From NCBI GenBank assembly GCA_017409205.1, contig JAFQTF010000005.1:51053-115052 (forward strand): 64,000 nucleotides of DNA, read 5' to 3'. Position numbers and translations under genes: made by a program. The DNA comes from Oscillospiraceae bacterium (GTDB lineage: Bacteria; Bacillota; Clostridia; Oscillospirales; Oscillospiraceae). Numbering within the stretch: position 1 is the first letter of the stretch; every line of letters starts with the position of its first letter. The notes beneath the pieces were generated by a model. That model was given only the letters and a program-made list of their open reading frames with translations, made no database searches and was not told where the DNA came from. Positions 1 through 64,000 of this stretch are shown here, in pieces.

Positions 1-304
1 TTTCCCGCATACCGTCATAGATCTCAAAGAAGTCCTTCCGCACCAGTGGTTCGCCTCCGGTAAGGAGGACGAAGACCATGCCCTTGTCTCTGGCAGCTTT
101 GGCGATATCCAGCCACTGCTTTGCCGTCAGCTCCTGCTTTCCGCAGGAACGAAGCTGTGCATCCGTCATGTGGACATAGCACATGGGGCAATTGAAGTTG
201 CACCGGGCAGTCAGTTCGAAATTTCCGGCGATGGGCAGGCCCAGCCGGCGGCCCTTGCTGTGAAGGTAGGTGGATACATAGGGCTCGGTACTGGTCTTTT
301 TCAC
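1..304 (-). CDS. Radical SAM enzyme, N-terminal part (cut by window edge)
   Basis: Partial gene; about 101 residues are visible. Reading from a GTG at 302-304, residues 34-43 are RCNFNCPMCY, giving the CxxxCxxC 4Fe-4S ligands (C35, C39, C42). TGGEPL at about 82-87 is the usual SAM-binding GGE segment. The family makes a 5'-deoxyadenosyl radical, and many members modify peptides or activate enzymes. The GTG start has GGAGGAGATCCT just upstream and overlaps the TGA of the kinase-like gene as GTGA, so the two are translationally coupled. Its place behind a small Cys-rich peptide gene suggests peptide maturation; that is inference. The C-terminal half, where a SPASM domain would lie, is outside the window. 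Confidence 0.9.
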   Translation of the reverse strand, partial: MKKTSTEPYVSTYLHSKGRRLGLPIAGNFELTARCNFNCPMCYVHMTDAQLRSCGKQELTAKQWLDIAKAARDKGMVFVLLTGGEPLVRKDFFEIYDGMRE

Positions 305-1158
305 AGGATCTCCTCCTTTTTCAGCATTTCCTCCAGGATACGGACGGCATCCGCATCCGGGGTGCAGGGCATGTAAAACACCGGGATCTCCGCCGCCGTT
401 TTCTGCACCAGGGCAGACACCAGTTCCATGTCCTGCCGGTCCCAGGTATTGACGCTGATGCCCTCCCAGATCTTGGAGAAGGCCTCATAGCCCCGGAGCT
501 TTCGGATGGTTGTTTTGGGTGCCTGGGCCAGATAGACGATGGCCGAGAGCGGCAGGCTCCGGTTTTTGCAATAGCTGGAACTGCCGCTGAAGGGGATGCC
601 CTCTGCCAGAAGGGTGCCCTCAGAAAGCCGGACCGCCGCCCGGTCGCCGTTGATGATCTCCGCGCCCCGGTACCGGCGCCAAAGCTCCGCCTGGGTGGAC
701 TTGCCCGTTTCTGACGGTGCTGTGAACAGAATGGCTTTCCCCCGGTATTCCACAAAGGCACAGTGGAAAACAAAGCCGTGATTCCGGGCTATGAGATGCT
801 CCACCCCCATGGATTCCAGAACGGTCTTCACGCCGATGGTTCCGGAGTAGGCATTTCGTCTGGCCAGAACAGAGTGTTCCCGTTCCTGGTGCTCCACCCG
901 AATATAAGGCAGACTTCCACCGATATCTCGGATCCGTTTGTCATCCGCGGCATAGATCCGGATGTTCGGGCCACCGCTGAGAAGCGTCCCCTGCGGTTCC
1001 GAAAACTCATCTGCAAAGCCAAAGCAAAACCGGTGGGGTGCAGATACAGCCTCCACCCGGAATTCTGACAGTCGCTGGTCATCGGTGTAGCATATCGCTT
1101 CCGGCATCTCCACTGAAAATTCCAGTCCGGCGAACCGGTAATACTTTCTCTGCATCAT
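301..1158 (-). CDS. HPr-kinase-like P-loop protein (peptide-kinase-like)
   Basis: 285 residues. The Walker A motif APSETGKST lies at about 147-155 and an NGDRAAVR segment (about 170-177) occupies the place of the HPr kinase catalytic Asp. There is no N-terminal HprK domain of the classic carbon-regulation enzyme. Stand-alone proteins of this type accompany RiPP operons; the kinase of the paeninodin lasso-peptide cluster phosphorylates its precursor. The start ATGATG overlaps the stop of the membrane-protein gene upstream, and its own stop overlaps the radical SAM start. A role in phosphorylating the 81-residue peptide encoded at 2012-2257, or another protein, is inference from context. Domain assignment is fairly sure, substrate unknown. 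Confidence 0.75.
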   Translation of the reverse strand: MMQRKYYRFAGLEFSVEMPEAICYTDDQRLSEFRVEAVSAPHRFCFGFADEFSEPQGTLLSGGPNIRIYAADDKRIRDIGGSLPYIRVEHQEREHSVLARRNAYSGTIGVKTVLESMGVEHLIARNHGFVFHCAFVEYRGKAILFTAPSETGKSTQAELWRRYRGAEIINGDRAAVRLSEGTLLAEGIPFSGSSSYCKNRSLPLSAIVYLAQAPKTTIRKLRGYEAFSKIWEGISVNTWDRQDMELVSALVQKTAAEIPVFYMPCTPDADAVRILEEMLKKEEIL

Positions 1159-1946
1159 TGGCTGATGGTGACGAACAGGATCCGGCTGCCTGTATCGGAT
1201 GCGTGGCGTGTCATGACCTGACGCAGCTCCCCGGCCTTCAGGCCTCCTTCGATGGTGACCTGATAGGTAATGCCGCCGTAGAGCAGATCCTCTGCCGCAT
1301 TCTTATAATACACCTTGATGGTGCCGGAAATATCCTCTTCCAAAAGATTGGTCACATTCAGGGCGCCATCGATGATCTGGATCTTCAGTTTATCCTCATG
1401 GAGGCTGACAGGCTCCTGGAAGTAAGCGACATTTTCCACCATGGGAAGAACGGCATCATAATCGGTTTCCCCGTTCCACTCCATCCGGTTCTGCTCCAGC
1501 AGGACCATGGTCTCCCCGGCAGGGAGGGTGGTGATCTGGAACCAGGCGGGGGTATCCCCCAGATCCAGGATGATCTTTGCATACTGGATATCCTGATCGC
1601 CGCTGTTTTTCACCACCAGCATCAGGATATTGGACAGGACTTCATCACTTCCGTCCTCCATATAAAGGCCGGTATAGGGGCCGATGTCTGTGACAAAGAG
1701 GCCATAGCCCAGATTGACGCTGCCCTCCGGCACATCCATGGTCTGCTGCACAGTCTCCAGGGCAGCCATCTGTGATGCATCAGGTGTTGTCTGCTTCGGA
1801 TCATTGTCTCCCCGTTTTGCACTGTAGAGCAGCAGAGCCATGCAGGCCGCCAGCAGCACCAGAATAACAGCGATCATGCCGCCCATGGGGCGTTTCCGGG
1901 GCTGGGCGGAAGCATATTTTCCGCCTTTGTTTTTACGTTTACTCAT
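1155..1946 (-). CDS. Membrane-anchored extracytoplasmic protein, unknown function
   Basis: 263 residues. A strongly basic N-terminus (about 1-20) is followed by one hydrophobic segment (about 22-42), consistent with a type II membrane protein exposing the rest outside. The outer part has a beta-rich look (runs such as VLSNILMLVVKNSG and GTIKVYYKN) and no cysteines or catalytic motif I can name. It lies 65 bases after the 81-residue peptide gene, across a hairpin, and its stop overlaps the kinase-like gene. It could help handle, anchor or export the peptide; this is inference only. Start chosen for GAGGT ahead of the ATG. Confidence 0.7.
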   Translation of the reverse strand: MSKRKNKGGKYASAQPRKRPMGGMIAVILVLLAACMALLLYSAKRGDNDPKQTTPDASQMAALETVQQTMDVPEGSVNLGYGLFVTDIGPYTGLYMEDGSDEVLSNILMLVVKNSGDQDIQYAKIILDLGDTPAWFQITTLPAGETMVLLEQNRMEWNGETDYDAVLPMVENVAYFQEPVSLHEDKLKIQIIDGALNVTNLLEEDISGTIKVYYKNAAEDLLYGGITYQVTIEGGLKAGELRQVMTRHASDTGSRILFVTISQ

Positions 1947-1968
1947 GGTAATTTACCTCAAATAGGAT

Positions 1969-1998
1969 GAAAGCCGCGCCACGAAGGGCGCGGCTTTC
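1969..1998 (-). terminator. Intra-operon hairpin after the peptide gene
   Basis: A 12-bp perfect GC-rich stem, GAAAGCCGCGCC paired with GGCGCGGCTTTC, with a 6-base loop. It lies 13 bases after the stop of the 81-residue peptide gene and before the membrane-protein gene. No real T-run follows on the minus strand, so it is more likely a partial attenuator or an mRNA-stabilising 3' hairpin than a full terminator. This layout is often used to make more precursor than modifying enzyme. Confidence 0.7.
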
Positions 1999-2011
1999 TT
2001 GGGGTTTGTGG

Positions 2012-2257
2012 TTAGGAGTTGAAGAGATCGCTTGTATCCACAGGAACATGGTAGCAGACGCCATTGGCACCATCCTCATTTTTTGTCGTACAGGCGCCAA
2101 TATCTGTGGTAAATACATTTTTGTTCTCTCGCTCATCATAAAAAGCGCAGACATACTTTACACTGTTATTAATAATGAAAAAGCAGTTGCCTGCAATATT
2201 TGTACTCAGCGCAAAGCTTTCATAGGCAATCTCGGGCTTGGAATAGGATTTTTTCAT
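2012..2257 (-). CDS. 81-residue Cys-containing peptide, candidate RiPP precursor
   Basis: 81 residues, with strong ribosome site AAAGGAGG before the ATG. The N-terminus MKKSYSKPEI contains Y5-x-x-P8-x-I10, the YxxP motif that RiPP recognition elements bind in Firmicute lasso-peptide leaders. STNIAG (18-23) resembles the AG-ending leader of paeninodin-type precursors. The remainder holds four cysteines at 25, 37, 56 and 68, spaced 12, 19 and 12. It has no signal peptide or membrane segment. The gene starts 14 bases after the giant secreted-protein gene and precedes membrane, kinase-like and radical SAM genes. A precursor peptide is the best reading. A small non-RiPP exported protein is the alternative, since no RRE, B2 protease or cyclase is visible nearby. 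Confidence 0.65.
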   Translation of the reverse strand: MKKSYSKPEIAYESFALSTNIAGNCFFIINNSVKYVCAFYDERENKNVFTTDIGACTTKNEDGANGVCYHVPVDTSDLFNS

Positions 2258-2271
2258 ATTCTCTTCCTCCT

Positions 2272-5200
2272 TTAGCGGAACCAGCCGCCGAAGATGTTTT
2301 CCAGAACATGCTTGACTACCTTGGTCACCGTCTTCACAACGGTCTGGACGATGGTGCCGATGGGGTTGTTGCCGGTTCCGGGTTTGGTTTCTTCGGGGAC
2401 AGTTTCCTCGGGTTCGGTGGTTTCGGGAACCGTAGGTTCAGGCTCGGTGGTTTCGGGCACTGTTACTTCGGGTTCGGTGGCATCGGGCTCTTCCTCACCA
2501 CCCTGAGTGGGGGCATTCAGAGAACGCAGGGTCAGGGTCGCTGCGGCAGGAGTCATGTACAGATAGGTCTCGTTGGCAGGGATCACGCCCTCGTCACCAA
2601 GTTCACTTGCAGGAGCAATACCGTTCTCGGTATTCTCCTCTCCGGTGGTCACAGCGCCATTGGGGTTGGAGGTATAGGTGGACTTGATGTTGGTCAGGGA
2701 GATAATGCCGCTGCTGCCAGAGTTTTTGATCACAATGATATTGTTTCTCCAGCCGGTGATATCGTAGTACATATCCGTGGTGGTATTGACAGAGCCTTCC
2801 TTCTCATTGAATACGGTACCCTTGCTGACAGTACCCTGATCGCTGACAATATCGCTCTTGGCAATATTGCTGATCTTGTAGGTCACAGCTTCACCATTGG
2901 CACTCTTGATACCAAGGTGTACCCTGGCAATATTCTCAGGAGTCTCCAGCAGGAAGGCCACGCTCTGACCTGCATCCAGGTAGACCTCATTATTGGGACC
3001 GTAGCTGATGTAATCCCGAATCTGGGCATCGCCGATCTCGTCATCGCCATCGATAAAGACGAGGCCTTCAATTTTCGTCTCTGTACTTTCATTACCCAGT
3101 GTATTCGCAGTAATGATCTTATCGCGCAGCTCGATGTAGCTGGGCCAGCCTTCGCTGTCAGCCACATAGGCATCCTGGATCACCTGGTTGCCTGCTCCGT
3201 CGTTGGCGGGGTCATAGATCCGGATGGCATCCAGATAGAAGTCGTAGTCTGTACTGCCTTCCACATTGTCGTATCTGGTGTTATAACTTGCTGTAATAAC
3301 AGCCTTGTACTTACCATAGGTCAGATCATTCACCTGCATAACAGGGATCTGATACAGGCTGTTATCTGCATTGGGATCAACAACCCACACATACTCAATG
3401 CCAGGAACTTCTGTGCCGACCTCAGGATTTTCAGGCTTCTCGGCCTTGGATTCTGCGGTTCCCCCAGCGGCTTTTTCGCCTAGGTACCGAAGCCACTGAT
3501 TCTCATACACAGGCTCATCCACTGTGCCAACATTGACGGTTTCATACTTATACGTTACATTGTAAAGCCCCTTGGTATAACCGTAGTAGGTATCAACCAG
3601 ACGGCTCACAAGCAATTCATCACTTTCGTTATACACATCCACATAAATGGAACCGGTAGCATTGCTGGTCAGTGCAATAACATCAAAGCCGGTGCCCTTG
3701 AATTCGAATGTAGCCGTACCCTTGTTGTCGTAGTCCACATTGGCCTTCATGGCGGAGCCCAGGGAGTAGGTAGACATGGGTATATTTACGGAATCAAATC
3801 CGTAGATATTGTTGGCATCCGTCAGGGCGTACTGACCGGGACGGTCTTCAGCCTGAACGCCATCCATCGTTTCGCCTGCTATATTCCACACCCATTTTTC
3901 ATTGCTCTTGTCAACCTCCTGCCAGCCACCATTCCAGGTATAACTCTTCAGATTCACAAAGCTATCCTCATAATAGATGGTGGTAGCGGGGATGACAGTA
4001 ACGGTATCGTAGTAGTAGCCGGCGTTCTCGTTGCCAGTGTACTGGGCGGCGTAGGCGAACTTCTCGTAGGTCTCCATCTGCATACCGTTGGCAGTATTCA
4101 GGGTATAACGAACCTTGCCGGTTTCGGTATTGATCTCAGCGGTACCATAGGTGCCAGTGTGGTTATTGCTGAAGCCGGATGCCAGTGCAGCGGTATAGCC
4201 GGTCAGATCCGCACTGGTGGCTGCCTGAGCAGCTTCCACAGTGCCAACACCTGCCAGTCTGCCGTTCTCGCCGAACATATCATTGGTCAGAACGGAGATG
4301 TCAACGGGCAAACCGTAGTCGATGACTACCGTATCAGGCAGGGCCTGAATCTTCCACACGACTGCGAACCAGACGACGGTGTGGGTATAGTCATAGCCAA
4401 CCTCATTTACACTCATGTCCTTGGAGTAAGCAGATGCGTCCTCAGGATCATAGTGCACAACATACGTGGTTGCTGTATCCTTCAGAGAAGTAATCGTCCA
4501 GCCGCCAGTGGTGTTGGAGTTGACTGTAACCGTGTAGGTTGCGCCGTCGGTAATCTTGCCGTCCTCACCATAAGTAGCATCGAACAGTGTATAACCGTCA
4601 GGCAGAACCTTTGCAGCCTCAACCGCATCAATTTCCTCATTGGTATTCAGCAGAACAGTATCGTACACAACGGGGTTGGTCACAGCAATTTTATTTGCAA
4701 AGGCGCCAGTCTGACCGGTAGTCTGGTTGTTGATGATGTTGCCGTTTTCGTCAACGAGGTAGAAAGCGTAGGAAACGTTTGCTTCCTTCCAGGGCATAAC
4801 AGGAGAAACGGTATCCTTGTAGCAGGGGTTATGCAGATAGTTGTCGTAGTACAGGGTAGCATACTCGTTGGTGGGGTAGGAGCCTGCCTCACGGGTGCCT
4901 TCCATGGAACCATCCAGGTAGACATAATACCGCATAGCCAGCTCGGAAGTCTGGACAGTACCCATCTTCCAGTAGAAGGTCTCGGAGGGCAATACATTGG
5001 TGGATCCGGTAGTTGTTCCGTCCGCCTTGGTACCGGTGGGGATGGACACACCCTCAACGGCAACTGCGGTAGCATTGGTATTGTACCAGAAGGACTGGGC
5101 GCAGATAACACCATCGATCAAAATGTTGCCGCTCTTTTTGTCGGAGTAAGCCACGGTGCCGTCAGTATTGAAGGTAACGGTTTCCAGAACCGTATAAGTT

Positions 5201-8200
5201 CCCTTACGGTCGCCGATCTTGTCTTCGGTGATCACACCATCCAGATAGTCCTGGCGGGTGTAGATATCATAGGACAGGATTTCGATCTTGGGGGTAATAG
5301 ACTTGCTGGTGGTACTGGTACCATCAACGACAGAGTAATTGCTGACAGCCATCTGCAGGTTGTAGTCATCGCCCATCTGATCAACATAGCGGGCGTTGTA
5401 GGCTGCGTAGGCGATCTCGGAGCCGATGGCATCGAATGCATTGGCCAGTTCATCAGCCGTGGTAACCTTGTAGTAGTACTGGGTAGTACCGGTCTGCTCG
5501 GATGCCAGGGATGCAATGGACTTGTCCATGCTTACCTCTGTGACGTTGGTATCCGCCTGTGCGTCGAAGGAGATGGAGAACATCTTTGCGCCCAGACCGG
5601 AAACCATGTACATATTGTCTTCATTGGTTTCAGCTGCCCAGTAGGCATCCTGCTTGCGGATAACCTCATAGGTTTCACTGGGATCACCCTTGATGGCGTT
5701 GGCCATTCGGTGCTCGTTGCGCATGCCGTCACCGTTGTGGTCAACTTCATCGTAATAGTAGGCGTGGGTCGTACAATTCAGGTTGGTGGTAGTCAGCTGG
5801 TTTGCGGTCCATGCACCGGTGATCCAGTTATTCCACAGAGAAGATGCACCCTGAGAATGGTAGTAGTTCCACTGCATGGCTGCGCCGTCGGACATGAAGA
5901 TGACATACAGGTCACGCTCTTCGCTGCCGTTTGCCTGCTTGATGGCATAGCCAAGCTGATAGATGGCATCCATGGCATAGTCATAGTTGGTACCGGAGGC
6001 GTAATTCAGGGTGTAGCTGTTTGCCAGATCTGCGGCATCGATAAATGCACCTGCACCGAGGGTACCGTCACCGGTATAGACCTTTGCTTCACTGTCTGCA
6101 GCATAGGAAATATCGTCAGACATGGTATCGGCGCCATCCCGGGCATAGGCACCGGAGGAGAAGAAACCATTGAAGTCGGCAATGGCAACACGCAGGTCCA
6201 TCAATGCGCCGTCATCACCGGGGGTCTTGAACTGCTTGATCATTTCCACCAAAGACTCTTCCAGAACCTTAGCACGGGTCTTGGAGGAGCCGGTGACGGT
6301 GTGGCTGGTCATGGAGGAGGAAGTATCCAACATAACGATGACGTCGGCGCCCTTCTTGATGGGCACGCCGGAGGCGGAGACTTCCACCTGTGCGATACCG
6401 GAGGACTGGAAATCGATGCCGGTACCGGTCTTGTTGACCTTGATAGAGCCTTCGTTGGGATACTCGGGATAGTTATTGACTGCACCGGGTTCCTTGGCAT
6501 TGACTACCACTTCCACAGTGCCCAGAACCTCGCCGTTGTAGCTGATCTGAACCCAGTAGGAACCGGGAACGTTGCCGTTGAACTTGTTCAGCCAGGTCCA
6601 GGTCAGAGCGCTGTCCTCCAGTTCTGTGGGGTTGGATCCATCAGCACTGCTGGAGAGATAGCCGGTAATGCCCGCCTTGACCGTATTCATGGCTGTGGTG
6701 GCAGACTTGCCGTTGGGCAGGGTATAGACCGTGTTGCCCTCAAGATGGGCATAGATGGAGCCGCCGGGAGTACCGCCGGTGGTACCGGTGTACTTGTAAA
6801 GACGGACGCTAACAGCTGTATAGTTGCTCTCCTCGCTGACGGTGAATCTGCTGCCGTTATAATACAAGGTACGCTTAGTGCCTTCATTATCATACAAGCA
6901 ATAGGTACCATCACCATTGTTAATTACACCGTCCATATAGGAAGCAGACTTCTCGCCAAGATAGATGTAATAGCCAGACTGATGCAGACCATAGCTGCCT
7001 CTGGTAAAACCATAGGTGCTGTTCCAATAATACTCGTAATCACGGGTCGTGGTGGTCACAGTTTTACCATCAGAGGAAATATTGACGGATTCAGCCGTAG
7101 AAGCCGAAGTGCCACTGGTGTGCAGAGCAAGCGCCTGGGTCTCTGCCACAATGATGTATTTATTACTGGAGCCAGCATCAATGCCGTCGGTATCCAGGGT
7201 ATAGGTATAGCTGCCACCGGTGGCTTCGGTTTCACCGACGTAAGTCCAGCCATCCTTAATGCCGGTTTCATATTCGACGTTGACTCTCACTTCGACATCC
7301 GCCAGCTTGATGCCGTCCTTGCTGATGCGCAGGGTGTAGGGGCCAATGTTCTTGCCATCGTAGGTATCGACCCAGGTCCAGGACACATCATCATCGCTGA
7401 TTGCGGTCTTGTCAGTGCCTTCGGCATTGGAGGCAGTGTAAACGGTAACCTTTTCCTTCACTGCTGCCACAGCATCCTCAGCAGAGGTGTTCATTGCCAC
7501 TTCGTACTCAGGTTCGCTTTCAACAATGTAGTAGGTGGTGGTCGCAGGAACGATGACCTCGGCGGTGCCCAGAACGGTGCCATTGTAGGAAATGGTCACA
7601 GCATAGTCACCGGGAGTATTGGAATTATAGTTGGGATCCAGAGTCCAGGTCACAACACCGTCATCAGCAGTCTGTTCGTCGCTGTAGTCCGCAGCGGTGG
7701 CATACTTGATGGTGATACCATTCTTGACAGCAGCCAACGCATCAGCAGCAGAGGTGCCGGGAGTGACAGTATAGCTCAGGTCGCCTTCCAGCTTGCCGTA
7801 GAGGCCGCCATCACCCGGGATGGTGCTGTCATAGGCAAACAGGTAGACAGAATATGTTGTACTGGAGTAACTATTTACCCGGGTACCTGTCCAGCCATTA
7901 TTATACCTTACAAAATACTTTCTTCTATTATTGTCTGTTCTATAAATCTGATATTCGCCATTACCCTCATTCCCAATGGTCATATTAGAACTACTGGTAT
8001 TCAGAGACAGCCTGCCATCGTTGGGGTATACATAGCGACCCTGGTTCGCAAATGCGCTGCTGCTGGTTCCATTGGAAGCCCAGCTGATAGCAGTGTCATC
8101 AGCAACGGTAATCGTTCCGTTGCTGATGGTCACCTGTGTGCGGCCAACCGAACCATTGTTGTTGGTCAAAACATAGGCGATACCATTGCTACTGGTATTG

Positions 8201-10149
8201 ACAATCAGGTACTTGGTATTCGCATTGACGCCATCGGTATCCAGAACAAATTTGATGCCGCCGGACTCAGGTTCAGTGATGGTGGTCCAGCCATCACCGC
8301 TTGTTTCAACGTCATCCTCAACATCGGGAGTCACGCCGACAGAGCCGCCGGTGGTGCCGCCCTCGGTATCCCCGCTGTCTTCACCGGAATCGGAATTCAG
8401 CAGAGAGATGGTCTGGGGAGAGGCATACTCCTTGGTGTTATAGGCCAGGCCCAGAGAGCTTGCGGTGATAGAAGTATTGTTGTAATAGCCGTCACGGCCT
8501 TTGGAACTCAGGTTATACACGCTGTCGGCGCTGTAGCGCTCCACCTTGACTTCGGTGCCGGTGATGGCAAAGACAGTCATGGTCAGCTTGCTGTCATCGC
8601 GCTCATTGATGTTATAGCCGGTTTCGTTGTAGTAACCGGTATAGCCGGCATTCATGTAGGTGAAGTTCAGAGTCTCGGTGGTATACTTGGTATTGTCAGC
8701 GGGGTCCGCAATATACAGGGTATCACCCTCTGCGCGGTAGATGGCTTCACCGCCCAGATAGTTGTCACAGCCGTAAGCATGGTCGTGGCCGTGCAGGAAG
8801 ATGATGTTCAGACCGTCTTCGCCGGCGGCATTCAGAACATCAAACAGGTACTTGGCATACTTGCCGTCGCCCTGAACCTGGGTACGGGGGCTGTAGTGCA
8901 GGGGCAGGTGGGAGACCACAAAAATGGGGGCAGTGTAGTCTTCCGCAATCTTGGCATCCAGCCATGTCTTCATAGTGTTTGCCAGGCCCTGAATACCGGT
9001 AGCGGAGCCGCCGCCGTTGGGATAGTCATCCTCGTTCAGCACATAGGCAGCGTAATTGCCAAAGTCATGGCCTCCGGTTTTATCGATACGGGAATCCATG
9101 TTGTCATGGTTGCCCTGCACCAGGATGGTATTGTCATTGTTGACATCGGAATACACTGCCTGAACAGTTTCCATCAGGGAGGTGATGCCGTTGCCAACCT
9201 TGGTGGCATTGTTATGGTCGGTGCCGTCGTAGTCACCCACAAACAGCATGCCGTCCATTCTGGCGTACTCCTGGCTGATCTGGGCCAGAATGTTGGTGAC
9301 ATTTTCCGCACTGTTCACGTGCAAGTCAGAGCCGTCGTTGTTGCCCTCCTGATAGTCGCCGCCAGCCAGGACATAGGTGGTGTTTTCATCGGCATAGCCG
9401 GTGATCTCATCCTCATCCAGGAACACGGTGACATGGCAGGTGTCGCTGAATTCACCGGCGGTTGCGGTAATGTCAGCTTCGCCGATCATGCCAAAATTCA
9501 GCAGACCGTCTTCATCGAAGAAGGCCACGTCTTCATTGGAGGAAGTCCAGGTGACAGTCTTGTCGGTGGCATCCTCGGGGGTGACAGTGGCAGTCAGGGT
9601 GACAGGCAGAGTACCCACCGGCACTTCCAGCTCATGCACATCCAGAGTGATGCCGGTGACGGCCACAGCTGCATCCTCTTCCTCGGAATCCTCAACATCC
9701 TCGGAAGGATCCGTTGCATCCTCATCCTCGGAAGGGTCAGTTGCGTCCTCGCCCTCGGATGGGTCAGTTGCGTCCTCGCCCTCGGATGGGTCAGTTGCAT
9801 CCTCACCCTCGGAAGGGTCAGTTGCGTCCTCGCCCTCGGAAGGGTCGGTTGCATCCTCGCCCTCAGAAGGGTCGGTTGCATCCTCATCCTCGGAAGGATC
9901 GGTTGCATCCTCATCCTCGGAAGGATCGGTTGCATCCTCATCCTCGGAAGGAACATTCTCATTACCCTCAGCAGGATCGTCATCCTCAGAGAGTGCATTG
10001 CCGGAAATCCCGTCGGACACGCCGATTTCTGCGGTCTCGGAGATCTCACTGATGATGGCTTCTTCATTTGCAAGTGCGTTTACGGGCATGACGCCGACCA
10101 GCATCACAACGCACAGAAGCATAGCAAGCCATCTTCTCATTTCCTTCAT
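2272..10149 (-). CDS. Giant secreted metallophosphatase/VWA protein
   Basis: 2625 residues. Signal peptide about 1-28; acidic nine-residue repeats 73-153; bacterial Ig-like (Big_2) domain about 161-242; calcineurin-like metallophosphatase about 255-560, with GGDYQEG, GDYDGTDH, GNHDN (346-350), SHLPLHY and GHDHAYG. Ig-like repeats of about 90 residues lie near 780, 875 and 1130, each holding a T/K-S-A-x-x-A-x-x-x-V-K segment. A VWA domain starts near 1265 with the MIDAS DTSSSMT. The C-terminus is P/E/T-rich and ends in a 29-residue amphipathic tail with no LPxTG. The role is probably cell-surface adhesion or nucleotide/phosphoester hydrolysis; the substrate is unknown. AGGAGGTATAAGA precedes the ATG. 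Confidence 0.85.
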   Translation of the reverse strand: MKEMRRWLAMLLCVVMLVGVMPVNALANEEAIISEISETAEIGVSDGISGNALSEDDDPAEGNENVPSEDEDATDPSEDEDATDPSEDEDATDPSEGEDATDPSEGEDATDPSEGEDATDPSEGEDATDPSEGEDATDPSEDEDATDPSEDVEDSEEEDAAVAVTGITLDVHELEVPVGTLPVTLTATVTPEDATDKTVTWTSSNEDVAFFDEDGLLNFGMIGEADITATAGEFSDTCHVTVFLDEDEITGYADENTTYVLAGGDYQEGNNDGSDLHVNSAENVTNILAQISQEYARMDGMLFVGDYDGTDHNNATKVGNGITSLMETVQAVYSDVNNDNTILVQGNHDNMDSRIDKTGGHDFGNYAAYVLNEDDYPNGGGSATGIQGLANTMKTWLDAKIAEDYTAPIFVVSHLPLHYSPRTQVQGDGKYAKYLFDVLNAAGEDGLNIIFLHGHDHAYGCDNYLGGEAIYRAEGDTLYIADPADNTKYTTETLNFTYMNAGYTGYYNETGYNINERDDSKLTMTVFAITGTEVKVERYSADSVYNLSSKGRDGYYNNTSITASSLGLAYNTKEYASPQTISLLNSDSGEDSGDTEGGTTGGSVGVTPDVEDDVETSGDGWTTITEPESGGIKFVLDTDGVNANTKYLIVNTSSNGIAYVLTNNNGSVGRTQVTISNGTITVADDTAISWASNGTSSSAFANQGRYVYPNDGRLSLNTSSSNMTIGNEGNGEYQIYRTDNNRRKYFVRYNNGWTGTRVNSYSSTTYSVYLFAYDSTIPGDGGLYGKLEGDLSYTVTPGTSAADALAAVKNGITIKYATAADYSDEQTADDGVVTWTLDPNYNSNTPGDYAVTISYNGTVLGTAEVIVPATTTYYIVESEPEYEVAMNTSAEDAVAAVKEKVTVYTASNAEGTDKTAISDDDVSWTWVDTYDGKNIGPYTLRISKDGIKLADVEVRVNVEYETGIKDGWTYVGETEATGGSYTYTLDTDGIDAGSSNKYIIVAETQALALHTSGTSASTAESVNISSDGKTVTTTTRDYEYYWNSTYGFTRGSYGLHQSGYYIYLGEKSASYMDGVINNGDGTYCLYDNEGTKRTLYYNGSRFTVSEESNYTAVSVRLYKYTGTTGGTPGGSIYAHLEGNTVYTLPNGKSATTAMNTVKAGITGYLSSSADGSNPTELEDSALTWTWLNKFNGNVPGSYWVQISYNGEVLGTVEVVVNAKEPGAVNNYPEYPNEGSIKVNKTGTGIDFQSSGIAQVEVSASGVPIKKGADVIVMLDTSSSMTSHTVTGSSKTRAKVLEESLVEMIKQFKTPGDDGALMDLRVAIADFNGFFSSGAYARDGADTMSDDISYAADSEAKVYTGDGTLGAGAFIDAADLANSYTLNYASGTNYDYAMDAIYQLGYAIKQANGSEERDLYVIFMSDGAAMQWNYYHSQGASSLWNNWITGAWTANQLTTTNLNCTTHAYYYDEVDHNGDGMRNEHRMANAIKGDPSETYEVIRKQDAYWAAETNEDNMYMVSGLGAKMFSISFDAQADTNVTEVSMDKSIASLASEQTGTTQYYYKVTTADELANAFDAIGSEIAYAAYNARYVDQMGDDYNLQMAVSNYSVVDGTSTTSKSITPKIEILSYDIYTRQDYLDGVITEDKIGDRKGTYTVLETVTFNTDGTVAYSDKKSGNILIDGVICAQSFWYNTNATAVAVEGVSIPTGTKADGTTTGSTNVLPSETFYWKMGTVQTSELAMRYYVYLDGSMEGTREAGSYPTNEYATLYYDNYLHNPCYKDTVSPVMPWKEANVSYAFYLVDENGNIINNQTTGQTGAFANKIAVTNPVVYDTVLLNTNEEIDAVEAAKVLPDGYTLFDATYGEDGKITDGATYTVTVNSNTTGGWTITSLKDTATTYVVHYDPEDASAYSKDMSVNEVGYDYTHTVVWFAVVWKIQALPDTVVIDYGLPVDISVLTNDMFGENGRLAGVGTVEAAQAATSADLTGYTAALASGFSNNHTGTYGTAEINTETGKVRYTLNTANGMQMETYEKFAYAAQYTGNENAGYYYDTVTVIPATTIYYEDSFVNLKSYTWNGGWQEVDKSNEKWVWNIAGETMDGVQAEDRPGQYALTDANNIYGFDSVNIPMSTYSLGSAMKANVDYDNKGTATFEFKGTGFDVIALTSNATGSIYVDVYNESDELLVSRLVDTYYGYTKGLYNVTYKYETVNVGTVDEPVYENQWLRYLGEKAAGGTAESKAEKPENPEVGTEVPGIEYVWVVDPNADNSLYQIPVMQVNDLTYGKYKAVITASYNTRYDNVEGSTDYDFYLDAIRIYDPANDGAGNQVIQDAYVADSEGWPSYIELRDKIITANTLGNESTETKIEGLVFIDGDDEIGDAQIRDYISYGPNNEVYLDAGQSVAFLLETPENIARVHLGIKSANGEAVTYKISNIAKSDIVSDQGTVSKGTVFNEKEGSVNTTTDMYYDITGWRNNIIVIKNSGSSGIISLTNIKSTYTSNPNGAVTTGEENTENGIAPASELGDEGVIPANETYLYMTPAAATLTLRSLNAPTQGGEEEPDATEPEVTVPETTEPEPTVPETTEPEETVPEETKPGTGNNPIGTIVQTVVKTVTKVVKHVLENIFGGWFR
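9691..9933 (-). repeat. 27-bp in-frame tandem repeat, nine copies
   Basis: Nine tandem 27-bp units inside the giant secreted-protein gene encode ATDPSEGED or ATDPSEDED (residues 73-153; the last unit ends DVE). Middle copies carry Gly and outer copies Asp at position 7. The result is a very acidic stalk between signal peptide and first Ig-like domain. Nearly identical units make the copy number prone to slippage. Confidence 0.9.
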
Positions 10150-10244
10150 TCTTATACCTCCTTGAATCTCTTCAAGTTATTTCATAATCAGGCACATTGC
10201 CCCAAAATGGGTGCACTACACCTAACTATAACATTGTACCCTAT

Positions 10245-10273
10245 ATTGTATAATGTCATGTTGCAATTGTCAA
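10245..10273 (-). promoter_or_regulatory. Promoter of the giant protein/peptide operon
   Basis: On the minus strand, TTGACA (10268-10273) and TACAAT (10245-10250) are separated by exactly 17 bases, about 95 bases before the ATG of the giant protein. It is a near-consensus vegetative promoter and the only good one seen for the unit running to position 1. Confidence 0.8.
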
Positions 10274-10304
10274 TAACGCATTGGACCGGACCCCAACAAA
10301 AATA

Positions 10305-10338
10305 TCCGGAGATGCCTCCTTTTGAAAGCATCTCCGGA
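10305..10338 (-). terminator. Terminator after the BY-kinase operon
   Basis: TCCGGAGATGC and GCATCTCCGGA form an 11-bp stem with a 12-base loop. On the minus strand it is followed by ATTTTTG. It lies 6 bases after the stop of the second tyrosine kinase and ends the 17054-10344 operon. Confidence 0.85.
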
Positions 10339-10343
10339 TCAGT

Positions 10344-11783
10344 TTATTTTTTCTGCTTTCCGTAACCGTAGCCATAGCCGTAACCATAGCCATAGTTATA
10401 GCTGTAGCCACCGTAGCCGTAGCCATAGCCGCTGGCAATGCCCTTGCGGATATTGTTGAACACGCAGCCGATCATGGGCAGCCTGCAGTCGTTCAGACGC
10501 TGAATACCATCCACGATCTGATCCCGTCCGGCATAGTCCTGACGCACTACCATCAGGCCCGCCTCCGCCAGCTCTGCCACCTCCGCCGCATCCGCCAGCA
10601 GCGAACAGGGGGTGGTATCCAGAATGACATAGTCATACAGATTTCTGGCAGCCTTCACCAGCCGGTCCATGCTGCGCTCGGACAGCAGGGAGGAATGCTC
10701 CGCATTGTTTCCGGAGCCGCCGGAAATGATGAACAGATTTTCCACCTCTGTCGCCTGAATGGCTTCCACGGCAGTCATGGTGCCCTGCAGGCACTCCACA
10801 AGGCTCCGGGAATCATCCAGCGGATGCTCTTTGGAGGACAGGGTCCTTGCCACAGAGGGATTTCGCAGATCGCAGTCGATCAGCAGCACCTTTTTTCCTG
10901 TCTGCGCCAGAGAAACCGCCAGATTGATGGAAATGGTGGTCTTACCCTCGCCAGGGATGGCGCTGGATACCAGCAGGATCTTTTTCCCCTGTTCCTCCAT
11001 AGCCTTTTCCACCCGCAGCCGCATCAGTCGGATGGCCTCCCGGAAGCCGGAATTCCGGCGGATCCGGTGTACCAGCGGATAGGGCATCTGCCGGGTGTTC
11101 TTTACGCTGATGATCTCGCCCAGGCAGGGAATATTCAGTATCTTCTTCAGTTCGGTCTCATTGTGAACGGTGTTCTTCAGCAGGACCATGGCGGCAATGA
11201 TCGCACACCAGGCCAGACCGCCCAGAATTCCGCCCCGGATCAGCCAGTATCTGCTGTTAAAGGAGGTCGCCGGTGTCTCGGGCACACCGCTTTCATCCAG
11301 CAAAACCAGCACGGTGGAGCCAACCACAAATTCCGACACCTGGGGATAGCACTCCATCACCGCAGTCAGCACATCATAGGCCCGCTGGGGATCCGGGTCC
11401 CGCACCTTCAGCGTCAGGATACTGGACTGGGCCGAAGCGGAAACCGACATCGCCGGCAGGGAACTGATGCCCAGCTTCTGAGAAACGGCATTTTTCATCA
11501 GATCACTGCTGAGGATCGAAGGGAAGGTATCCGCCATGACCTGCGCTGTCTTTTCATTATAACTGCTGACGCTGGCATAAAGGGGATTGGCCACCCGGAC
11601 CGTAAAGGAAGCGTATGCTTCATAGTTTTCCTGATAGGAGCGGTGCTTCAGGAACCAGGTGCCCAGGCCAAAAACCAGGATCAGCACCAGACCAAAGGCC
11701 CACAGCCGCTTCGCCTGCCGCAGAAAATCTTCCAGCAGAATAATCAGGTCCAGCTCCTGTTGTTCTTTTTCTTCGTTTTCCAT
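10344..11783 (-). CDS. Fused Wzz/BY-type tyrosine kinase with Tyr-Gly tail (copy 2)
   Basis: 479 residues. A Wzz-like chain-length domain is bracketed by membrane segments at about 28-45 and 184-202. A cytoplasmic bacterial tyrosine kinase domain follows: Walker A IPGEGKTT (276-283), Walker A' LLIDCDL (Asp 303 and 305) and Walker B YVILDTTP (D389). Residues 452-475 form a Gly-Tyr tail with 11 tyrosines, the autophosphorylation cluster of this family. Such kinases control exopolysaccharide polymerisation and chain length and are dephosphorylated by PHP-type phosphatases, one of which is encoded at 14143-14871. It is the last gene of its operon, 15 bases after a second kinase of similar design. 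Fusing both domains in one chain is Gram-negative style, while the phosphatase type is Gram-positive. Confidence 0.9.
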   Translation of the reverse strand: MENEEKEQQELDLIILLEDFLRQAKRLWAFGLVLILVFGLGTWFLKHRSYQENYEAYASFTVRVANPLYASVSSYNEKTAQVMADTFPSILSSDLMKNAVSQKLGISSLPAMSVSASAQSSILTLKVRDPDPQRAYDVLTAVMECYPQVSEFVVGSTVLVLLDESGVPETPATSFNSRYWLIRGGILGGLAWCAIIAAMVLLKNTVHNETELKKILNIPCLGEIISVKNTRQMPYPLVHRIRRNSGFREAIRLMRLRVEKAMEEQGKKILLVSSAIPGEGKTTISINLAVSLAQTGKKVLLIDCDLRNPSVARTLSSKEHPLDDSRSLVECLQGTMTAVEAIQATEVENLFIISGGSGNNAEHSSLLSERSMDRLVKAARNLYDYVILDTTPCSLLADAAEVAELAEAGLMVVRQDYAGRDQIVDGIQRLNDCRLPMIGCVFNNIRKGIASGYGYGYGGYSYNYGYGYGYGYGYGKQKK

Positions 11784-11798
11784 AACCGCAGCCTTTCT

Positions 11799-13247
11799 TT
11801 ATTTTGGGGTTTTGCCGTAGCCGTACTTATCGTAGGAGCCATACTTCCGGTAGCCGCCGTAGCGGTAATCGTAGCCATAGCCCCCGGTGGATGTAAACCG
11901 GCTGGAATAGACATTGTTCAGCACGCAGCCCAGCAGCTTTGCCCGCTGGCCTTCCAGGGCGCCGATAGCCTTGTTCAGGGCAGGCGTCACCGCCGCATTC
12001 TGACGGACCACCAGCAGGCAGGCATCTGCCAGACCGGTCATACCCTCAGCATCAGAGGCAGCTGTCATGGGAGGCAGATCCAGAATGACGAAATCGTAAT
12101 TCTCTCTTGCCCAGTCCAGCAGACGGTTCATCCGCTGGGAGGTGATCAGTTCACTGGTTTTCCGGTCTCCCCGCCGGGCAAGCAGCAGATCCAGATTGGT
12201 GTCCCCATATTTCAGGATGGCTTCCGATGTGTTTGCCTCACCCGTAAGGACTTCCCGGATGCCTGCGCCGAACTTCTTCTGCTCCAGCACCAGATGGCAG
12301 GCAGGCTTGCGCAGGTCACAGTCGATCAGCAGCACCCGAGGGTACTTCTGCGCCATGGCCAGAGCCATATTCACGGCGATGGTGGACTTGCCTTCGTTTT
12401 CCAGAAGGCTGGTAACCATCAGCACTTTTCTGCCGCCCATGTGCTGCTCCACCCGGCGGCGGAGTTTCCGGAAGGTCTCCACAAACCGGAAACCAACAAC
12501 GGGATTGTCGATCAGCAGGCTGCTCTTCTTTCGCCGGATGCGGGATACCAGGGTTTTATATTTGTTTTCGTGGGGGATCTCTCCCAGATAGCTGCAGTCC
12601 AGTTTTTCCCTGGCCTCGTAGCTGCTGCGCACCGCATTGCGCCGCAGAGACAAAAAGGCCAGTCCGGCTGCGGTCAGCAGTGCTGCGATCACGGCCATTT
12701 TTTTCATCTGACCCACCGGATTCACGGAATTGGACGGGCCGGAAGGAACGGCAGGATACTGCAGCACTTCGATGACGATGCCGTCGATAAAGGAATAGGT
12801 CAGTTCCTCGTGCCTGTCAATGATGGTCTGGGCCGTCAGGAAGGCTGTCCGGGGATCGGGAGAAGTCACGGTCATGGTGATCAGATTGGTATTGGGGATC
12901 ACCGCCGTGGAAACAGAGGCATCCAGCCAGGTCACGCCCATAGTCTCCATGATGCTCTTTCTCATAATGGAGCTGTTCAGCAGTTCCGTGAACAAGCTTG
13001 CCACACTGCTGGTAGATGACAGATTGGAATAAACCGTGGTGGAGCTGCCCTGTGTCGTAACCACAAAGGTCGTATTGGTTTTGTAGACCGGTTTATAGGA
13101 CAGGTCTGTGGAAATATATGCGCCCACGCCCACTGCCACAACTGCCAGCACGATGACCAGCCACCGTTTCAGCACATCCTGCAGAAGGACAATGGGGTCA
13201 AAGGGCAGAAGGCCGCCCGCTGTGTGCATTTCTTTCGTATTATCCAT
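11799..13247 (-). CDS. Fused Wzz/BY-type tyrosine kinase with Tyr tail (copy 1)
   Basis: 482 residues. Membrane segments lie at about 29-45 and 183-200, with a Wzz-like extracellular loop between. The kinase part has Walker A ENEGKST (283-289), Walker A' LLIDCDLRKP (Asp 309 and 311) and Walker B FVILDLPP (D390). The C-terminus (457-477) carries nine tyrosines with Gly, Arg and Lys between them, a more varied tail than that of the neighbouring kinase. Expected role: polymerise and export control of exopolysaccharide through cycles of tyrosine phosphorylation. Sequence differs clearly from the second copy, so this is an old duplication or two functional partners. The start overlaps the end of the upstream gene by 8 bases. 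Confidence 0.9.
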   Translation of the reverse strand: MDNTKEMHTAGGLLPFDPIVLLQDVLKRWLVIVLAVVAVGVGAYISTDLSYKPVYKTNTTFVVTTQGSSTTVYSNLSSTSSVASLFTELLNSSIMRKSIMETMGVTWLDASVSTAVIPNTNLITMTVTSPDPRTAFLTAQTIIDRHEELTYSFIDGIVIEVLQYPAVPSGPSNSVNPVGQMKKMAVIAALLTAAGLAFLSLRRNAVRSSYEAREKLDCSYLGEIPHENKYKTLVSRIRRKKSSLLIDNPVVGFRFVETFRKLRRRVEQHMGGRKVLMVTSLLENEGKSTIAVNMALAMAQKYPRVLLIDCDLRKPACHLVLEQKKFGAGIREVLTGEANTSEAILKYGDTNLDLLLARRGDRKTSELITSQRMNRLLDWARENYDFVILDLPPMTAASDAEGMTGLADACLLVVRQNAAVTPALNKAIGALEGQRAKLLGCVLNNVYSSRFTSTGGYGYDYRYGGYRKYGSYDKYGYGKTPK

Positions 13248-14124
13248 TGAGTTTTCCTTCCACTACAACAATCAGTTTGGAATAGCCGACATATTTCCAG
13301 GTCCGCTCCGGATCCCGCTCATCGTACTCCGTATAGGTCACCCGGTATTTTACCGAATAGACACCTGGGATCCGGGTATGGACGTTTCCGGTGATCTTGA
13401 CGCTGTAATCCTCCGGCAAACCATATTTCAGATTCACCTCGTCTCCCATCAGATGGAAGGTGTCCAGATATGCCTCCGGTTCAAACTCCGCACCCTTTTC
13501 CAGATACACCAGATACTCTGACAGTGTCAGCTCCGCCTCGTACATGCCGGCGTTGTAAACCTCCACCGGGAAGGTCTGGCTGATAGTCTCGCCCAGGGAA
13601 TTGGTCACCTGGAATTTTACATTGTGTGTACCGGTCCCGGCAATGGAATCCTCGTCCAGAGAAGCTGCCCGAACCCGGTGCTGGATATCACCGTCGATCA
13701 GATCTGTGGCTCCCACATTGCCCAGCACATCAAAGCTGGAGCCTGCGGGATACAGCAGCGGCCCGGACAGGGTAAACCGGGGACTTTCATAGTCCGTGTA
13801 CTTCGCTTCCCGCTGGGCACGGACCACATTGCCCGCGCTGTCAAAAGCTGCATATTTCACCAGCAGATGGCCTTCGCTGTCCTGAAGGCTTACATTTTCC
13901 ACCACCAGGGAGCCGGTAACATCACCATCCCGATCATCTGCAGCCGTAACGCCCTGCAGCAGCATATCTCTGGAATCAAAAACAGAGAGCTCCGGGATCT
14001 GCTCTTCCAGATGGATCTCCGGCGGAACGTTGTCTGCCCGGTAGTGCGCAAGGACCTCATATCCGCAGAACACTGCAGCGCATACCAGGATCAGCAGTAC
14101 AATGAGCCAGTTTTGTCTTTTCAT
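13240..14124 (-). CDS. Membrane-anchored Ig-like (DUF5011-type) protein
   Basis: 294 residues. An N-terminal hydrophobic anchor (about 7-25) is followed by two DUF5011-like Ig modules: VPPEIHLEE then DDRDGDVTG (about 63-71), and SPRFTLSG then DLIDGDIQ. The DxxDGDxT pattern is typical of this extracellular fold. A last beta-rich module (about 190-285) precedes the end. In gut Firmicutes such proteins occur in exopolysaccharide export loci, and its place between the PHP phosphatase and the BY-kinases fits that; the molecular role is unknown. It may interact with the Wzz loops or the polymer outside the membrane. Confidence 0.7.
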   Translation of the reverse strand: MKRQNWLIVLLILVCAAVFCGYEVLAHYRADNVPPEIHLEEQIPELSVFDSRDMLLQGVTAADDRDGDVTGSLVVENVSLQDSEGHLLVKYAAFDSAGNVVRAQREAKYTDYESPRFTLSGPLLYPAGSSFDVLGNVGATDLIDGDIQHRVRAASLDEDSIAGTGTHNVKFQVTNSLGETISQTFPVEVYNAGMYEAELTLSEYLVYLEKGAEFEPEAYLDTFHLMGDEVNLKYGLPEDYSVKITGNVHTRIPGVYSVKYRVTYTEYDERDPERTWKYVGYSKLIVVVEGKLNG

Positions 14125-14142
14125 GATACTTCGCCTTCTTTA

Positions 14143-14871
14143 TCAGAACCACTCCGGAGTAACCGGAGGAATGTCTTCGTTTTTGATGATTTTTCCGGGA
14201 TTTTCCACCATCAGCTTTCTGGTGCACAGGGTCGAAATATCCCGGGACGCCTGCCTCCAGACATCATCCAGTCTGGGGGTACGCATACGGGCAGAATGGG
14301 AATCGCTGGCAATGGCAGAGGCAAAACCCCGGTCCACCAGCTCCCAGGACAGCTCCCGGATCTGGCCGCCAAATCGGCCCAATAGGCTGCCCCGGTTTAT
14401 CTGCAGCAGGCAGCCCATGCGATGCCACAGATTCATCAGCTCCGGATTGCGCTGTACAAATACATACCGCTCCGGATGGGCTACCACAGGGCGATAGCCC
14501 GCTTTGCAGATGCTGTACAGGATCCAGGTTTCCTCTTTCCCGTCTCCCTGAAAGGGAAATTCTATCAGAGGATACCGGGAGCCGTTGATAGTAAACAGCT
14601 TTCGCTCCTGCAGAAGCTTCGCCGTATCCGGCTGACCCAGAATTTCCATACCGAGAAACAGCCGCAGCGGAATTTCATTTTCCTGCAGGGCCCGCCGCAG
14701 GTATTTCCATGCCAGATAGACCTCCCGGGTCCGGTCTTCCGCGCAGTGGGGCGTTGCCACCATGACCCGGATCCCGCTGTCCACAGCCATTCGGGCCATG
14801 GCAAGGGATTCCCCCAGGCTCCGGGCACCGTCATCCAGTTCCGGCAGGATATGGCTGTGCAGATCAATCAT
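14143..14871 (-). CDS. PHP-domain tyrosine-protein phosphatase (CpsB/YwqE type)
   Basis: 242 residues. The PHP metal-binding motifs are in order: DLHSHILPELDDGA at 3-16, ATPHC near 59, AHPERY near 136 and ASDSHSARMRTP near 188. The family are Mn-dependent phosphatases that remove phosphate from the Tyr tail of BY-kinases and so cycle capsule export. Two such kinases are encoded downstream in the same operon. It lies 13 bases after the S26-like peptidase gene. Length is normal for the family (about 240-255). Confident assignment. Confidence 0.92.
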   Translation of the reverse strand: MIDLHSHILPELDDGARSLGESLAMARMAVDSGIRVMVATPHCAEDRTREVYLAWKYLRRALQENEIPLRLFLGMEILGQPDTAKLLQERKLFTINGSRYPLIEFPFQGDGKEETWILYSICKAGYRPVVAHPERYVFVQRNPELMNLWHRMGCLLQINRGSLLGRFGGQIRELSWELVDRGFASAIASDSHSARMRTPRLDDVWRQASRDISTLCTRKLMVENPGKIIKNEDIPPVTPEWF

Positions 14872-14884
14872 GTGTTACGCTCCA

Positions 14885-15346
14885 TTACTTTATCAGTCGC
14901 TTCAGGCAGGCATAGCCTTTCCTGACCGCCGGGCGCACAGGCACCATGCGGATCCAGATTTTCTCAAAAAACTCCCACCAGAAGCTTCCCTTCTGCAGCC
15001 GCCTTCCCTTTCGGTACACGGCTGTGACGACTGCCTTCACCTGATCCCGGCGGATGCCGGATTCCAGCAGGGTTTGATTGTCTCCCACCATTGTGAAGGT
15101 ATCCCCCTCTGTCCGGAAGATCCGATGGAGGATATAGGCACCGCTGTCCCGGCGGTACAGCACCATGTCTCCCCGCTTCAGAGGGCGGCAAACTTTGGAC
15201 AGGTATACCGTATCCCGCCTGTGCACCAGAAAGGGTGTCATGCTGCTGCCGCTAACCACCAGCGGAACAGCATCCGTTTCCTCCAGCAGCGCCAGCAGCG
15301 GCTCCATCAGCTGCTCCGGTTCCAGAACTTTAACCTTATACCCCAT
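14885..15346 (-). CDS. S24/S26-like peptidase without membrane anchor
   Basis: 153 residues. VVSGSSMTPFL (about 34-44) carries the catalytic Ser of signal-peptidase-like S26 enzymes. LKRGDMVLY and YILHRI match the SipW/ER-type pattern in which a His stands in for the Lys. MVGDN follows. Unlike real signal peptidases it has no N-terminal membrane helix. Small stand-alone S26-like proteins of this kind turn up in RiPP and lasso-like clusters together with ABC exporters, and this one overlaps the ABC exporter gene by 11 bases. It might process an exported peptide such as the 81-residue product of 2012-2257; that is inference. Confidence 0.75.
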   Translation of the reverse strand: MGYKVKVLEPEQLMEPLLALLEETDAVPLVVSGSSMTPFLVHRRDTVYLSKVCRPLKRGDMVLYRRDSGAYILHRIFRTEGDTFTMVGDNQTLLESGIRRDQVKAVVTAVYRKGRRLQKGSFWWEFFEKIWIRMVPVRPAVRKGYACLKRLIK

Positions 15347-17054
15347 CCGTTACCTCCGTTACCCGGCGACGGTGGATCTCATAGGTACGGCTGCAGAACC
15401 GGGCGCTTTCGGGCCGGTGGGTCACCAGAATACAGGTATGCAGCAGACCGCTCTGCCGCAGATTATTCAGAAGCTGCCGTTCTGTATTGATATCCAGACC
15501 GGAGGTGGCTTCATCCAGCAGCAGAACCGGCGCTTTTCTCAGCAGCGCCCGGGCAATGGCCAGACGCTGGGCCTGACCCTCGGAAATACCCCGGCCGCCG
15601 GCTCCCAATCTGTGTTCCAGTCCCTCCGGGAACCGGCTGACGAAGTCCCAGGCACAGGCGATCTTCAGCACTTCCTCCAGTTCTTCGTCATCAGCTTCCG
15701 GACGGACAAGCCGCAGATTCTCGGCAATGGTGCCGGAAAACACGCTGTTGCCCTGAGGCACATAGGCAAATACGCTGCGAGTGCCTGCGGTTATGAAATA
15801 GTTGGTTCCGGAGCCGCCGGTAAGGGCAACCTTTCCGGAATTTGGCTCCACCAGTCCCAGCAACAGCCGCAGCAGGGTGGTCTTTCCTTCACCGGAAGGA
15901 CCGATGATGGCGATCAGGTCGCCATGGCGGGCAGTAAAGTCAAACGGTTCCAGAACCGTGTCCCCATCCCGGTAACGGAAGGAGACCCGCTCCATGACGA
16001 TATCCAGAGTCTGCTCCCGCTCCAGTCCCGAAGGCGTCACCATTGCTTCCTCAGGAAGCTCCTCCACCGCCAGAATCCGTCCGGCGGAGGTGGTCATGGA
16101 GATCAGCTGCTGCGCCAGGGACACCAGTGCAGAAAAAGACCCCCGCAGTGTGGAGGCCAGCTGAAGAAACAGTGTCAGGGAGCCATAGGTAATACTGCCG
16201 TTCCAGAGCTGGTACACGCCCCAGGCAAAGCAGGAAGCCGTCACCAGCATCCCCACCAGAGACAAAAAGGAGGACATGCTGATCTGGAATGCGTTGTAGG
16301 AAAGATACGCATTAATGTAGGTGCTCTGAAGCTGCTTCATCTCTGACTCAAACCGGTCAGCCAGAGAGAAGGCCTTGATACTGGTGAGATTCCGGAAGGA
16401 ATCCTCCTGAAAGGACATGACCTCACCCGTCAGTTCCTTCATTTCCAGATTATGACTGCGCAGTCTGTGCATCAGCAGCCGGGACAGCACCAGCATCACC
16501 GGCACGCCCATCAGAGCGATCACCGCCATCACAGGATCATAATACAGAATGATACAGAAGGCGCCCAGGAACTTGGCAACAGAGGTCAGCAGTGCAGGAA
16601 GAAAATTGATGACACCGTCAGAAACCGTATTCACATCAGCGTTCAGCCGGTTCAGCAGATCGCCGCTGCGGTAAGGTTCCAGTGCCTCCCATCCGGCCCG
16701 GAGGATCCGGGTATAGGTTTTATGCTGCATCTCATTGCGGACCCGGACATGGACCTGAGCCCCGATCCGGGAAGATATGCCCTGAAACAGGAGACTTCCC
16801 AGCATCATCAGCGCCATAAGCACCGCAGACCGGGCCAGCAGTCCGGAACCGAATCCGGTGACTGCATCGATCAGGTACTTGGAGGCCACACTGGACACCA
16901 GCCCCATTGCAGTGCCGGTCAGGCCCAGAAGCACTATGACCAGGATCTTTCCGCGGTACTGCATCATCCGCTGCAGCAGCCAGAGAACTTCCCGCTTCAG
17001 CTGTTGGGGATCCTCTTTATGGAGTTGTTTTTTCAGTTTCTGAAAAACGCCCAT
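15336..17054 (-). CDS. ABC exporter, fused membrane and ATPase domains
   Basis: 572 residues. A six-helix type I exporter domain spans about 35-320. The nucleotide-binding domain follows: Walker A GPSGEGKTT near 383, signature ISEGQ (not the usual LSGGQ), Walker B VLLLDEATSGLD and switch His in VTHRP. There is no N-terminal C39 peptidase domain. The family exports peptides, lipids or lipid-linked glycans. As the first gene of an operon with an S26-like peptidase, it could export a leader-cleaved peptide; as the only flippase-like protein in a locus lacking Wzx, it could also move a lipid-linked sugar. The sequence does not decide between them. Confidence 0.88.
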   Translation of the reverse strand: MGVFQKLKKQLHKEDPQQLKREVLWLLQRMMQYRGKILVIVLLGLTGTAMGLVSSVASKYLIDAVTGFGSGLLARSAVLMALMMLGSLLFQGISSRIGAQVHVRVRNEMQHKTYTRILRAGWEALEPYRSGDLLNRLNADVNTVSDGVINFLPALLTSVAKFLGAFCIILYYDPVMAVIALMGVPVMLVLSRLLMHRLRSHNLEMKELTGEVMSFQEDSFRNLTSIKAFSLADRFESEMKQLQSTYINAYLSYNAFQISMSSFLSLVGMLVTASCFAWGVYQLWNGSITYGSLTLFLQLASTLRGSFSALVSLAQQLISMTTSAGRILAVEELPEEAMVTPSGLEREQTLDIVMERVSFRYRDGDTVLEPFDFTARHGDLIAIIGPSGEGKTTLLRLLLGLVEPNSGKVALTGGSGTNYFITAGTRSVFAYVPQGNSVFSGTIAENLRLVRPEADDEELEEVLKIACAWDFVSRFPEGLEHRLGAGGRGISEGQAQRLAIARALLRKAPVLLLDEATSGLDINTERQLLNNLRQSGLLHTCILVTHRPESARFCSRTYEIHRRRVTEVTDGV

Positions 17055-17127
17055 TTTCTGATTCTCTCAATTCTCCTGGGGAATTTTGCCGGATTTGCCC
17101 ACAGAACACCATAGTAATCCTTTGTAA

Positions 17128-17156
17128 AGGATATCATATTGCACCCCCGATGTCAA
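17128..17156 (-). promoter_or_regulatory. Promoter of the exporter/BY-kinase operon
   Basis: On the minus strand, TTGACA (17151-17156) and TATCCT (17128-17133) with a 17-base spacer, 74 bases before the exporter ATG and downstream of the terminator of the preceding gene. Confidence 0.65.
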
Positions 17157-17174
17157 CGCATGGGCATGGAAAAA

Positions 17175-17196
17175 CCGGGACCCAAAAGGGCCCCGG
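17175..17196 (-). terminator. Terminator after the LCP-like gene
   Basis: Minus-strand stem CCGGGGCCC / GGGTCCCGG (one G-T pair) with a TTTT loop, followed by TTTTT. It lies 26 bases after the stop of the LCP-like gene and isolates it from the exporter operon. Confidence 0.8.
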
Positions 17197-17221
17197 CAAT
17201 GGATATTCTGCTGTAACCTTT

Positions 17222-18169
17222 TTATGCTGCAGGAACAGTTCCGCCGTTTTCGATGGACAGGTTGCGCAGCATGGGCAGCAGCATCCAGAGGGTATCCTCC
17301 AGCTTGTCCTGGCTCATGCTGGTGGTAATCATGGGCAGGCAGTCGAAGACGATGCTCTGCAGATTTGCCACATACTCGGAACGGACTTCCTTCACGATGG
17401 CTTCCACGATCTTCCGCTGGCCGCTGATGGCGCTGATGCCTTCCGCGTCCTCATCGCCCCACATATTCACATACTGCTGTGCCAGAGCGCTGTCCATCTC
17501 CTGAACGCCGGCCTTGATCTCCTTCTTGGCAGCCTCGCTGAGATATGCAGCCTCTTCCTCACTCAGTTCGATCTCCACGCTGCCCAGGCGGCCCACCACC
17601 TTGGCAAACAGCTTCATATTGATCTCCAGATTGTGATCCACTTCGATCCCGAAGTTATCGTACAGTGTCTGATTCATCAGTTCCATGGCGCCTGCAGTGC
17701 CGCCATTGGTGGAGCCCAGGCCGTAAACCGTATTCAGATCGGCTTCGCCGCCGGCATAATTCTTATAGGCAGGAACATCCACCTCGGCCTCTGCGTCCAG
17801 AGCCGTCATGGTGATGGTCTTGGTGGCAGTATTCAGGCTGCACAGGATCATGGTGTCCGTCTTCATGACGCCGTCATCCTTTACAGGCTTGCACACCACC
17901 AAGTAATTGGTTGCGTTCTTTTCCGCATAGGCAGGCTTTTCCTCGGCAGCTGCAGCCAGCTGTACCTCTTCCACAGCCACAGTCTCGGCGGGCTCCGTAT
18001 AAACAGGTGCGGCGACCTCAACATGGTTGATGGAATTGAGCATATTGTTCAGATAGATGCCGACACAGCCGGCAGCGCCCAGCACCAGCACAGCCAGAAC
18101 GCAAACAACAGCCAGAGCAGCCTTTTTGCCGCTGCGGCCATTTGCCTGAACTTTTCTTTCATTTTCCAT
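17222..18169 (-). CDS. LytR-CpsA-Psr-like protein, probably degenerate
   Basis: 315 residues. An N-terminal membrane anchor (about 17-40) is followed by an LCP-like fold with TDTMILCSLNTATKTITMTAL, the usual DTMI strand. LCP proteins transfer lipid-linked glycans to the cell wall. Here the conserved SxPRD segment that supplies a catalytic Arg is replaced by ALDAEAEVDVP, and the later R-x-R-Q helix reads SGQRKIVEAI. Loss of those residues suggests altered or lost transferase activity. The gene has its own promoter and terminator beside the exopolysaccharide locus. It could be a regulator-like or inactive paralogue. Fold assignment good, activity doubtful. Confidence 0.75.
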   Translation of the reverse strand: MENERKVQANGRSGKKAALAVVCVLAVLVLGAAGCVGIYLNNMLNSINHVEVAAPVYTEPAETVAVEEVQLAAAAEEKPAYAEKNATNYLVVCKPVKDDGVMKTDTMILCSLNTATKTITMTALDAEAEVDVPAYKNYAGGEADLNTVYGLGSTNGGTAGAMELMNQTLYDNFGIEVDHNLEINMKLFAKVVGRLGSVEIELSEEEAAYLSEAAKKEIKAGVQEMDSALAQQYVNMWGDEDAEGISAISGQRKIVEAIVKEVRSEYVANLQSIVFDCLPMITTSMSQDKLEDTLWMLLPMLRNLSIENGGTVPAA

Positions 18170-18213
18170 ATGTATCCTCCTCCGCCTTTCCGGCGTATGA
18201 TTGCTTACCTTAT

Positions 18214-18242
18214 ATTATAACACAGGTATTTTCAGATTGCAA
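18214..18242 (-). promoter_or_regulatory. Promoter of the LCP-like gene
   Basis: On the minus strand, TTGCAA (18237-18242), a 17-base spacer and a perfect TATAAT (18214-18219), 44 bases before the ATG. GGAGGAG forms the ribosome site. Confidence 0.8.
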
Positions 18243-18277
18243 ACCAAGTTTTTTAGCAACATGGGAGAAATTACGCA

Positions 18278-19963
18278 TCAGCTCATATAGAACATCAGCA
18301 TGGCATCCCGCATGGCGAAGTAATTGGGAAGCGTGCGCCAGCCATTGATGGGATTATCATAGTAAAATCCCACATACGTATCCGGAAGTGCTTTCAATGT
18401 CTCCCGATAATCTGCTTCACTAAAACCAACAATCCATAGATTATCCAGCCAAGTCATTTCCAGAATTGGTGTGATATCGCCACCTGTCTCACTGATATTC
18501 AGATCTTTCAGCGCAGTGCATTCCTGTAACGGAGTATAGTCAATATACCTGTCGATCCAGTTGATCTCAAAGAATTCCAGTTTTTTGCAGTTTGTAAGGG
18601 GCGTCAAGTCATTGCACACCGTCCAGGAAAGTACTAGATATCGCAGTTCCGGCATAAATGCCGCAAAGTCGATATTGGCGACAATATAGTGGCCAATGTC
18701 TATGCTGACCATATCCTCACAGTACCGCAAATTATAGGCATCCAGATCTGTGAACGCGTTATAGTTTATCTGATATTTGGTCGGCATAAAGAAAGTCGCA
18801 TCCGTCCGGGTCACCAGAGGGCCGCAGCGGACAGTCCATACCGTCTTATATTCCGCCCGGTGTTCCTCCCGGAATTCTGCCATCCGGTCATTATCCAGCC
18901 AGGCACCGTACAGCATCAGCTTTTCCGCATTGGGGAAATAAGCCATTGCCGCTTCCACCTCTGCCAGAAGCTGTTCCGTCTGATCAAATTTATCGGGGAT
19001 GGGATAGTTGTTCCGGAGCCTGCCGGAGCCGGGATTTTCCTCCCGCTTGCCCATGACCTCGCAATCCAAGGCGTAGTCATAGGCTGTCTTTTTTCCCGGT
19101 TCCTGCCCATCTTCCAGGGCGATCACCGGGGTCAGGTCGATCTCCGTATCATCACTGTCAAAGGTCAGTCCCATGACCGTTTTCTCCCAGGTGACATCGG
19201 TTTCGGGCAGGACTTCCCGGAGCGTCAGCAGTGTCCCGGCTTCCGCCTCTGGCTCCACCAGGTGCAGCTTTTCCAGATCGGATGCCAGCATCAGAAGTCT
19301 TGCCCGATCCTCCGTCACGTTTTCAAGGGTCAGTTCCCCGGATACCGTCTGTCCGTTCAGAACAGCATCGGTCTTGATGTCATTTTCTTCGCAGTATTCC
19401 GCCAGGGCGGGGATTCCGGCAGTGGCGCCGCCCTCCTTAACCGTCACCCATTCCAGTTCCGTCATGGAGCGCAGCAGCACCAGCTCCACTTCCCCAACAT
19501 CGGTCAGGGTCAGTTCCCGGCTGTCCTGGGTATATGTATCACCATCAACCGTCAGCGCAAACCGCAGCTTCAGCTCCGGCAGCTTTTCCAAAACAGCGGG
19601 CAGGGCAGAAAGATCAGTGCAGCCGGTGATATCCAGGACTTCCAGATTGGAGAAATATCCCTGAAGCGCTGCGAACTCTTCCAGATCTGTTACCACAGCC
19701 TCCCGGCTGTCACTGGCCACAGCACCCCCTGACAGGGGCACATCCCAGAGAATCTCGCACTCCGGCAGCACCTGACACACGGTTTCATAGTGCTGCAAGG
19801 TGATGTCCTTTCCCCGGAGATCCAGGCTTTCCGCATCCTTGGGATAGGGCCGTCCATCGATCATGTAATTCCGGTCATTGACCACCATCAGGCCCATCAA
19901 CGCAGCCACCAGTAATACCAGCACCGCAAGCAGGGCTACAATGATCTTTTTCATTCCTTTCAA
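18278..19963 (-). CDS. Membrane-anchored leucine-rich-repeat-like protein
   Basis: 561 residues. One hydrophobic anchor (about 8-27), then an extracytoplasmic part with irregular leucine-rich repeats: LDLRGKDITLQHY, LEVLDITGCTDLSALP, and near the end LRYLVLSWTVCNDLTPL and LKDLNISETGGDITPIL. LRR domains bind protein or glycan partners. It is the last gene of the exopolysaccharide unit, 19 bases after a GT2 gene; its role there is unknown. The start is either TTG at 19963 (AAGGAG with 8-base spacing) or ATG at 19954. No clear terminator was found in the 35 bases after it. Confidence 0.75.
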   Translation of the reverse strand: MKGMKKIIVALLAVLVLLVAALMGLMVVNDRNYMIDGRPYPKDAESLDLRGKDITLQHYETVCQVLPECEILWDVPLSGGAVASDSREAVVTDLEEFAALQGYFSNLEVLDITGCTDLSALPAVLEKLPELKLRFALTVDGDTYTQDSRELTLTDVGEVELVLLRSMTELEWVTVKEGGATAGIPALAEYCEENDIKTDAVLNGQTVSGELTLENVTEDRARLLMLASDLEKLHLVEPEAEAGTLLTLREVLPETDVTWEKTVMGLTFDSDDTEIDLTPVIALEDGQEPGKKTAYDYALDCEVMGKREENPGSGRLRNNYPIPDKFDQTEQLLAEVEAAMAYFPNAEKLMLYGAWLDNDRMAEFREEHRAEYKTVWTVRCGPLVTRTDATFFMPTKYQINYNAFTDLDAYNLRYCEDMVSIDIGHYIVANIDFAAFMPELRYLVLSWTVCNDLTPLTNCKKLEFFEINWIDRYIDYTPLQECTALKDLNISETGGDITPILEMTWLDNLWIVGFSEADYRETLKALPDTYVGFYYDNPINGWRTLPNYFAMRDAMLMFYMS

Positions 19964-19982
19964 ACAAACATCTCCTTATGCT

Positions 19983-21023
19983 TTAGACCAGATGTTCTAT
20001 GCTTTCCTTGTATTTCAGTTTCATATACAGGGACCGAATACCGGGAAGGCGGACGAGAAAGCGACTTATATCAGCAATAATACCTCTGTACCGCTGCTCC
20101 CGCCAAAATTTTCCAGGGCTTTCGTTAAATGACTCATACGCAGCTTTTCTGCCTGGCCACAAAAGATCGTAATTTACAAGAGCTTCCTGAATTTCTGGTT
20201 TTTTCATTGCCTGTTTAATTTGTGTAACGGGCACACCTGCCATGCATGCCATTTGAATATATTCTACTGCCGTGGCAAAAATTCGGATGTCGCAATGATC
20301 TTTTGCCTTTTTTGTAGTACATTGGTTTTTGCAGTAAACCCATGCTGATATTGCATGCTTCAGCACATTATCATAATTTCCCAGTTTATGACTGGAAGAC
20401 GTTACATTATTACGGTATACAAATATGCTGCGGTCAATAAACTTGATTCTTTCGGCATTATGGTAGGCAATATAATGAAACGCCACATCTTCCGCAATTT
20501 CAATTCCATTGGGGAACAGAATCTTCTTTTCGATCAACCATTCTCTCTGATAAAACAATGCGCAAAAAGAGCTATATGGGTCAAGTTCTGTCTCATCACA
20601 TAACACTTCTCCTTCTATCACGGCTCGCTTATTTCCAATGTGCAAATTATGATCTGCACAATAATACGAAAATCCTAAAAGTACAAATCTCCCCTCCGCC
20701 AGAATACCATGAATCTCATCATTATAAGCACCCTTACAGACCACATCGTCTGCATCCAGAAAGGCAATATATCTGGATCTTGCATTCTCAATGCCCAGAT
20801 TTCGTGCAGAGGAAACGCCGCCGTTTTCCTTGTGGATGGCTCTTACCCGGGGGTCATCATAGCTTTGGGCGATTTTCAGGGAATCGTCCGTGGAACCGTC
20901 ATCGATCACCAGGATTTCCAAATCGCCGCATGGCTGCCGCAAAATGGAACCAATGGCCTGGGCCAGATATTTTTCGCCGTTGTACACAGGGATGATCCAT
21001 GTGAGCATTACATCATTTTCCAT
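19983..21023 (-). CDS. Family 2 glycosyltransferase
   Basis: 346 residues from the ATG at 21023. TWIIPVYNGEKYL at the N-terminus, VIDDGSTDDS (nucleotide binding) and FLDADDVV (DxD metal site) define a GT-A fold family 2 enzyme. ENGGVSSARNLG is the usual acceptor-side loop. No membrane helix. It adds one sugar during exopolysaccharide repeat-unit assembly; donor and acceptor are unknown. This start is preferred because GAAGAGGTAAGAAG lies before it; the longer reading overlaps the upstream gene by 11 bases. Confidence 0.9.
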   Translation of the reverse strand: MENDVMLTWIIPVYNGEKYLAQAIGSILRQPCGDLEILVIDDGSTDDSLKIAQSYDDPRVRAIHKENGGVSSARNLGIENARSRYIAFLDADDVVCKGAYNDEIHGILAEGRFVLLGFSYYCADHNLHIGNKRAVIEGEVLCDETELDPYSSFCALFYQREWLIEKKILFPNGIEIAEDVAFHYIAYHNAERIKFIDRSIFVYRNNVTSSSHKLGNYDNVLKHAISAWVYCKNQCTTKKAKDHCDIRIFATAVEYIQMACMAGVPVTQIKQAMKKPEIQEALVNYDLLWPGRKAAYESFNESPGKFWREQRYRGIIADISRFLVRLPGIRSLYMKLKYKESIEHLV

Positions 21024-21039
21024 CTTCTTACCTCTTCTT

Positions 21040-22221
21040 TTACAGCCCAATATCCCCCATCAGCTTCCGCAGTTCCCAAACCTCTGTCTCGTCTGCGCTG
21101 ATGATGTTCTTCATTTTCCGGGTTCTTAGTCCCAGCTTGTCTCTGTTTTTCACCAAACGGTGCACCCAGGCCGCAGGCAGCAGCCAGGGCTTGTCCTGCA
21201 GATAGGTATAGCGGCTTTCAATGGTCTGCGCTTTCGGGAAGGTCTCCCGCAGCAGATGGTGCAGTCTGGAGACCGGCTCCGCCTGCCCCCCATGCTTCAG
21301 CGCCGTCAGGGCTTCATCCCGGTTGTGATGACCGAAGGTTCCCGCTTCCATTGTGAACGCAAGAAATTGCTCCATCACTTCCTGGTCGGGCGTCCCGTGC
21401 TCCATGGGACAGGAAACACCGAACCAGCTTTCCGCCGCTGTCAGCACCGTTCCGGCAAAGGCTTCCAGCTTCAGCAGCCGCAGCTGTTCCCGAATCCAGG
21501 TCCAGTCAAGGCGCTTTCCATAGTGCTGCACAAATACCGCTACATCCATATACATCCGGATGCCAGCGCCGGAACCATGAACATGCTTGGCAATGTGGGT
21601 CAGCAGATACAGGAAGTGAAACTCCGGCGTGAAGCGGAAGCTGTGGGGGCTGACAGGTTCGGCATGCTCCCACATATTCCGAAAATAACCCTTATAATCC
21701 GCCCGGTCGGAGACATCGACCTCCATGATCTCCGTATGGATCTCGTAGAGTTCATTGCCCCGGAAATAGCTGTACACCGGCTCCCAGTCGGTGTGCCGCT
21801 GAAAGCCCATGGACACCATAAGTTCATCGCTGCGCTGCCGGTCGGCGGGCCGGATGACGATGTCAATGTCATTGAAGGTGCGAAGCTCCGGCACCGGATA
21901 CAGTTCCCGCAGCACATAGCCCTTCATTAATATATGGTCGATTCCTGCCTGTTCCAGCGTCTTCGAAAGGGCTTCCGCCTGAATACTGCGCTGGGCAAAC
22001 CGGGCCACCGTATTCCGGCAGCCGCTTCGCAGGAATGCCGCGGCCTGAGCATCCGGGCAGATGGGATGCTTCATGGTCATATAGCCCAGAATTCCGGTAA
22101 CGCTGTGAATCTGGGCCAGTTGAATCAGCTTCTGCCAGTCCGCATCAGCGGAAATCTCCGGTGTTTCCTTTCGGATATAGGCTCCCAGCAGATGGAGAAG
22201 ATATCGGCATTCTGTTTCCAT
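21040..22221 (-). CDS. Nucleotidyltransferase-fold protein (NTP_transf_5 type)
   Basis: 393 residues. ILMKGYVLRELYPVPELR followed by FNDIDIVI carries the nucleotidyltransferase-like Asp-x-Asp of the NTP_transf_5 family. The rest is helical. Members occur both in capsule loci and in RiPP clusters (including lasso-peptide clusters with HPr-kinase-like proteins), where their reaction is still poorly known. Here it sits between a metallophosphoesterase and a GT2 gene. It could attach a nucleotide to a sugar, a lipid intermediate or a peptide. AGGAGG precedes the ATG. Confidence 0.78.
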   Translation of the reverse strand: METECRYLLHLLGAYIRKETPEISADADWQKLIQLAQIHSVTGILGYMTMKHPICPDAQAAAFLRSGCRNTVARFAQRSIQAEALSKTLEQAGIDHILMKGYVLRELYPVPELRTFNDIDIVIRPADRQRSDELMVSMGFQRHTDWEPVYSYFRGNELYEIHTEIMEVDVSDRADYKGYFRNMWEHAEPVSPHSFRFTPEFHFLYLLTHIAKHVHGSGAGIRMYMDVAVFVQHYGKRLDWTWIREQLRLLKLEAFAGTVLTAAESWFGVSCPMEHGTPDQEVMEQFLAFTMEAGTFGHHNRDEALTALKHGGQAEPVSRLHHLLRETFPKAQTIESRYTYLQDKPWLLPAAWVHRLVKNRDKLGLRTRKMKNIISADETEVWELRKLMGDIGL

Positions 22222-22238
22222 AGGGAGCCTCCTTTCTG

Positions 22239-23129
22239 TTAACTCTCAGGCAGTAAATCCACCACCACAACCTGGGGCGGATTATTGATTCTCGGAATGC
22301 CCGGGCTGGAGCCCAGGCCGGTGGAGAGGATAGCCGTGGCTGTTTTGCCCGCATACATTCCCTCCGTGTTTTCGGGGAAAAATCCAACATAAGGGGCATA
22401 CACGCTGCCCACCACCGGCAGCCGGATCTGCCCGCCGTGGAAATGCCCAGTCAGTACCAGATCCACCGGGAACTTGTGAATGTCCCCCCAGTCGATCCAG
22501 CCTGTGGGGATATGGCACAACAGAAGCCTGAAGGCATCTGTGTCCTCAAAGGCATTGGCAAAAGCTTCCTCGTTTCCTGTTGACGCCTGCATTCCCCAAT
22601 AACGGTAATACCCATGGTAACCGCCGATCCGCAGGGGCTGGCCTTTCACCATGATATCTGCAAAGTCTGCGTCCAGTACCACTGCGCCGGCCTGAGTCAG
22701 CTGTGGTGTCAAATCCACGCCGTTCTGGTGCATCCACGCTTTCTCATGGTTGCCGTAGCAATAGTAGACGGGCGCAACCTCCTGCAGTTCCCGGATCAGC
22801 CTGCAGACCGCCCCGGCATGGGGGTCGCTTTTGTCCAGCATATCGCCGGTCATGGCGATCAGATCCGGCTGCTGGGCTGTTATTCGTTCCACCAGCGTGT
22901 CATTGTCCGTTCCAAACACATGGCTGTGCAGATCGGAAAGCTGGACAATGCGGATGGGCTGGTCAAACCCGGTCTCCATCTCGTAATGGGCCAGCGTCAG
23001 GGTTTCATCATCCCAGCGGCGATAACACCAGATGCCTAACACGACACCCAAAACCAATATCGCAGCCAGTGTCCACAGCAGAAGCTTCCGGATTCGGGAA
23101 ACGGTTTTTTCAGACAGTTTCATTTTCAT
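22239..23129 (-). CDS. Membrane-anchored metallophosphoesterase (YkuE-like)
   Basis: 296 residues from the ATG at 23129. A membrane segment near the N-terminus (about 15-35) precedes a calcineurin-like phosphoesterase domain: IVQLSDLHSHVFG, MTGDMLDKSDPH, YGNHEKAW, LCHIPTG and TGHFHGGQ. All metal ligands are present. The family hydrolyses phosphoesters at the membrane, for example lipid-linked intermediates. The start overlaps the end of the Stealth gene by 20 bases, so the two are probably coupled; a role trimming phosphates from polymer or lipid carrier is inference. Confidence 0.88.
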   Translation of the reverse strand: MKMKLSEKTVSRIRKLLLWTLAAILVLGVVLGIWCYRRWDDETLTLAHYEMETGFDQPIRIVQLSDLHSHVFGTDNDTLVERITAQQPDLIAMTGDMLDKSDPHAGAVCRLIRELQEVAPVYYCYGNHEKAWMHQNGVDLTPQLTQAGAVVLDADFADIMVKGQPLRIGGYHGYYRYWGMQASTGNEEAFANAFEDTDAFRLLLCHIPTGWIDWGDIHKFPVDLVLTGHFHGGQIRLPVVGSVYAPYVGFFPENTEGMYAGKTATAILSTGLGSSPGIPRINNPPQVVVVDLLPES

Positions 23130-24132
23130 AATTGATTTCAAACTGACTTCTCTCCGGAAGGAGTTTCTCAAAGGAATCCCGCAGCCGGCGGGACAGGTAC
23201 GCAAAATCCACCGGCTGTTCCGGATCATTCAGACAGATGTAGGTGTGGCTCTGGCTTTCAATGCAGCTGCACAGCGCATCAATAGTCTCTTCCGTAACAC
23301 TGTTCACCAGATTGTCGATCACACAGGGTGAGAAATCACCGCTGGCCACCTGCCACCATAGGCAGACCCACTGGTTCACATTCTCCGCTTTCCGGAAACG
23401 ATCCCGGCAGGTGCTTTGCAGCAGCTCCGGCTCCGCCTCCCATACCGCTTCAAAGGTTTTTTTCAGATAAGCTGCCGGAGCATGAAGATTCCGGAAACCG
23501 GAAAAATGGTCCGGATACAGTCTGTTCAGCACCCAGGTCCGCAGATTATCCTTCCAGCGGTATTCCCGGCTGTAGAATTTCTCCCTGTGGTGGCTCACTG
23601 CTTCCCGCTTGGAGAAATGCCGGTTGATGATGCCCAGATCATTGGCCGCAGCATGACTCCAGATTCCTACAGGGTGCGTAAAGATCCAGGGCTCCTCCCG
23701 TCCATAGGTGCAGGGCAGGCCATTCCGGAAGAAATCCGACTCAGACATAGGCCGCAGCAGGAACGTATCGTCGTTGAAATAGACGAAGTGCTCGCTGAGA
23801 TCCGGGATCCGGTGAATATTCATCTCAATGGCGTGAGAGCTGAAGGTCGGCAGGTACTCCGCAGGAATGAAATCCGTGTGCTTCACCACATTCAGCTTCG
23901 GAGCCTTGCAGTTCAGAAATGCAGGCACATGCCCCCAGGTTACCAAATGAACCTTTCTGACCCAGGGCATAAACCGGTCAATGCTGCGAAACCAGTAAGG
24001 CAGCAGCCCCCAGTCGCGGTAACGGTTGGGGGAGTTGCTGTCTGCCGCCGCAGGCGGCGTATATTTTTTCTTCTCCTCCAGCCAGGCAGGGTCAGCTCCG
24101 TTGACCCAGAGGATCACGACATCAATATCCAT
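23110..24132 (-). CDS. Stealth-family sugar-phosphate transferase
   Basis: 340 residues. The N-terminus DIDVVILWVNGADPAW is the Stealth CR1 signature. CR2 follows with RDWGLLPYWFRSIDRFMPWV and YFNDDTFLLRP. HPVGIWSHAAANDLGIINRH corresponds to CR3. Stealth enzymes transfer hexose-1-phosphate from UDP-sugars and so form phosphodiester links in capsules. This predicts at least one phosphodiester or terminal sugar phosphate in the polymer. It lies 26 bases after the acyltransferase gene. The assignment is firm; the sugar is not known. Confidence 0.9.
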   Translation of the reverse strand: MDIDVVILWVNGADPAWLEEKKKYTPPAAADSNSPNRYRDWGLLPYWFRSIDRFMPWVRKVHLVTWGHVPAFLNCKAPKLNVVKHTDFIPAEYLPTFSSHAIEMNIHRIPDLSEHFVYFNDDTFLLRPMSESDFFRNGLPCTYGREEPWIFTHPVGIWSHAAANDLGIINRHFSKREAVSHHREKFYSREYRWKDNLRTWVLNRLYPDHFSGFRNLHAPAAYLKKTFEAVWEAEPELLQSTCRDRFRKAENVNQWVCLWWQVASGDFSPCVIDNLVNSVTEETIDALCSCIESQSHTYICLNDPEQPVDFAYLSRRLRDSFEKLLPERSQFEINYENETV

Positions 24133-24158
24133 AGGAATACCTCATTCCGCGCAGACCA

Positions 24159-25264
24159 TCAGAAAATCCGCGCTCTGACAAACGCTTCTGTCCAGTCGGA
24201 CAGCCGCTCCGCCGCCCGGTCAATTCCAGCCGCCCGGAACAGCCGCTGCCGCAGAAAATCCAGAACAATACATACACCAAAGACCACCAGAGCAGTCAGC
24301 AGCATGGCAGCAAAGATATGCAAACCATTCCAGCTGTCCCAGGGACGGAACAGCGCAATGATGTCTTCGCTCCAGAACACTTTTGGGTGCACATGGATCA
24401 CATAGACCGAATAAACGCCGGGAGAAACGAACCGCATCAGCCTGGCAAGTCCTCCGTCCGCCGGTACATTCCGGAAAGCACCCCGGCAGAACAGGAACAG
24501 GCAGATGGCCTGCCCCAGGACCAGCGGTGAAGGATAGGTCAGCAGCAGGTCCTGCCACCCACCAAGCCCAAGGGTTCCCATGATGAATTTGTACAGAAGC
24601 TGCACCAGTGCAAGTGCGAAGTACTTTGCCAGCCAGAAGATCGGGGCTCTTTCGCCATTCGCCCCCCCTGGCGGTCATTTTTCCTCAAATATCCGCCAAT
24701 AAGATACAGAACGATCATCCAGGAAAAGTGGCTGCCTCCGGATATCCGCAGGACGTCATAGCCCAGAGAGCAAACCGGAACAACGCCAAAAATCACAAAC
24801 AATGCCGCAAACAGCAGATGAAACTGCCTGCGGCTCAGCTGTGCAATCACCAGATTCAGCACCGGCGACACCAGTATCACCACAAAGTAAGCAGTAAAGA
24901 ACCAGTACCGTCCCCGGAGGATCGGCAGAAACATGGAAATCATTTCCGAAATCGTCCGGCTCTCCGGTACAAGTGCAAAAAAGCAACAGGACACCACAAC
25001 CGACCAGAACACTGTCGTCAGCCACAGCTTGGTCAGGCGGGCAAGGCGGAATTGTTTTCTGCACAGCAGATAACCCGTGGTAATGCCGTAGATATCCACG
25101 GCGCAATACACCAGAATCTGCACAAAGCTGAGAAAGTAAAACTTCCCGGAACCGTCTGCAGACTGTTCCACCAGTCCACCCTGTCCCAGAATATGCAGAC
25201 AGATGACAAAAAACATGGCCAGAGCGCGTAAAATATCAAGGCCAAGGTCTCTCTGCTTTGCCAT
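24159..25264 (-). pseudogene. Acyltransferase 3, frameshifted at a G7 tract
   Basis: From ATG at 25264 the reading starts DLGLDILRALAMFFVICLH, the typical acyltransferase 3 N-terminus, with several membrane helices (YFVVILVSPVLNLVI; MIVLYLIGGYLRKN). In frame it then breaks at a run of seven G (plus-strand C 24662-24668). A minus-one shift there resumes the family sequence (APIFWLAKYF, then PGVYSVYVIHVH) and continues to 24159. One extra G would make a full protein of about 368 residues. The family O-acylates sugars, often with acetyl. A true knockout, a phase-variable switch and a homopolymer sequencing error are all possible. Start chosen over GTG 25279 for better ribosome-site spacing. Confidence 0.85.
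24662..24668 (-). repeat. G7 homopolymer at the acyltransferase frameshift
   Basis: Seven consecutive G on the coding strand, exactly where the acyltransferase changes frame. Eight G would restore the frame. Tracts like this slip during replication and can switch genes on and off. Confidence 0.8.
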
Positions 25265-25275
25265 TTCTCTGCGCC

Positions 25276-26184
25276 TCACTTTCTCCTATATACCCGATTC
25301 CATAATGTACGGGGCATCTTCAGCCAGTCAAATGCCCGGCAGCGAATATCAATGGCTTCGTAATGCTCCGAAACCGCATAAGTGTGCAAGCCATCGAACC
25401 AGACGTTCTTGGCTGTGATCCTGTCAGGAGTCAGTTCTCCTATCCGTTCTTCCATATAGCTCTGGTTGCAGTTCCGGATCTCATACAGCAGTACACTGTT
25501 GCCATAGTGGACGGCATCGCTGCTCTGTGCAGGACGGATCACTTTGTCTCCAGCCCGAAAAACCGGGCCTGCTCCGCGGCATTTCAGTTCATCATAGTCA
25601 GCCCATTCTATGGGGGTGACATAGATTTTCTTTCCCCATACCAGTTGATAGGCCTGGGGGATCACCCGCTCGCTTCCGGGACACGGCAAATAGGTAAGCA
25701 GGAATAACTGTCCATCCTTTTCAAATACCGTTGTATCTACCAATCGCTGCTGAATCAGAACCGTCACCATTTCCCACTTTGCCGGGAAATCTATGCAGCG
25801 GTACAGCCGCACCTGGTTGGAGGCAGAAGATTCCGGAATCATATACCAGTTTTCCTCCCATCTAAACACAAATGGATAGGAATAATGGCAGTCATCTTCC
25901 AGAATCACAGTGGATTCTCCCAGTGTGCAGTCCTCCAGGACCTCTGCTACTTCAATACGGCCGTGATTATGGTTAACCGCTTCGTAGAACAGGAAGGTTC
26001 TTCCATCATGCTCTGCCAGGATTGGATCCGCAAACCATTTATCTTTGGTTGCAGGCATCACAAACTCTGCCCGGAAGGAAGTATCCTCCAGCAGATTTCT
26101 TTCCTGCTTTTTCCGAATCGCGATGGTAAAGAAACAGGGTGAATAAAATAATTTCTTCCAAACTTCGAAGAATGGATTTTTCAT
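25276..26184 (-). CDS. GINT1 N-terminal-like beta-propeller protein
   Basis: 302 residues from ATG 26184, which overlaps the upstream stop as ATGA and has TGGAG ahead of it. KWFADPILAEHDGRTFLFYEA, SYPFVFRWEENWYMIPESS and RPAQSSDAVHYGNSVLLYEI are the repeated strands found in the N-terminal domain of glucosamine-inositolphosphorylceramide transferase-like proteins, a five-bladed propeller also seen alone in bacterial polysaccharide loci. Function there is not settled; it may be a glycan-modifying hydrolase or transferase. It sits among glycosyltransferases, just before the acyltransferase. Confidence 0.65.
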   Translation of the reverse strand: MKNPFFEVWKKLFYSPCFFTIAIRKKQERNLLEDTSFRAEFVMPATKDKWFADPILAEHDGRTFLFYEAVNHNHGRIEVAEVLEDCTLGESTVILEDDCHYSYPFVFRWEENWYMIPESSASNQVRLYRCIDFPAKWEMVTVLIQQRLVDTTVFEKDGQLFLLTYLPCPGSERVIPQAYQLVWGKKIYVTPIEWADYDELKCRGAGPVFRAGDKVIRPAQSSDAVHYGNSVLLYEIRNCNQSYMEERIGELTPDRITAKNVWFDGLHTYAVSEHYEAIDIRCRAFDWLKMPRTLWNRVYRRK

Positions 26185-27236
26185 GATAATCTCCATTTTA
26201 AGATTCGCTTGACATTTCTTGCCGCAAAATGGCGCAACGTCAAATACTGTGTCCACAGCCAGATGGACAAGGCTTTCTCTTGCCGAATCCAGTGGTACAT
26301 CCGTTCCTGATTTCCCAGATCGATGCCCACACGTTCCACACATGCATTTAAATATCTATCATTTATAAAATCACGGCAGTATCTTTTGATTCTGCCAAGA
26401 CTCGCAGTTTTCATCTTGACGCTGAACAATTCAAAGTAAATGTTTCGCAGGCAAGCCATCAGCACATCGGTGTTTTCCCCGCCAGCGGTATAAATCGCCT
26501 GTTCCAGCTGTACAAAGCTCTCTGCAATGATGTCCGTATTGCCCAGAAGGTTAACGATCTTTGCGATTCTATCCACGGTTCTGTCATAGTCATAATCCAC
26601 GCGGTATAGATAATTCACGTCTGGAACTGTACTAAAGGTGTTACATTTGCTCAATACCAGCAAGGTAAATGTCAAATCCTCGTAGTTGGGCAGCCTAAGA
26701 TCAAAACGCAAATTATGATCCATAAGAACAGAACGTTTTATGAATTTATTACAAGCCGAAGATAGATAGTTCCGATAAAACAGTTTCTCAAAACAGCCAG
26801 GTAAATTTTGCAACGTCCCACGAATCATTTCATCGACAGTCATCGTTTCTTTTCTGACATATTGACTCTTATGGTAATAGCGAAATTCCATACCGAACAT
26901 AACCATATCCGTTCCCGTAGTTAGACAATCCAAAACCTGAGTCGAGAAGGGGAACAAGGCGTCATCAGAATCTACAAACAAAACGTATTCACCCCGGGCT
27001 TCGCATATCCCCCGGTTCCGGGCAGCAGATACCCCACGGTTTTCCTGATGGATCACACGAATCTCCGGGTATGTTTCCGCCAGTTCATCGCACAGCGCGC
27101 CGGAACCATCTGTGGAGCCGTCGTCAATAAGCAGAATCTCACAATCCTGCACTTTGGCAGCCCGAAGGGACATGATACAGTCCGTCAGAAATTCTTTGCA
27201 ATTATAAATCGGGATAATAAAGCTGATCTTTTTCAT
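26181..27236 (-). CDS. Family 2 glycosyltransferase
   Basis: 351 residues from the ATG at 27236. ISFIIPIYNCKEFL, LIDDGSTDGSG and FVDSDDALF mark the GT-A nucleotide and metal sites. QENRGVSAARNRG is the conserved loop. The start overlaps the stop of the polymerase gene as ATGA, so it follows the polymerase directly. It lies in a stretch of lower GC than the neighbouring genes, suggesting that the 25.3-28.4 kb part of the locus was acquired separately. Sugar specificity is unknown. Confidence 0.9.
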   Translation of the reverse strand: MKKISFIIPIYNCKEFLTDCIMSLRAAKVQDCEILLIDDGSTDGSGALCDELAETYPEIRVIHQENRGVSAARNRGICEARGEYVLFVDSDDALFPFSTQVLDCLTTGTDMVMFGMEFRYYHKSQYVRKETMTVDEMIRGTLQNLPGCFEKLFYRNYLSSACNKFIKRSVLMDHNLRFDLRLPNYEDLTFTLLVLSKCNTFSTVPDVNYLYRVDYDYDRTVDRIAKIVNLLGNTDIIAESFVQLEQAIYTAGGENTDVLMACLRNIYFELFSVKMKTASLGRIKRYCRDFINDRYLNACVERVGIDLGNQERMYHWIRQEKALSIWLWTQYLTLRHFAARNVKRILKWRLS

Positions 27237-28345
27237 TTTACAACATCCCACATTGACCGGTAATTCAGATAATTGTCGACCTCGTAGCTAATGGTGATAT
27301 TGATGTTATATGTCCAGTAGAACCAAAGGACGAACACCGCAATGATCGCCCCCATCAGTTTCAAGCTTCTCCTGTTGAAGGGAAACACAGGTCTGATCTG
27401 TGACTTCCGGGGCTTTCTGTCTTCCGGAAAGAACACCATAGGCAGGTACAGTACAGAAAACTGGAAATAATAGTCCGTCAGCCGGGTAAAAATATGGTCA
27501 AACCCCGACAGCATCTGCAGCATCGCCGCCACCGCCATAATATGGAACACTTTTTCCATATCCCGGTCCGGAAAGCCCCGAAACAGGACGCCAAACAATG
27601 TAAAGCCCAGAATCATAATAAAGCGGCTTCCGATCTCGCCGGAAAACATCATGATTTCATCATCTTCATAATAAAAGGAGCGGATAAAGGCCACGAACTG
27701 ATCCTTAAAAATATACAGCGCAGCACCCAGCACCAGATAAAAGAGCAGCATCCAGTCATTTACCCGCCTTTGGGCCAGCCAATAGGACGGCAGGAACACC
27801 AGTGCCGGCATATGCACCGAGCCGGCAACTGCCATAAACAGCAAAAAAATACCTGGTTTTTTCTCCGCTATTCCCACAAAAGACAGCATAACAAAAGCCA
27901 TAGCCAGAGCCTGTTTGATGGCACTGAAACCAAAGATATATAGGCCCATGCAATTCCAGATCAGGTAACTGAACCAGGGCATTGGTGAATAGCGATAAAT
28001 CACATAAGCAAGCACAAGATGGATCGCAAGTGCAACAAAGAAAAGGAATGCCTGGAACTCACCACCAGACAGCAAATTAACGATTTTATTCAGGATAAAG
28101 AAACCAGAATTACGACCTCCTGCCAGCAGCTCCTCGCTCAGCCAGCCATAGGTACCGGAATTCAGAAAGGTAAAGTAGTATTTATGCAGATCGCCTGTTA
28201 TAAGCTGATATCGAAATCCACACAGGCAGGTGTGCAGCACTGTCATCAGCGCAATATAGTATTTTCTCTTCGGCCCCTTTTGAGGCATCAGTAATCCAAA
28301 CAGCAGAACAGCTGCAACAATCAAGATATAAGGTGTGTTTCCCAT
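27233..28345 (-). CDS. EpsG-type exopolysaccharide polymerase
   Basis: 370 residues with about ten hydrophobic segments and short charged loops. Features typical of the EpsG/Wzy-like group are present: an early loop CGFRYQLITGDLHKYY, then GFFILNKIV and FGFSAIKQALAMAFV, the last resembling the R/K-Q-x-x-A helix of the family. It would polymerise lipid-linked repeat units outside the membrane. It is the only polymerase candidate in the locus. The strong hydrophobicity and context make the assignment good even though these proteins share little sequence. Confidence 0.8.
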   Translation of the reverse strand: MGNTPYILIVAAVLLFGLLMPQKGPKRKYYIALMTVLHTCLCGFRYQLITGDLHKYYFTFLNSGTYGWLSEELLAGGRNSGFFILNKIVNLLSGGEFQAFLFFVALAIHLVLAYVIYRYSPMPWFSYLIWNCMGLYIFGFSAIKQALAMAFVMLSFVGIAEKKPGIFLLFMAVAGSVHMPALVFLPSYWLAQRRVNDWMLLFYLVLGAALYIFKDQFVAFIRSFYYEDDEIMMFSGEIGSRFIMILGFTLFGVLFRGFPDRDMEKVFHIMAVAAMLQMLSGFDHIFTRLTDYYFQFSVLYLPMVFFPEDRKPRKSQIRPVFPFNRRSLKLMGAIIAVFVLWFYWTYNINITISYEVDNYLNYRSMWDVVK

Positions 28346-28367
28346 TGCAGCCTCCCCGCTTTTGTAC

Positions 28368-29471
28368 TCATTTCAGCAATTCCTCAAAAAACTGCTCAGT
28401 CTGTTTGACTAATTTATCCTTGGAAAAATCCTTGCCGCGGATGGCAGCCTTTTGGGCATACCGTTCCCGGAGAGAAACATCCTCCATCATCCGTTTCATA
28501 CCCTGATAAATGCCATCTACACTGTCTTCTGTGATCAGGCCGAACTCACTGTCGCCCAGCAGTTCATCCATGCCGGAACAGGGAGTGGTCACCACTGGTT
28601 TACCCAAAATCAGAGCCTCTGTCACAACGGTACTGAAGCCTTCATAGCGGGAGGGCGTCACAATAATATCCGCTGACCGCATATAGGGATAGGGATTTGT
28701 CTGGAACCCCCAAAAAGATACCTGATCATTCAGCTCCAAAGCAGAAAACTGCTTCATCAGATTTTCCCGTTCCGGACCATCACCCAGCAACCACAGCTTG
28801 AAGTCGTGACCTGCTTCCCGCAAACACTTACATGCCTCCAAAAGTCTGTCGTTGCCTTTTTCATAGGACAGCCGGCCCACAGTCAAGAAAGTGACCGGCT
28901 CCGGTTTATTCACTTCGAAAGCTACTGCTTTCCGGAGAATGTCTGTTTCATCATTCACATTATACAAAACATGCGTGTCCGTTCCGCTGCCAACTACTTT
29001 GTGAAAGCTACGCTTGACGGTTTCAGACACACACACAACGTCATCGTACCGATCATACCAGGACTTTGCCTTTTCAGGGGCATCCATTCCTCTTTTTTCC
29101 AGATCGCAGTGGATCCATGCTACCTTTTTTGCCTTCTTATTGGTAGAACCGGACAGAATTTTGGTAGGGCCGCACTCCAGATAAGCAACCTCGATATCAT
29201 AGTCATCTCGGATGTACAGTGGATACAGCCACTTCAGCTCCGCGCACAGCCGTACCCAGTAATGGAACAACTTTTTTCCCAATGCGGTTTTGCAGCGGTT
29301 GATAGCCCTGTAGCGGATTCCTGGCACCAGATATTGTGCAGGATCAGATTCATCCAGGGTATGGACCGTGATATCGAATTTACTCTGATCCATATTGTTC
29401 ACCAGCGTCCGCAGAACCTTTTCCGCGCCACCACCAGTCAGTTTGTCAATAAAAAAGAGGATTTTGATCAT
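28368..29471 (-). CDS. Family 4 glycosyltransferase
   Basis: 367 residues. N-terminal FFIDKLTGGGAEKVLRTL is the GGAE acceptor-side motif; FLTVGRLSYEKGNDRLL and then PSRYEGFSTVVTEALILGKPVVTT give the GT-B E-x7-E donor site. It transfers a sugar with retention of configuration onto the growing lipid-linked repeat unit. The start overlaps the upstream stop as ATGA. Full length for the family. Confidence 0.9.
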   Translation of the reverse strand: MIKILFFIDKLTGGGAEKVLRTLVNNMDQSKFDITVHTLDESDPAQYLVPGIRYRAINRCKTALGKKLFHYWVRLCAELKWLYPLYIRDDYDIEVAYLECGPTKILSGSTNKKAKKVAWIHCDLEKRGMDAPEKAKSWYDRYDDVVCVSETVKRSFHKVVGSGTDTHVLYNVNDETDILRKAVAFEVNKPEPVTFLTVGRLSYEKGNDRLLEACKCLREAGHDFKLWLLGDGPERENLMKQFSALELNDQVSFWGFQTNPYPYMRSADIIVTPSRYEGFSTVVTEALILGKPVVTTPCSGMDELLGDSEFGLITEDSVDGIYQGMKRMMEDVSLRERYAQKAAIRGKDFSKDKLVKQTEQFFEELLK

Positions 29472-30604
29472 TGGTGATTCCTTTTGTTATATATGCAATA
29501 TATCTTCGCCATGGCATTTTCCACCGCATAATCGGAGCTGCGCAGCTGCTCATGATAGCGCTGCGTATCTGTCCGCTGCTGGTTCAAAATCAGATCCACC
29601 CAAGCATCCTTCGGTGCCTGCAGGGACAGCGGATGGATCAGGTCAGTCAGGAACACATCCGGAGGCACGCTGTTGGAAATGACACAGGGCAGGCTGTTGG
29701 CCTGAACCTCCAAAATAGACAGAGGGGTTCCCTCAAACAGCGATGGGAACACAAACACATCCATAGCGCTTAAGTAGTCCGCCACATTGGTTACATTCCC
29801 GGTCATAATCACGTGGTTCTCAAGTTCCATATCATGGATCTTCTGCTCCAGCATGAGCCGGTCGTTGCCCTCACCCAAAAGCAGGAGCATGGTATCCGGC
29901 CTGCGCTTCAGAATACCCGGCATCAGATCCAGCAGAAATGTTTGGTTTTTCACTTCTGCAAGATGTCCTGCGTGACCCATAACAAACCGATCACCAAGCC
30001 GCAGCTGGGCTCTGATAGCGTTTCTTTTTTGGGAATCATAGGCAAAGGAAGTAACATCAATGCCATTGAGGACCAGGTTTCCCCGCTTTTTCCATGCGTT
30101 TTTTCCAAAAAGACGCCGTCCGGCTGTTTCTCCGCAACCTACAAGATCCGTGGCACAGGTCAGGATCAGGGTACGCATCAACTTTTCATATACAGTTTTG
30201 ACAAAGCCGCCTCCGTGGACAAGTGCGGAGTGGGAATGGGCGATCCGGACAGGAACACCGCAGCGCTTCGCTGCCCACATAGCCCAGCCGCAGTTGAACA
30301 TGGTATGGGCATGGACTACGAGATAGTTTTCCTTCTTCATCAAATCCCGCAAGGCACGCCAGTAGACCCGATAGTTCTCCGACGGCTCCGGCATGTGAAT
30401 AATCCGGCATCCCTTATCTTCAAGCTGGGACTCGTATTCACCCACGTGGTTTCCAAAGACGATATAATGATATTCAAATTCGTCAGAGGAATCCATAAGA
30501 GCAATATCTCTGGCTACTTTTTCCGCACCGCCGATGGATAGCTTTGCGGCAACAATCAGGACTTTTGCTTTTTCTGACCCGGAAGCTATCTTTTCAATTC
30601 CCAT
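29468..30604 (-). CDS. Family 4 glycosyltransferase (EpsF-like)
   Basis: 378 residues from ATG 30604. VLIVAAKLSIGGAEKVARD at the N-terminus, GHAGHLAEVKNQTFLLD and PSLFEGTPLSILEVQANSLP are the GT4 landmarks, the last being the E-x7-E element. IRAHSHSALVHGG-type His residues (here RIAHSHS) are typical of capsule enzymes such as EpsF. The start overlaps the end of the preceding GT2 gene by 11 bases; the alternative upstream start would overlap more. Confidence 0.88.
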   Translation of the reverse strand: MGIEKIASGSEKAKVLIVAAKLSIGGAEKVARDIALMDSSDEFEYHYIVFGNHVGEYESQLEDKGCRIIHMPEPSENYRVYWRALRDLMKKENYLVVHAHTMFNCGWAMWAAKRCGVPVRIAHSHSALVHGGGFVKTVYEKLMRTLILTCATDLVGCGETAGRRLFGKNAWKKRGNLVLNGIDVTSFAYDSQKRNAIRAQLRLGDRFVMGHAGHLAEVKNQTFLLDLMPGILKRRPDTMLLLLGEGNDRLMLEQKIHDMELENHVIMTGNVTNVADYLSAMDVFVFPSLFEGTPLSILEVQANSLPCVISNSVPPDVFLTDLIHPLSLQAPKDAWVDLILNQQRTDTQRYHEQLRSSDYAVENAMAKIYCIYNKRNHQ

Positions 30605-31481
30605 ATTTTCTCTTCCAAAATCTATACAGCACATAACCAGGACATAAACAAAATGCAGTCAACATTTTATATCTCATCTGCACCAAAATTTTTCCCGCTG
30701 AGCAACCTGCAAAAAAACCATAACAACAGTACAGCAAACCATATTTCAGCCGCTGGATCAGATAGTTTTTGGGGTGCATCCGCAGATCACAGATATACAT
30801 GCCTCCCCGGGGATTGCTGATTCTGAGCTTTCTTCCGGATTTGGTCAGGCCGCCTTCCAGATATTCGAAAAGATAGATTACCTTGTTTATGTATACACAT
30901 TTATGGGTAAGGCTGACCCGGTTCCAGAGAGCACACTCGGAAATAAACCGTTCTCCCGCATATTCCGGGAAGGGATATTTCAGGAACAGTTCACTGCGGA
31001 TCACTTCACAGCAGTCTGAACCATAATGCACAGTTCGGCGGTAGCGCAGAATATCAACCGGAGTATCATAGTCAGAAACCTCGCAGTTCGGATTATCAAA
31101 GGCACTGCCTTTCAGGAATGTCACAATACCCACATCGCTATAAGATTCCCAGCGATCCCAGGCTTCTCGGATGGAACTGACTGCATCCTCCGTGAGCAGA
31201 TCGTCGCTGTCCAGGATCAGAACATACTTTCCATGAATGTAGAGGTGGGCTGCATTCAGTGCTGTATGTTTTCCGCCGTTTTCTTTTCGGATGACCGTGA
31301 TGGGAAACAGGGCTGTATCAAATGCTTCAGCGATATCTGCCGAACGATCCATACTGCCATCATCGACAACGATCCATTCAAAGTCCAGGTCTGTCTGGCG
31401 AAGCAGAGATTCATAGCAAATTATCAGAAGGTGTCCCCGATTGTAGGTTGGGGTAATAATGGATAAATACGGATTGCTCAA
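30594..31481 (-). CDS. Family 2 glycosyltransferase
   Basis: 295 residues from a TTG start at 31481, chosen because GAAGGA lies 5-6 bases ahead and the product then begins SNPYLSIITPTYNRG like other family members. WIVVDDGSMDRS and LILDSDDLLT are the nucleotide and DxD sites. ENGGKHTALNAAH is the family loop. A C-terminal hydrophobic patch (CYGFFAGCSAG) may touch the membrane. Acts in repeat-unit assembly; substrates unknown. Confidence 0.87.
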   Translation of the reverse strand: MSNPYLSIITPTYNRGHLLIICYESLLRQTDLDFEWIVVDDGSMDRSADIAEAFDTALFPITVIRKENGGKHTALNAAHLYIHGKYVLILDSDDLLTEDAVSSIREAWDRWESYSDVGIVTFLKGSAFDNPNCEVSDYDTPVDILRYRRTVHYGSDCCEVIRSELFLKYPFPEYAGERFISECALWNRVSLTHKCVYINKVIYLFEYLEGGLTKSGRKLRISNPRGGMYICDLRMHPKNYLIQRLKYGLLYCCYGFFAGCSAGKILVQMRYKMLTAFCLCPGYVLYRFWKRKYGN

Positions 31482-31508
31482 AATGATCCTTCTTTCATAC
31501 AAACAGCT

Positions 31509-32597
31509 TCAGTTGTTTTCCCATGCTGTGTAAAAGTCAACTAGCCAATCTGCCGTTGTTTGAATATCGTATCCTGCTTCGATAATTTTATCTCTCTGAT
31601 CCTTTCTGGGGGCTGTGCTCCCCTTAAGAATCATGTCTGCCCAGTGTGCAGGTGTTTCGTTCAGCGACACAAACTCAACCAGGTCTGTCATTTCGCACTC
31701 TCTGGATATCGAATCAGAAAATACACATGTTACACCTGATGTCTGCGCTTCCACCGCAGTCAGCGATAACCCCTCATAAAGTGATGGCAGAACAAATACA
31801 TCCACCGCCTGCAGGATCCGGTTCACATCCGACCGGATACCAAGAAATCGAACATGTTCTGTCAATCCTAGGTCGTTAACTTTTCTACGCACCTGCTCCT
31901 CCAGAGGGCCTGCCCCTATCAGCAACAGTTTTGCATCTGGAGACTGTTTTGCCACCTCCGCAAAGATCTCAATCAGGAAATCATGATTCTTTTGGGGAAC
32001 GATTCTTCCTACATGACCCAGAATGAGCTCCTCTTTTATACCAAGCTCTCCACGCACCTGGCTACGAACCTCGGGTGAAAAGCCAAATCGTTCCGTCTCG
32101 ATGCCGTTATTTACAATAGTTACCACCTGACCGGGAAACATCCATTCTCCGGACTCTTTGCTGCAGGCAAAGAAATGTGTGGCCACATCCGGAATATCCC
32201 GCATAAACCAACGCTTCAGAGGATATTTCCAGTCCTTGTCCTGATTGCTGTTGTGCGCATGGGCAATCCGTACCGGTGCACCGCACCGCATCGCTGCCTT
32301 CAACGGCAATGCACTCATACAGTCCAGATGGCAATGGACGATCCTGTATTCCGGATGGGCTTTAAAAAAATCCAGCAACGCTTTCTTATATCCGTGGCTG
32401 AAGGGATTCAGCCGGGGCAGGCGGTAGATCTTTCCTCCCAAAGCTTCAATCTCATCATCGTAGTCTGCCCGGAAGGGCCGATGGACAATGAAATCAAACT
32501 GCATTTTCTCCCGGTCGATGTGCCGGTAACAATTCATAATCAGGGTTTCCAGTCCGCCCCGCTGCATATAGGATACAATATGTAAAATACGAATCAT
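31509..32597 (-). CDS. Family 4 glycosyltransferase (EpsF-like)
   Basis: 362 residues from the ATG at 32597. ILHIVSYMQRGGLETLIMN, HAHNSNQDKDW, GHVGRIVPQKNHDFLIE and PSLYEGLSLTAVEAQTSG define a GT4 enzyme of the EpsF type; the E-x7-E donor element is intact. It follows the preceding gene with a few bases between them and is part of the continuous minus-strand run. The exact sugar is not predictable. Confidence 0.88.
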   Translation of the reverse strand: MIRILHIVSYMQRGGLETLIMNCYRHIDREKMQFDFIVHRPFRADYDDEIEALGGKIYRLPRLNPFSHGYKKALLDFFKAHPEYRIVHCHLDCMSALPLKAAMRCGAPVRIAHAHNSNQDKDWKYPLKRWFMRDIPDVATHFFACSKESGEWMFPGQVVTIVNNGIETERFGFSPEVRSQVRGELGIKEELILGHVGRIVPQKNHDFLIEIFAEVAKQSPDAKLLLIGAGPLEEQVRRKVNDLGLTEHVRFLGIRSDVNRILQAVDVFVLPSLYEGLSLTAVEAQTSGVTCVFSDSISRECEMTDLVEFVSLNETPAHWADMILKGSTAPRKDQRDKIIEAGYDIQTTADWLVDFYTAWENN

Positions 32598-32603
32598 GCA
32601 CAA

Positions 32604-33734
32604 CTACCCTTCCAGAATTCCGTTCAGTGTCTGGGCGATCAATACTCTGGTGCGGCATAGATCAAAATCCTTCAGCTTTTCACGGTTATGCTGTACCATC
32701 TTTTCCTTATTCATCGACATTATTTTCTGCAATGCCTGACAGAATTGTTCACTGCTGTGAACATCACAAAGGATGCCGCCCACGCCATCATCGATCAGAT
32801 CCACATTACCCCGGATCCGGGATGCCACAATGGGCAGGCCACTCTCCATCGCTTCCATCAGTGCAAAGGGGAGTCCTTCGTGGATGGAAGAAAACACGAA
32901 ACAGTCTGCCATCCGATAAAATTCCGGCACATCCAGACGATAGCCCATAAAATGGATCTGCTTCTCAATCCCCAGTTCTTTTGCCAGATTTTGAAGATAT
33001 TCCAGTCTATCGCCTCTTCCACACAGGATATATCGGACAGAAGGATCTTTCAGTTCCTTCAGTGCCCGGAACACCACTTCCTGATTTTTCCGTCTGGTCA
33101 GTTCCCCGACTGTCAACAGCACACAGGCATCCTCCGGAATTCCCAGCTGCCTGCGTTTGCTGAGACGAATTTCCGGGGCATTCTGCAGATGAAACCGAGC
33201 AGTATCCACGCCAACACCGGGGATCTTGTAAACCTTTTTCACCCCGAAGTTCTGCGCCCGTCGAAAATCTTCCTGATTCATGGTAATAATAGCATCACAA
33301 TAATATGCCATTACCCGCTCGATGGGATAATAAACCAGCCAATTGGCTCTCCCAGCGCCTGTAAAGAAGTGAAAGCCATGGCACATATAGACCACCTTGG
33401 TGCCCCTGCGGCGGTACTTATTGGCGGCCAGGCGGGTGACCACACCCATAACAGGCTCGTTGGTCCAGATGATGTCATACCGATTTTCTTTCAGCAGTTT
33501 TCGCACATCCTGATAGCCCAGGAAATTCCGGGGATTCACCGGGCTGCGCTCCAGGCGCAGCACATGGATGGCAACCACCACGCCCTCCAGGGCATTGCGG
33601 ACCTCCTCCATCCGGCCGCCCACATCGGAGCAGGCGATTTCCACCCGGAAACCGTTTTCCGCCAGATATTTCACATGAGGCACCAGAAACTGGATCATCA
33701 TCAATTCCGTGCAGGTGATCAGTAGTTTTTTCAT
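32604..33734 (-). CDS. Family 4 glycosyltransferase (EpsD-like)
   Basis: 376 residues. LLITCTELMMIQFLVPHV with YLAENGFRVEIACSD is the N-terminal domain of EpsD/WcaA-like family 4 enzymes. VVYMCHGFHFFTGAG and YYPIERVMAYYCDAIIT are conserved in enzymes that add the second sugar to the lipid-linked primer. SSIHEGLPFALMEAMESGLP carries the E-x7-E element. Likely the first committed transferase after the priming enzyme at 38524-39198; that position is inferred from relatives. The start overlaps the transketolase stop as ATGA. Confidence 0.9.
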   Translation of the reverse strand: MKKLLITCTELMMIQFLVPHVKYLAENGFRVEIACSDVGGRMEEVRNALEGVVVAIHVLRLERSPVNPRNFLGYQDVRKLLKENRYDIIWTNEPVMGVVTRLAANKYRRRGTKVVYMCHGFHFFTGAGRANWLVYYPIERVMAYYCDAIITMNQEDFRRAQNFGVKKVYKIPGVGVDTARFHLQNAPEIRLSKRRQLGIPEDACVLLTVGELTRRKNQEVVFRALKELKDPSVRYILCGRGDRLEYLQNLAKELGIEKQIHFMGYRLDVPEFYRMADCFVFSSIHEGLPFALMEAMESGLPIVASRIRGNVDLIDDGVGGILCDVHSSEQFCQALQKIMSMNKEKMVQHNREKLKDFDLCRTRVLIAQTLNGILEG

Positions 33735-34648
33735 ACCAGTTCCTTCAAAATTCTTTCAGCCATCTGTTCTCCGGTCAGGCCGTAAAGGCCCCGGAGGTAT
33801 TTCTGGTCACCCACCGCGGTGCAATAAGAGCCGGTAATGCCCAGCCGCACCAGTCTGGTCCCTGCGGCTGACTCCGCCAGAACCTCTGCCACAGCGCTGC
33901 CCAGTCCGCCCAGAATGTTATGCTCCTCGCAGGTGACGATCAGATCGTACCTTCGGGCACAGGCCCGGACCATCTCTTCATCCAGCGGTTTCACCGTGGG
34001 AAAGGTATAGAGTCCAGGCTTTATTCCCTGCTGGAACAGCAGGGAAGCTGCCGCAGCAGCTTCGCCGTAAATATCGCCGGTGGTGAAGATCGCCACCCGG
34101 CTGCCCTCCTGCACCGGAAGCGCCTTTCCCACTTCAAAATGGTCAATGGTCTCCCGGGCCAGTTTCTCGCCGCCCCGACCCAGCCGGATATAGCAGGTTC
34201 CGGGGTAATTCACCACAGCTTTAGCCACAGCGGCCGCCTCAACCCGGTCAGCAGGGGCAAACACCGCCACATCCGGCAGCGCCCGCATTACCGCCAGATC
34301 CTCCGTGGCATGGTGGCTGACACCCAGGGAGCCGTACGCAAAACCACCGCCTACGCAGACAATGTTCACATTGGCGCCGTGGTAGGCACAGTCGTTGCGG
34401 ATCTGCTCCAGGCAGCGCAGCGTGGGGAAATTGCCAATGGAGTAGGTAAAAACAGTCTTGCCCTCCAGGGCCATTCCCGCAGCCATGGAGGTCATGTTCT
34501 GCTCGGCAATGCCGGCATTGAGGAACTGATCCGGCAGAGCTTCCCAGAAGGGCTTCAGTACGCCAAAGCCCAGGTCTCCGGTGATCAGTTCCAGATCCTT
34601 ATTCTCTTTTGCCAGTTCCAGGACTGTTCGGATAAATCCGTCTCTCAT
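33731..34648 (-). CDS. Transketolase-like C-terminal subunit (split type)
   Basis: 305 residues holding the pyrimidine-binding half of a TPP enzyme: GLGFGVLKPFWEALPDQFLNAGIAEQNM (the E of GIAEQNM is the TPP-activating Glu), then SHHATEDLAVMRALPDVAVFAPAD and the C-terminal transketolase domain. It pairs with the N-terminal subunit encoded by the adjoining gene, with ATGA overlap. Split transketolases normally move two-carbon units between sugar phosphates. Being inside an exopolysaccharide operon suggests a specialised role in making an unusual sugar precursor; that is inference. Confidence 0.88.
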   Translation of the reverse strand: MRDGFIRTVLELAKENKDLELITGDLGFGVLKPFWEALPDQFLNAGIAEQNMTSMAAGMALEGKTVFTYSIGNFPTLRCLEQIRNDCAYHGANVNIVCVGGGFAYGSLGVSHHATEDLAVMRALPDVAVFAPADRVEAAAVAKAVVNYPGTCYIRLGRGGEKLARETIDHFEVGKALPVQEGSRVAIFTTGDIYGEAAAAASLLFQQGIKPGLYTFPTVKPLDEEMVRACARRYDLIVTCEEHNILGGLGSAVAEVLAESAAGTRLVRLGITGSYCTAVGDQKYLRGLYGLTGEQMAERILKELV

Positions 34649-35592
34649 TTTGTTACCTCCTGCAGCCGAAACCAGGCAGGTTCATATGTAGCACCCATGG
34701 TATGATCCCGGAAAATATCCGCATTTTCATCGGGAAGCACCGGGCTTTCAATTCCGTTGGGGGTATAGGGATCCTCCGCTCCCGCAGGCTTGCAGCCATG
34801 CAGTGCATTCACGGCACAGTCGTATTCCCAACCGGTATGGGGGAAGCGGTAATGCCACAGAATATCCTGCTCCATAAAGGGGATCCGGTGTCCCTTGATT
34901 GTATGGGCTACGATCACAGTGGGTATTCCCTGCCGGGAGGATGTCATGGCTGCACGAAGAGCCGCATGGTCATGACCATCCACTTCCATCACATTCCAGC
35001 CGAACCCAGCCCACTTCCGGGCCATGGGTGCACTGCTCAGAGTCCGTTCGCAAAAGTCCAGACTCTGCATATGGTTGTGATCCACAATCGCCACCAGATT
35101 ATCCAGCTGATAATTCACCGCTGCCTGCGCAGCTTCCCAGACAGAGCCTTCATTGCATTCTCCGTCACCCAGAACGACAAAAACCCGGTGGGTCTTTTTG
35201 TCCTGCTTGGCAGCGATGGCCATGCCCACCGCCATGCCAAGTCCATGGCCCAGGGAGCCGGTGGAAACATCCACACCGGGAACCTTGTGGGAAACATGGC
35301 CGCTGAGGCGGCTTTCATTCCGGTAATAGGTCAGAAGTTCTTCCACAGGAAAAAAACCCTGCTCCGCCAACGCCGCATAGAGTGCGCCGCCAGCATGCCC
35401 CTTGCTGAGAACGAAGCGATCCCGACCATCCCATTTTGGTTCTTCCGGGCGGAAATGCAGCACATCTGCGTACAATACGCCCATGATGTCCGCCACAGAC
35501 AGCACTGCACCAATATGGCTGCCGCCGGAAACGTGGGTCATCTCCACATCATGGCGGCAGATTTTCCATGCCAACTGTTCACTCGTCATCAT
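34645..35592 (-). CDS. Transketolase-like N-terminal subunit (split type)
   Basis: 315 residues holding the diphosphate-binding half. GGSHIGAVLSVADIM and VLSKGHAGGALYAAL near the N-terminus, DVSTGSLGHGLGMAVGMA, and the TPP motif GDGECNEGSVWEAA ending near VDHNHMQ. Together with the C-terminal subunit it should form an intact transketolase-like enzyme. AGGAG precedes the start. It overlaps both neighbours by four bases, so it belongs to the glycosyltransferase operon and is not a stray housekeeping gene. Confidence 0.88.
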   Translation of the reverse strand: MMTSEQLAWKICRHDVEMTHVSGGSHIGAVLSVADIMGVLYADVLHFRPEEPKWDGRDRFVLSKGHAGGALYAALAEQGFFPVEELLTYYRNESRLSGHVSHKVPGVDVSTGSLGHGLGMAVGMAIAAKQDKKTHRVFVVLGDGECNEGSVWEAAQAAVNYQLDNLVAIVDHNHMQSLDFCERTLSSAPMARKWAGFGWNVMEVDGHDHAALRAAMTSSRQGIPTVIVAHTIKGHRIPFMEQDILWHYRFPHTGWEYDCAVNALHGCKPAGAEDPYTPNGIESPVLPDENADIFRDHTMGATYEPAWFRLQEVTK

Positions 35593-36527
35593 TCTTCTCC
35601 TGCTTGTCGCATCTTCAACGTATCGTAAATTCTCTGAATCAGTTCAAAATTGACATTCTCATCAAACTTTCTGGCAAAAAGGTATTCACTGTTCATCAAA
35701 ATTTTGTAGTCCTCTTCTGTCCCCTCTGCACCCCAGATATAGGGTCTTCCTCTTTCCCAGTCAATCAAGCGCTTACAGCCAAACGCAAAGTCATTTTTCT
35801 CAATGGAATTAATATCAAACACTCTGTCTTCCAGACCAAAATTGACCACCATTGTTCCCATAAACAGTTCATCAGAAGCCACAGTGTACCGAAATACACG
35901 ATTGATAAAATCCCTGTGTTCAAGAAGATGTCTACAGTGACGATGTGTGATAGAAAACCACGTCCAGCCTGTGGAAATTGTCAGCCCCTGTCCTTTCAGT
36001 CGATCAAATCCCGCCGCCTTTTGCATATACATAAATGCTCTATCCAGTGCCTTCAAAGGCTTACACTTGCGGTAAACCGAGTTGTGCAGAAATGGATGGT
36101 AGTAATTAGCATATTTCTTGGAATAACCGCCACCATTTCGAACCATTCCGATAAATTCCTTGTCCTGATTCGCAAAAAATGTATGGATCTCATCCTGGGT
36201 TTTGAGCGGCAGGCACATACCGGATAGCAGATGGTAATAATGATACGCACCGTTTCCTGATGCAGCTTCCATAAGATCCAGCTCCACTTCGGTCTGAGAA
36301 AAATCGGCCCAGTAAACCTTCTTTCGGGGAATGAATGTCAAACCGCTGAACTTAACAGACGACCGCAGCATATCCTCCGGAAATTCTCCAGAGCGTTTAT
36401 CAATATGAATGAAGATATCATTTCTGGGATCATCCAAGAGTTCCAGCAGCATCCCCAGTTGTCTCCAGTTATTATACGCCATAATTAGGTAGGCATGGCG
36501 CCTATCAAAAACTCCTACTGCTGTCAT
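35589..36527 (-). CDS. GT14 core-2/I-branching-type glycosyltransferase
   Basis: 312 residues. HAYLIMAYNNWRQLGMLLELLDDPRNDIFIHIDKRS is the N-terminus of GT14 beta-1,6-N-acetylglucosaminyltransferase-like enzymes. YYHLLSGMCLPLKTQDEI and TGWTWFSITHRHC are two more signatures. Bacterial members add branching sugars to capsules, often GlcNAc, galactose or xylose. GGTGGGAG precedes the ATG. Predicts a branched polymer; linkage unknown. Confidence 0.88.
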   Translation of the reverse strand: MTAVGVFDRRHAYLIMAYNNWRQLGMLLELLDDPRNDIFIHIDKRSGEFPEDMLRSSVKFSGLTFIPRKKVYWADFSQTEVELDLMEAASGNGAYHYYHLLSGMCLPLKTQDEIHTFFANQDKEFIGMVRNGGGYSKKYANYYHPFLHNSVYRKCKPLKALDRAFMYMQKAAGFDRLKGQGLTISTGWTWFSITHRHCRHLLEHRDFINRVFRYTVASDELFMGTMVVNFGLEDRVFDINSIEKNDFAFGCKRLIDWERGRPYIWGAEGTEEDYKILMNSEYLFARKFDENVNFELIQRIYDTLKMRQAGEE

Positions 36528-36539
36528 TATTCTCCCACC

Positions 36540-37535
36540 TCATTTTTGGGGGTCCGAATGCTCATATTCCAGTTTTCGACGATAGCCCCAGTAATCTCTG
36601 TCGCGTCTTCTTTTCTCAATAGTACCCATAATGCCATTGTGCTTTATCGTTCCTTTCAACGCATTCCAGAAATATATCTGTCGGTAATATCTCGATTCAG
36701 TTTTTTCCATATCCTGAGCCTTTGCTTCTGTATTGTAACGCACCTCGCCAGGCGCTATTACAATGCTGTGTACTGTTTCAGGTTTCGGGGCGATTGTAAA
36801 CCTTCGTCGAAAAAAATGCGCATAAATAATCTCTATTTTTTTCTTATCTTGTATCGCATACAGTTTACCTTCTTCCCAGCAAACAAGGAACTGTGAAGAG
36901 GGGGCTTGATCCTTCCAGAAAAACTTCCTCAATCCAATAATTGGATCTCGTCGTAACTCCAAGTCATCATAAACCTTCACATCATTAATAAGACATTTTG
37001 CATACATCGCACCAAATTCATCAAAATAAAACGCTCGGGGCGAACTATAACATTCCTGATAATTAACCGCAGGATACCCCCCTTCCTGATATCTCCACAA
37101 CCTGTTCATTTTGTCACAATTGCGGTAAAGTGAAATATGTCCGTTAAAGAAGCAACGATCATGGCAATTCAACACCTCATCGGTCAAAAAAGTCCGCAAA
37201 TCGCCAAACAGCAGGTCAATGTCTGCGTATCCCCAAAAATCGTAGTCTTTTATGTAATCAGAGAACAGTTCCCCAAACGCCGGTCTAAAATCACATATTT
37301 TATACGGGGATTTCAATGCGATTGTAAACGAAAAAAAAGACTGGATATGTTTTACAAAACCTTCCCAGGACATATGCTCCACACGAATATTTCCTTCTGA
37401 TGAAATACTATCATCAGTAAACAGCAGAAAATCAATCGTCTCATTTCTCAAAGCCGTTTCCTTCCATGCTTCAAAAAAAGGCGGCAGCTTACCAAAATAT
37501 GGAATTATCACTAAGATAGATTTCAGAATACTCAC
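36540..37535 (-). CDS. DUF6625-like glycosyltransferase-family protein
   Basis: 331 residues. ILVIIPYFGKLPPFFEAW, DFLLFTDD and DYDFWGYADIDLLFGDLR suggest a GT-A-like nucleotide-diphospho-sugar fold with a D-x-D (ADIDL). This matches the DUF6625 group of capsule-locus proteins, presumed glycosyltransferases. Its codon and base use is visibly more AT-rich than the flanking genes, suggesting acquisition from elsewhere. The start is a GTG at 37535 with GAGGG close by; support for this start is weak. Confidence 0.7.
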   Translation of the reverse strand: MSILKSILVIIPYFGKLPPFFEAWKETALRNETIDFLLFTDDSISSEGNIRVEHMSWEGFVKHIQSFFSFTIALKSPYKICDFRPAFGELFSDYIKDYDFWGYADIDLLFGDLRTFLTDEVLNCHDRCFFNGHISLYRNCDKMNRLWRYQEGGYPAVNYQECYSSPRAFYFDEFGAMYAKCLINDVKVYDDLELRRDPIIGLRKFFWKDQAPSSQFLVCWEEGKLYAIQDKKKIEIIYAHFFRRRFTIAPKPETVHSIVIAPGEVRYNTEAKAQDMEKTESRYYRQIYFWNALKGTIKHNGIMGTIEKRRRDRDYWGYRRKLEYEHSDPQK

Positions 37536-37573
37536 TCCCTCAACAAATTATTCTCAATGATACCGCTTCTATC

Positions 37574-38509
37574 TTATCGAGAGACAATATCCAGGCGACC
37601 TAAGTCTTCACTGCTCAAATGCCAGTCCATGGCCTGGGCATTGGTCAAAATCTGCTCCGGCCGTTTGGTTCCGCAGAGCACCACACTGTCCGGCAGATAG
37701 TCCAGAATGAACCGTACCGCCAGTGCGCTGACCGGCTTGCCGTGGTCTGCTGCAATGCTGCGCATATGTTCCACGATCTCCAGATTTTTCAGCAGCTTAT
37801 CCCCGTGGAAGTTGACATAAACCTCCCGGGAACGACGGTCATCGCTGCCAAATGTCGCATAACGGTCATACTTACCCGTCAGCACGCCCTGCCCCAGGCT
37901 GCCCCAGGTCAGGGGATTCAGCGTCATTTCCCGGGAGAGGGTCAGAATATCCTCCTCAAAGTCCCGGCAGGCCAGACTGTACTGGTCCTGAATGGATACG
38001 AATTCTCCCCGGTAGGGCCACAGGTCCTTCAGATCTGCACACGTCAGGTTGCACAGGCCGAAATAGCGGATCTTGCCCTCCTGACGCAGCTGCTTCAGGG
38101 TCTCCAGAACGGTGCCGATGTCCGTGCGGCCATCCCGGTAGTGCATCTGGTACAGATCGATATAATCCGTCCCCAGTCTCCGCAGGCTGTTTTCACAGGC
38201 CGTGCGGATCCACTCCGGGCTGTTATCATAAAATGTAACGTGGTTTTCAACCCGGACACCGAATTTGCTTGCCACCACAGCCTTGCTGCGGCGGAAGCCC
38301 AGCGCCCGGCCCAAGGTCATCTCTGACTGGCCAAGACCATAGGTATCCGCTGTATCAAAGAAATTGATCCCCCGCTCCAGGGCTGCATGAACCGCATTCA
38401 CCAGTTCCTGCTCCTGTACGATGCCCCAGCCGTGGCCACCCATGGGGCAGCCGCCCATGCAGAGCCGGGATACCCGGAGATCTGAATTTTTCAGTGTTAT
38501 GTATTCCAT
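37574..38509 (-). CDS. Aldo/keto reductase
   Basis: 311 residues. INFFDTADTYGLGQSE carries the catalytic Asp and Tyr (about 52 and 57), VASKFG the Lys (about 82), and LYQMH the His. A C-terminal NAD(P)H-binding stretch (LCGTKRPEQ) closes the barrel. Aldo/keto reductases reduce carbonyls of sugars and other small molecules. Its position between the sugar transferase and DUF6625 genes suggests it reduces a sugar precursor, perhaps with the transketolase pair; this is inference. AGAGGAAAG is the ribosome site. Confidence 0.88.
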   Translation of the reverse strand: MEYITLKNSDLRVSRLCMGGCPMGGHGWGIVQEQELVNAVHAALERGINFFDTADTYGLGQSEMTLGRALGFRRSKAVVASKFGVRVENHVTFYDNSPEWIRTACENSLRRLGTDYIDLYQMHYRDGRTDIGTVLETLKQLRQEGKIRYFGLCNLTCADLKDLWPYRGEFVSIQDQYSLACRDFEEDILTLSREMTLNPLTWGSLGQGVLTGKYDRYATFGSDDRRSREVYVNFHGDKLLKNLEIVEHMRSIAADHGKPVSALAVRFILDYLPDSVVLCGTKRPEQILTNAQAMDWHLSSEDLGRLDIVSR

Positions 38510-38523
38510 CTTTCCTCTTTTTC

Positions 38524-39198
38524 CTAACGATGCTGCCGTCTGAACACAAAGCCCACGATCTTATCCAGAACCACCGCTGCCGTTTTGAAGAGGATGCAGA
38601 TATCCGTCTTCAGGGAAACGGTATGGGCATATTGGATCCGAAGGACATTTTTCTTTTTCAGAACCAGCTTTTCATACATTTCGTCGGCATTTTCCATGCC
38701 CACGATCTCATCCAGATTCACAAATTCCACAGAGCTGTAGTCCGTAATGCCGGGGCGGACCTTCAGGATGTCCAGTTCTTCCCCCTGATAAGCCCTGACA
38801 TACTGCAAAAGCTCCGGCCGGGGCCCCACCAGGCTCATTCTGCCCAGAAGCACCTGTCCGAATTGCGGGATCTCATCCAGCTTGGTTTTGCGCAGGAAAT
38901 TGCCGATCTTCGTGATCCGGGGATCCCGGAAGGAGGTGGTTCCGCCGCCAATCCTGTCCGCATTTTTTACCATGGTACGGAACTTGCAGATCCGGAATGT
39001 CTTTCCCTGATAGCCGCCCCGCTCTGCCCGGTACAGCACCGGGAAACCATCCTCCACAGCGATCAGAAGTGCGATCACCAGATACACCGGCCAGAGGATC
39101 ACAAGTGCCGCCGCTGCCAGCAGGATATCCAGGGCACGCTTGATATATCGGTTGTAAACGCCGGCATAGGCAGGCATCTTTTCCGCAGTCTGATTCAT
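38524..39198 (-). CDS. Priming bacterial sugar transferase (PglC/WcaJ C-terminal type)
   Basis: 224 residues from the ATG at 39198, with GGAGAGAAGAAA ahead. A membrane-entry helix (about 26-48), then [27 protein letters not shown] and MSLVGPRPE are the signature of phosphoglycosyl transferases that load sugar-1-phosphate onto undecaprenyl phosphate. It lacks the five-helix N-terminal domain of WbaP-like forms. As the first gene of the 39198-18278 unit it starts repeat-unit synthesis. The sugar is not predictable. Confidence 0.92.
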
Positions 39199-39276
39199 TT
39201 TCTTCTCTCCAAAAATCTGTTGCAAGCAATTATTTGCCCGAAAAAACGGCATAATACGCCTATAATATGACACCTT

Positions 39277-39305
39277 ATTATAACATAACCCGTATCAAAA
39301 ATCAA
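39277..39305 (-). promoter_or_regulatory. Promoter of the main exopolysaccharide operon
   Basis: On the minus strand, TTGATT (39300-39305), a 17-base spacer and perfect TATAAT (39277-39282), about 79 bases before the priming transferase ATG. Confidence 0.75.
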
Positions 39306-39348
39306 CAACCAGTTGCCAAACACATGGCAATTCCAACCGCGCAAAACG

Positions 39349-39375
39349 CCCCGGTGACCAATACGGTCACCGGGG
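39349..39375 (-). terminator. Terminator of the upstream glycosyltransferase unit
   Basis: Arms CCCCGGTGACC (39349-39359) and GGTCACCGGGG (39365-39375), 11 bp, 5-base loop. On the minus strand CGTTTTGC follows. It lies after the stop of the GT4 gene ending at 39430 and just ahead of the next promoter, so it separates the two exopolysaccharide units. Confidence 0.8.
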
Positions 39376-39429
39376 TGCTTCGTTCTGTCGTATGCGCCGA
39401 TTGATCCGGGGCGCCGTCCGAATGTGCAT

Positions 39430-40554
39430 CTAGCATTCCAGTATGTGGCAAATGGTATCCAACCGGGCTTCATACCATTCTTCCGGACTTTTTCCGGCAT
39501 TCACCGCCGTCTGAAAAGGCTCTCTGCCCCCAGAAGTGTTCAGGACAGACGCCATCGATCGAAAAAGTGCCTCCGCCTGATTGGGAACGATCAGACCGGA
39601 TCCTTCCGGAATGGTTTCCCACATGGCAGGACATTCTGTCACAATTACGGGAACACCCAGGATCAGCGCTTCCTGTATCGCCAGCCCATAGCTCTCTGCA
39701 AGGGAGGCACTGACAAAATAATCCGCCTGCTTCACATACGGATACGGATTTTCCTGCCCGCCCAGCAGTTTCACACAGGAAAGGTTCCGGCGCTCCACCA
39801 TTTTCTCCAGCCTTTCCCGTTCCGGGCCGTCACCAATGATCCAGAGTTCAAACGCGTACCCTTCCGCCAGCCGTGCGCAGGCTTCCAGCAGCATATCGTA
39901 CTGCTTTTCCTTTGCCAGACGCCCCACTGCCACGAATAACGGTCTGTCTTTTTTACGGCACACCGGACATGTCTCTGCGGCCTGTCTGTGGATCTCTTCA
40001 ACATTGATCGGATTATAGCAAACCGCCAGATTTCCCGGATCGCCAATGGTTTCGGCAACGCCATCGGCGGCTGCCTGCGAAACGCAGATCACGCGGTCCA
40101 TTTTGCGGAAACATTCCGCCTCCTCTGCCGCTGACAGGAAGACCGTTTTCGTCCAATACTGATACCGGTAGTCCACATGTACCCAGCCATAGTGGGATGC
40201 CGCCTTACGCAGAGCAACATCCTGCATGCAGGGGCCTTCCTTCATTGCCACGGCAACGTCAAACCGCTTCCGGTCAAAGAAAAAACGGCTGGCAGAGAAA
40301 ACGGTATACCGGATCCTCTGCAGGATCCAGGGGAACGTAAACCTTTTAACAGAATCCCGCCACGGAAACTCCAGCAGCTGAAATGTCACCCTGCGGGGAT
40401 ATCGCCTGTAAAATTCCCTGCGGTTTCCCCTGTGGATGGCAACCGTAACATCATGTCCCTCAGCAGCCAGCCTGTCCACCAGGACCTTCATGATCTGTTC
40501 CGCTCCGCCGCCGGATATAAAATCGTTTTCAATTAATATTTTCCGTTTTTTCAT
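39430..40554 (-). CDS. Family 4 glycosyltransferase
   Basis: 374 residues. LIENDFISGGGAEQIMKVLV, FVAVGRLAKEKQYDMLLEA and SASLAESYGLAIQEALILGVP give the GT4 N-domain and E-x7-E donor element. YGWVHVDYRYQYW is the acceptor-side His segment. Last gene of the 43801-39430 transcription unit, closed by a good terminator. Sugar unknown. The ribosome site is weak. Confidence 0.88.
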   Translation of the reverse strand: MKKRKILIENDFISGGGAEQIMKVLVDRLAAEGHDVTVAIHRGNRREFYRRYPRRVTFQLLEFPWRDSVKRFTFPWILQRIRYTVFSASRFFFDRKRFDVAVAMKEGPCMQDVALRKAASHYGWVHVDYRYQYWTKTVFLSAAEEAECFRKMDRVICVSQAAADGVAETIGDPGNLAVCYNPINVEEIHRQAAETCPVCRKKDRPLFVAVGRLAKEKQYDMLLEACARLAEGYAFELWIIGDGPERERLEKMVERRNLSCVKLLGGQENPYPYVKQADYFVSASLAESYGLAIQEALILGVPVIVTECPAMWETIPEGSGLIVPNQAEALFRSMASVLNTSGGREPFQTAVNAGKSPEEWYEARLDTICHILEC

Positions 40555-40652
40555 ACTGCATATCCCACAGATCCTTCAGCCCCGGCGAAAACCGACTCCG
40601 GGATCCATTTTTCGCCGGAACGGTTTCCCCGTGCCTTTCCTTTCGGCTGTCC

Positions 40653-41639
40653 TCAGGACTTTATTTTCCTGATGCCGCGATACACCGCCCGGAACAGCTT
40701 CGGATCCAGCCGCAGAAGGGTCAGGTATATCTTGTGACTGACACAGATCCGGCTGCTGCGCAGAACGCTCGGCAGCGCCTGCGCCAGACTTCTTTCCATT
40801 CGTCTGGTATATTTCCGGTTTTCCTCGTCTTCAGAAAACCGGTGATACCATTCCCAGAACTTTCCCTCATAGTACACGACCAGCTGTTTTTCGTAAGCCT
40901 TCCAGCAGTTGGCTCTGGCACAGGAAAGACGGTCTGCGATCGCAGACAGGACATCCGTACTCTTTACGGACTCCCCGGCCGCCATGATCCCGCTGTTTGT
41001 CTGCCGGTAGCAATACAGTGGCTCTGCAAGAACAGCAATGGTCTGACATTTTTCGAATATACGGTGCGCAACCGCCTCGTCTTCATGAATGTGGTCCACC
41101 GGGAAGCGGATCGCATCCAGCAGCCCCCGCCGGTACAGCTTGTTCCAGGCAACGCAGTAATACCACGCTGCCTCCTGCATCAGCCGTTCGATGAGCTGCT
41201 GCTGACTCAGAACCTCGGTTTTCAGGGGACTGCTCTGTTTTTCAGGGCCGGAATAGCCGGCCTCATAGAACGGACGGATATCGCACAGAACCAGATCGGC
41301 ATCTGTTTCCTCATACCTGTCCAGCATTTTCTGAATCGTGCTGTCAAGGATCCAGTCATCCGAGTCCAAAAAGAAAACATACTCTCCCGCCGCAAGCTCC
41401 AGACCGACATTCCGGGCAGCGGAAAGTCCCCGGTTCTCCTGATGGATCACCCGGATCCTGTCATCCGCTGCGGCATACGCATCGCATATCGCTCCGCAGC
41501 GATCCGGCGACCCATCCTCCACCAGAATGATCTCCAGTCTGCGGTAGGTCTGACGGAGGATGGAATCCAGACACTGGGGAAGATATTTTTCGACCTTATA
41601 AACCGGCACGATCACCGATACCAAGGGCTCTCTTTGCAC
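40653..41639 (-). CDS. Family 2 glycosyltransferase
   Basis: 328 residues from a GTG at 41639. GGGAGGGGG lies before it and the stop of the upstream GT2 gene is five bases ahead, so this start beats the longer reading with an untypical Cys-rich N-terminus. VSVIVPVYKVEKYLPQCLDS, LVEDGSPDRC and FLDSDDWIL are the nucleotide and metal sites, ENRGLSAARNVG the loop. It is one of two adjacent GT2 genes of similar layout (about 340 residues). Confidence 0.88.
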   Translation of the reverse strand: MQREPLVSVIVPVYKVEKYLPQCLDSILRQTYRRLEIILVEDGSPDRCGAICDAYAAADDRIRVIHQENRGLSAARNVGLELAAGEYVFFLDSDDWILDSTIQKMLDRYEETDADLVLCDIRPFYEAGYSGPEKQSSPLKTEVLSQQQLIERLMQEAAWYYCVAWNKLYRRGLLDAIRFPVDHIHEDEAVAHRIFEKCQTIAVLAEPLYCYRQTNSGIMAAGESVKSTDVLSAIADRLSCARANCWKAYEKQLVVYYEGKFWEWYHRFSEDEENRKYTRRMERSLAQALPSVLRSSRICVSHKIYLTLLRLDPKLFRAVYRGIRKIKS

Positions 41640-41643
41640 GCGC

Positions 41644-42636
41644 TTACCCCCTCCCAAACAAGCTGCGGATCCTGGTGCAGACGGAATACAGAAAAGGCAG
41701 AAACGGGTACAGATAGAACTGCACCAGGATGGCCTTCTTTTTCTCTTCCCCCCGCTTTGCATAAGCAAGGCTTCTGCGCACGAAGGGATCTGCGCAAACC
41801 TGCAAAATACCCCGGATCATCTGCCTTTTGGATCGCCATGATCCTTTCCCGGCTGTCCGGAAATAATTGTCGCAGACCGTCATGGCATTTCCCCACACCC
41901 GTTCATGGAACACACGGTTATCCCTGCCGATGATCTCTCCCATCGTCAGGACGCTTTCCATTGACCACCGGAACAGATTGGTATTGAGCAGCGATGTGGC
42001 TGATGCCTGATTGAAGTGATAACGATAATCCAGTGCCTTCACCACGGCAATCGTATTGCAGGCTTTCAGGTAAACACAATTGAACAGGGTATCTTCTCCC
42101 CGTGATATATCACAGCGGAACAGAATCCTCTCTCTTTCGAGGATCTCCCGCTTGTACCGTTTTGCACAAACGATCCCCGTCGGTATGGCATGGATCATTT
42201 CCGGAGCGCTTCTGAGCTGATCCAGTGTTATTCTGCAGGGTGCGGTTTCCCATGCAGCCCACAAACCATCCTCACTTTGCACACAGCAGCCGGCTGCCAC
42301 ATAGTCCTCTTCTCCGGCATCCATCAGATTGCGCACGTAATCCGGCAAAATACTGTCATCGCTGTCAACAAAAACGATGTATTTTCCTGTCGCATTCCGG
42401 ATCGCCGCATTTCGGGCGGAGGACACGCCGCCGTTTTCCTTGTGGATCACCCGAAATCGCGGGTCCGTTTCCGCATACTCGCGGCAGATCCTGCCGCAGT
42501 TATCCGTGGAACCATCGTCTACCAGAATGACCTCCAGATTTCGGTAGGACTGACCCAGGATCGACTCCAGGCAGCGCCGCAGATATGGTTCCGCATTGTA
42601 TACCGGGACGATTACACTCACTTTGTCTTCCGTCAT
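41644..42636 (-). CDS. Family 2 glycosyltransferase
   Basis: 330 residues from the ATG at 42636, with AAGGAGGG ahead. VSVIVPVYNAEPYLRRCLES, LVDDGSTDNCG, ENGGVSSARNAA and FVDSDDSIL mark a GT-A family 2 enzyme. C-terminal hydrophobic stretch YLYPFLPFLYSVC may bind the membrane. Overlaps neither neighbour; five bases separate it from the next GT2 gene. Confidence 0.9.
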   Translation of the reverse strand: MTEDKVSVIVPVYNAEPYLRRCLESILGQSYRNLEVILVDDGSTDNCGRICREYAETDPRFRVIHKENGGVSSARNAAIRNATGKYIVFVDSDDSILPDYVRNLMDAGEEDYVAAGCCVQSEDGLWAAWETAPCRITLDQLRSAPEMIHAIPTGIVCAKRYKREILERERILFRCDISRGEDTLFNCVYLKACNTIAVVKALDYRYHFNQASATSLLNTNLFRWSMESVLTMGEIIGRDNRVFHERVWGNAMTVCDNYFRTAGKGSWRSKRQMIRGILQVCADPFVRRSLAYAKRGEEKKKAILVQFYLYPFLPFLYSVCTRIRSLFGRG

Positions 42637-42649
42637 CGGCAGTCCCTCC

Positions 42650-43801
42650 TTACTGTAACAACACATTCAGCCGCTTCAGCACGATCCGGTTTCTTTCCCG
42701 GATCTCTTCTGAGTGATCCGCTTCGGCATACGGTCTTTTCATGGCATCAGCCACAGTGGCCGCAATATCTGCCGCCCGGGCCGCACACAGTATGCCCGTC
42801 TCCCCGTTCCGGATCAGTTCCTCTGCGCCATCTGTATCGGTGGACACAATCCGCTTGCCCAGCACCATTGCTTCCGCAATGGTCATGCCATAGGACTCAA
42901 ACCGGCTGGGCTGTACATAGAGATCCGCGCGGCGGATATAGGGATAGGGATTTTCCCGCATGCCCAGCATTGTCACACGGTCCTCCATGTGCAGCTCTGC
43001 AATCATTGCCCGGACCTCCGCCTCTGCCGGGCCGCCGCCCACGATCCACCAATGGAAATCGTCACGGCCCAGGGCCGCCAGCACCGCAGCTGCCTCCACA
43101 GCCAGATCCATGCCCTTCTCACGGGACACCCGGCCGCAGGAAACGATATGGAACAGGCCCTCCGGGAATGTTTCCGGAACGAACGCCAGACTTTTCTCCC
43201 GAATACCTTCCACATCCGTCAGATTGTGAAGGGTCATCATTTTTCCGGCATATTTCGGACGAAAAGCGCGGAGTTTCCGCTCCACTGCGCCGGACACCGC
43301 GATGATCTTGTCCGCCCTGCGGTAGCCGATCTCATCATGCCAGGCCTTCCGCATGGCGCCATGATGATAAAACAGCAGATATCTGTCCGCCCGGATGGCC
43401 CGCACCGCTGTCTCGGCGGTTACATCGCTGAAAATCAAACAAACATCAAAGTGCATATCCTGCATCTGCTTCCGGACGTAGGTTATATACAACCGGTTTT
43501 CCACCCATCTGATGGCCGGAACTGTCCACATCATGACTTTATGGAGCCGGGACGGTTGTCCGCAGTGCTCTGTCAGATGGTACATTCGGGAAAACCGGTA
43601 CTGTCCGTTCTCCCGGTCAAGGGACAGCACACGGCATTGCGCTGGGATCCGCTGCCGCATATCGCCTTCAAAGATCGACCGGCGCAGCAGCAGAGTAACC
43701 TCGTATGTTTCATAGTCCATCCGACGCAACAGATTTACAAGCGCTGTTTCAATGCCGCCGATCCACAGAGCCTCGGATACAAGCAGGATCTTCTTTTTCA
43801 T
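42650..43801 (-). CDS. Family 4 glycosyltransferase
   Basis: 383 residues. LLVSEALWIGGIETALVNLL, ISRE-type stretch VSCGRVSREKGMDLAVEAA and PSRFESYGMTIAEAMVLGK contain the E-x7-E donor element of GT4. First gene of its unit, 89 bases after a promoter. Adds one sugar of the repeat unit or of a second glycan; specificity unknown. Confidence 0.88.
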   Translation of the reverse strand: MKKKILLVSEALWIGGIETALVNLLRRMDYETYEVTLLLRRSIFEGDMRQRIPAQCRVLSLDRENGQYRFSRMYHLTEHCGQPSRLHKVMMWTVPAIRWVENRLYITYVRKQMQDMHFDVCLIFSDVTAETAVRAIRADRYLLFYHHGAMRKAWHDEIGYRRADKIIAVSGAVERKLRAFRPKYAGKMMTLHNLTDVEGIREKSLAFVPETFPEGLFHIVSCGRVSREKGMDLAVEAAAVLAALGRDDFHWWIVGGGPAEAEVRAMIAELHMEDRVTMLGMRENPYPYIRRADLYVQPSRFESYGMTIAEAMVLGKRIVSTDTDGAEELIRNGETGILCAARAADIAATVADAMKRPYAEADHSEEIRERNRIVLKRLNVLLQ

Positions 43802-43889
43802 TTGCGAACGCCATCAGCCCCCAAATATTCCGCTCCATTTCCGAATTACTATTAAATCGCCCGCTGAAACAGCATTTTTCGATAGTGAA

Positions 43890-43918
43890 GTTATACCATG
43901 CTTTTTCGCAATTGTCCA
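43890..43918 (-). promoter_or_regulatory. Promoter of the 43801-39430 glycosyltransferase unit
   Basis: On the minus strand, TGGACA (43913-43918), a 17-base spacer and TATAAC (43890-43895). The rest of the 349-base gap 43802-44150 holds the terminator at 44073-44110 and nothing else that I recognise. Confidence 0.65.
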
Positions 43919-44072
43919 TGGTCGATCGGAAATCTTTTCCCCTGCAGCATCCGGAAAATACAATTTTTCCCGGATATCGGGTTTCCGGGGGTATCGGCAG
44001 TCTTTTTCGTTGATCGTCCGCTTCTGCAGTAATGCACAAGAACCGCCGCTCTGCTACAGATTGACAAATACA

Positions 44073-44110
44073 GCAAAAGCACCGCATGAATATTCATGCG
44101 GTGCTTTTGC
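44073..44110. terminator. Bidirectional terminator, perfect 38-base palindrome
   Basis: Perfect palindrome with 19-bp arms (GCAAAAGCACCGCATGAAT and its complement) and no loop; the tip opens into a small loop. The A- and T-rich arm ends give a U-run in both directions. It closes the betaine operon that ends at 44151. Confidence 0.85.
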
Positions 44111-44150
44111 GTTGAAGGGAATTTGCGAAAGGAGATGTGGAGAAATAATT

Positions 44151-45647
44151 TCAGGAGGTTTTTTCTTCCTTCAGTACCTTCACCAGGGATACACAGGTAG
44201 CCAGCATGATGAATATGAAGGGGAAGGCTGCCGCAATGGAGATGATCTGCAGGGGCTTCAATCCACCTGCGATCAGCAGCCCCACAGCCATGACGGACTG
44301 AACCACACCCCAGAGCACCTTCTTGCCGTTGGGGGGATTCAGTGCGCCGTCGGAGGTCAGCATGGACAGCACAAAGGTGCCGGAATTAGCAGAGGTAATG
44401 AAGAAAGTGCAAAGCAGAACCAAGGCCACGATGCACAGCACCGTTGCAAAGGGATACTGCTCCATCACCACAAAGAGACCCACTTCAGGTTTGGCAGCCA
44501 CTTCCTGCAGAACCTGTGCAGACAGAACGCCGGTTTCACCCAGATGGATGCCCATGGTGCCGAAGATGGCAAACCATGCCAGACTTCCCAGAGTTGGGGC
44601 GGCAACCACACCGGCGATGAATTCCCGGATGGTACGGCCACGGGAGATCCGGGCAATGAAGATACCCACGAAGGGAGCCCACGCGATCCACCAGGCCCAA
44701 TAGAAGATCCGCCAGCTTTCCACCCAGCTGTTGTCACCGTAGGTGCTGGTTCCCAGGCTGTCCCGGACGAAATCGTTCAGATAGGCACCCAGAGTATTGG
44801 TAAAGCTGTTCACCATTTCCAGCTTGGGGCCCACCAGAATGGCGGCGCCCATCAGGGCAAAGGCGATATACAGGTTCGCATCAGAGATCAGCTTGATGCC
44901 TTTCTCAATACCGGACACCGCAGACCAGATATAAATAACAGAAATAACAGCGATGATAATGATCTGAATGATCAGGTTGGTGGGAATACCAAACAGATAA
45001 TTCAAACCACTATTGATCTGGAGCACGCCCAGACCCAGAGATGTCACAACACCTGCAACCGTGGCAAATACCGCCAGAATATCCACCACAGCCTTAAGCC
45101 AGCCCTTGTTTTTTCCGATGACAGGTTCCAGCACGGCGCTGATCAGGCCGGGGGTTCCTCTGCGGAACTGGAAATAGGCCAGGGCCAGTCCGATGATGGA
45201 GTAATTTGCCCAGGGATGGATGCCCCAGTGCATGAAGCTGGCCTTCATGGCAAAGTCAGCTGCTTCAGGAGTGCCGGGTGCGATGCCCGCCATGGGGGAA
45301 ATGTAATGAGAGATGGGCTCAGAGATGCCCCAGAACACCAGTCCCACACCCATACCGGCGCCAAACAGCATAGCAAACCAGGACACCGTGGAATATTCGG
45401 GACGGGAATCATCGGGGCCAAGACGGATCCTGCCCCATTTGCTGACGGCGATCAGCAGGATAAAGACCACGAAAAACAGCATGGCCACAAGATACAGCCA
45501 GCCGAACTGCTTCGTCAGGAATGTATAGATGGCATTGGATACCACCGTAAAGCTTTCATTGAAGAACACAGCCCACAGGGCGATGGAGCCCGTCAGCAGC
45601 AGAGAAAGCGTAAATACCAAATTGTGTTTCGTTGTTTTTGTTTCCAT
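44151..45647 (-). CDS. BCCT-family glycine betaine transporter
   Basis: 498 residues, about 12 membrane helices. GAGMGVGLVFWGISEP is the BCCT signature. HWGIHPWANY and the Trp-rich helix WRIFYWAWWIAWAPFVGIF supply the aromatic box that holds the trimethylammonium group. ARISRGRTIREF follows. BCCT carriers import betaine, carnitine or choline with Na or protons. The gene follows the betaine reductase genes across a hairpin, so betaine import as electron acceptor is the likely role rather than osmoprotection. GGAAGGGAG precedes the ATG. Confidence 0.93.
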   Translation of the reverse strand: METKTTKHNLVFTLSLLLTGSIALWAVFFNESFTVVSNAIYTFLTKQFGWLYLVAMLFFVVFILLIAVSKWGRIRLGPDDSRPEYSTVSWFAMLFGAGMGVGLVFWGISEPISHYISPMAGIAPGTPEAADFAMKASFMHWGIHPWANYSIIGLALAYFQFRRGTPGLISAVLEPVIGKNKGWLKAVVDILAVFATVAGVVTSLGLGVLQINSGLNYLFGIPTNLIIQIIIIAVISVIYIWSAVSGIEKGIKLISDANLYIAFALMGAAILVGPKLEMVNSFTNTLGAYLNDFVRDSLGTSTYGDNSWVESWRIFYWAWWIAWAPFVGIFIARISRGRTIREFIAGVVAAPTLGSLAWFAIFGTMGIHLGETGVLSAQVLQEVAAKPEVGLFVVMEQYPFATVLCIVALVLLCTFFITSANSGTFVLSMLTSDGALNPPNGKKVLWGVVQSVMAVGLLIAGGLKPLQIISIAAAFPFIFIMLATCVSLVKVLKEEKTS

Positions 45648-45770
45648 GAGGTTCTCCCTTCCAGTTTGTATTGTTGACGGACGGGAAGTGTTTCCTGATA
45701 TTTATTATAATGGGAACCCATGGGTTTGTCAAAATATCCAGGAAGTTTCCCTGTTTCAGATAGCCCGCCT

Positions 45771-45801
45771 CCTGCCGGAAGTTCACCCACCTTCCGGCAG
45801 G
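45771..45801 (-). terminator. Hairpin between selenoprotein and transporter genes
   Basis: CCTGCCGGAAG and CTTCCGGCAGG form an 11-bp stem with a 9-base loop, without a T-run. It stands in the 267-base gap 45648-45914, likely an mRNA-stabilising or partial attenuating hairpin. Nothing else was recognised in this gap. Confidence 0.6.
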
Positions 45802-45914
45802 GGGCACTCTGCGTATGTCAAAAAAAGAAGGAGGAGGGAAACATACGCAAAGCTATGGCTGTCTGTGACAAAATACGGAATCATGCCGCGCAGGTGTAAG
45901 GAAAGAGGATATAC

Positions 45915-47219
45915 TTACACGCTGAACACGGTCTGTTCCTGGACATCAGTAGCAATGGCCTGGATGGCGACCTTGGTTCTGTGATAACGCAGCTTCCACT
46001 GGTCTTCCTTCGGCGTGGAGGGATCGCCCAGAGGATAAGGGATGGAAATGGTGGGAACCATTCGGTTTGCACCAACCGTCTTGGAAACGGGGATCAGATT
46101 GCACATATGGACCACGGGGATGCCGGTACGCTCAATCTCTTTGACCATCGTTGCACCGCAACGCGTACAGGTACCTCATGTCGACACCATGATGACGGCG
46201 TCCACGCAGTCCTCCTTCAGATAGGGTACGATCTCTCTGGCCATTCTGGCGGCCTCAGATTCGGTGGTGCCGGTACCCACTGTGGTGTAGAACCAGTTGT
46301 GGAGCGCGCCGTAGAAGCCTTCCTTTTCCAGAGCCCGCAGGGCATCAATGGGGGTAATGACATCGGGATCGGCGTCAGCCGCAGCCGGGTCGAAGCCTGC
46401 GTGGACAGTTTTGAATACGCCGCCTTCCAGGCCATCGGCACCTTCAATGCTGTAGCGGCCCCAGCGGGTGGCAGAGGCAGACTGGATCCGGTCAGGGTTG
46501 TCCACGGGGACGATGCCGCCGGTATTCAGCAGGGCGATCTTCGCCTTCTTCAGATCCTTGATCGCAGGAGCGATGGGCACCCGGTCGATCTTGGGGATGG
46601 GCATTTCGGTGACAAAGGGCAGTCCATTGACCTTCTTCAGCAGCATGTCGATCATACGCTCGGAGGCGGGCTTGCCGTCCTTGCGCCATACCTGATGCCG
46701 GATGCCCCGGGGGAAGCAGCCTTCCTCCTCGGCAGGACCGATCGCAACGCCGTCCAGCAGCTTGTTGGCAAGTGTTACCATATTGGAAAGATCCTTGCGC
46801 ATCTTTGCGGCAGAATTGGCGCCCTTCAGAATGTACATATCCTTGCGGAACATATTGACGCCAGGGGTTTCCACATTCATGGAAGTCACCACAGGAACGC
46901 CGAACTTTTCTTTCACAGCCTTGCAGATCAGACCGCAGGCAACGGTGTAACGGCCGGCCTGGAAAGCAGGGCCTGCCAGGAAAATATCAAACTCCAGACC
47001 ATCCAGCATGGCCAGGATCTTTGCGCAGGTCTCCTCAGGGTTGGAGCCCATGCAGTTGTCACCGCAGATGATGGTGTGGGTCACCTCTGCGTGGAGGGTC
47101 TTGGCCATCTGCATGGCAGGGCCCACCTGGCCTTCCCGGATCTCCGGTTCAAATCCGGCCTTTTCCTCGCCGCCGATCTGGCCGAAGAACTGGTTCAAAT
47201 AAACGATCGCTTTTTTCAT
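45915..47219 (-). CDS. grdH: Betaine reductase component B selenoprotein (GrdB/GrdF/GrdH family)
   Basis: 434 residues if the in-frame TGA at 46176-46178 is read as selenocysteine (residue 348): VST-Sec-GTCTRCGATMVKEIERTG is the Sec site of the substrate-binding B subunit of glycine, sarcosine and betaine reductases. Stopping at TGA would lose the conserved end (PVVHMCNLIPVSKTVGANRMV). A SECIS-like hairpin follows the TGA. The enzyme binds the amine, cleaves the C-N bond and passes a carboxymethyl group to selenoprotein A. A BCCT transporter and a proprotein partner encoded alongside point to betaine, so grdH rather than grdB or grdF. grdA, grdC and grdD are not in the window. Confidence 0.92.
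46142..46178 (-). promoter_or_regulatory. Selenocysteine UGA and bacterial SECIS-like hairpin
   Basis: Starting 12 bases after the UGA, CGTTGC-GGT-GCAACG forms a 6-bp stem with a GGU loop. In bacteria the SelB-binding SECIS lies right after the UGA inside the coding region and often has a G-G-U apical loop. It is followed by the sequence encoding the rest of the protein in the same frame. Confidence 0.85.
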
Positions 47220-47235
47220 GGTATATCCTCCCTTC

Positions 47236-48561
47236 TTAGAATGCCATCATCTGCTTGGGAGACCAGCCCGCAACCTGATCGCCGCAGAAAATGCCGTTGT
47301 TTTCCATGATTACGGATCCGTCGGGACGTACGGAGGGTCCCAGGATCTCATCATGTTCCCAGCCGCCGGAGTTGCCGTCACGGCCCAGGGCTTCCAGCTC
47401 GCCCAGCACCACCTTCATGGGGGGCAGCTCGATGAGCTCGCCTACGTTACCGCAGGAAACGATGGCGTCGCACTTTTCATCCAGGGTGACCAGCGGCTGG
47501 CCCCGGCCGTCACGGCCGGTGGACTCGTTGGTAACACCGATGGTCTTCACACCGGCATCTTCCAGCGCCACCAGGCAGGCCACAAAGTCGGCATCGGGAT
47601 TGCCGTAGCCTTCTTCGGCCACAACTGCGGCATCGGCGCCCAGGCTTACTGCCAGCTGGGCCACGAACTGAGCGGCGCGCTCCTTCTGTTCCAGGGCAAC
47701 ATTCAGGTTGGACATGATGACGCCCAGGAAATTCAGAGTCTTGCCATGCTCCCGGTACAGAGCCTTGATATTGGGAGTATTCTGGAAATCATAGGTGGAC
47801 CACTTGGAGGAGCAGGGCATGAAGGAGCCGGAAACAACCGCGCCGTCCAGGATCTCATTGGGATTCATATACGTGGGCAGGAACCGGTTCAGGTCCCAGC
47901 CGTAAAGCAGATCATTGTAGCCCAGGGCCTCCATCTGAGACTGGGGCTGCATGACATAGACCACGGAAGGCAGTTTTTCGGTCTCGGGATCTCTGCCCCG
48001 GACGCTGCCCATCTCGTAAACTTCCACTTCCTCCGGCTCCAGTTCCTTCACGCAGCCGGCGATAAACTCCGCCAGCTTGTGACCGGCCCGGCGCAGGGCA
48101 TCATTCATCTTCTGCTGCTCGAACCGTTCAAACGCCTCGTTGGTATCGGCCACCAGTACGATGTTCAGCAGATTGCCGAAGATAGTCATCTTCTGGCCGG
48201 GGCCGGCCATATCAATGAGGCCGTCCTGGAAACCGCCCATGTGACGGCCCACCACCAGAACAGAGCAGTTCTTCAGGGCATGGACCTTTCCTTCACCGGC
48301 AGGCAGCAGCTTGCTGGTGTAGCCGGGAAAAATGCCGCGGCCGTCGGGCCGGACACGGGGCTCGATGGCCTCCTTGACGGGGCACAGGCGAACCTCTTCG
48401 CCGGGCTTTACGATGTAGAGTTCCGCTTCAGTGATGCGGTCATCCTGGCGGATGAAGTTCAGTGCTTCCTCCTTCTGGATGGTCAGGATACCATCCCGGA
48501 AGGAAAGAGCATCGCCAAAAACGATGTCACGCACATGGAAATTACCGATTTCCAGTTTCAT
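47236..48561 (-). CDS. grdI: Betaine reductase component B proprotein (GrdE/GrdG/GrdI family)
   Basis: 441 residues from ATG 48561 (AAAAAGGAGGAG ahead; the upstream in-frame start is not used). Start MKLEIGNFHVRDI, VVGRHMGGFQDGLIDMAG and STGRDGRGQPLVT are family features. In the family the proprotein is cut before an internal Cys, which becomes a pyruvoyl group that binds the substrate as a Schiff base; Cys250 in SGSFMPCSSKW lies at the expected place by length (about 242 in GrdE). The Cys250 assignment is inference. It partners the selenoprotein whose gene starts 16 bases downstream. Confidence 0.9.
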   Translation of the reverse strand: MKLEIGNFHVRDIVFGDALSFRDGILTIQKEEALNFIRQDDRITEAELYIVKPGEEVRLCPVKEAIEPRVRPDGRGIFPGYTSKLLPAGEGKVHALKNCSVLVVGRHMGGFQDGLIDMAGPGQKMTIFGNLLNIVLVADTNEAFERFEQQKMNDALRRAGHKLAEFIAGCVKELEPEEVEVYEMGSVRGRDPETEKLPSVVYVMQPQSQMEALGYNDLLYGWDLNRFLPTYMNPNEILDGAVVSGSFMPCSSKWSTYDFQNTPNIKALYREHGKTLNFLGVIMSNLNVALEQKERAAQFVAQLAVSLGADAAVVAEEGYGNPDADFVACLVALEDAGVKTIGVTNESTGRDGRGQPLVTLDEKCDAIVSCGNVGELIELPPMKVVLGELEALGRDGNSGGWEHDEILGPSVRPDGSVIMENNGIFCGDQVAGWSPKQMMAF

Positions 48562-48636
48562 TTTGCTCCTCCTTTTTGAACGTTGAATACGCTTGCCAGC
48601 ATTCAAAACACTTTAATAAGCGCGCTTTGTAATTAA

Positions 48637-48665
48637 ATAATACTAATAAGCGCGCTTTTTGTCAA
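48637..48665 (-). promoter_or_regulatory. Promoter of the betaine reductase operon
   Basis: On the minus strand, TTGACA (48660-48665), 17-base spacer, TATTAT (48637-48642). One operator copy sits inside the spacer and another just downstream of the -10 box, so a bound repressor would block polymerase. Confidence 0.85.
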
Positions 48666-48787
48666 TGGGGTATTTGTAGATTTGTAAACACTCACAAAAA
48701 CCGCCCTTATTTCCCCCGTCGACAATAAGCGCGCTTATTAAATATGCACAGAAGATCCGCTGTATTTATCGCTCCCCAGAATAAGAC

Positions 48788-48815
48788 TTGCATTTCTTCA
48801 GATATATGATACAAT
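48788..48815 (+). promoter_or_regulatory. Promoter of the TetR-type regulator
   Basis: TTGCAT (48788-48793) and TACAAT (48810-48815) with a 16-base spacer, 45 bases before the regulator ATG and just upstream of the fourth operator copy. Confidence 0.6.
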
Positions 48816-48860
48816 TCAAGTAGATAATCGCGCTTAGCACGGAAGAAAGAAGGAATCGCT

Positions 48861-49517
48861 ATGATCGACTGGGAAAAGGACGCCGATAAGAAAAGAAACG
48901 CCGTTGCCTTTGTTGAGGCCACCCAGGCCCTGATCGACAGTGAGGGGCTGGACAAGATCTCCATCCGGAAGATCGCGGAAAAGGCAGGCTTTCACAATTC
49001 CACCATTTATCTCTATTTTAAGGATGCCAATCAGCTGATTCTGCTGGCCTCGCTGAAGCATTTTCAGGCCTACAGCCAGCGGCTGGCAGAATACAGCACT
49101 GTCATCGCCAGTCCGACCGACAAATTTTTGGCCATCTGGCAGGCCTTCGGCGAGACAGTCTTCCGCAAGCCTCACATTTTCCGGAATTTCTTTTTCGGAA
49201 AATACAGCAGCAATCTGACTCCCATCATCAACCAGTATTACCGGTTGTTTCCGGAAGAAAAGCCTGCCTACACAGGAGACATCGAGGAAATGTACTTCGG
49301 CGGAAACATCTCTGACCGGTGTATGCAGATCCTGAAACCCCTGACCGATGTGGAGTCTACCCGTGTCACAGAGGAAAACATCGATTTGGTGAATACCATC
49401 ATCGTGGCCTGCCTGAAGCAGTTGCTGGATCAGGCCTGTGCCGATGGCGATGCAGACCCCGATGACTGGAACGACCAGCTGATCCAGATGATCTGCCATG
49501 TGGCCGGTGTGGAATAA
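48861..49517 (+). CDS. TetR/AcrR-family regulator of the betaine operon
   Basis: 218 residues. The N-terminal helix-turn-helix (about 30-55: ISIRKIAEKAGFHNSTIYLYF) is typical of TetR proteins, with NQLI at the next helix. The C-terminal ligand domain has no recognised specificity. It is divergent to the betaine reductase operon and shares the four-operator region, so it likely represses that operon until a ligand such as betaine or a downstream metabolite binds; the ligand is inference. AGAAGGAATCGCT precedes the ATG. Confidence 0.88.
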   Translation: MIDWEKDADKKRNAVAFVEATQALIDSEGLDKISIRKIAEKAGFHNSTIYLYFKDANQLILLASLKHFQAYSQRLAEYSTVIASPTDKFLAIWQAFGETVFRKPHIFRNFFFGKYSSNLTPIINQYYRLFPEEKPAYTGDIEEMYFGGNISDRCMQILKPLTDVESTRVTEENIDLVNTIIVACLKQLLDQACADGDADPDDWNDQLIQMICHVAGVE

Positions 49518-49530
49518 AGGACGCCAAGGA

Positions 49531-49563
49531 CGATATCCGGTTTTCCGGGTATCGCCCTTTTTT
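49531..49563 (+). terminator. Terminator after the TetR gene
   Basis: CGATATCCGG and CCGGGTATCG (one G-U pair), 10-bp stem with TTTT loop, followed by CCC and TTTTTT at 49558-49563. Confidence 0.85.
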
Positions 49564-49666
49564 ACCGATGAGACGCAGGATGCGACCGAAGAGACCGAAA
49601 TCCACAATTCCCCCATTTGTTTTGCTATGATGTTCCCGAAGCAAAACGAAATGGAGGTCAACACCT

Positions 49667-50248
49667 ATGCAAGCAATCCATGCAACAGCTCTTGTCAAGC
49701 GGTACAAAGACCTGACCGCCGTAGACGGGCTGAACCTGAAAATTCAGAAGGGAGAACTTTTTTCCCTGCTGGGAGTCAACGGCGCCGGAAAGACCACCGC
49801 CATCAAAATGCTCTCCTGTCTTACAAAGCCGACAGCCGGAGATGCCCTTGTGGGCGGCTACAGCATCACCGGGGAGCCGGATCAGGTAAAGCGTCTGATT
49901 GGCGTCTCGCCCCAGGAGACCGCCGTGGCACCCAACCTTTCCGTAAAAGAAAATCTGGAACTGATCTGCGGCATCCACGGTTTTTCCGGAGATAAAACAG
50001 AAGCAAAGCTCCGGGAGCTTTCCCGTCAGTTTTCTCTGCAGCCTGTCCTGGGGCGAAAGGCAGGCAAGCTGTCCGGTGGCTGGCAGCGCAGAGTCAGCAT
50101 TGCCATGGCCCTGATCAGCGAGCCCCGGATCCTCTTTCTGGACGAGCCCACTCTGGGTCTGGATGTGATGGCCAGGCACGGGCTCTGGGATGTGATCCGG
50201 AAGCTGAAGGGAAACATCACCATCATCCTGACCACCCACTACATGTAG
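49667..50248 (+). CDS. ABC transporter ATPase, interrupted by an amber codon
   Basis: 193 residues, then TAG at 50246-50248. Walker A GVNGAGKTT, Q-loop SPQE, signature LSGGWQRR, Walker B LFLDEPTLGLD and switch His (TTHYM) are present. The usual next residues E-E-A-E-x-LSDRIG follow the TAG in the same frame (GAG to TAG would be one G-to-T change), and the frame runs on to a TGA overlapping the permease start as ATGA. So all catalytic motifs are made but about 48 C-terminal residues are lost, unless the codon is suppressed. It may still work with reduced stability. ATGGAGG precedes the ATG. Confidence 0.9.
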   Translation: MQAIHATALVKRYKDLTAVDGLNLKIQKGELFSLLGVNGAGKTTAIKMLSCLTKPTAGDALVGGYSITGEPDQVKRLIGVSPQETAVAPNLSVKENLELICGIHGFSGDKTEAKLRELSRQFSLQPVLGRKAGKLSGGWQRRVSIAMALISEPRILFLDEPTLGLDVMARHGLWDVIRKLKGNITIILTTHYM

Positions 50249-50394
50249 GAGGCGGAGGCCCTTTCCGACCGGATCGGCATTATGATGAATGGACGGCTGC
50301 TGGCCGTGGGGACTCCGGAAGAACTGAAAAACGCGGCGGGAGCCGGAGACTTTGAAACCGCCTTTATTTCCATCGTAAAGGAGGGATCGGTATG
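50249..50394 (+). other. Remnant coding frame of the ABC ATPase after the amber codon
   Basis: Continues the ATPase frame without further stops: EAEALSDRIGIMMNGRL, then TPEELKNA and a short tail ending at TGA 50392-50394. No ribosome site of its own, so it is not expected to be translated separately. Confidence 0.85.
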
Positions 50395-51123
50395 AAAATG
50401 CTGACCTTTGCCAGACGGTGTGCAAAGGAGATCCTGCGGGATCCCATCAATCTGAGTTTCGGCCTGGGCTTCCCTCTGGTCCTTTTGCTGTTGCTGAGCG
50501 CGCTGCAGGCCAATATCCCGGTGCCTTTGTTTGAGATCGATACCCTGACACCGGGTATCACCGTTTTCGGACTGTCCTTCATGACCCTGTTTTCCGCCAC
50601 ACTGGTCTCCAAAGACCGGGAAAGCGCCCTTCTGCAGCGGCTTTACACAACGCCGCTGACAGGGACAGACTTTATTCTGGGGTACCTGCTGCCGCTGCTG
50701 CCCATCGCCCTGGGACAGACCCTGATCTGCTATCTTTTTGCGATCCCTCTGGGCCTGACCGCAGGCGCCGGAATTCTGTATGCTGTTCTGGGGATCATCC
50801 CCATGGCGGTTTTCAATATCGCCCTGGGGCTTCTGTGCGGCAGTCTTTTCGGTGTGAAGCAGGTCGGAGGCGTCTGCGGCGCACTGCTGACCAATCTTTC
50901 CGCCTGGCTTTCCGGCGTCTGGTTCGATCTGGCCCTTGTGGGAGGCACATTCAAAAAAATCGCGTATGCGCTGCCCTTTGTACACGCTGCAGAGCTGGAA
51001 AAGGCTTTGTTCCGGGGAAGCTTTGCGGATGCAGCAGATCATATTCTGCCGGTCCTTCTGTACAGCGCGCTGGTCACGGTGGCTGCTGTGCTGTACTTCC
51101 TCAGGCAAATGAAACATCAGTAA
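50392..51123 (+). CDS. ABC-2-type transporter permease
   Basis: 243 residues with about six membrane helices. LRDPINLSFGLGFPLVLLLLL is the first helix after a short cytoplasmic arm; FGLSFMTLFSATLVSKDRES and RLYTTPLTGTDFILGY is the usual ABC-2 amphipathic region; GLLCGSLFGVKQVGGVCGA follows. It overlaps the ATPase frame by ATGA, so the pair would form one exporter, substrate unknown (antimicrobial peptides or small molecules are common). With LytTR and DUF3021 genes downstream it resembles a self-regulated resistance/exporter module. Confidence 0.85.
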   Translation: MKMLTFARRCAKEILRDPINLSFGLGFPLVLLLLLSALQANIPVPLFEIDTLTPGITVFGLSFMTLFSATLVSKDRESALLQRLYTTPLTGTDFILGYLLPLLPIALGQTLICYLFAIPLGLTAGAGILYAVLGIIPMAVFNIALGLLCGSLFGVKQVGGVCGALLTNLSAWLSGVWFDLALVGGTFKKIAYALPFVHAAELEKALFRGSFADAADHILPVLLYSALVTVAAVLYFLRQMKHQ

Positions 51124-51135
51124 GGATGTGAGGCA

Positions 51136-51579
51136 ATGAAATACAAGCTCATTATCGACAGGGACGCGGAAGAGTCCGTTACCGTGGTTGCCCGCGGGCC
51201 CTCTGCCCTGACGCAACAGATCGAAGATCTTGTCCGCAGCCGGTCCGGTACAGACTGTCTTCTGGGATACCGGGAGGACGAAATGCGGAAGCTGCCATTT
51301 TCCGAAATTGAATGTATTACCATTCTGGACAGAAAAGTGACCGCCATCGACACCGCCGGCAACCACTACCGCATCCAGGAGCGGCTGCGGGATCTGGAAC
51401 CCATACTGCCCGCCGGCTTTATCCGCATCAACAAATCCACCCTGGCCAACGAGCACCGCATCCTCCGGTTCGATGCGGTATTCAGCGGCGGTGTGGATGC
51501 GGTGTTTCGGTGCGGCTACCGGGAATATGTTTCCCGCCGGTGCTTCGCAGAGATCAGAAGGAGGTATGAAGGAAAATGA
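51136..51579 (+). CDS. LytTR-domain DNA-binding protein
   Basis: 147 residues. No receiver domain: an N-terminal region (about 1-45) precedes a LytTR domain (about 50-145) with the typical strands LPFSEIECITILDRKVTAID and FIRINKSTLANEHRI. Short stand-alone LytTR proteins coupled to DUF3021 membrane proteins regulate neighbouring ABC exporters, usually their own operon. The stop overlaps the DUF3021 start. Confidence 0.9.
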   Translation: MKYKLIIDRDAEESVTVVARGPSALTQQIEDLVRSRSGTDCLLGYREDEMRKLPFSEIECITILDRKVTAIDTAGNHYRIQERLRDLEPILPAGFIRINKSTLANEHRILRFDAVFSGGVDAVFRCGYREYVSRRCFAEIRRRYEGK

Positions 51580-52019
51580 AAAAGTACATTCCGGAATTTA
51601 TCCGCCGGGGCCTCATTGCCTGCGGCTTCGGCCCCATGGTGCTGGTGGTCTGTTATCTGACCCTGCAGCAGCAGGCGGGTGTGCAGGTGCTGCGTGTCAG
51701 TCAGGTCTGCCTCGGCATCGTCTCCATATCTGCCCTGGCCTTTGTTGCCGGCGGCATGAATGTGGTCTATCAGATCGAACGGCTGCCTCTGATGGCAGCG
51801 GTACTGATCCACGGCGGTGTGCTGTACCTCAGCTATCTGGCAACCTATCTTGTCAACGGCTGGCTGAAACGGGGGATCCTGCCGCTGCTGGTATTCACGG
51901 TGGTTTTTGTTGTTGGTTATCTGGCTGCCTGGGCGGTCATCTGCTTCACAACAAAACGAAAAACAGAAAGCCTGAACGAAGTTCTGAAACGAAAGCAGCA
52001 GGCAGGCGGGGAGAACTGA
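51576..52019 (+). CDS. DUF3021-family membrane protein
   Basis: 147 residues, four membrane helices (about 13-28, 42-63, 72-92, 102-125) and a charged C-terminal tail. The pairing with a LytTR protein, with ATGA overlap, is the hallmark of DUF3021 genes. In such pairs the membrane protein is thought to hold the LytTR regulator inactive. AGGAGG precedes the ATG. After it, 52020-52100 holds only a weak inverted repeat (GGTTTC/GAAACC, 52066-52087). Confidence 0.85.
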   Translation: MKKYIPEFIRRGLIACGFGPMVLVVCYLTLQQQAGVQVLRVSQVCLGIVSISALAFVAGGMNVVYQIERLPLMAAVLIHGGVLYLSYLATYLVNGWLKRGILPLLVFTVVFVVGYLAAWAVICFTTKRKTESLNEVLKRKQQAGGEN

Positions 52020-52100
52020 GCATACCGGATCCATGGCCATTTCTGCAAAACCGCTTTTCCGCATAGGTTTCGCAAAAACGGGAAACCCTAGGAAAAAGAG

Positions 52101-52784
52101 GTGACAACGTTGATCTTAGCCTATTTTCGCGCCATCATCCTGTATCTGGTGCTGATTGTTTCTGTCCGGCTCATGGGAAAGCGGCAGATCGGCCAGATGG
52201 AGGCCGGGGAATTTGTGGTAGCCATGGTCATTGCGGATCTGGCTGCGGTGCCCATGCAGGACAGCTCCATCCCCCTGCTGTCCGGTCTTGTGCCGCTGCT
52301 GACGGTGGTAGGACTGGAGCTGGTGCTTTCCTTTCTGCTGCTGAAATGTGTGTGGCTGCGCAAACTGCTCTGCGGAATGCCGGTGATCCTCATTGACAAC
52401 GGCAAAGTCCTCCCGGAGAATCTCCGCCGCACCCGGCTGACACTGGATGAGCTCATCAGCCATCTGCGGCAGAAGGATATTCTGAATCTGAACACCGTAC
52501 AGTATGCCATTCTGGAAACCGACGGAAATCTCTCCGTCTTTCCCTATCCGGAGTATCAGCCGGCCTCTGCAGGAGATGCAGGGATCTCTCCGCCGGGTCA
52601 AAGCATGCCTGTCACCATCATTGCCGATGGTCGTCTCAGCCGGGAGGAGCTGCTGCGCAGCGGTAAGGATATGCCCTGGCTGCGGAAGATCCTGGGGCAG
52701 CACAGAGCCCGTCAGGAAACCACACTGCTTCTGACGGTGGACAGCGAGGAGAATGTTATATGGATCGGAAAATCGGACCGGTAG
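52101..52784 (+). CDS. DUF421 (YetF-type) membrane protein
   Basis: 227 residues. RLMGKRQIGQMEAGEFVVAMVIADLAAVP is the conserved DUF421 motif, preceded by a short hydrophobic helix and followed by another (VVGLELVLSFLLLKC) and a soluble domain (MPVILIDNGKVLPENL and LTLDELISHLRQKDI). The family is linked to spore germination and membrane stress, exact role not known. Start taken as GTG 52101; TTG 52110 after AGAGGTG is also possible. It shares 25 bases with the next gene. Confidence 0.85.
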   Translation: MTTLILAYFRAIILYLVLIVSVRLMGKRQIGQMEAGEFVVAMVIADLAAVPMQDSSIPLLSGLVPLLTVVGLELVLSFLLLKCVWLRKLLCGMPVILIDNGKVLPENLRRTRLTLDELISHLRQKDILNLNTVQYAILETDGNLSVFPYPEYQPASAGDAGISPPGQSMPVTIIADGRLSREELLRSGKDMPWLRKILGQHRARQETTLLLTVDSEENVIWIGKSDR

Positions 52785-53164
52785 GCTTCCGGGAAGTGCT
52801 GGGCATTGGTCTGCTGACGGGATTTCTCCTTATGGGGCTACTGAGCGCCTGGTATCTGAACCGCCGGCAGGATGTCATTGCCGCGCAGCTGGAGGACAGC
52901 GTCTGGCTGGCACTGTCGGGTCAGTGGGAAAAGGCCTGTCAGGGGGTAGAAAATGCCCGGACTGGCTGGGAATCGGATCGGGCTCTCTGGGGAATCTTTG
53001 GGGATCAGACCCCAATGGAGGAAATCGATGCGCTGTTTGCCCAGCTGACGGTATATGCTGCCGCCCGTGAGCCGACGGATTTTGCCTCCGGCTGCGCAGC
53101 GCTGGCACAGCATCTCAACGCCATGGGGAATGCCCACCGCCTGAGCATACAAAATGTGCTGTAA
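52760..53164 (+). CDS. DUF4363-family membrane protein
   Basis: 134 residues. One N-terminal membrane helix (about 14-33), then a mostly helical extracytoplasmic part (WLALSGQWEKACQGVENARTGW; MEEIDALFAQLTVYAAAREP). The DUF421-DUF4363 pair is common in Clostridia. Function unknown; it overlaps the DUF421 gene by 25 bases, so the two are coupled. Confidence 0.78.
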   Translation: MDRKIGPVGFREVLGIGLLTGFLLMGLLSAWYLNRRQDVIAAQLEDSVWLALSGQWEKACQGVENARTGWESDRALWGIFGDQTPMEEIDALFAQLTVYAAAREPTDFASGCAALAQHLNAMGNAHRLSIQNVL

Positions 53165-53270
53165 GGCAGATATTGTCGTGCGGTTGGCAGACTGCATCCG
53201 CCTGTTTCGTGGGGTTTCCCTGTGTCAATGCCTTTACAATAGCACTACTACTGCAAAGGGAGGATCGGCA

Positions 53271-54053
53271 ATGCAATGCCAGAAGCTGAAAACCTATATG
53301 GAAACGGGACGGGTGGTATTTCTGCCCGCCCGGTCCATCCGGCCAAATCCGGCGCAGCCCCGGAAGGTATTCCGTCAGGAGCCGTTAGCGGAGCTGGCCG
53401 ATTCCATCCGCCGGCATGGAATCCTGCAGCCCCTTACCGTTCGGCGCAGCGGACTGGGCTATGAACTGATCGCCGGGGAACGTCGGCTCCGGGCGGCCCA
53501 GATGGCGGGACTTACGGAGATTCCCTGCATCATCATGCAGATGGATGATCAGGAATCCGGTATGGCCGCCATGGTGGAAAACCTCCAGCGGCAGGATCTG
53601 GACTTCATTGAAGAAGCCCAGGGAATCGCCGGGCTGATGGAGCTTTTCGGCATGAGTCAGGAGCAGGCAGCCCGGCTGCTGGGGAAAAGCCAGAGTGCCA
53701 TCGCCAATAAGCTGCGGCTGCTGCGCCACAGTGAGGCGGTACTGATTGCCCTGCGGGAAGGAGACCTGACAGAACGCCATGGGCGCGCGCTGCTGCGCCT
53801 CGGCAGCGAGGAGGAAAAGCTTTCCGCCATCGCCCGGATCGTGAAGGAGGGCATGAGCGTGGCCCGGACAGAAAGCTACATAGAATCCCTTCTGAGCAAG
53901 CGGGAGGATCTCCCCAGAAAAGCCAACGTCAGCGCCTTTCTCAACAGTCTGACCCAGTCCTTGCAGAAGATCCAGCGCAGCGGGGTCAGTGCTGTCTCCG
54001 AACGCCGGGAAACCGATACCCAGATCGTGCTGACCATCACCATACCAAAATAA
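53271..54053 (+). CDS. ParB/Noc-family protein
   Basis: 260 residues from ATG 53271 (AAAGGGAGG ahead). The N-terminal ParB domain has IRPNPAQPRKVF, IRRHGILQPLTVRR and the CTP-binding GERRLRAAQ; the helix-turn-helix (MSQEQAARLLGKSQSAIANKLRLL) follows, then a dimerising C-terminus. ParB clamps spread from parS or NBS sites on the chromosome. No parA is adjacent, which fits a Noc-like or orphan role. No parS-like palindrome was found near it. Confidence 0.9.
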   Translation: MQCQKLKTYMETGRVVFLPARSIRPNPAQPRKVFRQEPLAELADSIRRHGILQPLTVRRSGLGYELIAGERRLRAAQMAGLTEIPCIIMQMDDQESGMAAMVENLQRQDLDFIEEAQGIAGLMELFGMSQEQAARLLGKSQSAIANKLRLLRHSEAVLIALREGDLTERHGRALLRLGSEEEKLSAIARIVKEGMSVARTESYIESLLSKREDLPRKANVSAFLNSLTQSLQKIQRSGVSAVSERRETDTQIVLTITIPK

Positions 54054-54056
54054 AAA

Positions 54057-54085
54057 CGGGTGCAGAATTTTCTGCACCCGCTTTT
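54057..54085. terminator. Bidirectional terminator
   Basis: CGGGTGCAGAA and TTCTGCACCCG, 11-bp stem and 2-base loop. On the minus strand TTTTTATTTT follows, on the plus strand CTTTTCT. It separates the convergent ParB and DUF4418 genes. Confidence 0.88.
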
Positions 54086-54094
54086 CTGTAAATA

Positions 54095-54514
54095 TTAACC
54101 GGGGATCTGGCCTTCCTTGCCGCTGAGCAGATTGATCAGCGAGGCAGCAAACACCACGATGGCCCCGCCGATGCCCCAGATCTTTGTGGTCTGGCAGCGC
54201 ATCGTCTCGCTGGCGCAGACACCGATGAGGCTGGTGAACACCAGGAACAGCAGTGCAGCTGCCACAGCGGTGACCACCATCAGGCCCTTGTATTCCTTCT
54301 TTGCCAGCAGAGCCATAACCGCAGCGGCCAGAATGATGACGGAAACGGCAATGGCAGCCTGACCGGCCCAGTGGCACTTCATGGGGATCTGGTTGCCGTT
54401 TACCAGCTCCAGCAGCTTGCCGCAGACCGGCGCCCAGAGCTTCACTGCGCCCATGACACACAGGGCTGCAAGGGCCTGAAGAGCAATCATTATCTTATTC
54501 ATCGTTGTTTTCAT
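54095..54514 (-). CDS. DUF4418-like membrane protein
   Basis: 139 residues with four hydrophobic segments (about 8-22, 49-68, 76-98, 112-128). MKCHWAGQAAIAVSVIILA matches the conserved M-x-C-H-x-x-G-Q/A of DUF4418, a family usually encoded next to MacB-like ABC transporters, as here. Cysteines at 22, 31, 47 and in CASETMRCQT could form pairs or bind metal. Role unknown. AAAGGAGAAAGAAT precedes the ATG. Confidence 0.75.
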   Translation of the reverse strand: MKTTMNKIMIALQALAALCVMGAVKLWAPVCGKLLELVNGNQIPMKCHWAGQAAIAVSVIILAAAVMALLAKKEYKGLMVVTAVAAALLFLVFTSLIGVCASETMRCQTTKIWGIGGAIVVFAASLINLLSGKEGQIPG

Positions 54515-54526
54515 ATTCTTTCTCCT

Positions 54527-55192
54527 TTATTCAGCAATATCTGTCAGGATGCCATCCTCCAGACGGAGCCGGCGGGTAGCCTGACCGGCCCAGCGGCTGT
54601 TATGGGTGACCATCACAACGGCAGTACCTTTTTTTGTCTGTTCCTTCAGAATCCGGATGATCTCCCGTGACCAGTGTTCGTCCAGATCGTTGGTGGGCTC
54701 ATCCGCCAGAATCAGCTCCGGCTCATGGATCAGGGCCCGGGCCGCCATAGCTCTGCGGCGCTGTCCGCCGGAAAGCTGATGGGGGAAGAAATCCGCCCGA
54801 TCCTCCAGTCCAAACTGGTACAGCAGCTCATCCACCTTCTTCAGATCCTTCCTGGCGCCCACGCGCTGGGTGAAGATCAGATTCTCCCGGAGGGTCAGGG
54901 CCTGGATCATGGTGCTGTCCTGAAATAGGAAGCCGATCTTTTTCGCCCGGAAGGCGGATTTTTCAGCATCATTCCATTGGGCAACATCCTGACCACCGTA
55001 AACATAGCTGCCCTCATCGGCCTTCAGTAATGTACCCATAACATACAGCAGGGTACTCTTGCCGATGCCGGAGGGGCCCTCCACGGCAATGAAATCTCCT
55101 TCGTGAACGGTGAGGGTAATGTCTTTCAGCGGCGTGACCACCTCACCCATCCGGTAGTCCTTATGAATATGTTCCAGCTTGCAGATTTCCAT
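54527..55192 (-). CDS. MacB/LolD-like ABC ATPase
   Basis: 221 residues. Walker A GPSGIGKSTLL, Q-loop FLFQDS, signature LSGGQRRRAMAARAL, Walker B LILADEPTNDLD and switch His VMVTHN are all intact. Length and motif order match the ATPase of lipoprotein- or peptide-type MacB exporters. It overlaps no gene but follows the permease by one base, so it surely partners it. Confidence 0.92.
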   Translation of the reverse strand: MEICKLEHIHKDYRMGEVVTPLKDITLTVHEGDFIAVEGPSGIGKSTLLYVMGTLLKADEGSYVYGGQDVAQWNDAEKSAFRAKKIGFLFQDSTMIQALTLRENLIFTQRVGARKDLKKVDELLYQFGLEDRADFFPHQLSGGQRRRAMAARALIHEPELILADEPTNDLDEHWSREIIRILKEQTKKGTAVVMVTHNSRWAGQATRRLRLEDGILTDIAE

Positions 55193-55193
55193 T

Positions 55194-56399
55194 TCAGTTC
55201 ACCTCTCCCTGGGTAATGGCTGCCTGAGGATCCATGGATGCGCTCTTCCAGGCCGGGAATACCGCTGCCGCAAAGCCCAGCAGCAGCGCCAGCACCACAC
55301 CGGCCGCGCCGCACAGCAGGGCCAGAGGGCTGCTCCAGACGGAGGGAGAAAGCTTGAAGGCATCCTTCAGCAGTTCAATGATGGGGTCCATACACAGCAG
55401 CGCAATGCCGCTGCCCAGAACACCGCCCATCAGCGCCATGGCGCAGGTCTCACCGATGATGAGACCGAATACCTGGCTCTTTTTCAGGCCGATGGCCCGC
55501 AGCAGGCCGATCTCCTTCTTCCGCTCCTTGGCCAGAGCATTGAACCGACCCACCAGCGACAGCACTGCGATCAGCAGGGAGGCCAGCCACAGGGCGAACA
55601 TGACCTGCATAGTCACCTCCAGCTGGCTCTGCAGAGAGGAGATGGTCTCACCGGTGAGGATACACTTGGCCTCGATACCGGATTCCTCCACCTGCCGGAC
55701 AAAGGCATCGGGATCCACGCCGTCTTCAAATTTGATCATGATGACGGAGATAAAATCGTGGGGGTCCCGCTTGGTCCAGTTGCTCCGGAGCACCTCCGAT
55801 TCCAGGCACATATCCTGGGCGGTACGCCAGTCCATGAAGAAGGTGGAGTCCATGCCGGTGCCGGTGGGCTGCAGCGCGGCAACCACCTTGAAGACCCGGC
55901 CCAGGATCATATAATTGTAGCCCACCAGATCATCGTCTTCATAGTTATGACCGATGATCAGCTGCTCCTGATCGATGCCGTTCTGGTAGGCTTCCTCCAG
56001 ATAGGGCTTCAGAATAAAGTCACTTTCCGGATCATAGCCGATGATCCGGGCCTCTTCGCCGGGATCACAGCAGCCCAGAGCCAGCGTCTGGCAATAGAAC
56101 TGGGGTGTCATGGCGGCCACACCCTCCAGCTGCTTTGCCTCCTCCACTACTTCAATGGGCATGTAAATGTTGGACGGCATAGCAGTGAAAAGCAGATCAT
56201 CCGCCTTTACAGAGGAATACTTGGGCATCAGGACGGCATCGGCACCCAGGCGCTCCCGACTCAGGGCAAGGCCCTGCGACACCGTCTGGAAAACACCCAG
56301 AACCATGACAAACACCAGCACCGTCAGCATGGTGATGGTCACGGTCAGGGTGGACTGGGTCCGCCGCCGGGCAATGTTGTTCCATATCAGCATAAACAT
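55194..56399 (-). CDS. FtsX/MacB-like ABC permease
   Basis: 401 residues. N-terminal helix (about 18-40) after RRRTQSTLTVTITMLT, a large extracytoplasmic MacB-PCD-like domain (about 45-260), then three helices (about 268-285, 325-345, 370-390) with the FtsX segment LVGRFNALAKERKKEIGLLRAIGL. This is the classical one-plus-three topology. It acts with the ATPase gene downstream and DUF4418. Transcribed after an ECF sigma/anti-sigma pair, so likely a stress-induced exporter. Confidence 0.9.
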   Translation of the reverse strand: MFMLIWNNIARRRTQSTLTVTITMLTVLVFVMVLGVFQTVSQGLALSRERLGADAVLMPKYSSVKADDLLFTAMPSNIYMPIEVVEEAKQLEGVAAMTPQFYCQTLALGCCDPGEEARIIGYDPESDFILKPYLEEAYQNGIDQEQLIIGHNYEDDDLVGYNYMILGRVFKVVAALQPTGTGMDSTFFMDWRTAQDMCLESEVLRSNWTKRDPHDFISVIMIKFEDGVDPDAFVRQVEESGIEAKCILTGETISSLQSQLEVTMQVMFALWLASLLIAVLSLVGRFNALAKERKKEIGLLRAIGLKKSQVFGLIIGETCAMALMGGVLGSGIALLCMDPIIELLKDAFKLSPSVWSSPLALLCGAAGVVLALLLGFAAAVFPAWKSASMDPQAAITQGEVN

Positions 56400-56427
56400 T
56401 TCTTTCTGGTCTCCTTCTTAACAAATC

Positions 56428-57129
56428 CTACTCATGGCAGGGATCTTCAATGGTGATGATCTGTGCAAGGACCCGGATCGTTTCTTTGGGGATCTCCCGG
56501 ACGTCCTCCGGTGTGATGGTGGGATCATTCTGCAGCAGATTCTGCCAGGCCAGATACCTGGGGATGCACAGATTCACTCTCCGGGCAGCCTTCACTGTTT
56601 CCCAGTCCACCTGGCAGTAGAGGATGTTCTCCTCCCGGGCGATGTTGTAGGCCCGGCACAGCACTCTGCTCAGTATCTGCTCAGCATGCGCGCTGCTCCC
56701 ACCCCCTGCCACTGTAATGGTGATGGTGCTGTTCTTCTCCAGATAGGGCTCCATGCCCTGGCTCAGGAGGATCCGCTGCATGGCATCGTCATAGGACATG
56801 CCGATCACATCAATATCCTTCACCAGCGCAGCACCATCGGAATTCCGGCCCTCCAGGGCGATGACCCGATCCAGTGCGTTGACCTTCAGTTCGATGGAGG
56901 GATTCACATCCACCGAAATGCTGGCAGAGGGGAAGAACCAGGTCCAGCCGCCGGCCAGAAGCAGTACCATCGTCAGCAGGCAAGAAGCCATACGGTGTCT
57001 GCGCCGGTGCAGCTGCAGCACATTGCGGCCATAGTCAAAGGTCTTTTTTCTGACCGAGGCTCTTACTGTCCGTTTCAGCCGTTCCGGAGCCTGAACGGCA
57101 TTGAAGGCCTCGCGTATACGGTTATCCAT
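56428..57129 (-). CDS. RsgI-like anti-sigma factor
   Basis: 233 residues. N-terminal cytoplasmic part (1-45), one membrane helix (about 46-66), then the RsgI middle domain: FPSASISVDVNPSIELKVNALDRVIALEGRN. Members bind and hold an ECF sigma factor at the membrane until an outside signal is sensed. It overlaps the sigma gene by 8 bases. Unlike cellulosome RsgI proteins it has no carbohydrate-binding C-terminal domain; the tail ends after about 230 residues, so the signal may be local rather than a polysaccharide. Confidence 0.85.
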   Translation of the reverse strand: MDNRIREAFNAVQAPERLKRTVRASVRKKTFDYGRNVLQLHRRRHRMASCLLTMVLLLAGGWTWFFPSASISVDVNPSIELKVNALDRVIALEGRNSDGAALVKDIDVIGMSYDDAMQRILLSQGMEPYLEKNSTITITVAGGGSSAHAEQILSRVLCRAYNIAREENILYCQVDWETVKAARRVNLCIPRYLAWQNLLQNDPTITPEDVREIPKETIRVLAQIITIEDPCHE

Positions 57130-57604
57130 TCAAAGCACCTCCCAGAGCTTCTTTCAGCAATTCCTTTCCCTTGTGCAGATGGGTATATACTGTGTTGGGA
57201 TTGCGGTGCAGGATGCCGGCGATCTCCGGAGCGGTATAGCCCTCGTAAAAATGGAGATAGATCACATCCCGGTACTGCCTTGGCAGGGACCATACTGCCT
57301 CCATCACGGCGTACTGCTCCTGGGTAATCTCCGGGGCGTAGCCCGTCAGTTCCTCCATGGAGATGGTACGGCTGTAAAAGAAGCTTTTCAGATGATCCTT
57401 GCAGGCGTTGATAGTGACCCGGATCAGCCAGGCCTTTTCATGTTCCGGACTTTCAAAGGGCTTGCTGTGCAGAACATATTTCAGAAATACGGTTTGAAAA
57501 ATATCCTCCGCATCCGTGCTGTTCTTCAGGTACACCGTGCACAGCCGCAGGATCATATCCGAATACAGCTCGATCGCCTTGTTCACTTCCTGTTCGCTGC
57601 GCAT
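57122..57604 (-). CDS. ECF-type sigma factor
   Basis: 160 residues. Region 2 (LYSDMILRLCTVYLKNSTDAEDIFQTVFLKYV) and region 4 (LPRQYRDVIYLHFYEGYTAPEIAGILHRNPNTVYTHLHKGKELLKEAL) make an ECF sigma factor. It is the first gene of sigma/anti-sigma/ABC permease/ATPase/DUF4418, so it likely drives its own operon. GGAAGGAGG precedes the ATG. In the 178-base gap upstream I see no clear ECF-type promoter. Confidence 0.93.
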   Translation of the reverse strand: MRSEQEVNKAIELYSDMILRLCTVYLKNSTDAEDIFQTVFLKYVLHSKPFESPEHEKAWLIRVTINACKDHLKSFFYSRTISMEELTGYAPEITQEQYAVMEAVWSLPRQYRDVIYLHFYEGYTAPEIAGILHRNPNTVYTHLHKGKELLKEALGGALNG

Positions 57605-57755
57605 GGCATCCTCCTTCCCGGGTCACGTTCACCTAAAATACGACTGAAACTCTGGCTTCCATTTAAAAAATACCATATCATGTCGCTTTTTTTCTGTCCA
57701 ATCAGATATCCGTATCAGCGTCGCTTATTTATCAGATTCTATAATAAATAAAAAG

Positions 57756-57779
57756 AAAGGCACAGTTTCCTGTGCCTTT
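57756..57779 (-). terminator. Terminator after the tyrosine phosphatase gene
   Basis: AAAGGCACAG and CTGTGCCTTT, 10-bp stem and 4-base loop. On the minus strand CTTTTTATTTATT follows. Confidence 0.85.
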
Positions 57780-57782
57780 CCT

Positions 57783-58214
57783 TTATGCAAATTCTTCCAG
57801 GATCTTCGTGCAGCCCTCCACGATATCATTCCAGGTGGCAGTGAAATCCCCGGTGTACCAGGGATCCGCCACATCCCGCGTAAGCAATGGCCGGATCTTC
57901 TCCGGATCCTCCGGCAGCAGCCGGGCCAGATACCGGGCATTGCTCTGGTCCATGTAGTAGATTCGGTCAAAATGGCGGTAATCCGCCATGGATATCTGCC
58001 GTGCAGCGTGTCCCTCACACCTGACGCCGTGTTTTTTCATCTCCCGCCGGGCAGGGGGATAGACGGGATTGCCGATCTCCTCCCGGCTGACAGCCCGGGA
58101 CGCGATCTCAAAGTCGTCCTCCCGTCCGGCCTTTTTTACCATATCCTTCAGAACAAACTCCCCCATGGGACTGCGGCAGATATTGCCGTGGCAGCAAAAA
58201 AGGATTTTTATCAT
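57783..58214 (-). CDS. Low-molecular-weight protein tyrosine phosphatase
   Basis: 143 residues. ILFCCHGNICRSPMGEFVL holds the C-x5-R active site (CHGNICR). RPLLTRDVADPWYTGDF has the general-acid Asp (DPWY). Full length. It could act on the BY-kinases, though PHP phosphatases usually do so; or on arsenate-like substrates. It borders the mobile element, which has inserted just downstream of its start side, at or near 58215-58352. Confidence 0.92.
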   Translation of the reverse strand: MIKILFCCHGNICRSPMGEFVLKDMVKKAGREDDFEIASRAVSREEIGNPVYPPARREMKKHGVRCEGHAARQISMADYRHFDRIYYMDQSNARYLARLLPEDPEKIRPLLTRDVADPWYTGDFTATWNDIVEGCTKILEEFA

Positions 58215-58285
58215 CTCTTAAAACCTCTTATAACCTATTATTTATTACAAATCCGAACTTTTTGAAAAGTTTCAGATTTCATAAA

Positions 58286-58336
58286 TTGGTGTAAATTCAC
58301 GCAACTTTTCGCCCAAATGGTGTAAATTTGGTGTAA
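58286..58336. repeat. Three TGGTGTAA direct repeats (integrase arm sites)
   Basis: TTGGTGTAAATT (58286-58297), TGGTGTAAATT (58318-58328) and TTGGTGTAA (58328-58336), just outside the integrase stop. Short direct repeats here are typical arm-type binding sites of tyrosine integrases near an element end. Confidence 0.75.
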
Positions 58337-58352
58337 GTGTTGTGTCCCAGTG

Positions 58353-59543
58353 TCAACCCGACTTAAGCGCCTTTTCCGGCAATTGGAACTGTAATATCTT
58401 CTGCATCGACTGCTCTGCGTGGTCATAACTTGCATGCGTATAGACATTCATGGTGACTCCCGCATCGGAGTGACCCATCAGGTATTGCAGGCTTTTCAGG
58501 TCCATACCGGCATTGGCCATATTGGTGCAGAAGGTGTGCCGGAACACGTGGGGTGTGATCTTCGGCAGGGGCTTATCAGGATGCAGCTTCCGGTACTTTT
58601 TCAGCGCCCATTGGAAATGATGCTCCAAGTGCATGGCTACTTTGGGATTGCCGTTCTTATCCAGCAGCAGGAAACCGGAATAGCCGTCGATGATCCATTC
58701 CTTAGAAGGCTTCTTTCGGTTTGCAATGATGCTTTTCAGTGCTTTGTACACATTGTCCGTCATGGGAATGAATCGGCAGCCGCTTTCGGTTTTCGTCTTT
58801 TCCACATAGTAGGTACAATCCGGCTTGCGGACAAGCTGGTGATCTACCCAGATCCGACGCTTCTCAAAATCCAGCTGCTGCTTGGTCAGCCCACATAGTT
58901 CGCTGACACGCATACCTGTTTCCAGCAACACAACGAACTCGTCATAGTAGCAGGAGAAATGCTTATCTTCCTTGATAAAGGTCATGAAGATATCCGTCTG
59001 CTCCTGGGTCAATGCAATTCGCTTTTGGGAATCGTTTTTGACTACATCTGACAGCTTGAATTCAAAGGGATTCTTGGGGAGGATATCTTCTTCAAAGGCC
59101 ATCTGGAAAGCGGGTTTCACAACGCCGCGAACACTGGTGATGGTACTGTATCCTCTTCCGTCCTTTTGCAGCTTCATCAGCCACAGCTTTGCATCCGAGA
59201 TTTTGATATCCCGAATCTTCCGATAGCCGAAATCTTCTTTCTTTACAAGGTTGTAGACAAAGTTGTATCCCACCTTGGTAGCATTGCGGACTCCCTGTTT
59301 CAAGCTGATGTAGCGTTCCAGCAATTCGATGACTGTCACATTGCCTGCATTGTAGTCCACACCGGAGTCCTGTGCCTTGTTGATTTCATCTTCCTTGACT
59401 CGTAATTCTTCCAGCGTGGGTGCGTAAACGGTACGACGTTTTCCTGTCACATCCTGATAACGATATTGGTAAGTCAGGTCTTTACGTTGGCTCTCTCCTG
59501 TCCGAAGGACTCGCCCTTTTTTATCTTTTCTTTTTGCGGACAT
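58353..59543 (-). CDS. Tyrosine recombinase (Tn916-type integrase)
   Basis: 396 residues from ATG 59543 (AAAGGAG ahead). The N-terminus carries an AP2-like DNA-binding domain (about 1-60), then a SAM-like core-binding domain, then the catalytic domain: Arg in LLETGMRVSELCGL, H-x-x-R in TPHVFRHTFC, GHSD and the Tyr in YTHAS. It catalyses excision and integration of the element; an excisionase gene is next to it. The attachment site should lie between 58215 and 58352; its partner is beyond the window. Confidence 0.93.
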   Translation of the reverse strand: MSAKRKDKKGRVLRTGESQRKDLTYQYRYQDVTGKRRTVYAPTLEELRVKEDEINKAQDSGVDYNAGNVTVIELLERYISLKQGVRNATKVGYNFVYNLVKKEDFGYRKIRDIKISDAKLWLMKLQKDGRGYSTITSVRGVVKPAFQMAFEEDILPKNPFEFKLSDVVKNDSQKRIALTQEQTDIFMTFIKEDKHFSCYYDEFVVLLETGMRVSELCGLTKQQLDFEKRRIWVDHQLVRKPDCTYYVEKTKTESGCRFIPMTDNVYKALKSIIANRKKPSKEWIIDGYSGFLLLDKNGNPKVAMHLEHHFQWALKKYRKLHPDKPLPKITPHVFRHTFCTNMANAGMDLKSLQYLMGHSDAGVTMNVYTHASYDHAEQSMQKILQFQLPEKALKSG

Positions 59544-59559
59544 TGTCAAACTCCTTTCC

Positions 59560-59622
59560 ATGGTGGAGAGGCCTGAATTTGACAAACACATTTTATCACA
59601 TCCAGGCCTCAAATTCCACCAT
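59560..59622 (-). promoter_or_regulatory. Long inverted repeat in the integrase leader
   Basis: Two nested matches: ATGGTGGA (59560-59567) with TCCACCAT (59615-59622), and GAGGCCTG (59568-59575) with CAGGCCTC (59603-59610). Together they fold into a 16-bp interrupted stem ahead of the integrase ribosome site. It could act as an attenuator or protein-binding site. Confidence 0.6.
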
Positions 59623-59638
59623 TAAGTAATATTTTCAG

Positions 59639-59836
59639 TTATATCGAATACGCCTGTTCCAGATACTGCTCGAACAGGCGTCTTTTGATCAGTCGCTTGG
59701 TACCAACGAAGAGGACAAATTTACACTGTTCATCCTCGGTCAGCTCCCGAAGCTTATTCATGCCGATCCCGAAATAGGCAGCGGCTTCTTCAATGGTCAG
59801 GTTGGCTTTTTCCCAGATCGGGACTTCATGCTTCAT
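59639..59836 (-). CDS. xis: Excisionase
   Basis: 65 residues from ATG 59836, eight bases after AGGAGG. WEKANLTIEEAAAYFGIGMNKLREL and FVLFVGTKRLIKRRLFEQYL are the winged-helix DNA-binding features of Tn916-type Xis. It directs the integrase toward excision. Small size and position next to int are normal for such elements. Confidence 0.92.
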   Translation of the reverse strand: MKHEVPIWEKANLTIEEAAAYFGIGMNKLRELTEDEQCKFVLFVGTKRLIKRRLFEQYLEQAYSI

Positions 59837-59866
59837 AGGCAATATCCTCCTGTTTCATAGAGTCAA

Positions 59867-59899
59867 AAGAAATTCGCCGAAAAATTCGGCGAATTTCTT
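59867..59899 (-). terminator. Terminator after the relaxase gene
   Basis: AAGAAATTCGCCGAA and TTCGGCGAATTTCTT, 15-bp stem with a 3-base loop. On the minus strand TTTT follows. It lies between the relaxase stop (59941) and the excisionase. Confidence 0.82.
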
Positions 59900-59940
59900 G
59901 AATGTTGGATTTTCTGATGTTGATTGCAGCTTTCCGGTAA

Positions 59941-60897
59941 TTATTCATGGCTCAAAGTTTCCTTTCTGCCAAGGTTCGCGTCACTGTAAATCGCAAGAAT
60001 TTCCGTAGGAATGTTATCCACGATCTTGCGCAGCTTTTCCAGTTCCTGCACTTGCTGGAGCAGTTCCAGACGTCGTGTGACGCTTTCCTTGCTGGCATCC
60101 ACCTTCTTTTCCAACACAGCGATTTCTGCTCTCAGTTCCTTATAGGCGGCATCATACTTCTTCAGCCGGGTACGCATCTTCTCCACACCGGGAGTATACT
60201 TTTCCAGAAGAGCCTCAATCTCTGCTGCCCGTTTCTTTGCATTCAGGGGATTGATGTCGGCAAGCAGTTCCAGCAGCATATCCTTCTGCTGATTCAGATG
60301 CACCGCTTCCTTGAACAGCCGGGGCGGGATATGGGTTCTGCCGGTCTTGCTGGCAGATTCGCCACGCTCCAGATCGGGATAGAACTTGACCATGTAGCTC
60401 CAGAAATCGTCCTGCCACTGGGTCAGCTTTTTCTTGTTGCCCACGATCTCCTTGGCGCTGAGTCGATTGTCCGGCGTCAGCGGCACAAAGCAAAAGTGCA
60501 TGTGGGGCGTTTTCTCGTCCACATGCACCACGGCGGAAATATATGTATCGGGGTCCTGCTTGGTTTTCATAAAGTCCACTGCCCGGTCAAAGAACGCCTT
60601 GACTTCTCTGGGTTTCTTGCCCTCGAAGAACTCCGGGCTTGCTGTGATCAGCGCTTCGATCATCTTTACGCTGTCCTTCCGTACCCGGCAGCCGGAAGAC
60701 TGGATCAGCTTATCCACTTCTCCTAGATACCGGCCATCGGGATTTATCAGATGGAAATTAAGCTTGCTCCGCTGGATATCAATGTCCGGGTTGCTGGCAT
60801 AGGCTTCCTTCATCCGTTCATTATGTGCCTCGATTATGGAAATGGTCTGGCCCTTGTACTTCTTCATGCGGAAGATCGCATATTGTCCTTTCATCAT
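59941..60897 (-). CDS. MobV/Pre-type relaxase
   Basis: 318 residues from ATG 60897 (GGAGGGACGC ahead; ATG 60894 also possible). YAIFRMKKYKGQTISIIEAHNERMKEAY is the MobV N-terminus; HVDEKTPHMHFCFVPLT is the H-x-D-E-x-x-P-H-x-H metal/catalytic motif; GNKKKLTQWQDDF follows. C-terminal coiled coil about 230-300. It nicks oriT and starts conjugative transfer when helped by another element. It overlaps the small regulator stop as ATGATG. Confidence 0.92.
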   Translation of the reverse strand: MMKGQYAIFRMKKYKGQTISIIEAHNERMKEAYASNPDIDIQRSKLNFHLINPDGRYLGEVDKLIQSSGCRVRKDSVKMIEALITASPEFFEGKKPREVKAFFDRAVDFMKTKQDPDTYISAVVHVDEKTPHMHFCFVPLTPDNRLSAKEIVGNKKKLTQWQDDFWSYMVKFYPDLERGESASKTGRTHIPPRLFKEAVHLNQQKDMLLELLADINPLNAKKRAAEIEALLEKYTPGVEKMRTRLKKYDAAYKELRAEIAVLEKKVDASKESVTRRLELLQQVQELEKLRKIVDNIPTEILAIYSDANLGRKETLSHE

Positions 60898-61124
60898 GCG
60901 TCCCTCCGTTTCTGCCATACAATGTCATAGCCCATCACATCGGCAAGCTGCAGGGCTTCCACATACCGCAGGGAACCTCTGCCCAACTTGGCAGAGAAGT
61001 TGGAAAGGCTGTCACTCCAGCCATATTCCATGGATAGGGCATCCACAACCTCGGCCATGGTGAAGTTTGCCATCATGATCTGGGCCTTGATGGCATTCTT
61101 GGTGGTTTGGTTCGTAATTTTCAT
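60894..61124 (-). CDS. Small HTH-type regulator
   Basis: 76 residues. IKAQIMMANFTMAEVVDALSMEYGWSDSLSNFSAKL resembles a small helix-turn-helix protein with a Cro-like layout; YDIVWQKR ends it. Such genes precede mob genes in clostridial elements. AAGGAG precedes the ATG. An inverted repeat upstream (61158-61174) is its probable operator; inference. Confidence 0.7.
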   Translation of the reverse strand: MKITNQTTKNAIKAQIMMANFTMAEVVDALSMEYGWSDSLSNFSAKLGRGSLRYVEALQLADVMGYDIVWQKRRDA

Positions 61125-61534
61125 ATTTCTTATTCTCCTTAATTCAGTAGTTAAATAGGCGAAACCAGTTCGCCGTTAGGTGTATTTTCAGATGGGGCAG
61201 AAATCTGCCCCATTTTTTATTTGCGATGTCCCCTTGGCAAGTCATGTTATCGAATGCACGGATTCATGTCCTATTCCATCGTTTCGATCTGTTCTTTACC
61301 CAATTCGACACCGAGTTCACGATTTCGACCATCGCTTTCCCGTAAAATAGAAATATGGAACGGGAATGTTCTTTGCTGCTTTCACTACCCCTCAATTCGC
61401 CCCGGTGTAAATTAAGGTAGTACCGGCAGAAAGAAAAATATAGGGAAATACCAAAATCATGTGTACCGTACGTACATGTGTACAACCGACCCCAGTACGC
61501 TGGTACGTATGTACATATTGTTTTGGGGTTCTTA
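61125..61534. other. 410-base noncoding region, candidate oriT or origin
   Basis: No convincing gene. Contents: inverted repeat GGCGAA-N5-TTCGCC at 61158-61174; a plus-strand terminator at 61192-61218; direct repeat CATGTGTAC at 61458-61466 and 61475-61483 flanking the palindrome GTACGTAC (61468-61475); and GTACGTATGTACAT at 61503-61516. The cluster of GTAC-type repeats upstream of the relaxase resembles a MobV oriT or an iteron origin; the nick sequence could not be recognised. Confidence 0.55.
61192..61218 (+). terminator. Plus-strand terminator amid minus-strand genes
   Basis: ATGGGGCAG, AAAT loop, CTGCCCCAT then TTTTTT. A clean rho-independent terminator on the plus strand, though every nearby gene is on the minus strand. 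Confidence 0.75.
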
Positions 61535-62836
61535 TCAGAAAATTTTAATCAGGCTGCGGACTCCCAGGAATCCCCACACGCGACGGCCTTGTGCGTTAAA
61601 ACCGTTGTTGTTATGCTCCAGATTGTATTTCTGCTCATTGGCACAGAGGAAATTGCTGAAGGTTCTGGGGGACAAGGGCTTTTCTGAATTGTCATCACAC
61701 CAGATGGTGTATAGGGTATAAAAATCCTTGGAGGTAATCCAATCGTCTGCTTTGAACAGGAAATACCCCTCGGACTCCATGAAGCCCAGAATGTTGTTGC
61801 CCTCCCGCATGGCGGCTTCCACATTGGCTCTTGTGCGTTCGCTCTGGGTAATGTGGAAGTCATTTTGGGTCAGCCGGTGCAGTCCCTCCAATGCCCAGAG
61901 GAAAATACCCTCTGCTTCGGCACACATCTTCTCTGCAATATAGGGATCGTCTTTCCGGGACTTGTCCCTGGGTTTTACGGATAAGATAAGCTGCCGACGG
62001 TAGAAACCGTCGCTGTGGTCATACAAGGCTCGCAGAGAACCATTGCCAAAGACCATGAATCGTACATACAGTTCCCCCTGGTAGCTTTGTTCCCCTTTCT
62101 TTTCCAGATCCATGGGAAGCTCTGCGGTGACGATGGTTTTGATATGGTTTGTCTGGGGAAGGGCCTCCAACTTCATATCATCATCTACCAGTAAATACTT
62201 AAATTGCTGATCCGCTCTGGCAAAGTTACTGGTTTCAATCTTTGCAACGCTGCCGGTGTTCATGTTGTTTCCCAGAAGAGAGTGCATTACAAGTCCGATC
62301 CGGCTTTTGCCCTCGCCGCCGTTGCCAATGAGGAAAAGCATCTGCTGCGCCTTGGTGCTGGGAATCAGGCAGTATCCCATATATTCCTGCAAAGTGGGAA
62401 TATCCTCCGGGTACAGGAGCTGCTCCAGAAATGAAAGCCATTTTTCCGGTTTCGGGGCATCGTGGTTGTAGGATACCGGAAGCCGGTTCATACAAAATTC
62501 CTTTTCTTCCCGGAATGTTCCACCCAGAAACAAAGAGCCGTTGGCAACATGGATACGGTCTGTCTGGATCGGGAGAGGTTCGGAATAGCACATAAGCCGC
62601 AGGGCATCCAGAATATTCTGCACCTTTCTTGATAATCCGCTGGTGGCATAGGGTTCGATCCTTTCCAGAATCTCCCGCTTCAATTTGGACTCGTCAGTGA
62701 TCCGTCCCTCCGTGCAGAAGAAGGTTCCGTCCACCGCAATCATGGGATGATCCTTCAAGAACTCCCGGCAGAAGAGTGCCTCGTTAATTTTCTTGCCCTC
62801 CACCCATTCCGGAACCAGATTGGTCTGCTCGTCCAT
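61535..62836 (-). CDS. D5/P4-type SF3 helicase
   Basis: 433 residues. LIGNGGEGKS is the Walker A of SF3 helicases, LLVDDDMKLEAL the Walker B-like region and VTAELPMDLEKKGEQSY and FMVFGNGSLRAL motif C area. The N-terminal D5_N domain is seen around 100-160. It initiates replication of the element, together with the CHC2 primase whose gene overlaps it by 53 bases. AGGATAACGCAC precedes the ATG. Confidence 0.9.
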   Translation of the reverse strand: MDEQTNLVPEWVEGKKINEALFCREFLKDHPMIAVDGTFFCTEGRITDESKLKREILERIEPYATSGLSRKVQNILDALRLMCYSEPLPIQTDRIHVANGSLFLGGTFREEKEFCMNRLPVSYNHDAPKPEKWLSFLEQLLYPEDIPTLQEYMGYCLIPSTKAQQMLFLIGNGGEGKSRIGLVMHSLLGNNMNTGSVAKIETSNFARADQQFKYLLVDDDMKLEALPQTNHIKTIVTAELPMDLEKKGEQSYQGELYVRFMVFGNGSLRALYDHSDGFYRRQLILSVKPRDKSRKDDPYIAEKMCAEAEGIFLWALEGLHRLTQNDFHITQSERTRANVEAAMREGNNILGFMESEGYFLFKADDWITSKDFYTLYTIWCDDNSEKPLSPRTFSNFLCANEQKYNLEHNNNGFNAQGRRVWGFLGVRSLIKIF

Positions 62837-63425
62837 GTGCGTTATCCTCCTTTCTCAAGCGTTCCTGCATCTCAGGGATGATGCTGACCAATAAAGAATC
62901 CACCATGGCAACCCGCTGCTCCAGAGTGCCGATGGTCAGGCAGTCCAGCAGATAGTCCACAGTGGATAATGATTTCATTGCTTCACAAAAGCGCAGATCC
63001 CAAATGTCAGAATCCGGTTGGGGTGCGTACCGCTCTTTCCAATCCTCCAGCAGCTTCCGGTAGGCACCTAGGATATGGATGCACAACAGCTCGTCCTCCC
63101 GGAAGCGGCGGATATTGGGGTAGCTTTGGTGGATGTATGCATTATAGGTGTTGGATTCGCCAGGACTTAACCCATAGTCCTGACACAGTTTTACAGCAGC
63201 GCTGTGGGGAGATATTCCCAAATATCTTGCGGTAAAGTCGATGACATCGCCGGATGCGCCGCAGCCGAAGCAATAGAATCTATCATCCAGCTTCAGACTG
63301 GGACTGTGGTCGTCATGGAAGGGACACCGGGCCATGCCGTGCCTGCCTACATCCAATCCGTAATCCTTTGCGGCCTGTATGGTCGGTACAGCCGCGCGTA
63401 TGGTTTTGAAGTCGATCATTTGCAT
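62784..63425 (-). CDS. CHC2 zinc-finger DNA primase-like protein
   Basis: 213 residues from ATG 63425 (or 63419) after AAAGGAAAGG; upstream in-frame ATGs lack good sites. ARCPFHDDHSPSLKL and RFYCFGCGASGDVIDF form the C-H-C-C zinc finger of DnaG-like primases (CPFHDDHSPS...CFGCG). It has no toprim domain, so it supplies only the zinc-binding part; the helicase encoded by the overlapping gene completes the set. Typical of integrative mobilisable elements. Confidence 0.88.
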   Translation of the reverse strand: MQMIDFKTIRAAVPTIQAAKDYGLDVGRHGMARCPFHDDHSPSLKLDDRFYCFGCGASGDVIDFTARYLGISPHSAAVKLCQDYGLSPGESNTYNAYIHQSYPNIRRFREDELLCIHILGAYRKLLEDWKERYAPQPDSDIWDLRFCEAMKSLSTVDYLLDCLTIGTLEQRVAMVDSLLVSIIPEMQERLRKEDNAHGRADQSGSGMGGGQEN

Positions 63426-63711
63426 TTTTCCTTTCCTTTTCATTTTCGGGAGAAGGTAGCCAGTTACCGGAGAAAAGGTTTCCTCTCCTACTATATTTAT
63501 GTGGAAATCCGAGAAAAACGGTCTAATCATCTGACAGTCCAAAATCAAAAAACCTGACAGCATTGGAATGTTCGGAAACCACGGGAAAGGTCCGCTTTTT
63601 GGGACTGATTCTCTGCTACAATTTAGACTGGGATCAAACGAAAGAGTCGACTTATCATGACAGTTAGCTTGTTAGACGAAAAAATATCTTTATTTTAGAA
63701 CACATGTTTGG

Positions 63712-63717
63712 TATAAT
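63712..63717 (+). promoter_or_regulatory. Probable -10 box of the right-edge gene
   Basis: Perfect TATAAT at 63712-63717, 24 bases before the ATG. At a 17-base spacing the -35 (TTTATT) is weak. The gap 63426-63741 otherwise holds no recognised element. Confidence 0.5.
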
Positions 63718-63741
63718 GAGCATAAAAAAGGGGGTGCGAGT

Positions 63742-64000
63742 ATGGCTCAGAAAGTAGACTTACAGGAACGGCTTAAAATGCGGTTCCTGACCGTTGATTA
63801 TAGAGATAAGCAGGAGGTTTACGGAACCAGCGATACTGCTTCAGATACCGGTACCATCGCTCTGGAAATCTTGAATATTCCGGATTATGTGTTAGAGGAT
63901 CTGTTGAAGCTGACAGACCCGATGATGCAGCTTGTGGATTATTTGAATCACAATAAGAACCCCGACAATTCCACCCTGGCGATGATGCTGACTGCTTCCA
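63742..64000 (+). CDS. Unknown element protein, cut by window edge
   Basis: At least 86 residues, beginning MAQKVDLQERLKMRFLTVDYRD, with acidic TSDTASDTGT and LLKLTDPMMQLVDYLN, and no stop before 64000. Ribosome site AAAAAAGGGGG. No membrane segment. I do not recognise it. It is transcribed divergently from the primase gene and is probably the first gene of the element's plus-strand arm. Confidence 0.75.
   Translation, partial: MAQKVDLQERLKMRFLTVDYRDKQEVYGTSDTASDTGTIALEILNIPDYVLEDLLKLTDPMMQLVDYLNHNKNPDNSTLAMMLTAS

Follow-up and report, generated by a model that had tools for sequence, protein, structure and literature searches.

The window, a stretch of 64,000 nucleotides (G000:C38:51053-115052) whose contig was also read leftward of position 1, probably carries a RiPP cluster, in which a precursor peptide would be crosslinked by a radical SAM enzyme, tagged by a kinase at its terminal Ser, cut by an S26 peptidase and exported. 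Since the gene set and the precursor cysteines recur in many loci, the arrangement is more than chance. The best reading is a radical-SAM variant of the kinase/RRE peptide pathways of the LPP (linear polyphosphorylated peptide) and paeninodin types, with chemistry and role predicted from sequence. Radical SAM crosslinking and kinase tagging would be combined as modifications of one well-defined precursor family, which occurs in many gut Clostridia.

Precursor peptide and operon layout

The precursor gene (2012..2257) encodes 81 residues, consisting of a leader that extends to about residue 24 and carries Y5-x-x-P8-x-I10, and a core with Cys25, Cys37, Cys56 and Cys68 that terminates in Phe-Asn-Ser. 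The first-pass annotation had described this ORF, its leader motif and its four cysteines, all of which we find as claimed, on the minus strand. The ribosome site AAAGGAGG is located 8 nt ahead of the ATG, with 14 nt between the precursor gene and the preceding one, which encodes a secreted protein of 2625 aa. Pfam and NCBIfam searches with the precursor yielded no match. Judged by its ribosome site, its 14-nt spacing after the surface gene and its relatives in other genomes, the ORF is real.

The precursor is the first gene of an operon that continues with a 263-aa membrane-anchored protein (1155..1946, minus strand), an HprK/PEPCK-fold kinase and a radical SAM/SPASM enzyme. The 263-aa protein, a recurring cassette member, has one N-terminal hydrophobic segment and no clear Pfam match. 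The tight coupling proposed for the genes downstream of the precursor holds for the gene order and for the 4-nt overlaps of the 263-aa gene with the kinase gene and of the kinase gene with the radical SAM gene, but the joint between precursor and 263-aa gene is looser, owing to 65 nt (1947..2011, minus strand) that harbor a strong hairpin (MFE -26.9 kcal/mol across the gap). This hairpin is a likely attenuator, which would lead to more precursor than enzyme.

To define the family, we searched a collection of genomes with an alignment of the radical SAM protein and took the best 80 among 505 confirmed loci, a few of which share a genome. A leader profile built from the first 26 alignment columns, Cys25 included, found one precursor per locus in 58 of these 80 loci; it gave no match in the other 22, three of which were assigned a precursor by eye, likewise Ser-terminal. 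In L165, a leader match of 40 aa was excluded from the precursor counts. Hairpins after the precursor stop have z below -3 in 30 of the 58 loci. The 58 precursors were aligned with 19 family sequences chosen by the YxxP pattern and position, giving 77 rows, 75 of them different.

In this alignment, whose rows come partly from the best 80 of 505 loci, Tyr5, Pro8 and Cys25 are present in 77/77 rows, all three being favoured by the search profile. Outside the profile, Cys56 is also found in 77/77 rows, Cys37 in 69/71, Cys68 in 70/77, Tyr69 in 67/71 and Phe49 in 63/76. The leader consensus of the family reads Y-x-K-P-x-x-x-[FY]-E-x-F-x-L-S-x-x-I-A. After removal of near-copies (at least 60% identity), 64 non-redundant precursors remained, of which 45 have exactly four cysteines. 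Terminal Ser occurs in 61 of the 64, as also conserved in paeninodin-type lasso peptides, compared to 46 of 800 control ORFs, namely other non-overlapping ORFs of at least 150 aa from the best 80 of 505 loci, which may include spurious ones; in the remaining three precursors Ser is penultimate.

Predicted maturation enzymes

The window contains the N-terminal 101 of 374 residues of the radical SAM/SPASM enzyme (1..304, minus strand), the gene of which runs on to about position -820 (L002:17133-18257). The whole protein matches PF04055 (9.7e-28), and both the radical SAM CxxxCxxC motif and the SPASM cysteines, a feature of sactipeptide and ranthipeptide enzymes, are invariant in 18/18 aligned sequences. 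Among solved structures, its closest relative is the sactisynthase SkfB (2.5e-29), whereas an anaerobic sulfatase-maturating enzyme in the same list scores 4.8e-14. We therefore ruled out an ordinary anaerobic activase, an identity that would have undermined the first-pass proposal. Elsewhere, one cassette (L111:8874-11134) contains a tandem pair of radical SAM genes.

Immediately to the left lies an 86-aa PqqD-type RRE (about -1077 to -817, L002:16876-17136, minus strand; PF05402, 3.8e-17), whose gene overlaps the radical SAM gene by 4 nt. The earlier statement that no RRE is visible was thus an edge effect, as the gene sits outside the window. It is the sole PqqD-family match in its own genome (76.6% complete).

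The kinase (301..1158, minus strand; 285 aa) has a P-loop GKST, and its residues His132, Lys153 and Asp172 are invariant in 32/32 aligned kinases. Its first sequence match is HprK, though weak (E 0.048), and at the position of the HprK DD it has NGD, in which the first Asp differs. The fold fits the PEPCK type: structure re-ranking gave 50 rows, all PEPCK and none HprK, an absence that in itself proves nothing. Pfam matches across the kinase family are all weak, with AAA_33 in 10/32 members and Hpr_kinase_C in 3/32. In the kinase tree, the radical-SAM-linked kinases group in a 40-row fork with moderate support (87/77). As this fork also holds two unlinked rows and the ambiguous loci L050 and L052, a single origin of these kinases is not firm. 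A second kinase of the same kind is encoded in the same genome (G000:C19; L076:2726-3466), and its 11-kb locus has no match to the RRE, the radical SAM enzyme or S26.

Three further candidates, at the positions given by the first-pass annotation, lie on the same strand 13-19 kb upstream of the precursor, with capsule genes in between. The S24/S26-like protein (14885..15346, minus strand; PF00717, 1.2e-6) is a candidate leader peptidase; it matches signal peptidase I models at 3.3e-7 and 8.2e-6, both below cut-off, and its Ser35 and His74 are invariant in 15/15 aligned sequences. The MsbA-like ABC protein (15336..17054, minus strand; best NCBIfam match MsbA, 1.4e-74, below cut-off) is a candidate exporter, and the NTP_transf_5 protein (21040..22221, minus strand; PF14907, 4.6e-45) a candidate transferase acting on phosphate. 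Nearby, a 294-aa Ig-like surface protein (13240..14124, minus strand) recurs near such cassettes.

Recurrence of the gene set and the surface protein

A peptide search of 200 family genomes found 14 places in 12 genomes. Twelve of them look real, and the other two, G001:C37 with two stops and G154:C3 within a 353-aa frame, were rejected as chance matches. A kinase match is present in the locus at 10 of the 12 real places, the other two being cut by contig ends, and nine of these 10 loci also have the radical SAM gene. From the enzyme side, a radical SAM protein search (E<=1e-40) gave 23 places in 16 of the 200 family genomes, with a kinase match within 3 kb at 18 places and none at five by by-eye comparison. 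The kinase occurs in 16/16 radical-SAM genomes versus 23/184 others (Fisher 2e-13, a p value that genome kinship makes rough). From the kinase side, 36 loci outside the window were examined, and 17 of them contain the radical SAM gene; the other 19 have mostly more distant kinases, several of them with RRE, S26 and exporter.

The gene content of the best 80 of 505 loci was analyzed with profiles built from family loci and matched anywhere in the locus (E<=1e-4). The kinase is present in 77/80, the RRE in 72/80 and the 263-aa membrane protein in 60/80. Contig ends or the 10-kb flank truncate many of these loci, and in this set the S26 peptidase was found in 10/80, the exporter in 14/80, NTP_transf_5 in 16/80 and the 294-aa Ig-like protein in 15/80. 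An S26 match occurs in 14/16 radical-SAM genomes versus 18/184 others (Fisher 4e-11, likewise rough because of genome kinship), which argues that the S26 peptidase, the MsbA-like exporter and NTP_transf_5 probably belong to the system. According to their titles, the records behind the best 80 of 505 loci belong to Oscillospiraceae, Lachnospiraceae and further Clostridia, with herbivore guts as a frequent source; the titles also name Pseudoflavonifractor sp. An44, Lachnoclostridium sp. An76 and Anaeromassilibacillus senegalensis An867 as carriers. In An44 (L126), one strand carries in order the surface protein, membrane protein, RRE, precursor, kinase, radical SAM enzyme, exporter, S26 peptidase, Ig-like protein and two Wzz-type proteins. 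L057 shares an identical 200-nt segment with L126. Compact clusters are also seen in L057 and L136 on one strand, L136 without a precursor found, and in L049 on two strands. Altogether, the conserved neighbourhoods, in which precursor homologues do adjoin kinase and radical SAM genes, and the clear precursor family strongly support the RiPP-type system with both modifications that the first-pass annotation had put forward.

These counts bear on an alternative in which the locus is a sactipeptide/ranthipeptide-like cluster, the kinase-like protein does not phosphorylate the precursor but is an accessory for folding or recognition, and the S26 peptidase, exporter and NTP_transf_5 protein serve the capsule locus alone. 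A SPASM enzyme and a Cys-rich core would suffice for that class, the kinase does not share the first Asp of the HprK DD, and in the window the peptidase and exporter are 13 kb off. We nevertheless consider it unlikely, given the near-constant kinase with its three invariant residues, the tie of S26 to radical-SAM genomes and the compact clusters just described.

The 2625-aa secreted surface protein (2272..10149, minus strand) matches Big_2 and metallophosphoesterase models. Of its parts, the C-terminal 600 residues are found again in 39/103 loci, the VWA part in 12/103 and the metallophosphoesterase part in 7/103, many surface genes being cut; with so few occurrences, the metallophosphoesterase was dropped as a dedicated phosphopeptide phosphatase. 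Among the 58 precursor loci from the best 80 of 505, the gene upstream of the precursor is readable in 54. It encodes a same-strand protein of at least 800 aa in 31 of these, with a gap to the precursor of 13-20 nt in 20 loci, a 4-nt overlap in three and 22-191 nt in eight.

Such mostly close spacing, together with the recurring C-terminus, would fit a small modified peptide that pairs with the giant surface protein, being crosslinked, phospho-tagged and attached to or displayed with it instead of secreted as a free product; the kinase/NTP_transf_5 pair could conceivably form a phosphodiester-type link. However, 16 of the 54 loci have a cassette gene in the upstream position and seven another or cut gene, and we regard this arrangement as distinctly unlikely. 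The frequent link to the giant surface protein still offers a concrete place to look for function.

Relation to known pathways and proposed maturation route

The closest counterpart is the LPP pathway (Popov et al. 2026, PMC13381572). That paper describes a discrete RRE, a SipW-like peptidase, an NTP transferase, an MsbA-like exporter, a YxxP leader and a capsule locus, all of which are shared with the window locus, and an HprK-like kinase, to which the window kinase is alike by fold and weak sequence match. Full novelty, as first proposed, therefore does not hold for the kinase, RRE, peptidase, exporter and NTP-transferase part. Beyond LPP, the window locus has the radical SAM/SPASM enzyme, the membrane protein, four conserved cysteines, the terminal Ser and a different rest of the leader. 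The LPP genome mapping covered Bacilli, and neither "radical SAM" nor "Clostridia" occurs in the text of the paper (PMC13381572). As a separate observation, L070, L072, L073 and L083 lack radical SAM and combine a kinase and S26 with two of RRE, exporter and NTP_transf_5, resembling LPP clusters within this family of the Clostridia.

With these shared components and a kinase of the right fold, the locus could be read as a genuine LPP cluster beside which the radical SAM gene lies by chance. Yet the family leader agrees with the LPP consensus YxxPxVLxHQxIxFETxxS (PMC13381572) at YxxP alone, the core cysteines are conserved, radical SAM enzyme and kinase travel together, and the radical-SAM-linked kinases cluster together, with the moderate tree support given above. 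We hold this reading to be very unlikely and, as the leader departs from the consensus, do not file the system as LPP; it looks like LPP with a radical SAM step added.

Paeninodin/pseudomycoidin-type lasso peptides likewise have a kinase, an RRE, an NTP transferase and a conserved C-terminal Ser, according to the review PMC9266682, and the HPr-kinase passage of PMC4289311 concerns lasso clusters. They differ in that the window cluster has no lasso cyclase: no macrolactam synthetase of the Asn-synthase type is present in the cluster, the single Asn_synthase match of the genome lies on another contig, and the B2 protease (PF13471) gave no match in the genome (76.6% complete). A lasso peptide was thus ruled out, in agreement with the first-pass annotation.

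Sactipeptide and ranthipeptide systems (SkfB, PapB) share the SPASM radical SAM enzyme and the Cys-rich core, whereas the window system has a separate RRE, a kinase and an NTP transferase; the NCBIfam PapB score is far under the cut-off (49 of 340 bits). The SynChlorMet cassette (ScmC, ScmD, ScmE, ScmF) also combines kinase-like, PqqD-like and radical SAM/SPASM proteins, and weak matches were found to all four NCBIfam models, with scores of 32.9/125, 25/100, 77.9/400 and 61/400 bits for ScmC/D/E/F, all below cut-off. That cassette has two radical SAM genes and is not known to have a precursor. Among the matches listed, no description of a peptide system combining kinase and radical SAM enzyme was found in the open PMC literature.

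For the radical-SAM variant of the kinase/RRE pathways, we propose that the RRE recognizes the precursor by its YxxP leader and presents it for modification. The radical SAM enzyme would then join the core cysteines to other residues, most likely as thioethers, and the kinase would phosphorylate the terminal Ser, as PadeK and ThcoK do. The NTP_transf_5 protein may subsequently add a sugar or nucleotide at the phosphorylated Ser; the annotated nucleotidyltransferase PsmN is needed for the hexose on a terminal phospho-Ser (PMC9266682). The S26 peptidase would cut near Ala22-Gly23, ahead of Cys25, and the MsbA-like ABC protein would export the product. The last step, an action of the product at the cell surface together with the giant surface protein of the same locus and the capsule locus, is probable but the weakest of the route. 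The roles of LPPs and paeninodins are called unknown in PMC13381572. An extended version strikes us as improbable: a new RiPP class of gut Clostridia, defined by thioether rings from the radical SAM enzyme and, on the terminal Ser of the same peptide, a (poly)phosphate or phospho-sugar, the phosphate fixing the peptide to the giant surface protein or capsule.

The terminal Ser is the better guess for the phosphorylation site, with no certainty: PadeK, ThcoK and SyanK act on terminal Ser (PMC9266682), though LppK phosphorylates an internal Ser (PMC13381572). Peptides near kinases without radical SAM (L069, L070, L081, L084; chosen by eye) have neither Cys nor a terminal Ser, so the terminal Ser may instead serve the radical SAM enzyme or the exporter. 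L050 and L052 have a Cys-rich precursor and a kinase with no radical SAM gene in the locus, and both genomes carry a radical SAM gene elsewhere.

Elsewhere in the window, a gene at 45915-47219 (minus strand) encodes betaine reductase selenoprotein B (NF040795, 8e-181 for the part before the stop). It has one in-frame TGA (VST*GTCTRCGA), after which the frame continues, likely a selenocysteine codon, and is adjoined by a GrdG-like subunit and a betaine transporter. At the right window end (58353-62836, minus strand), a tyrosine recombinase, a MobV relaxase and a P4-type primase constitute a mobilisable element.
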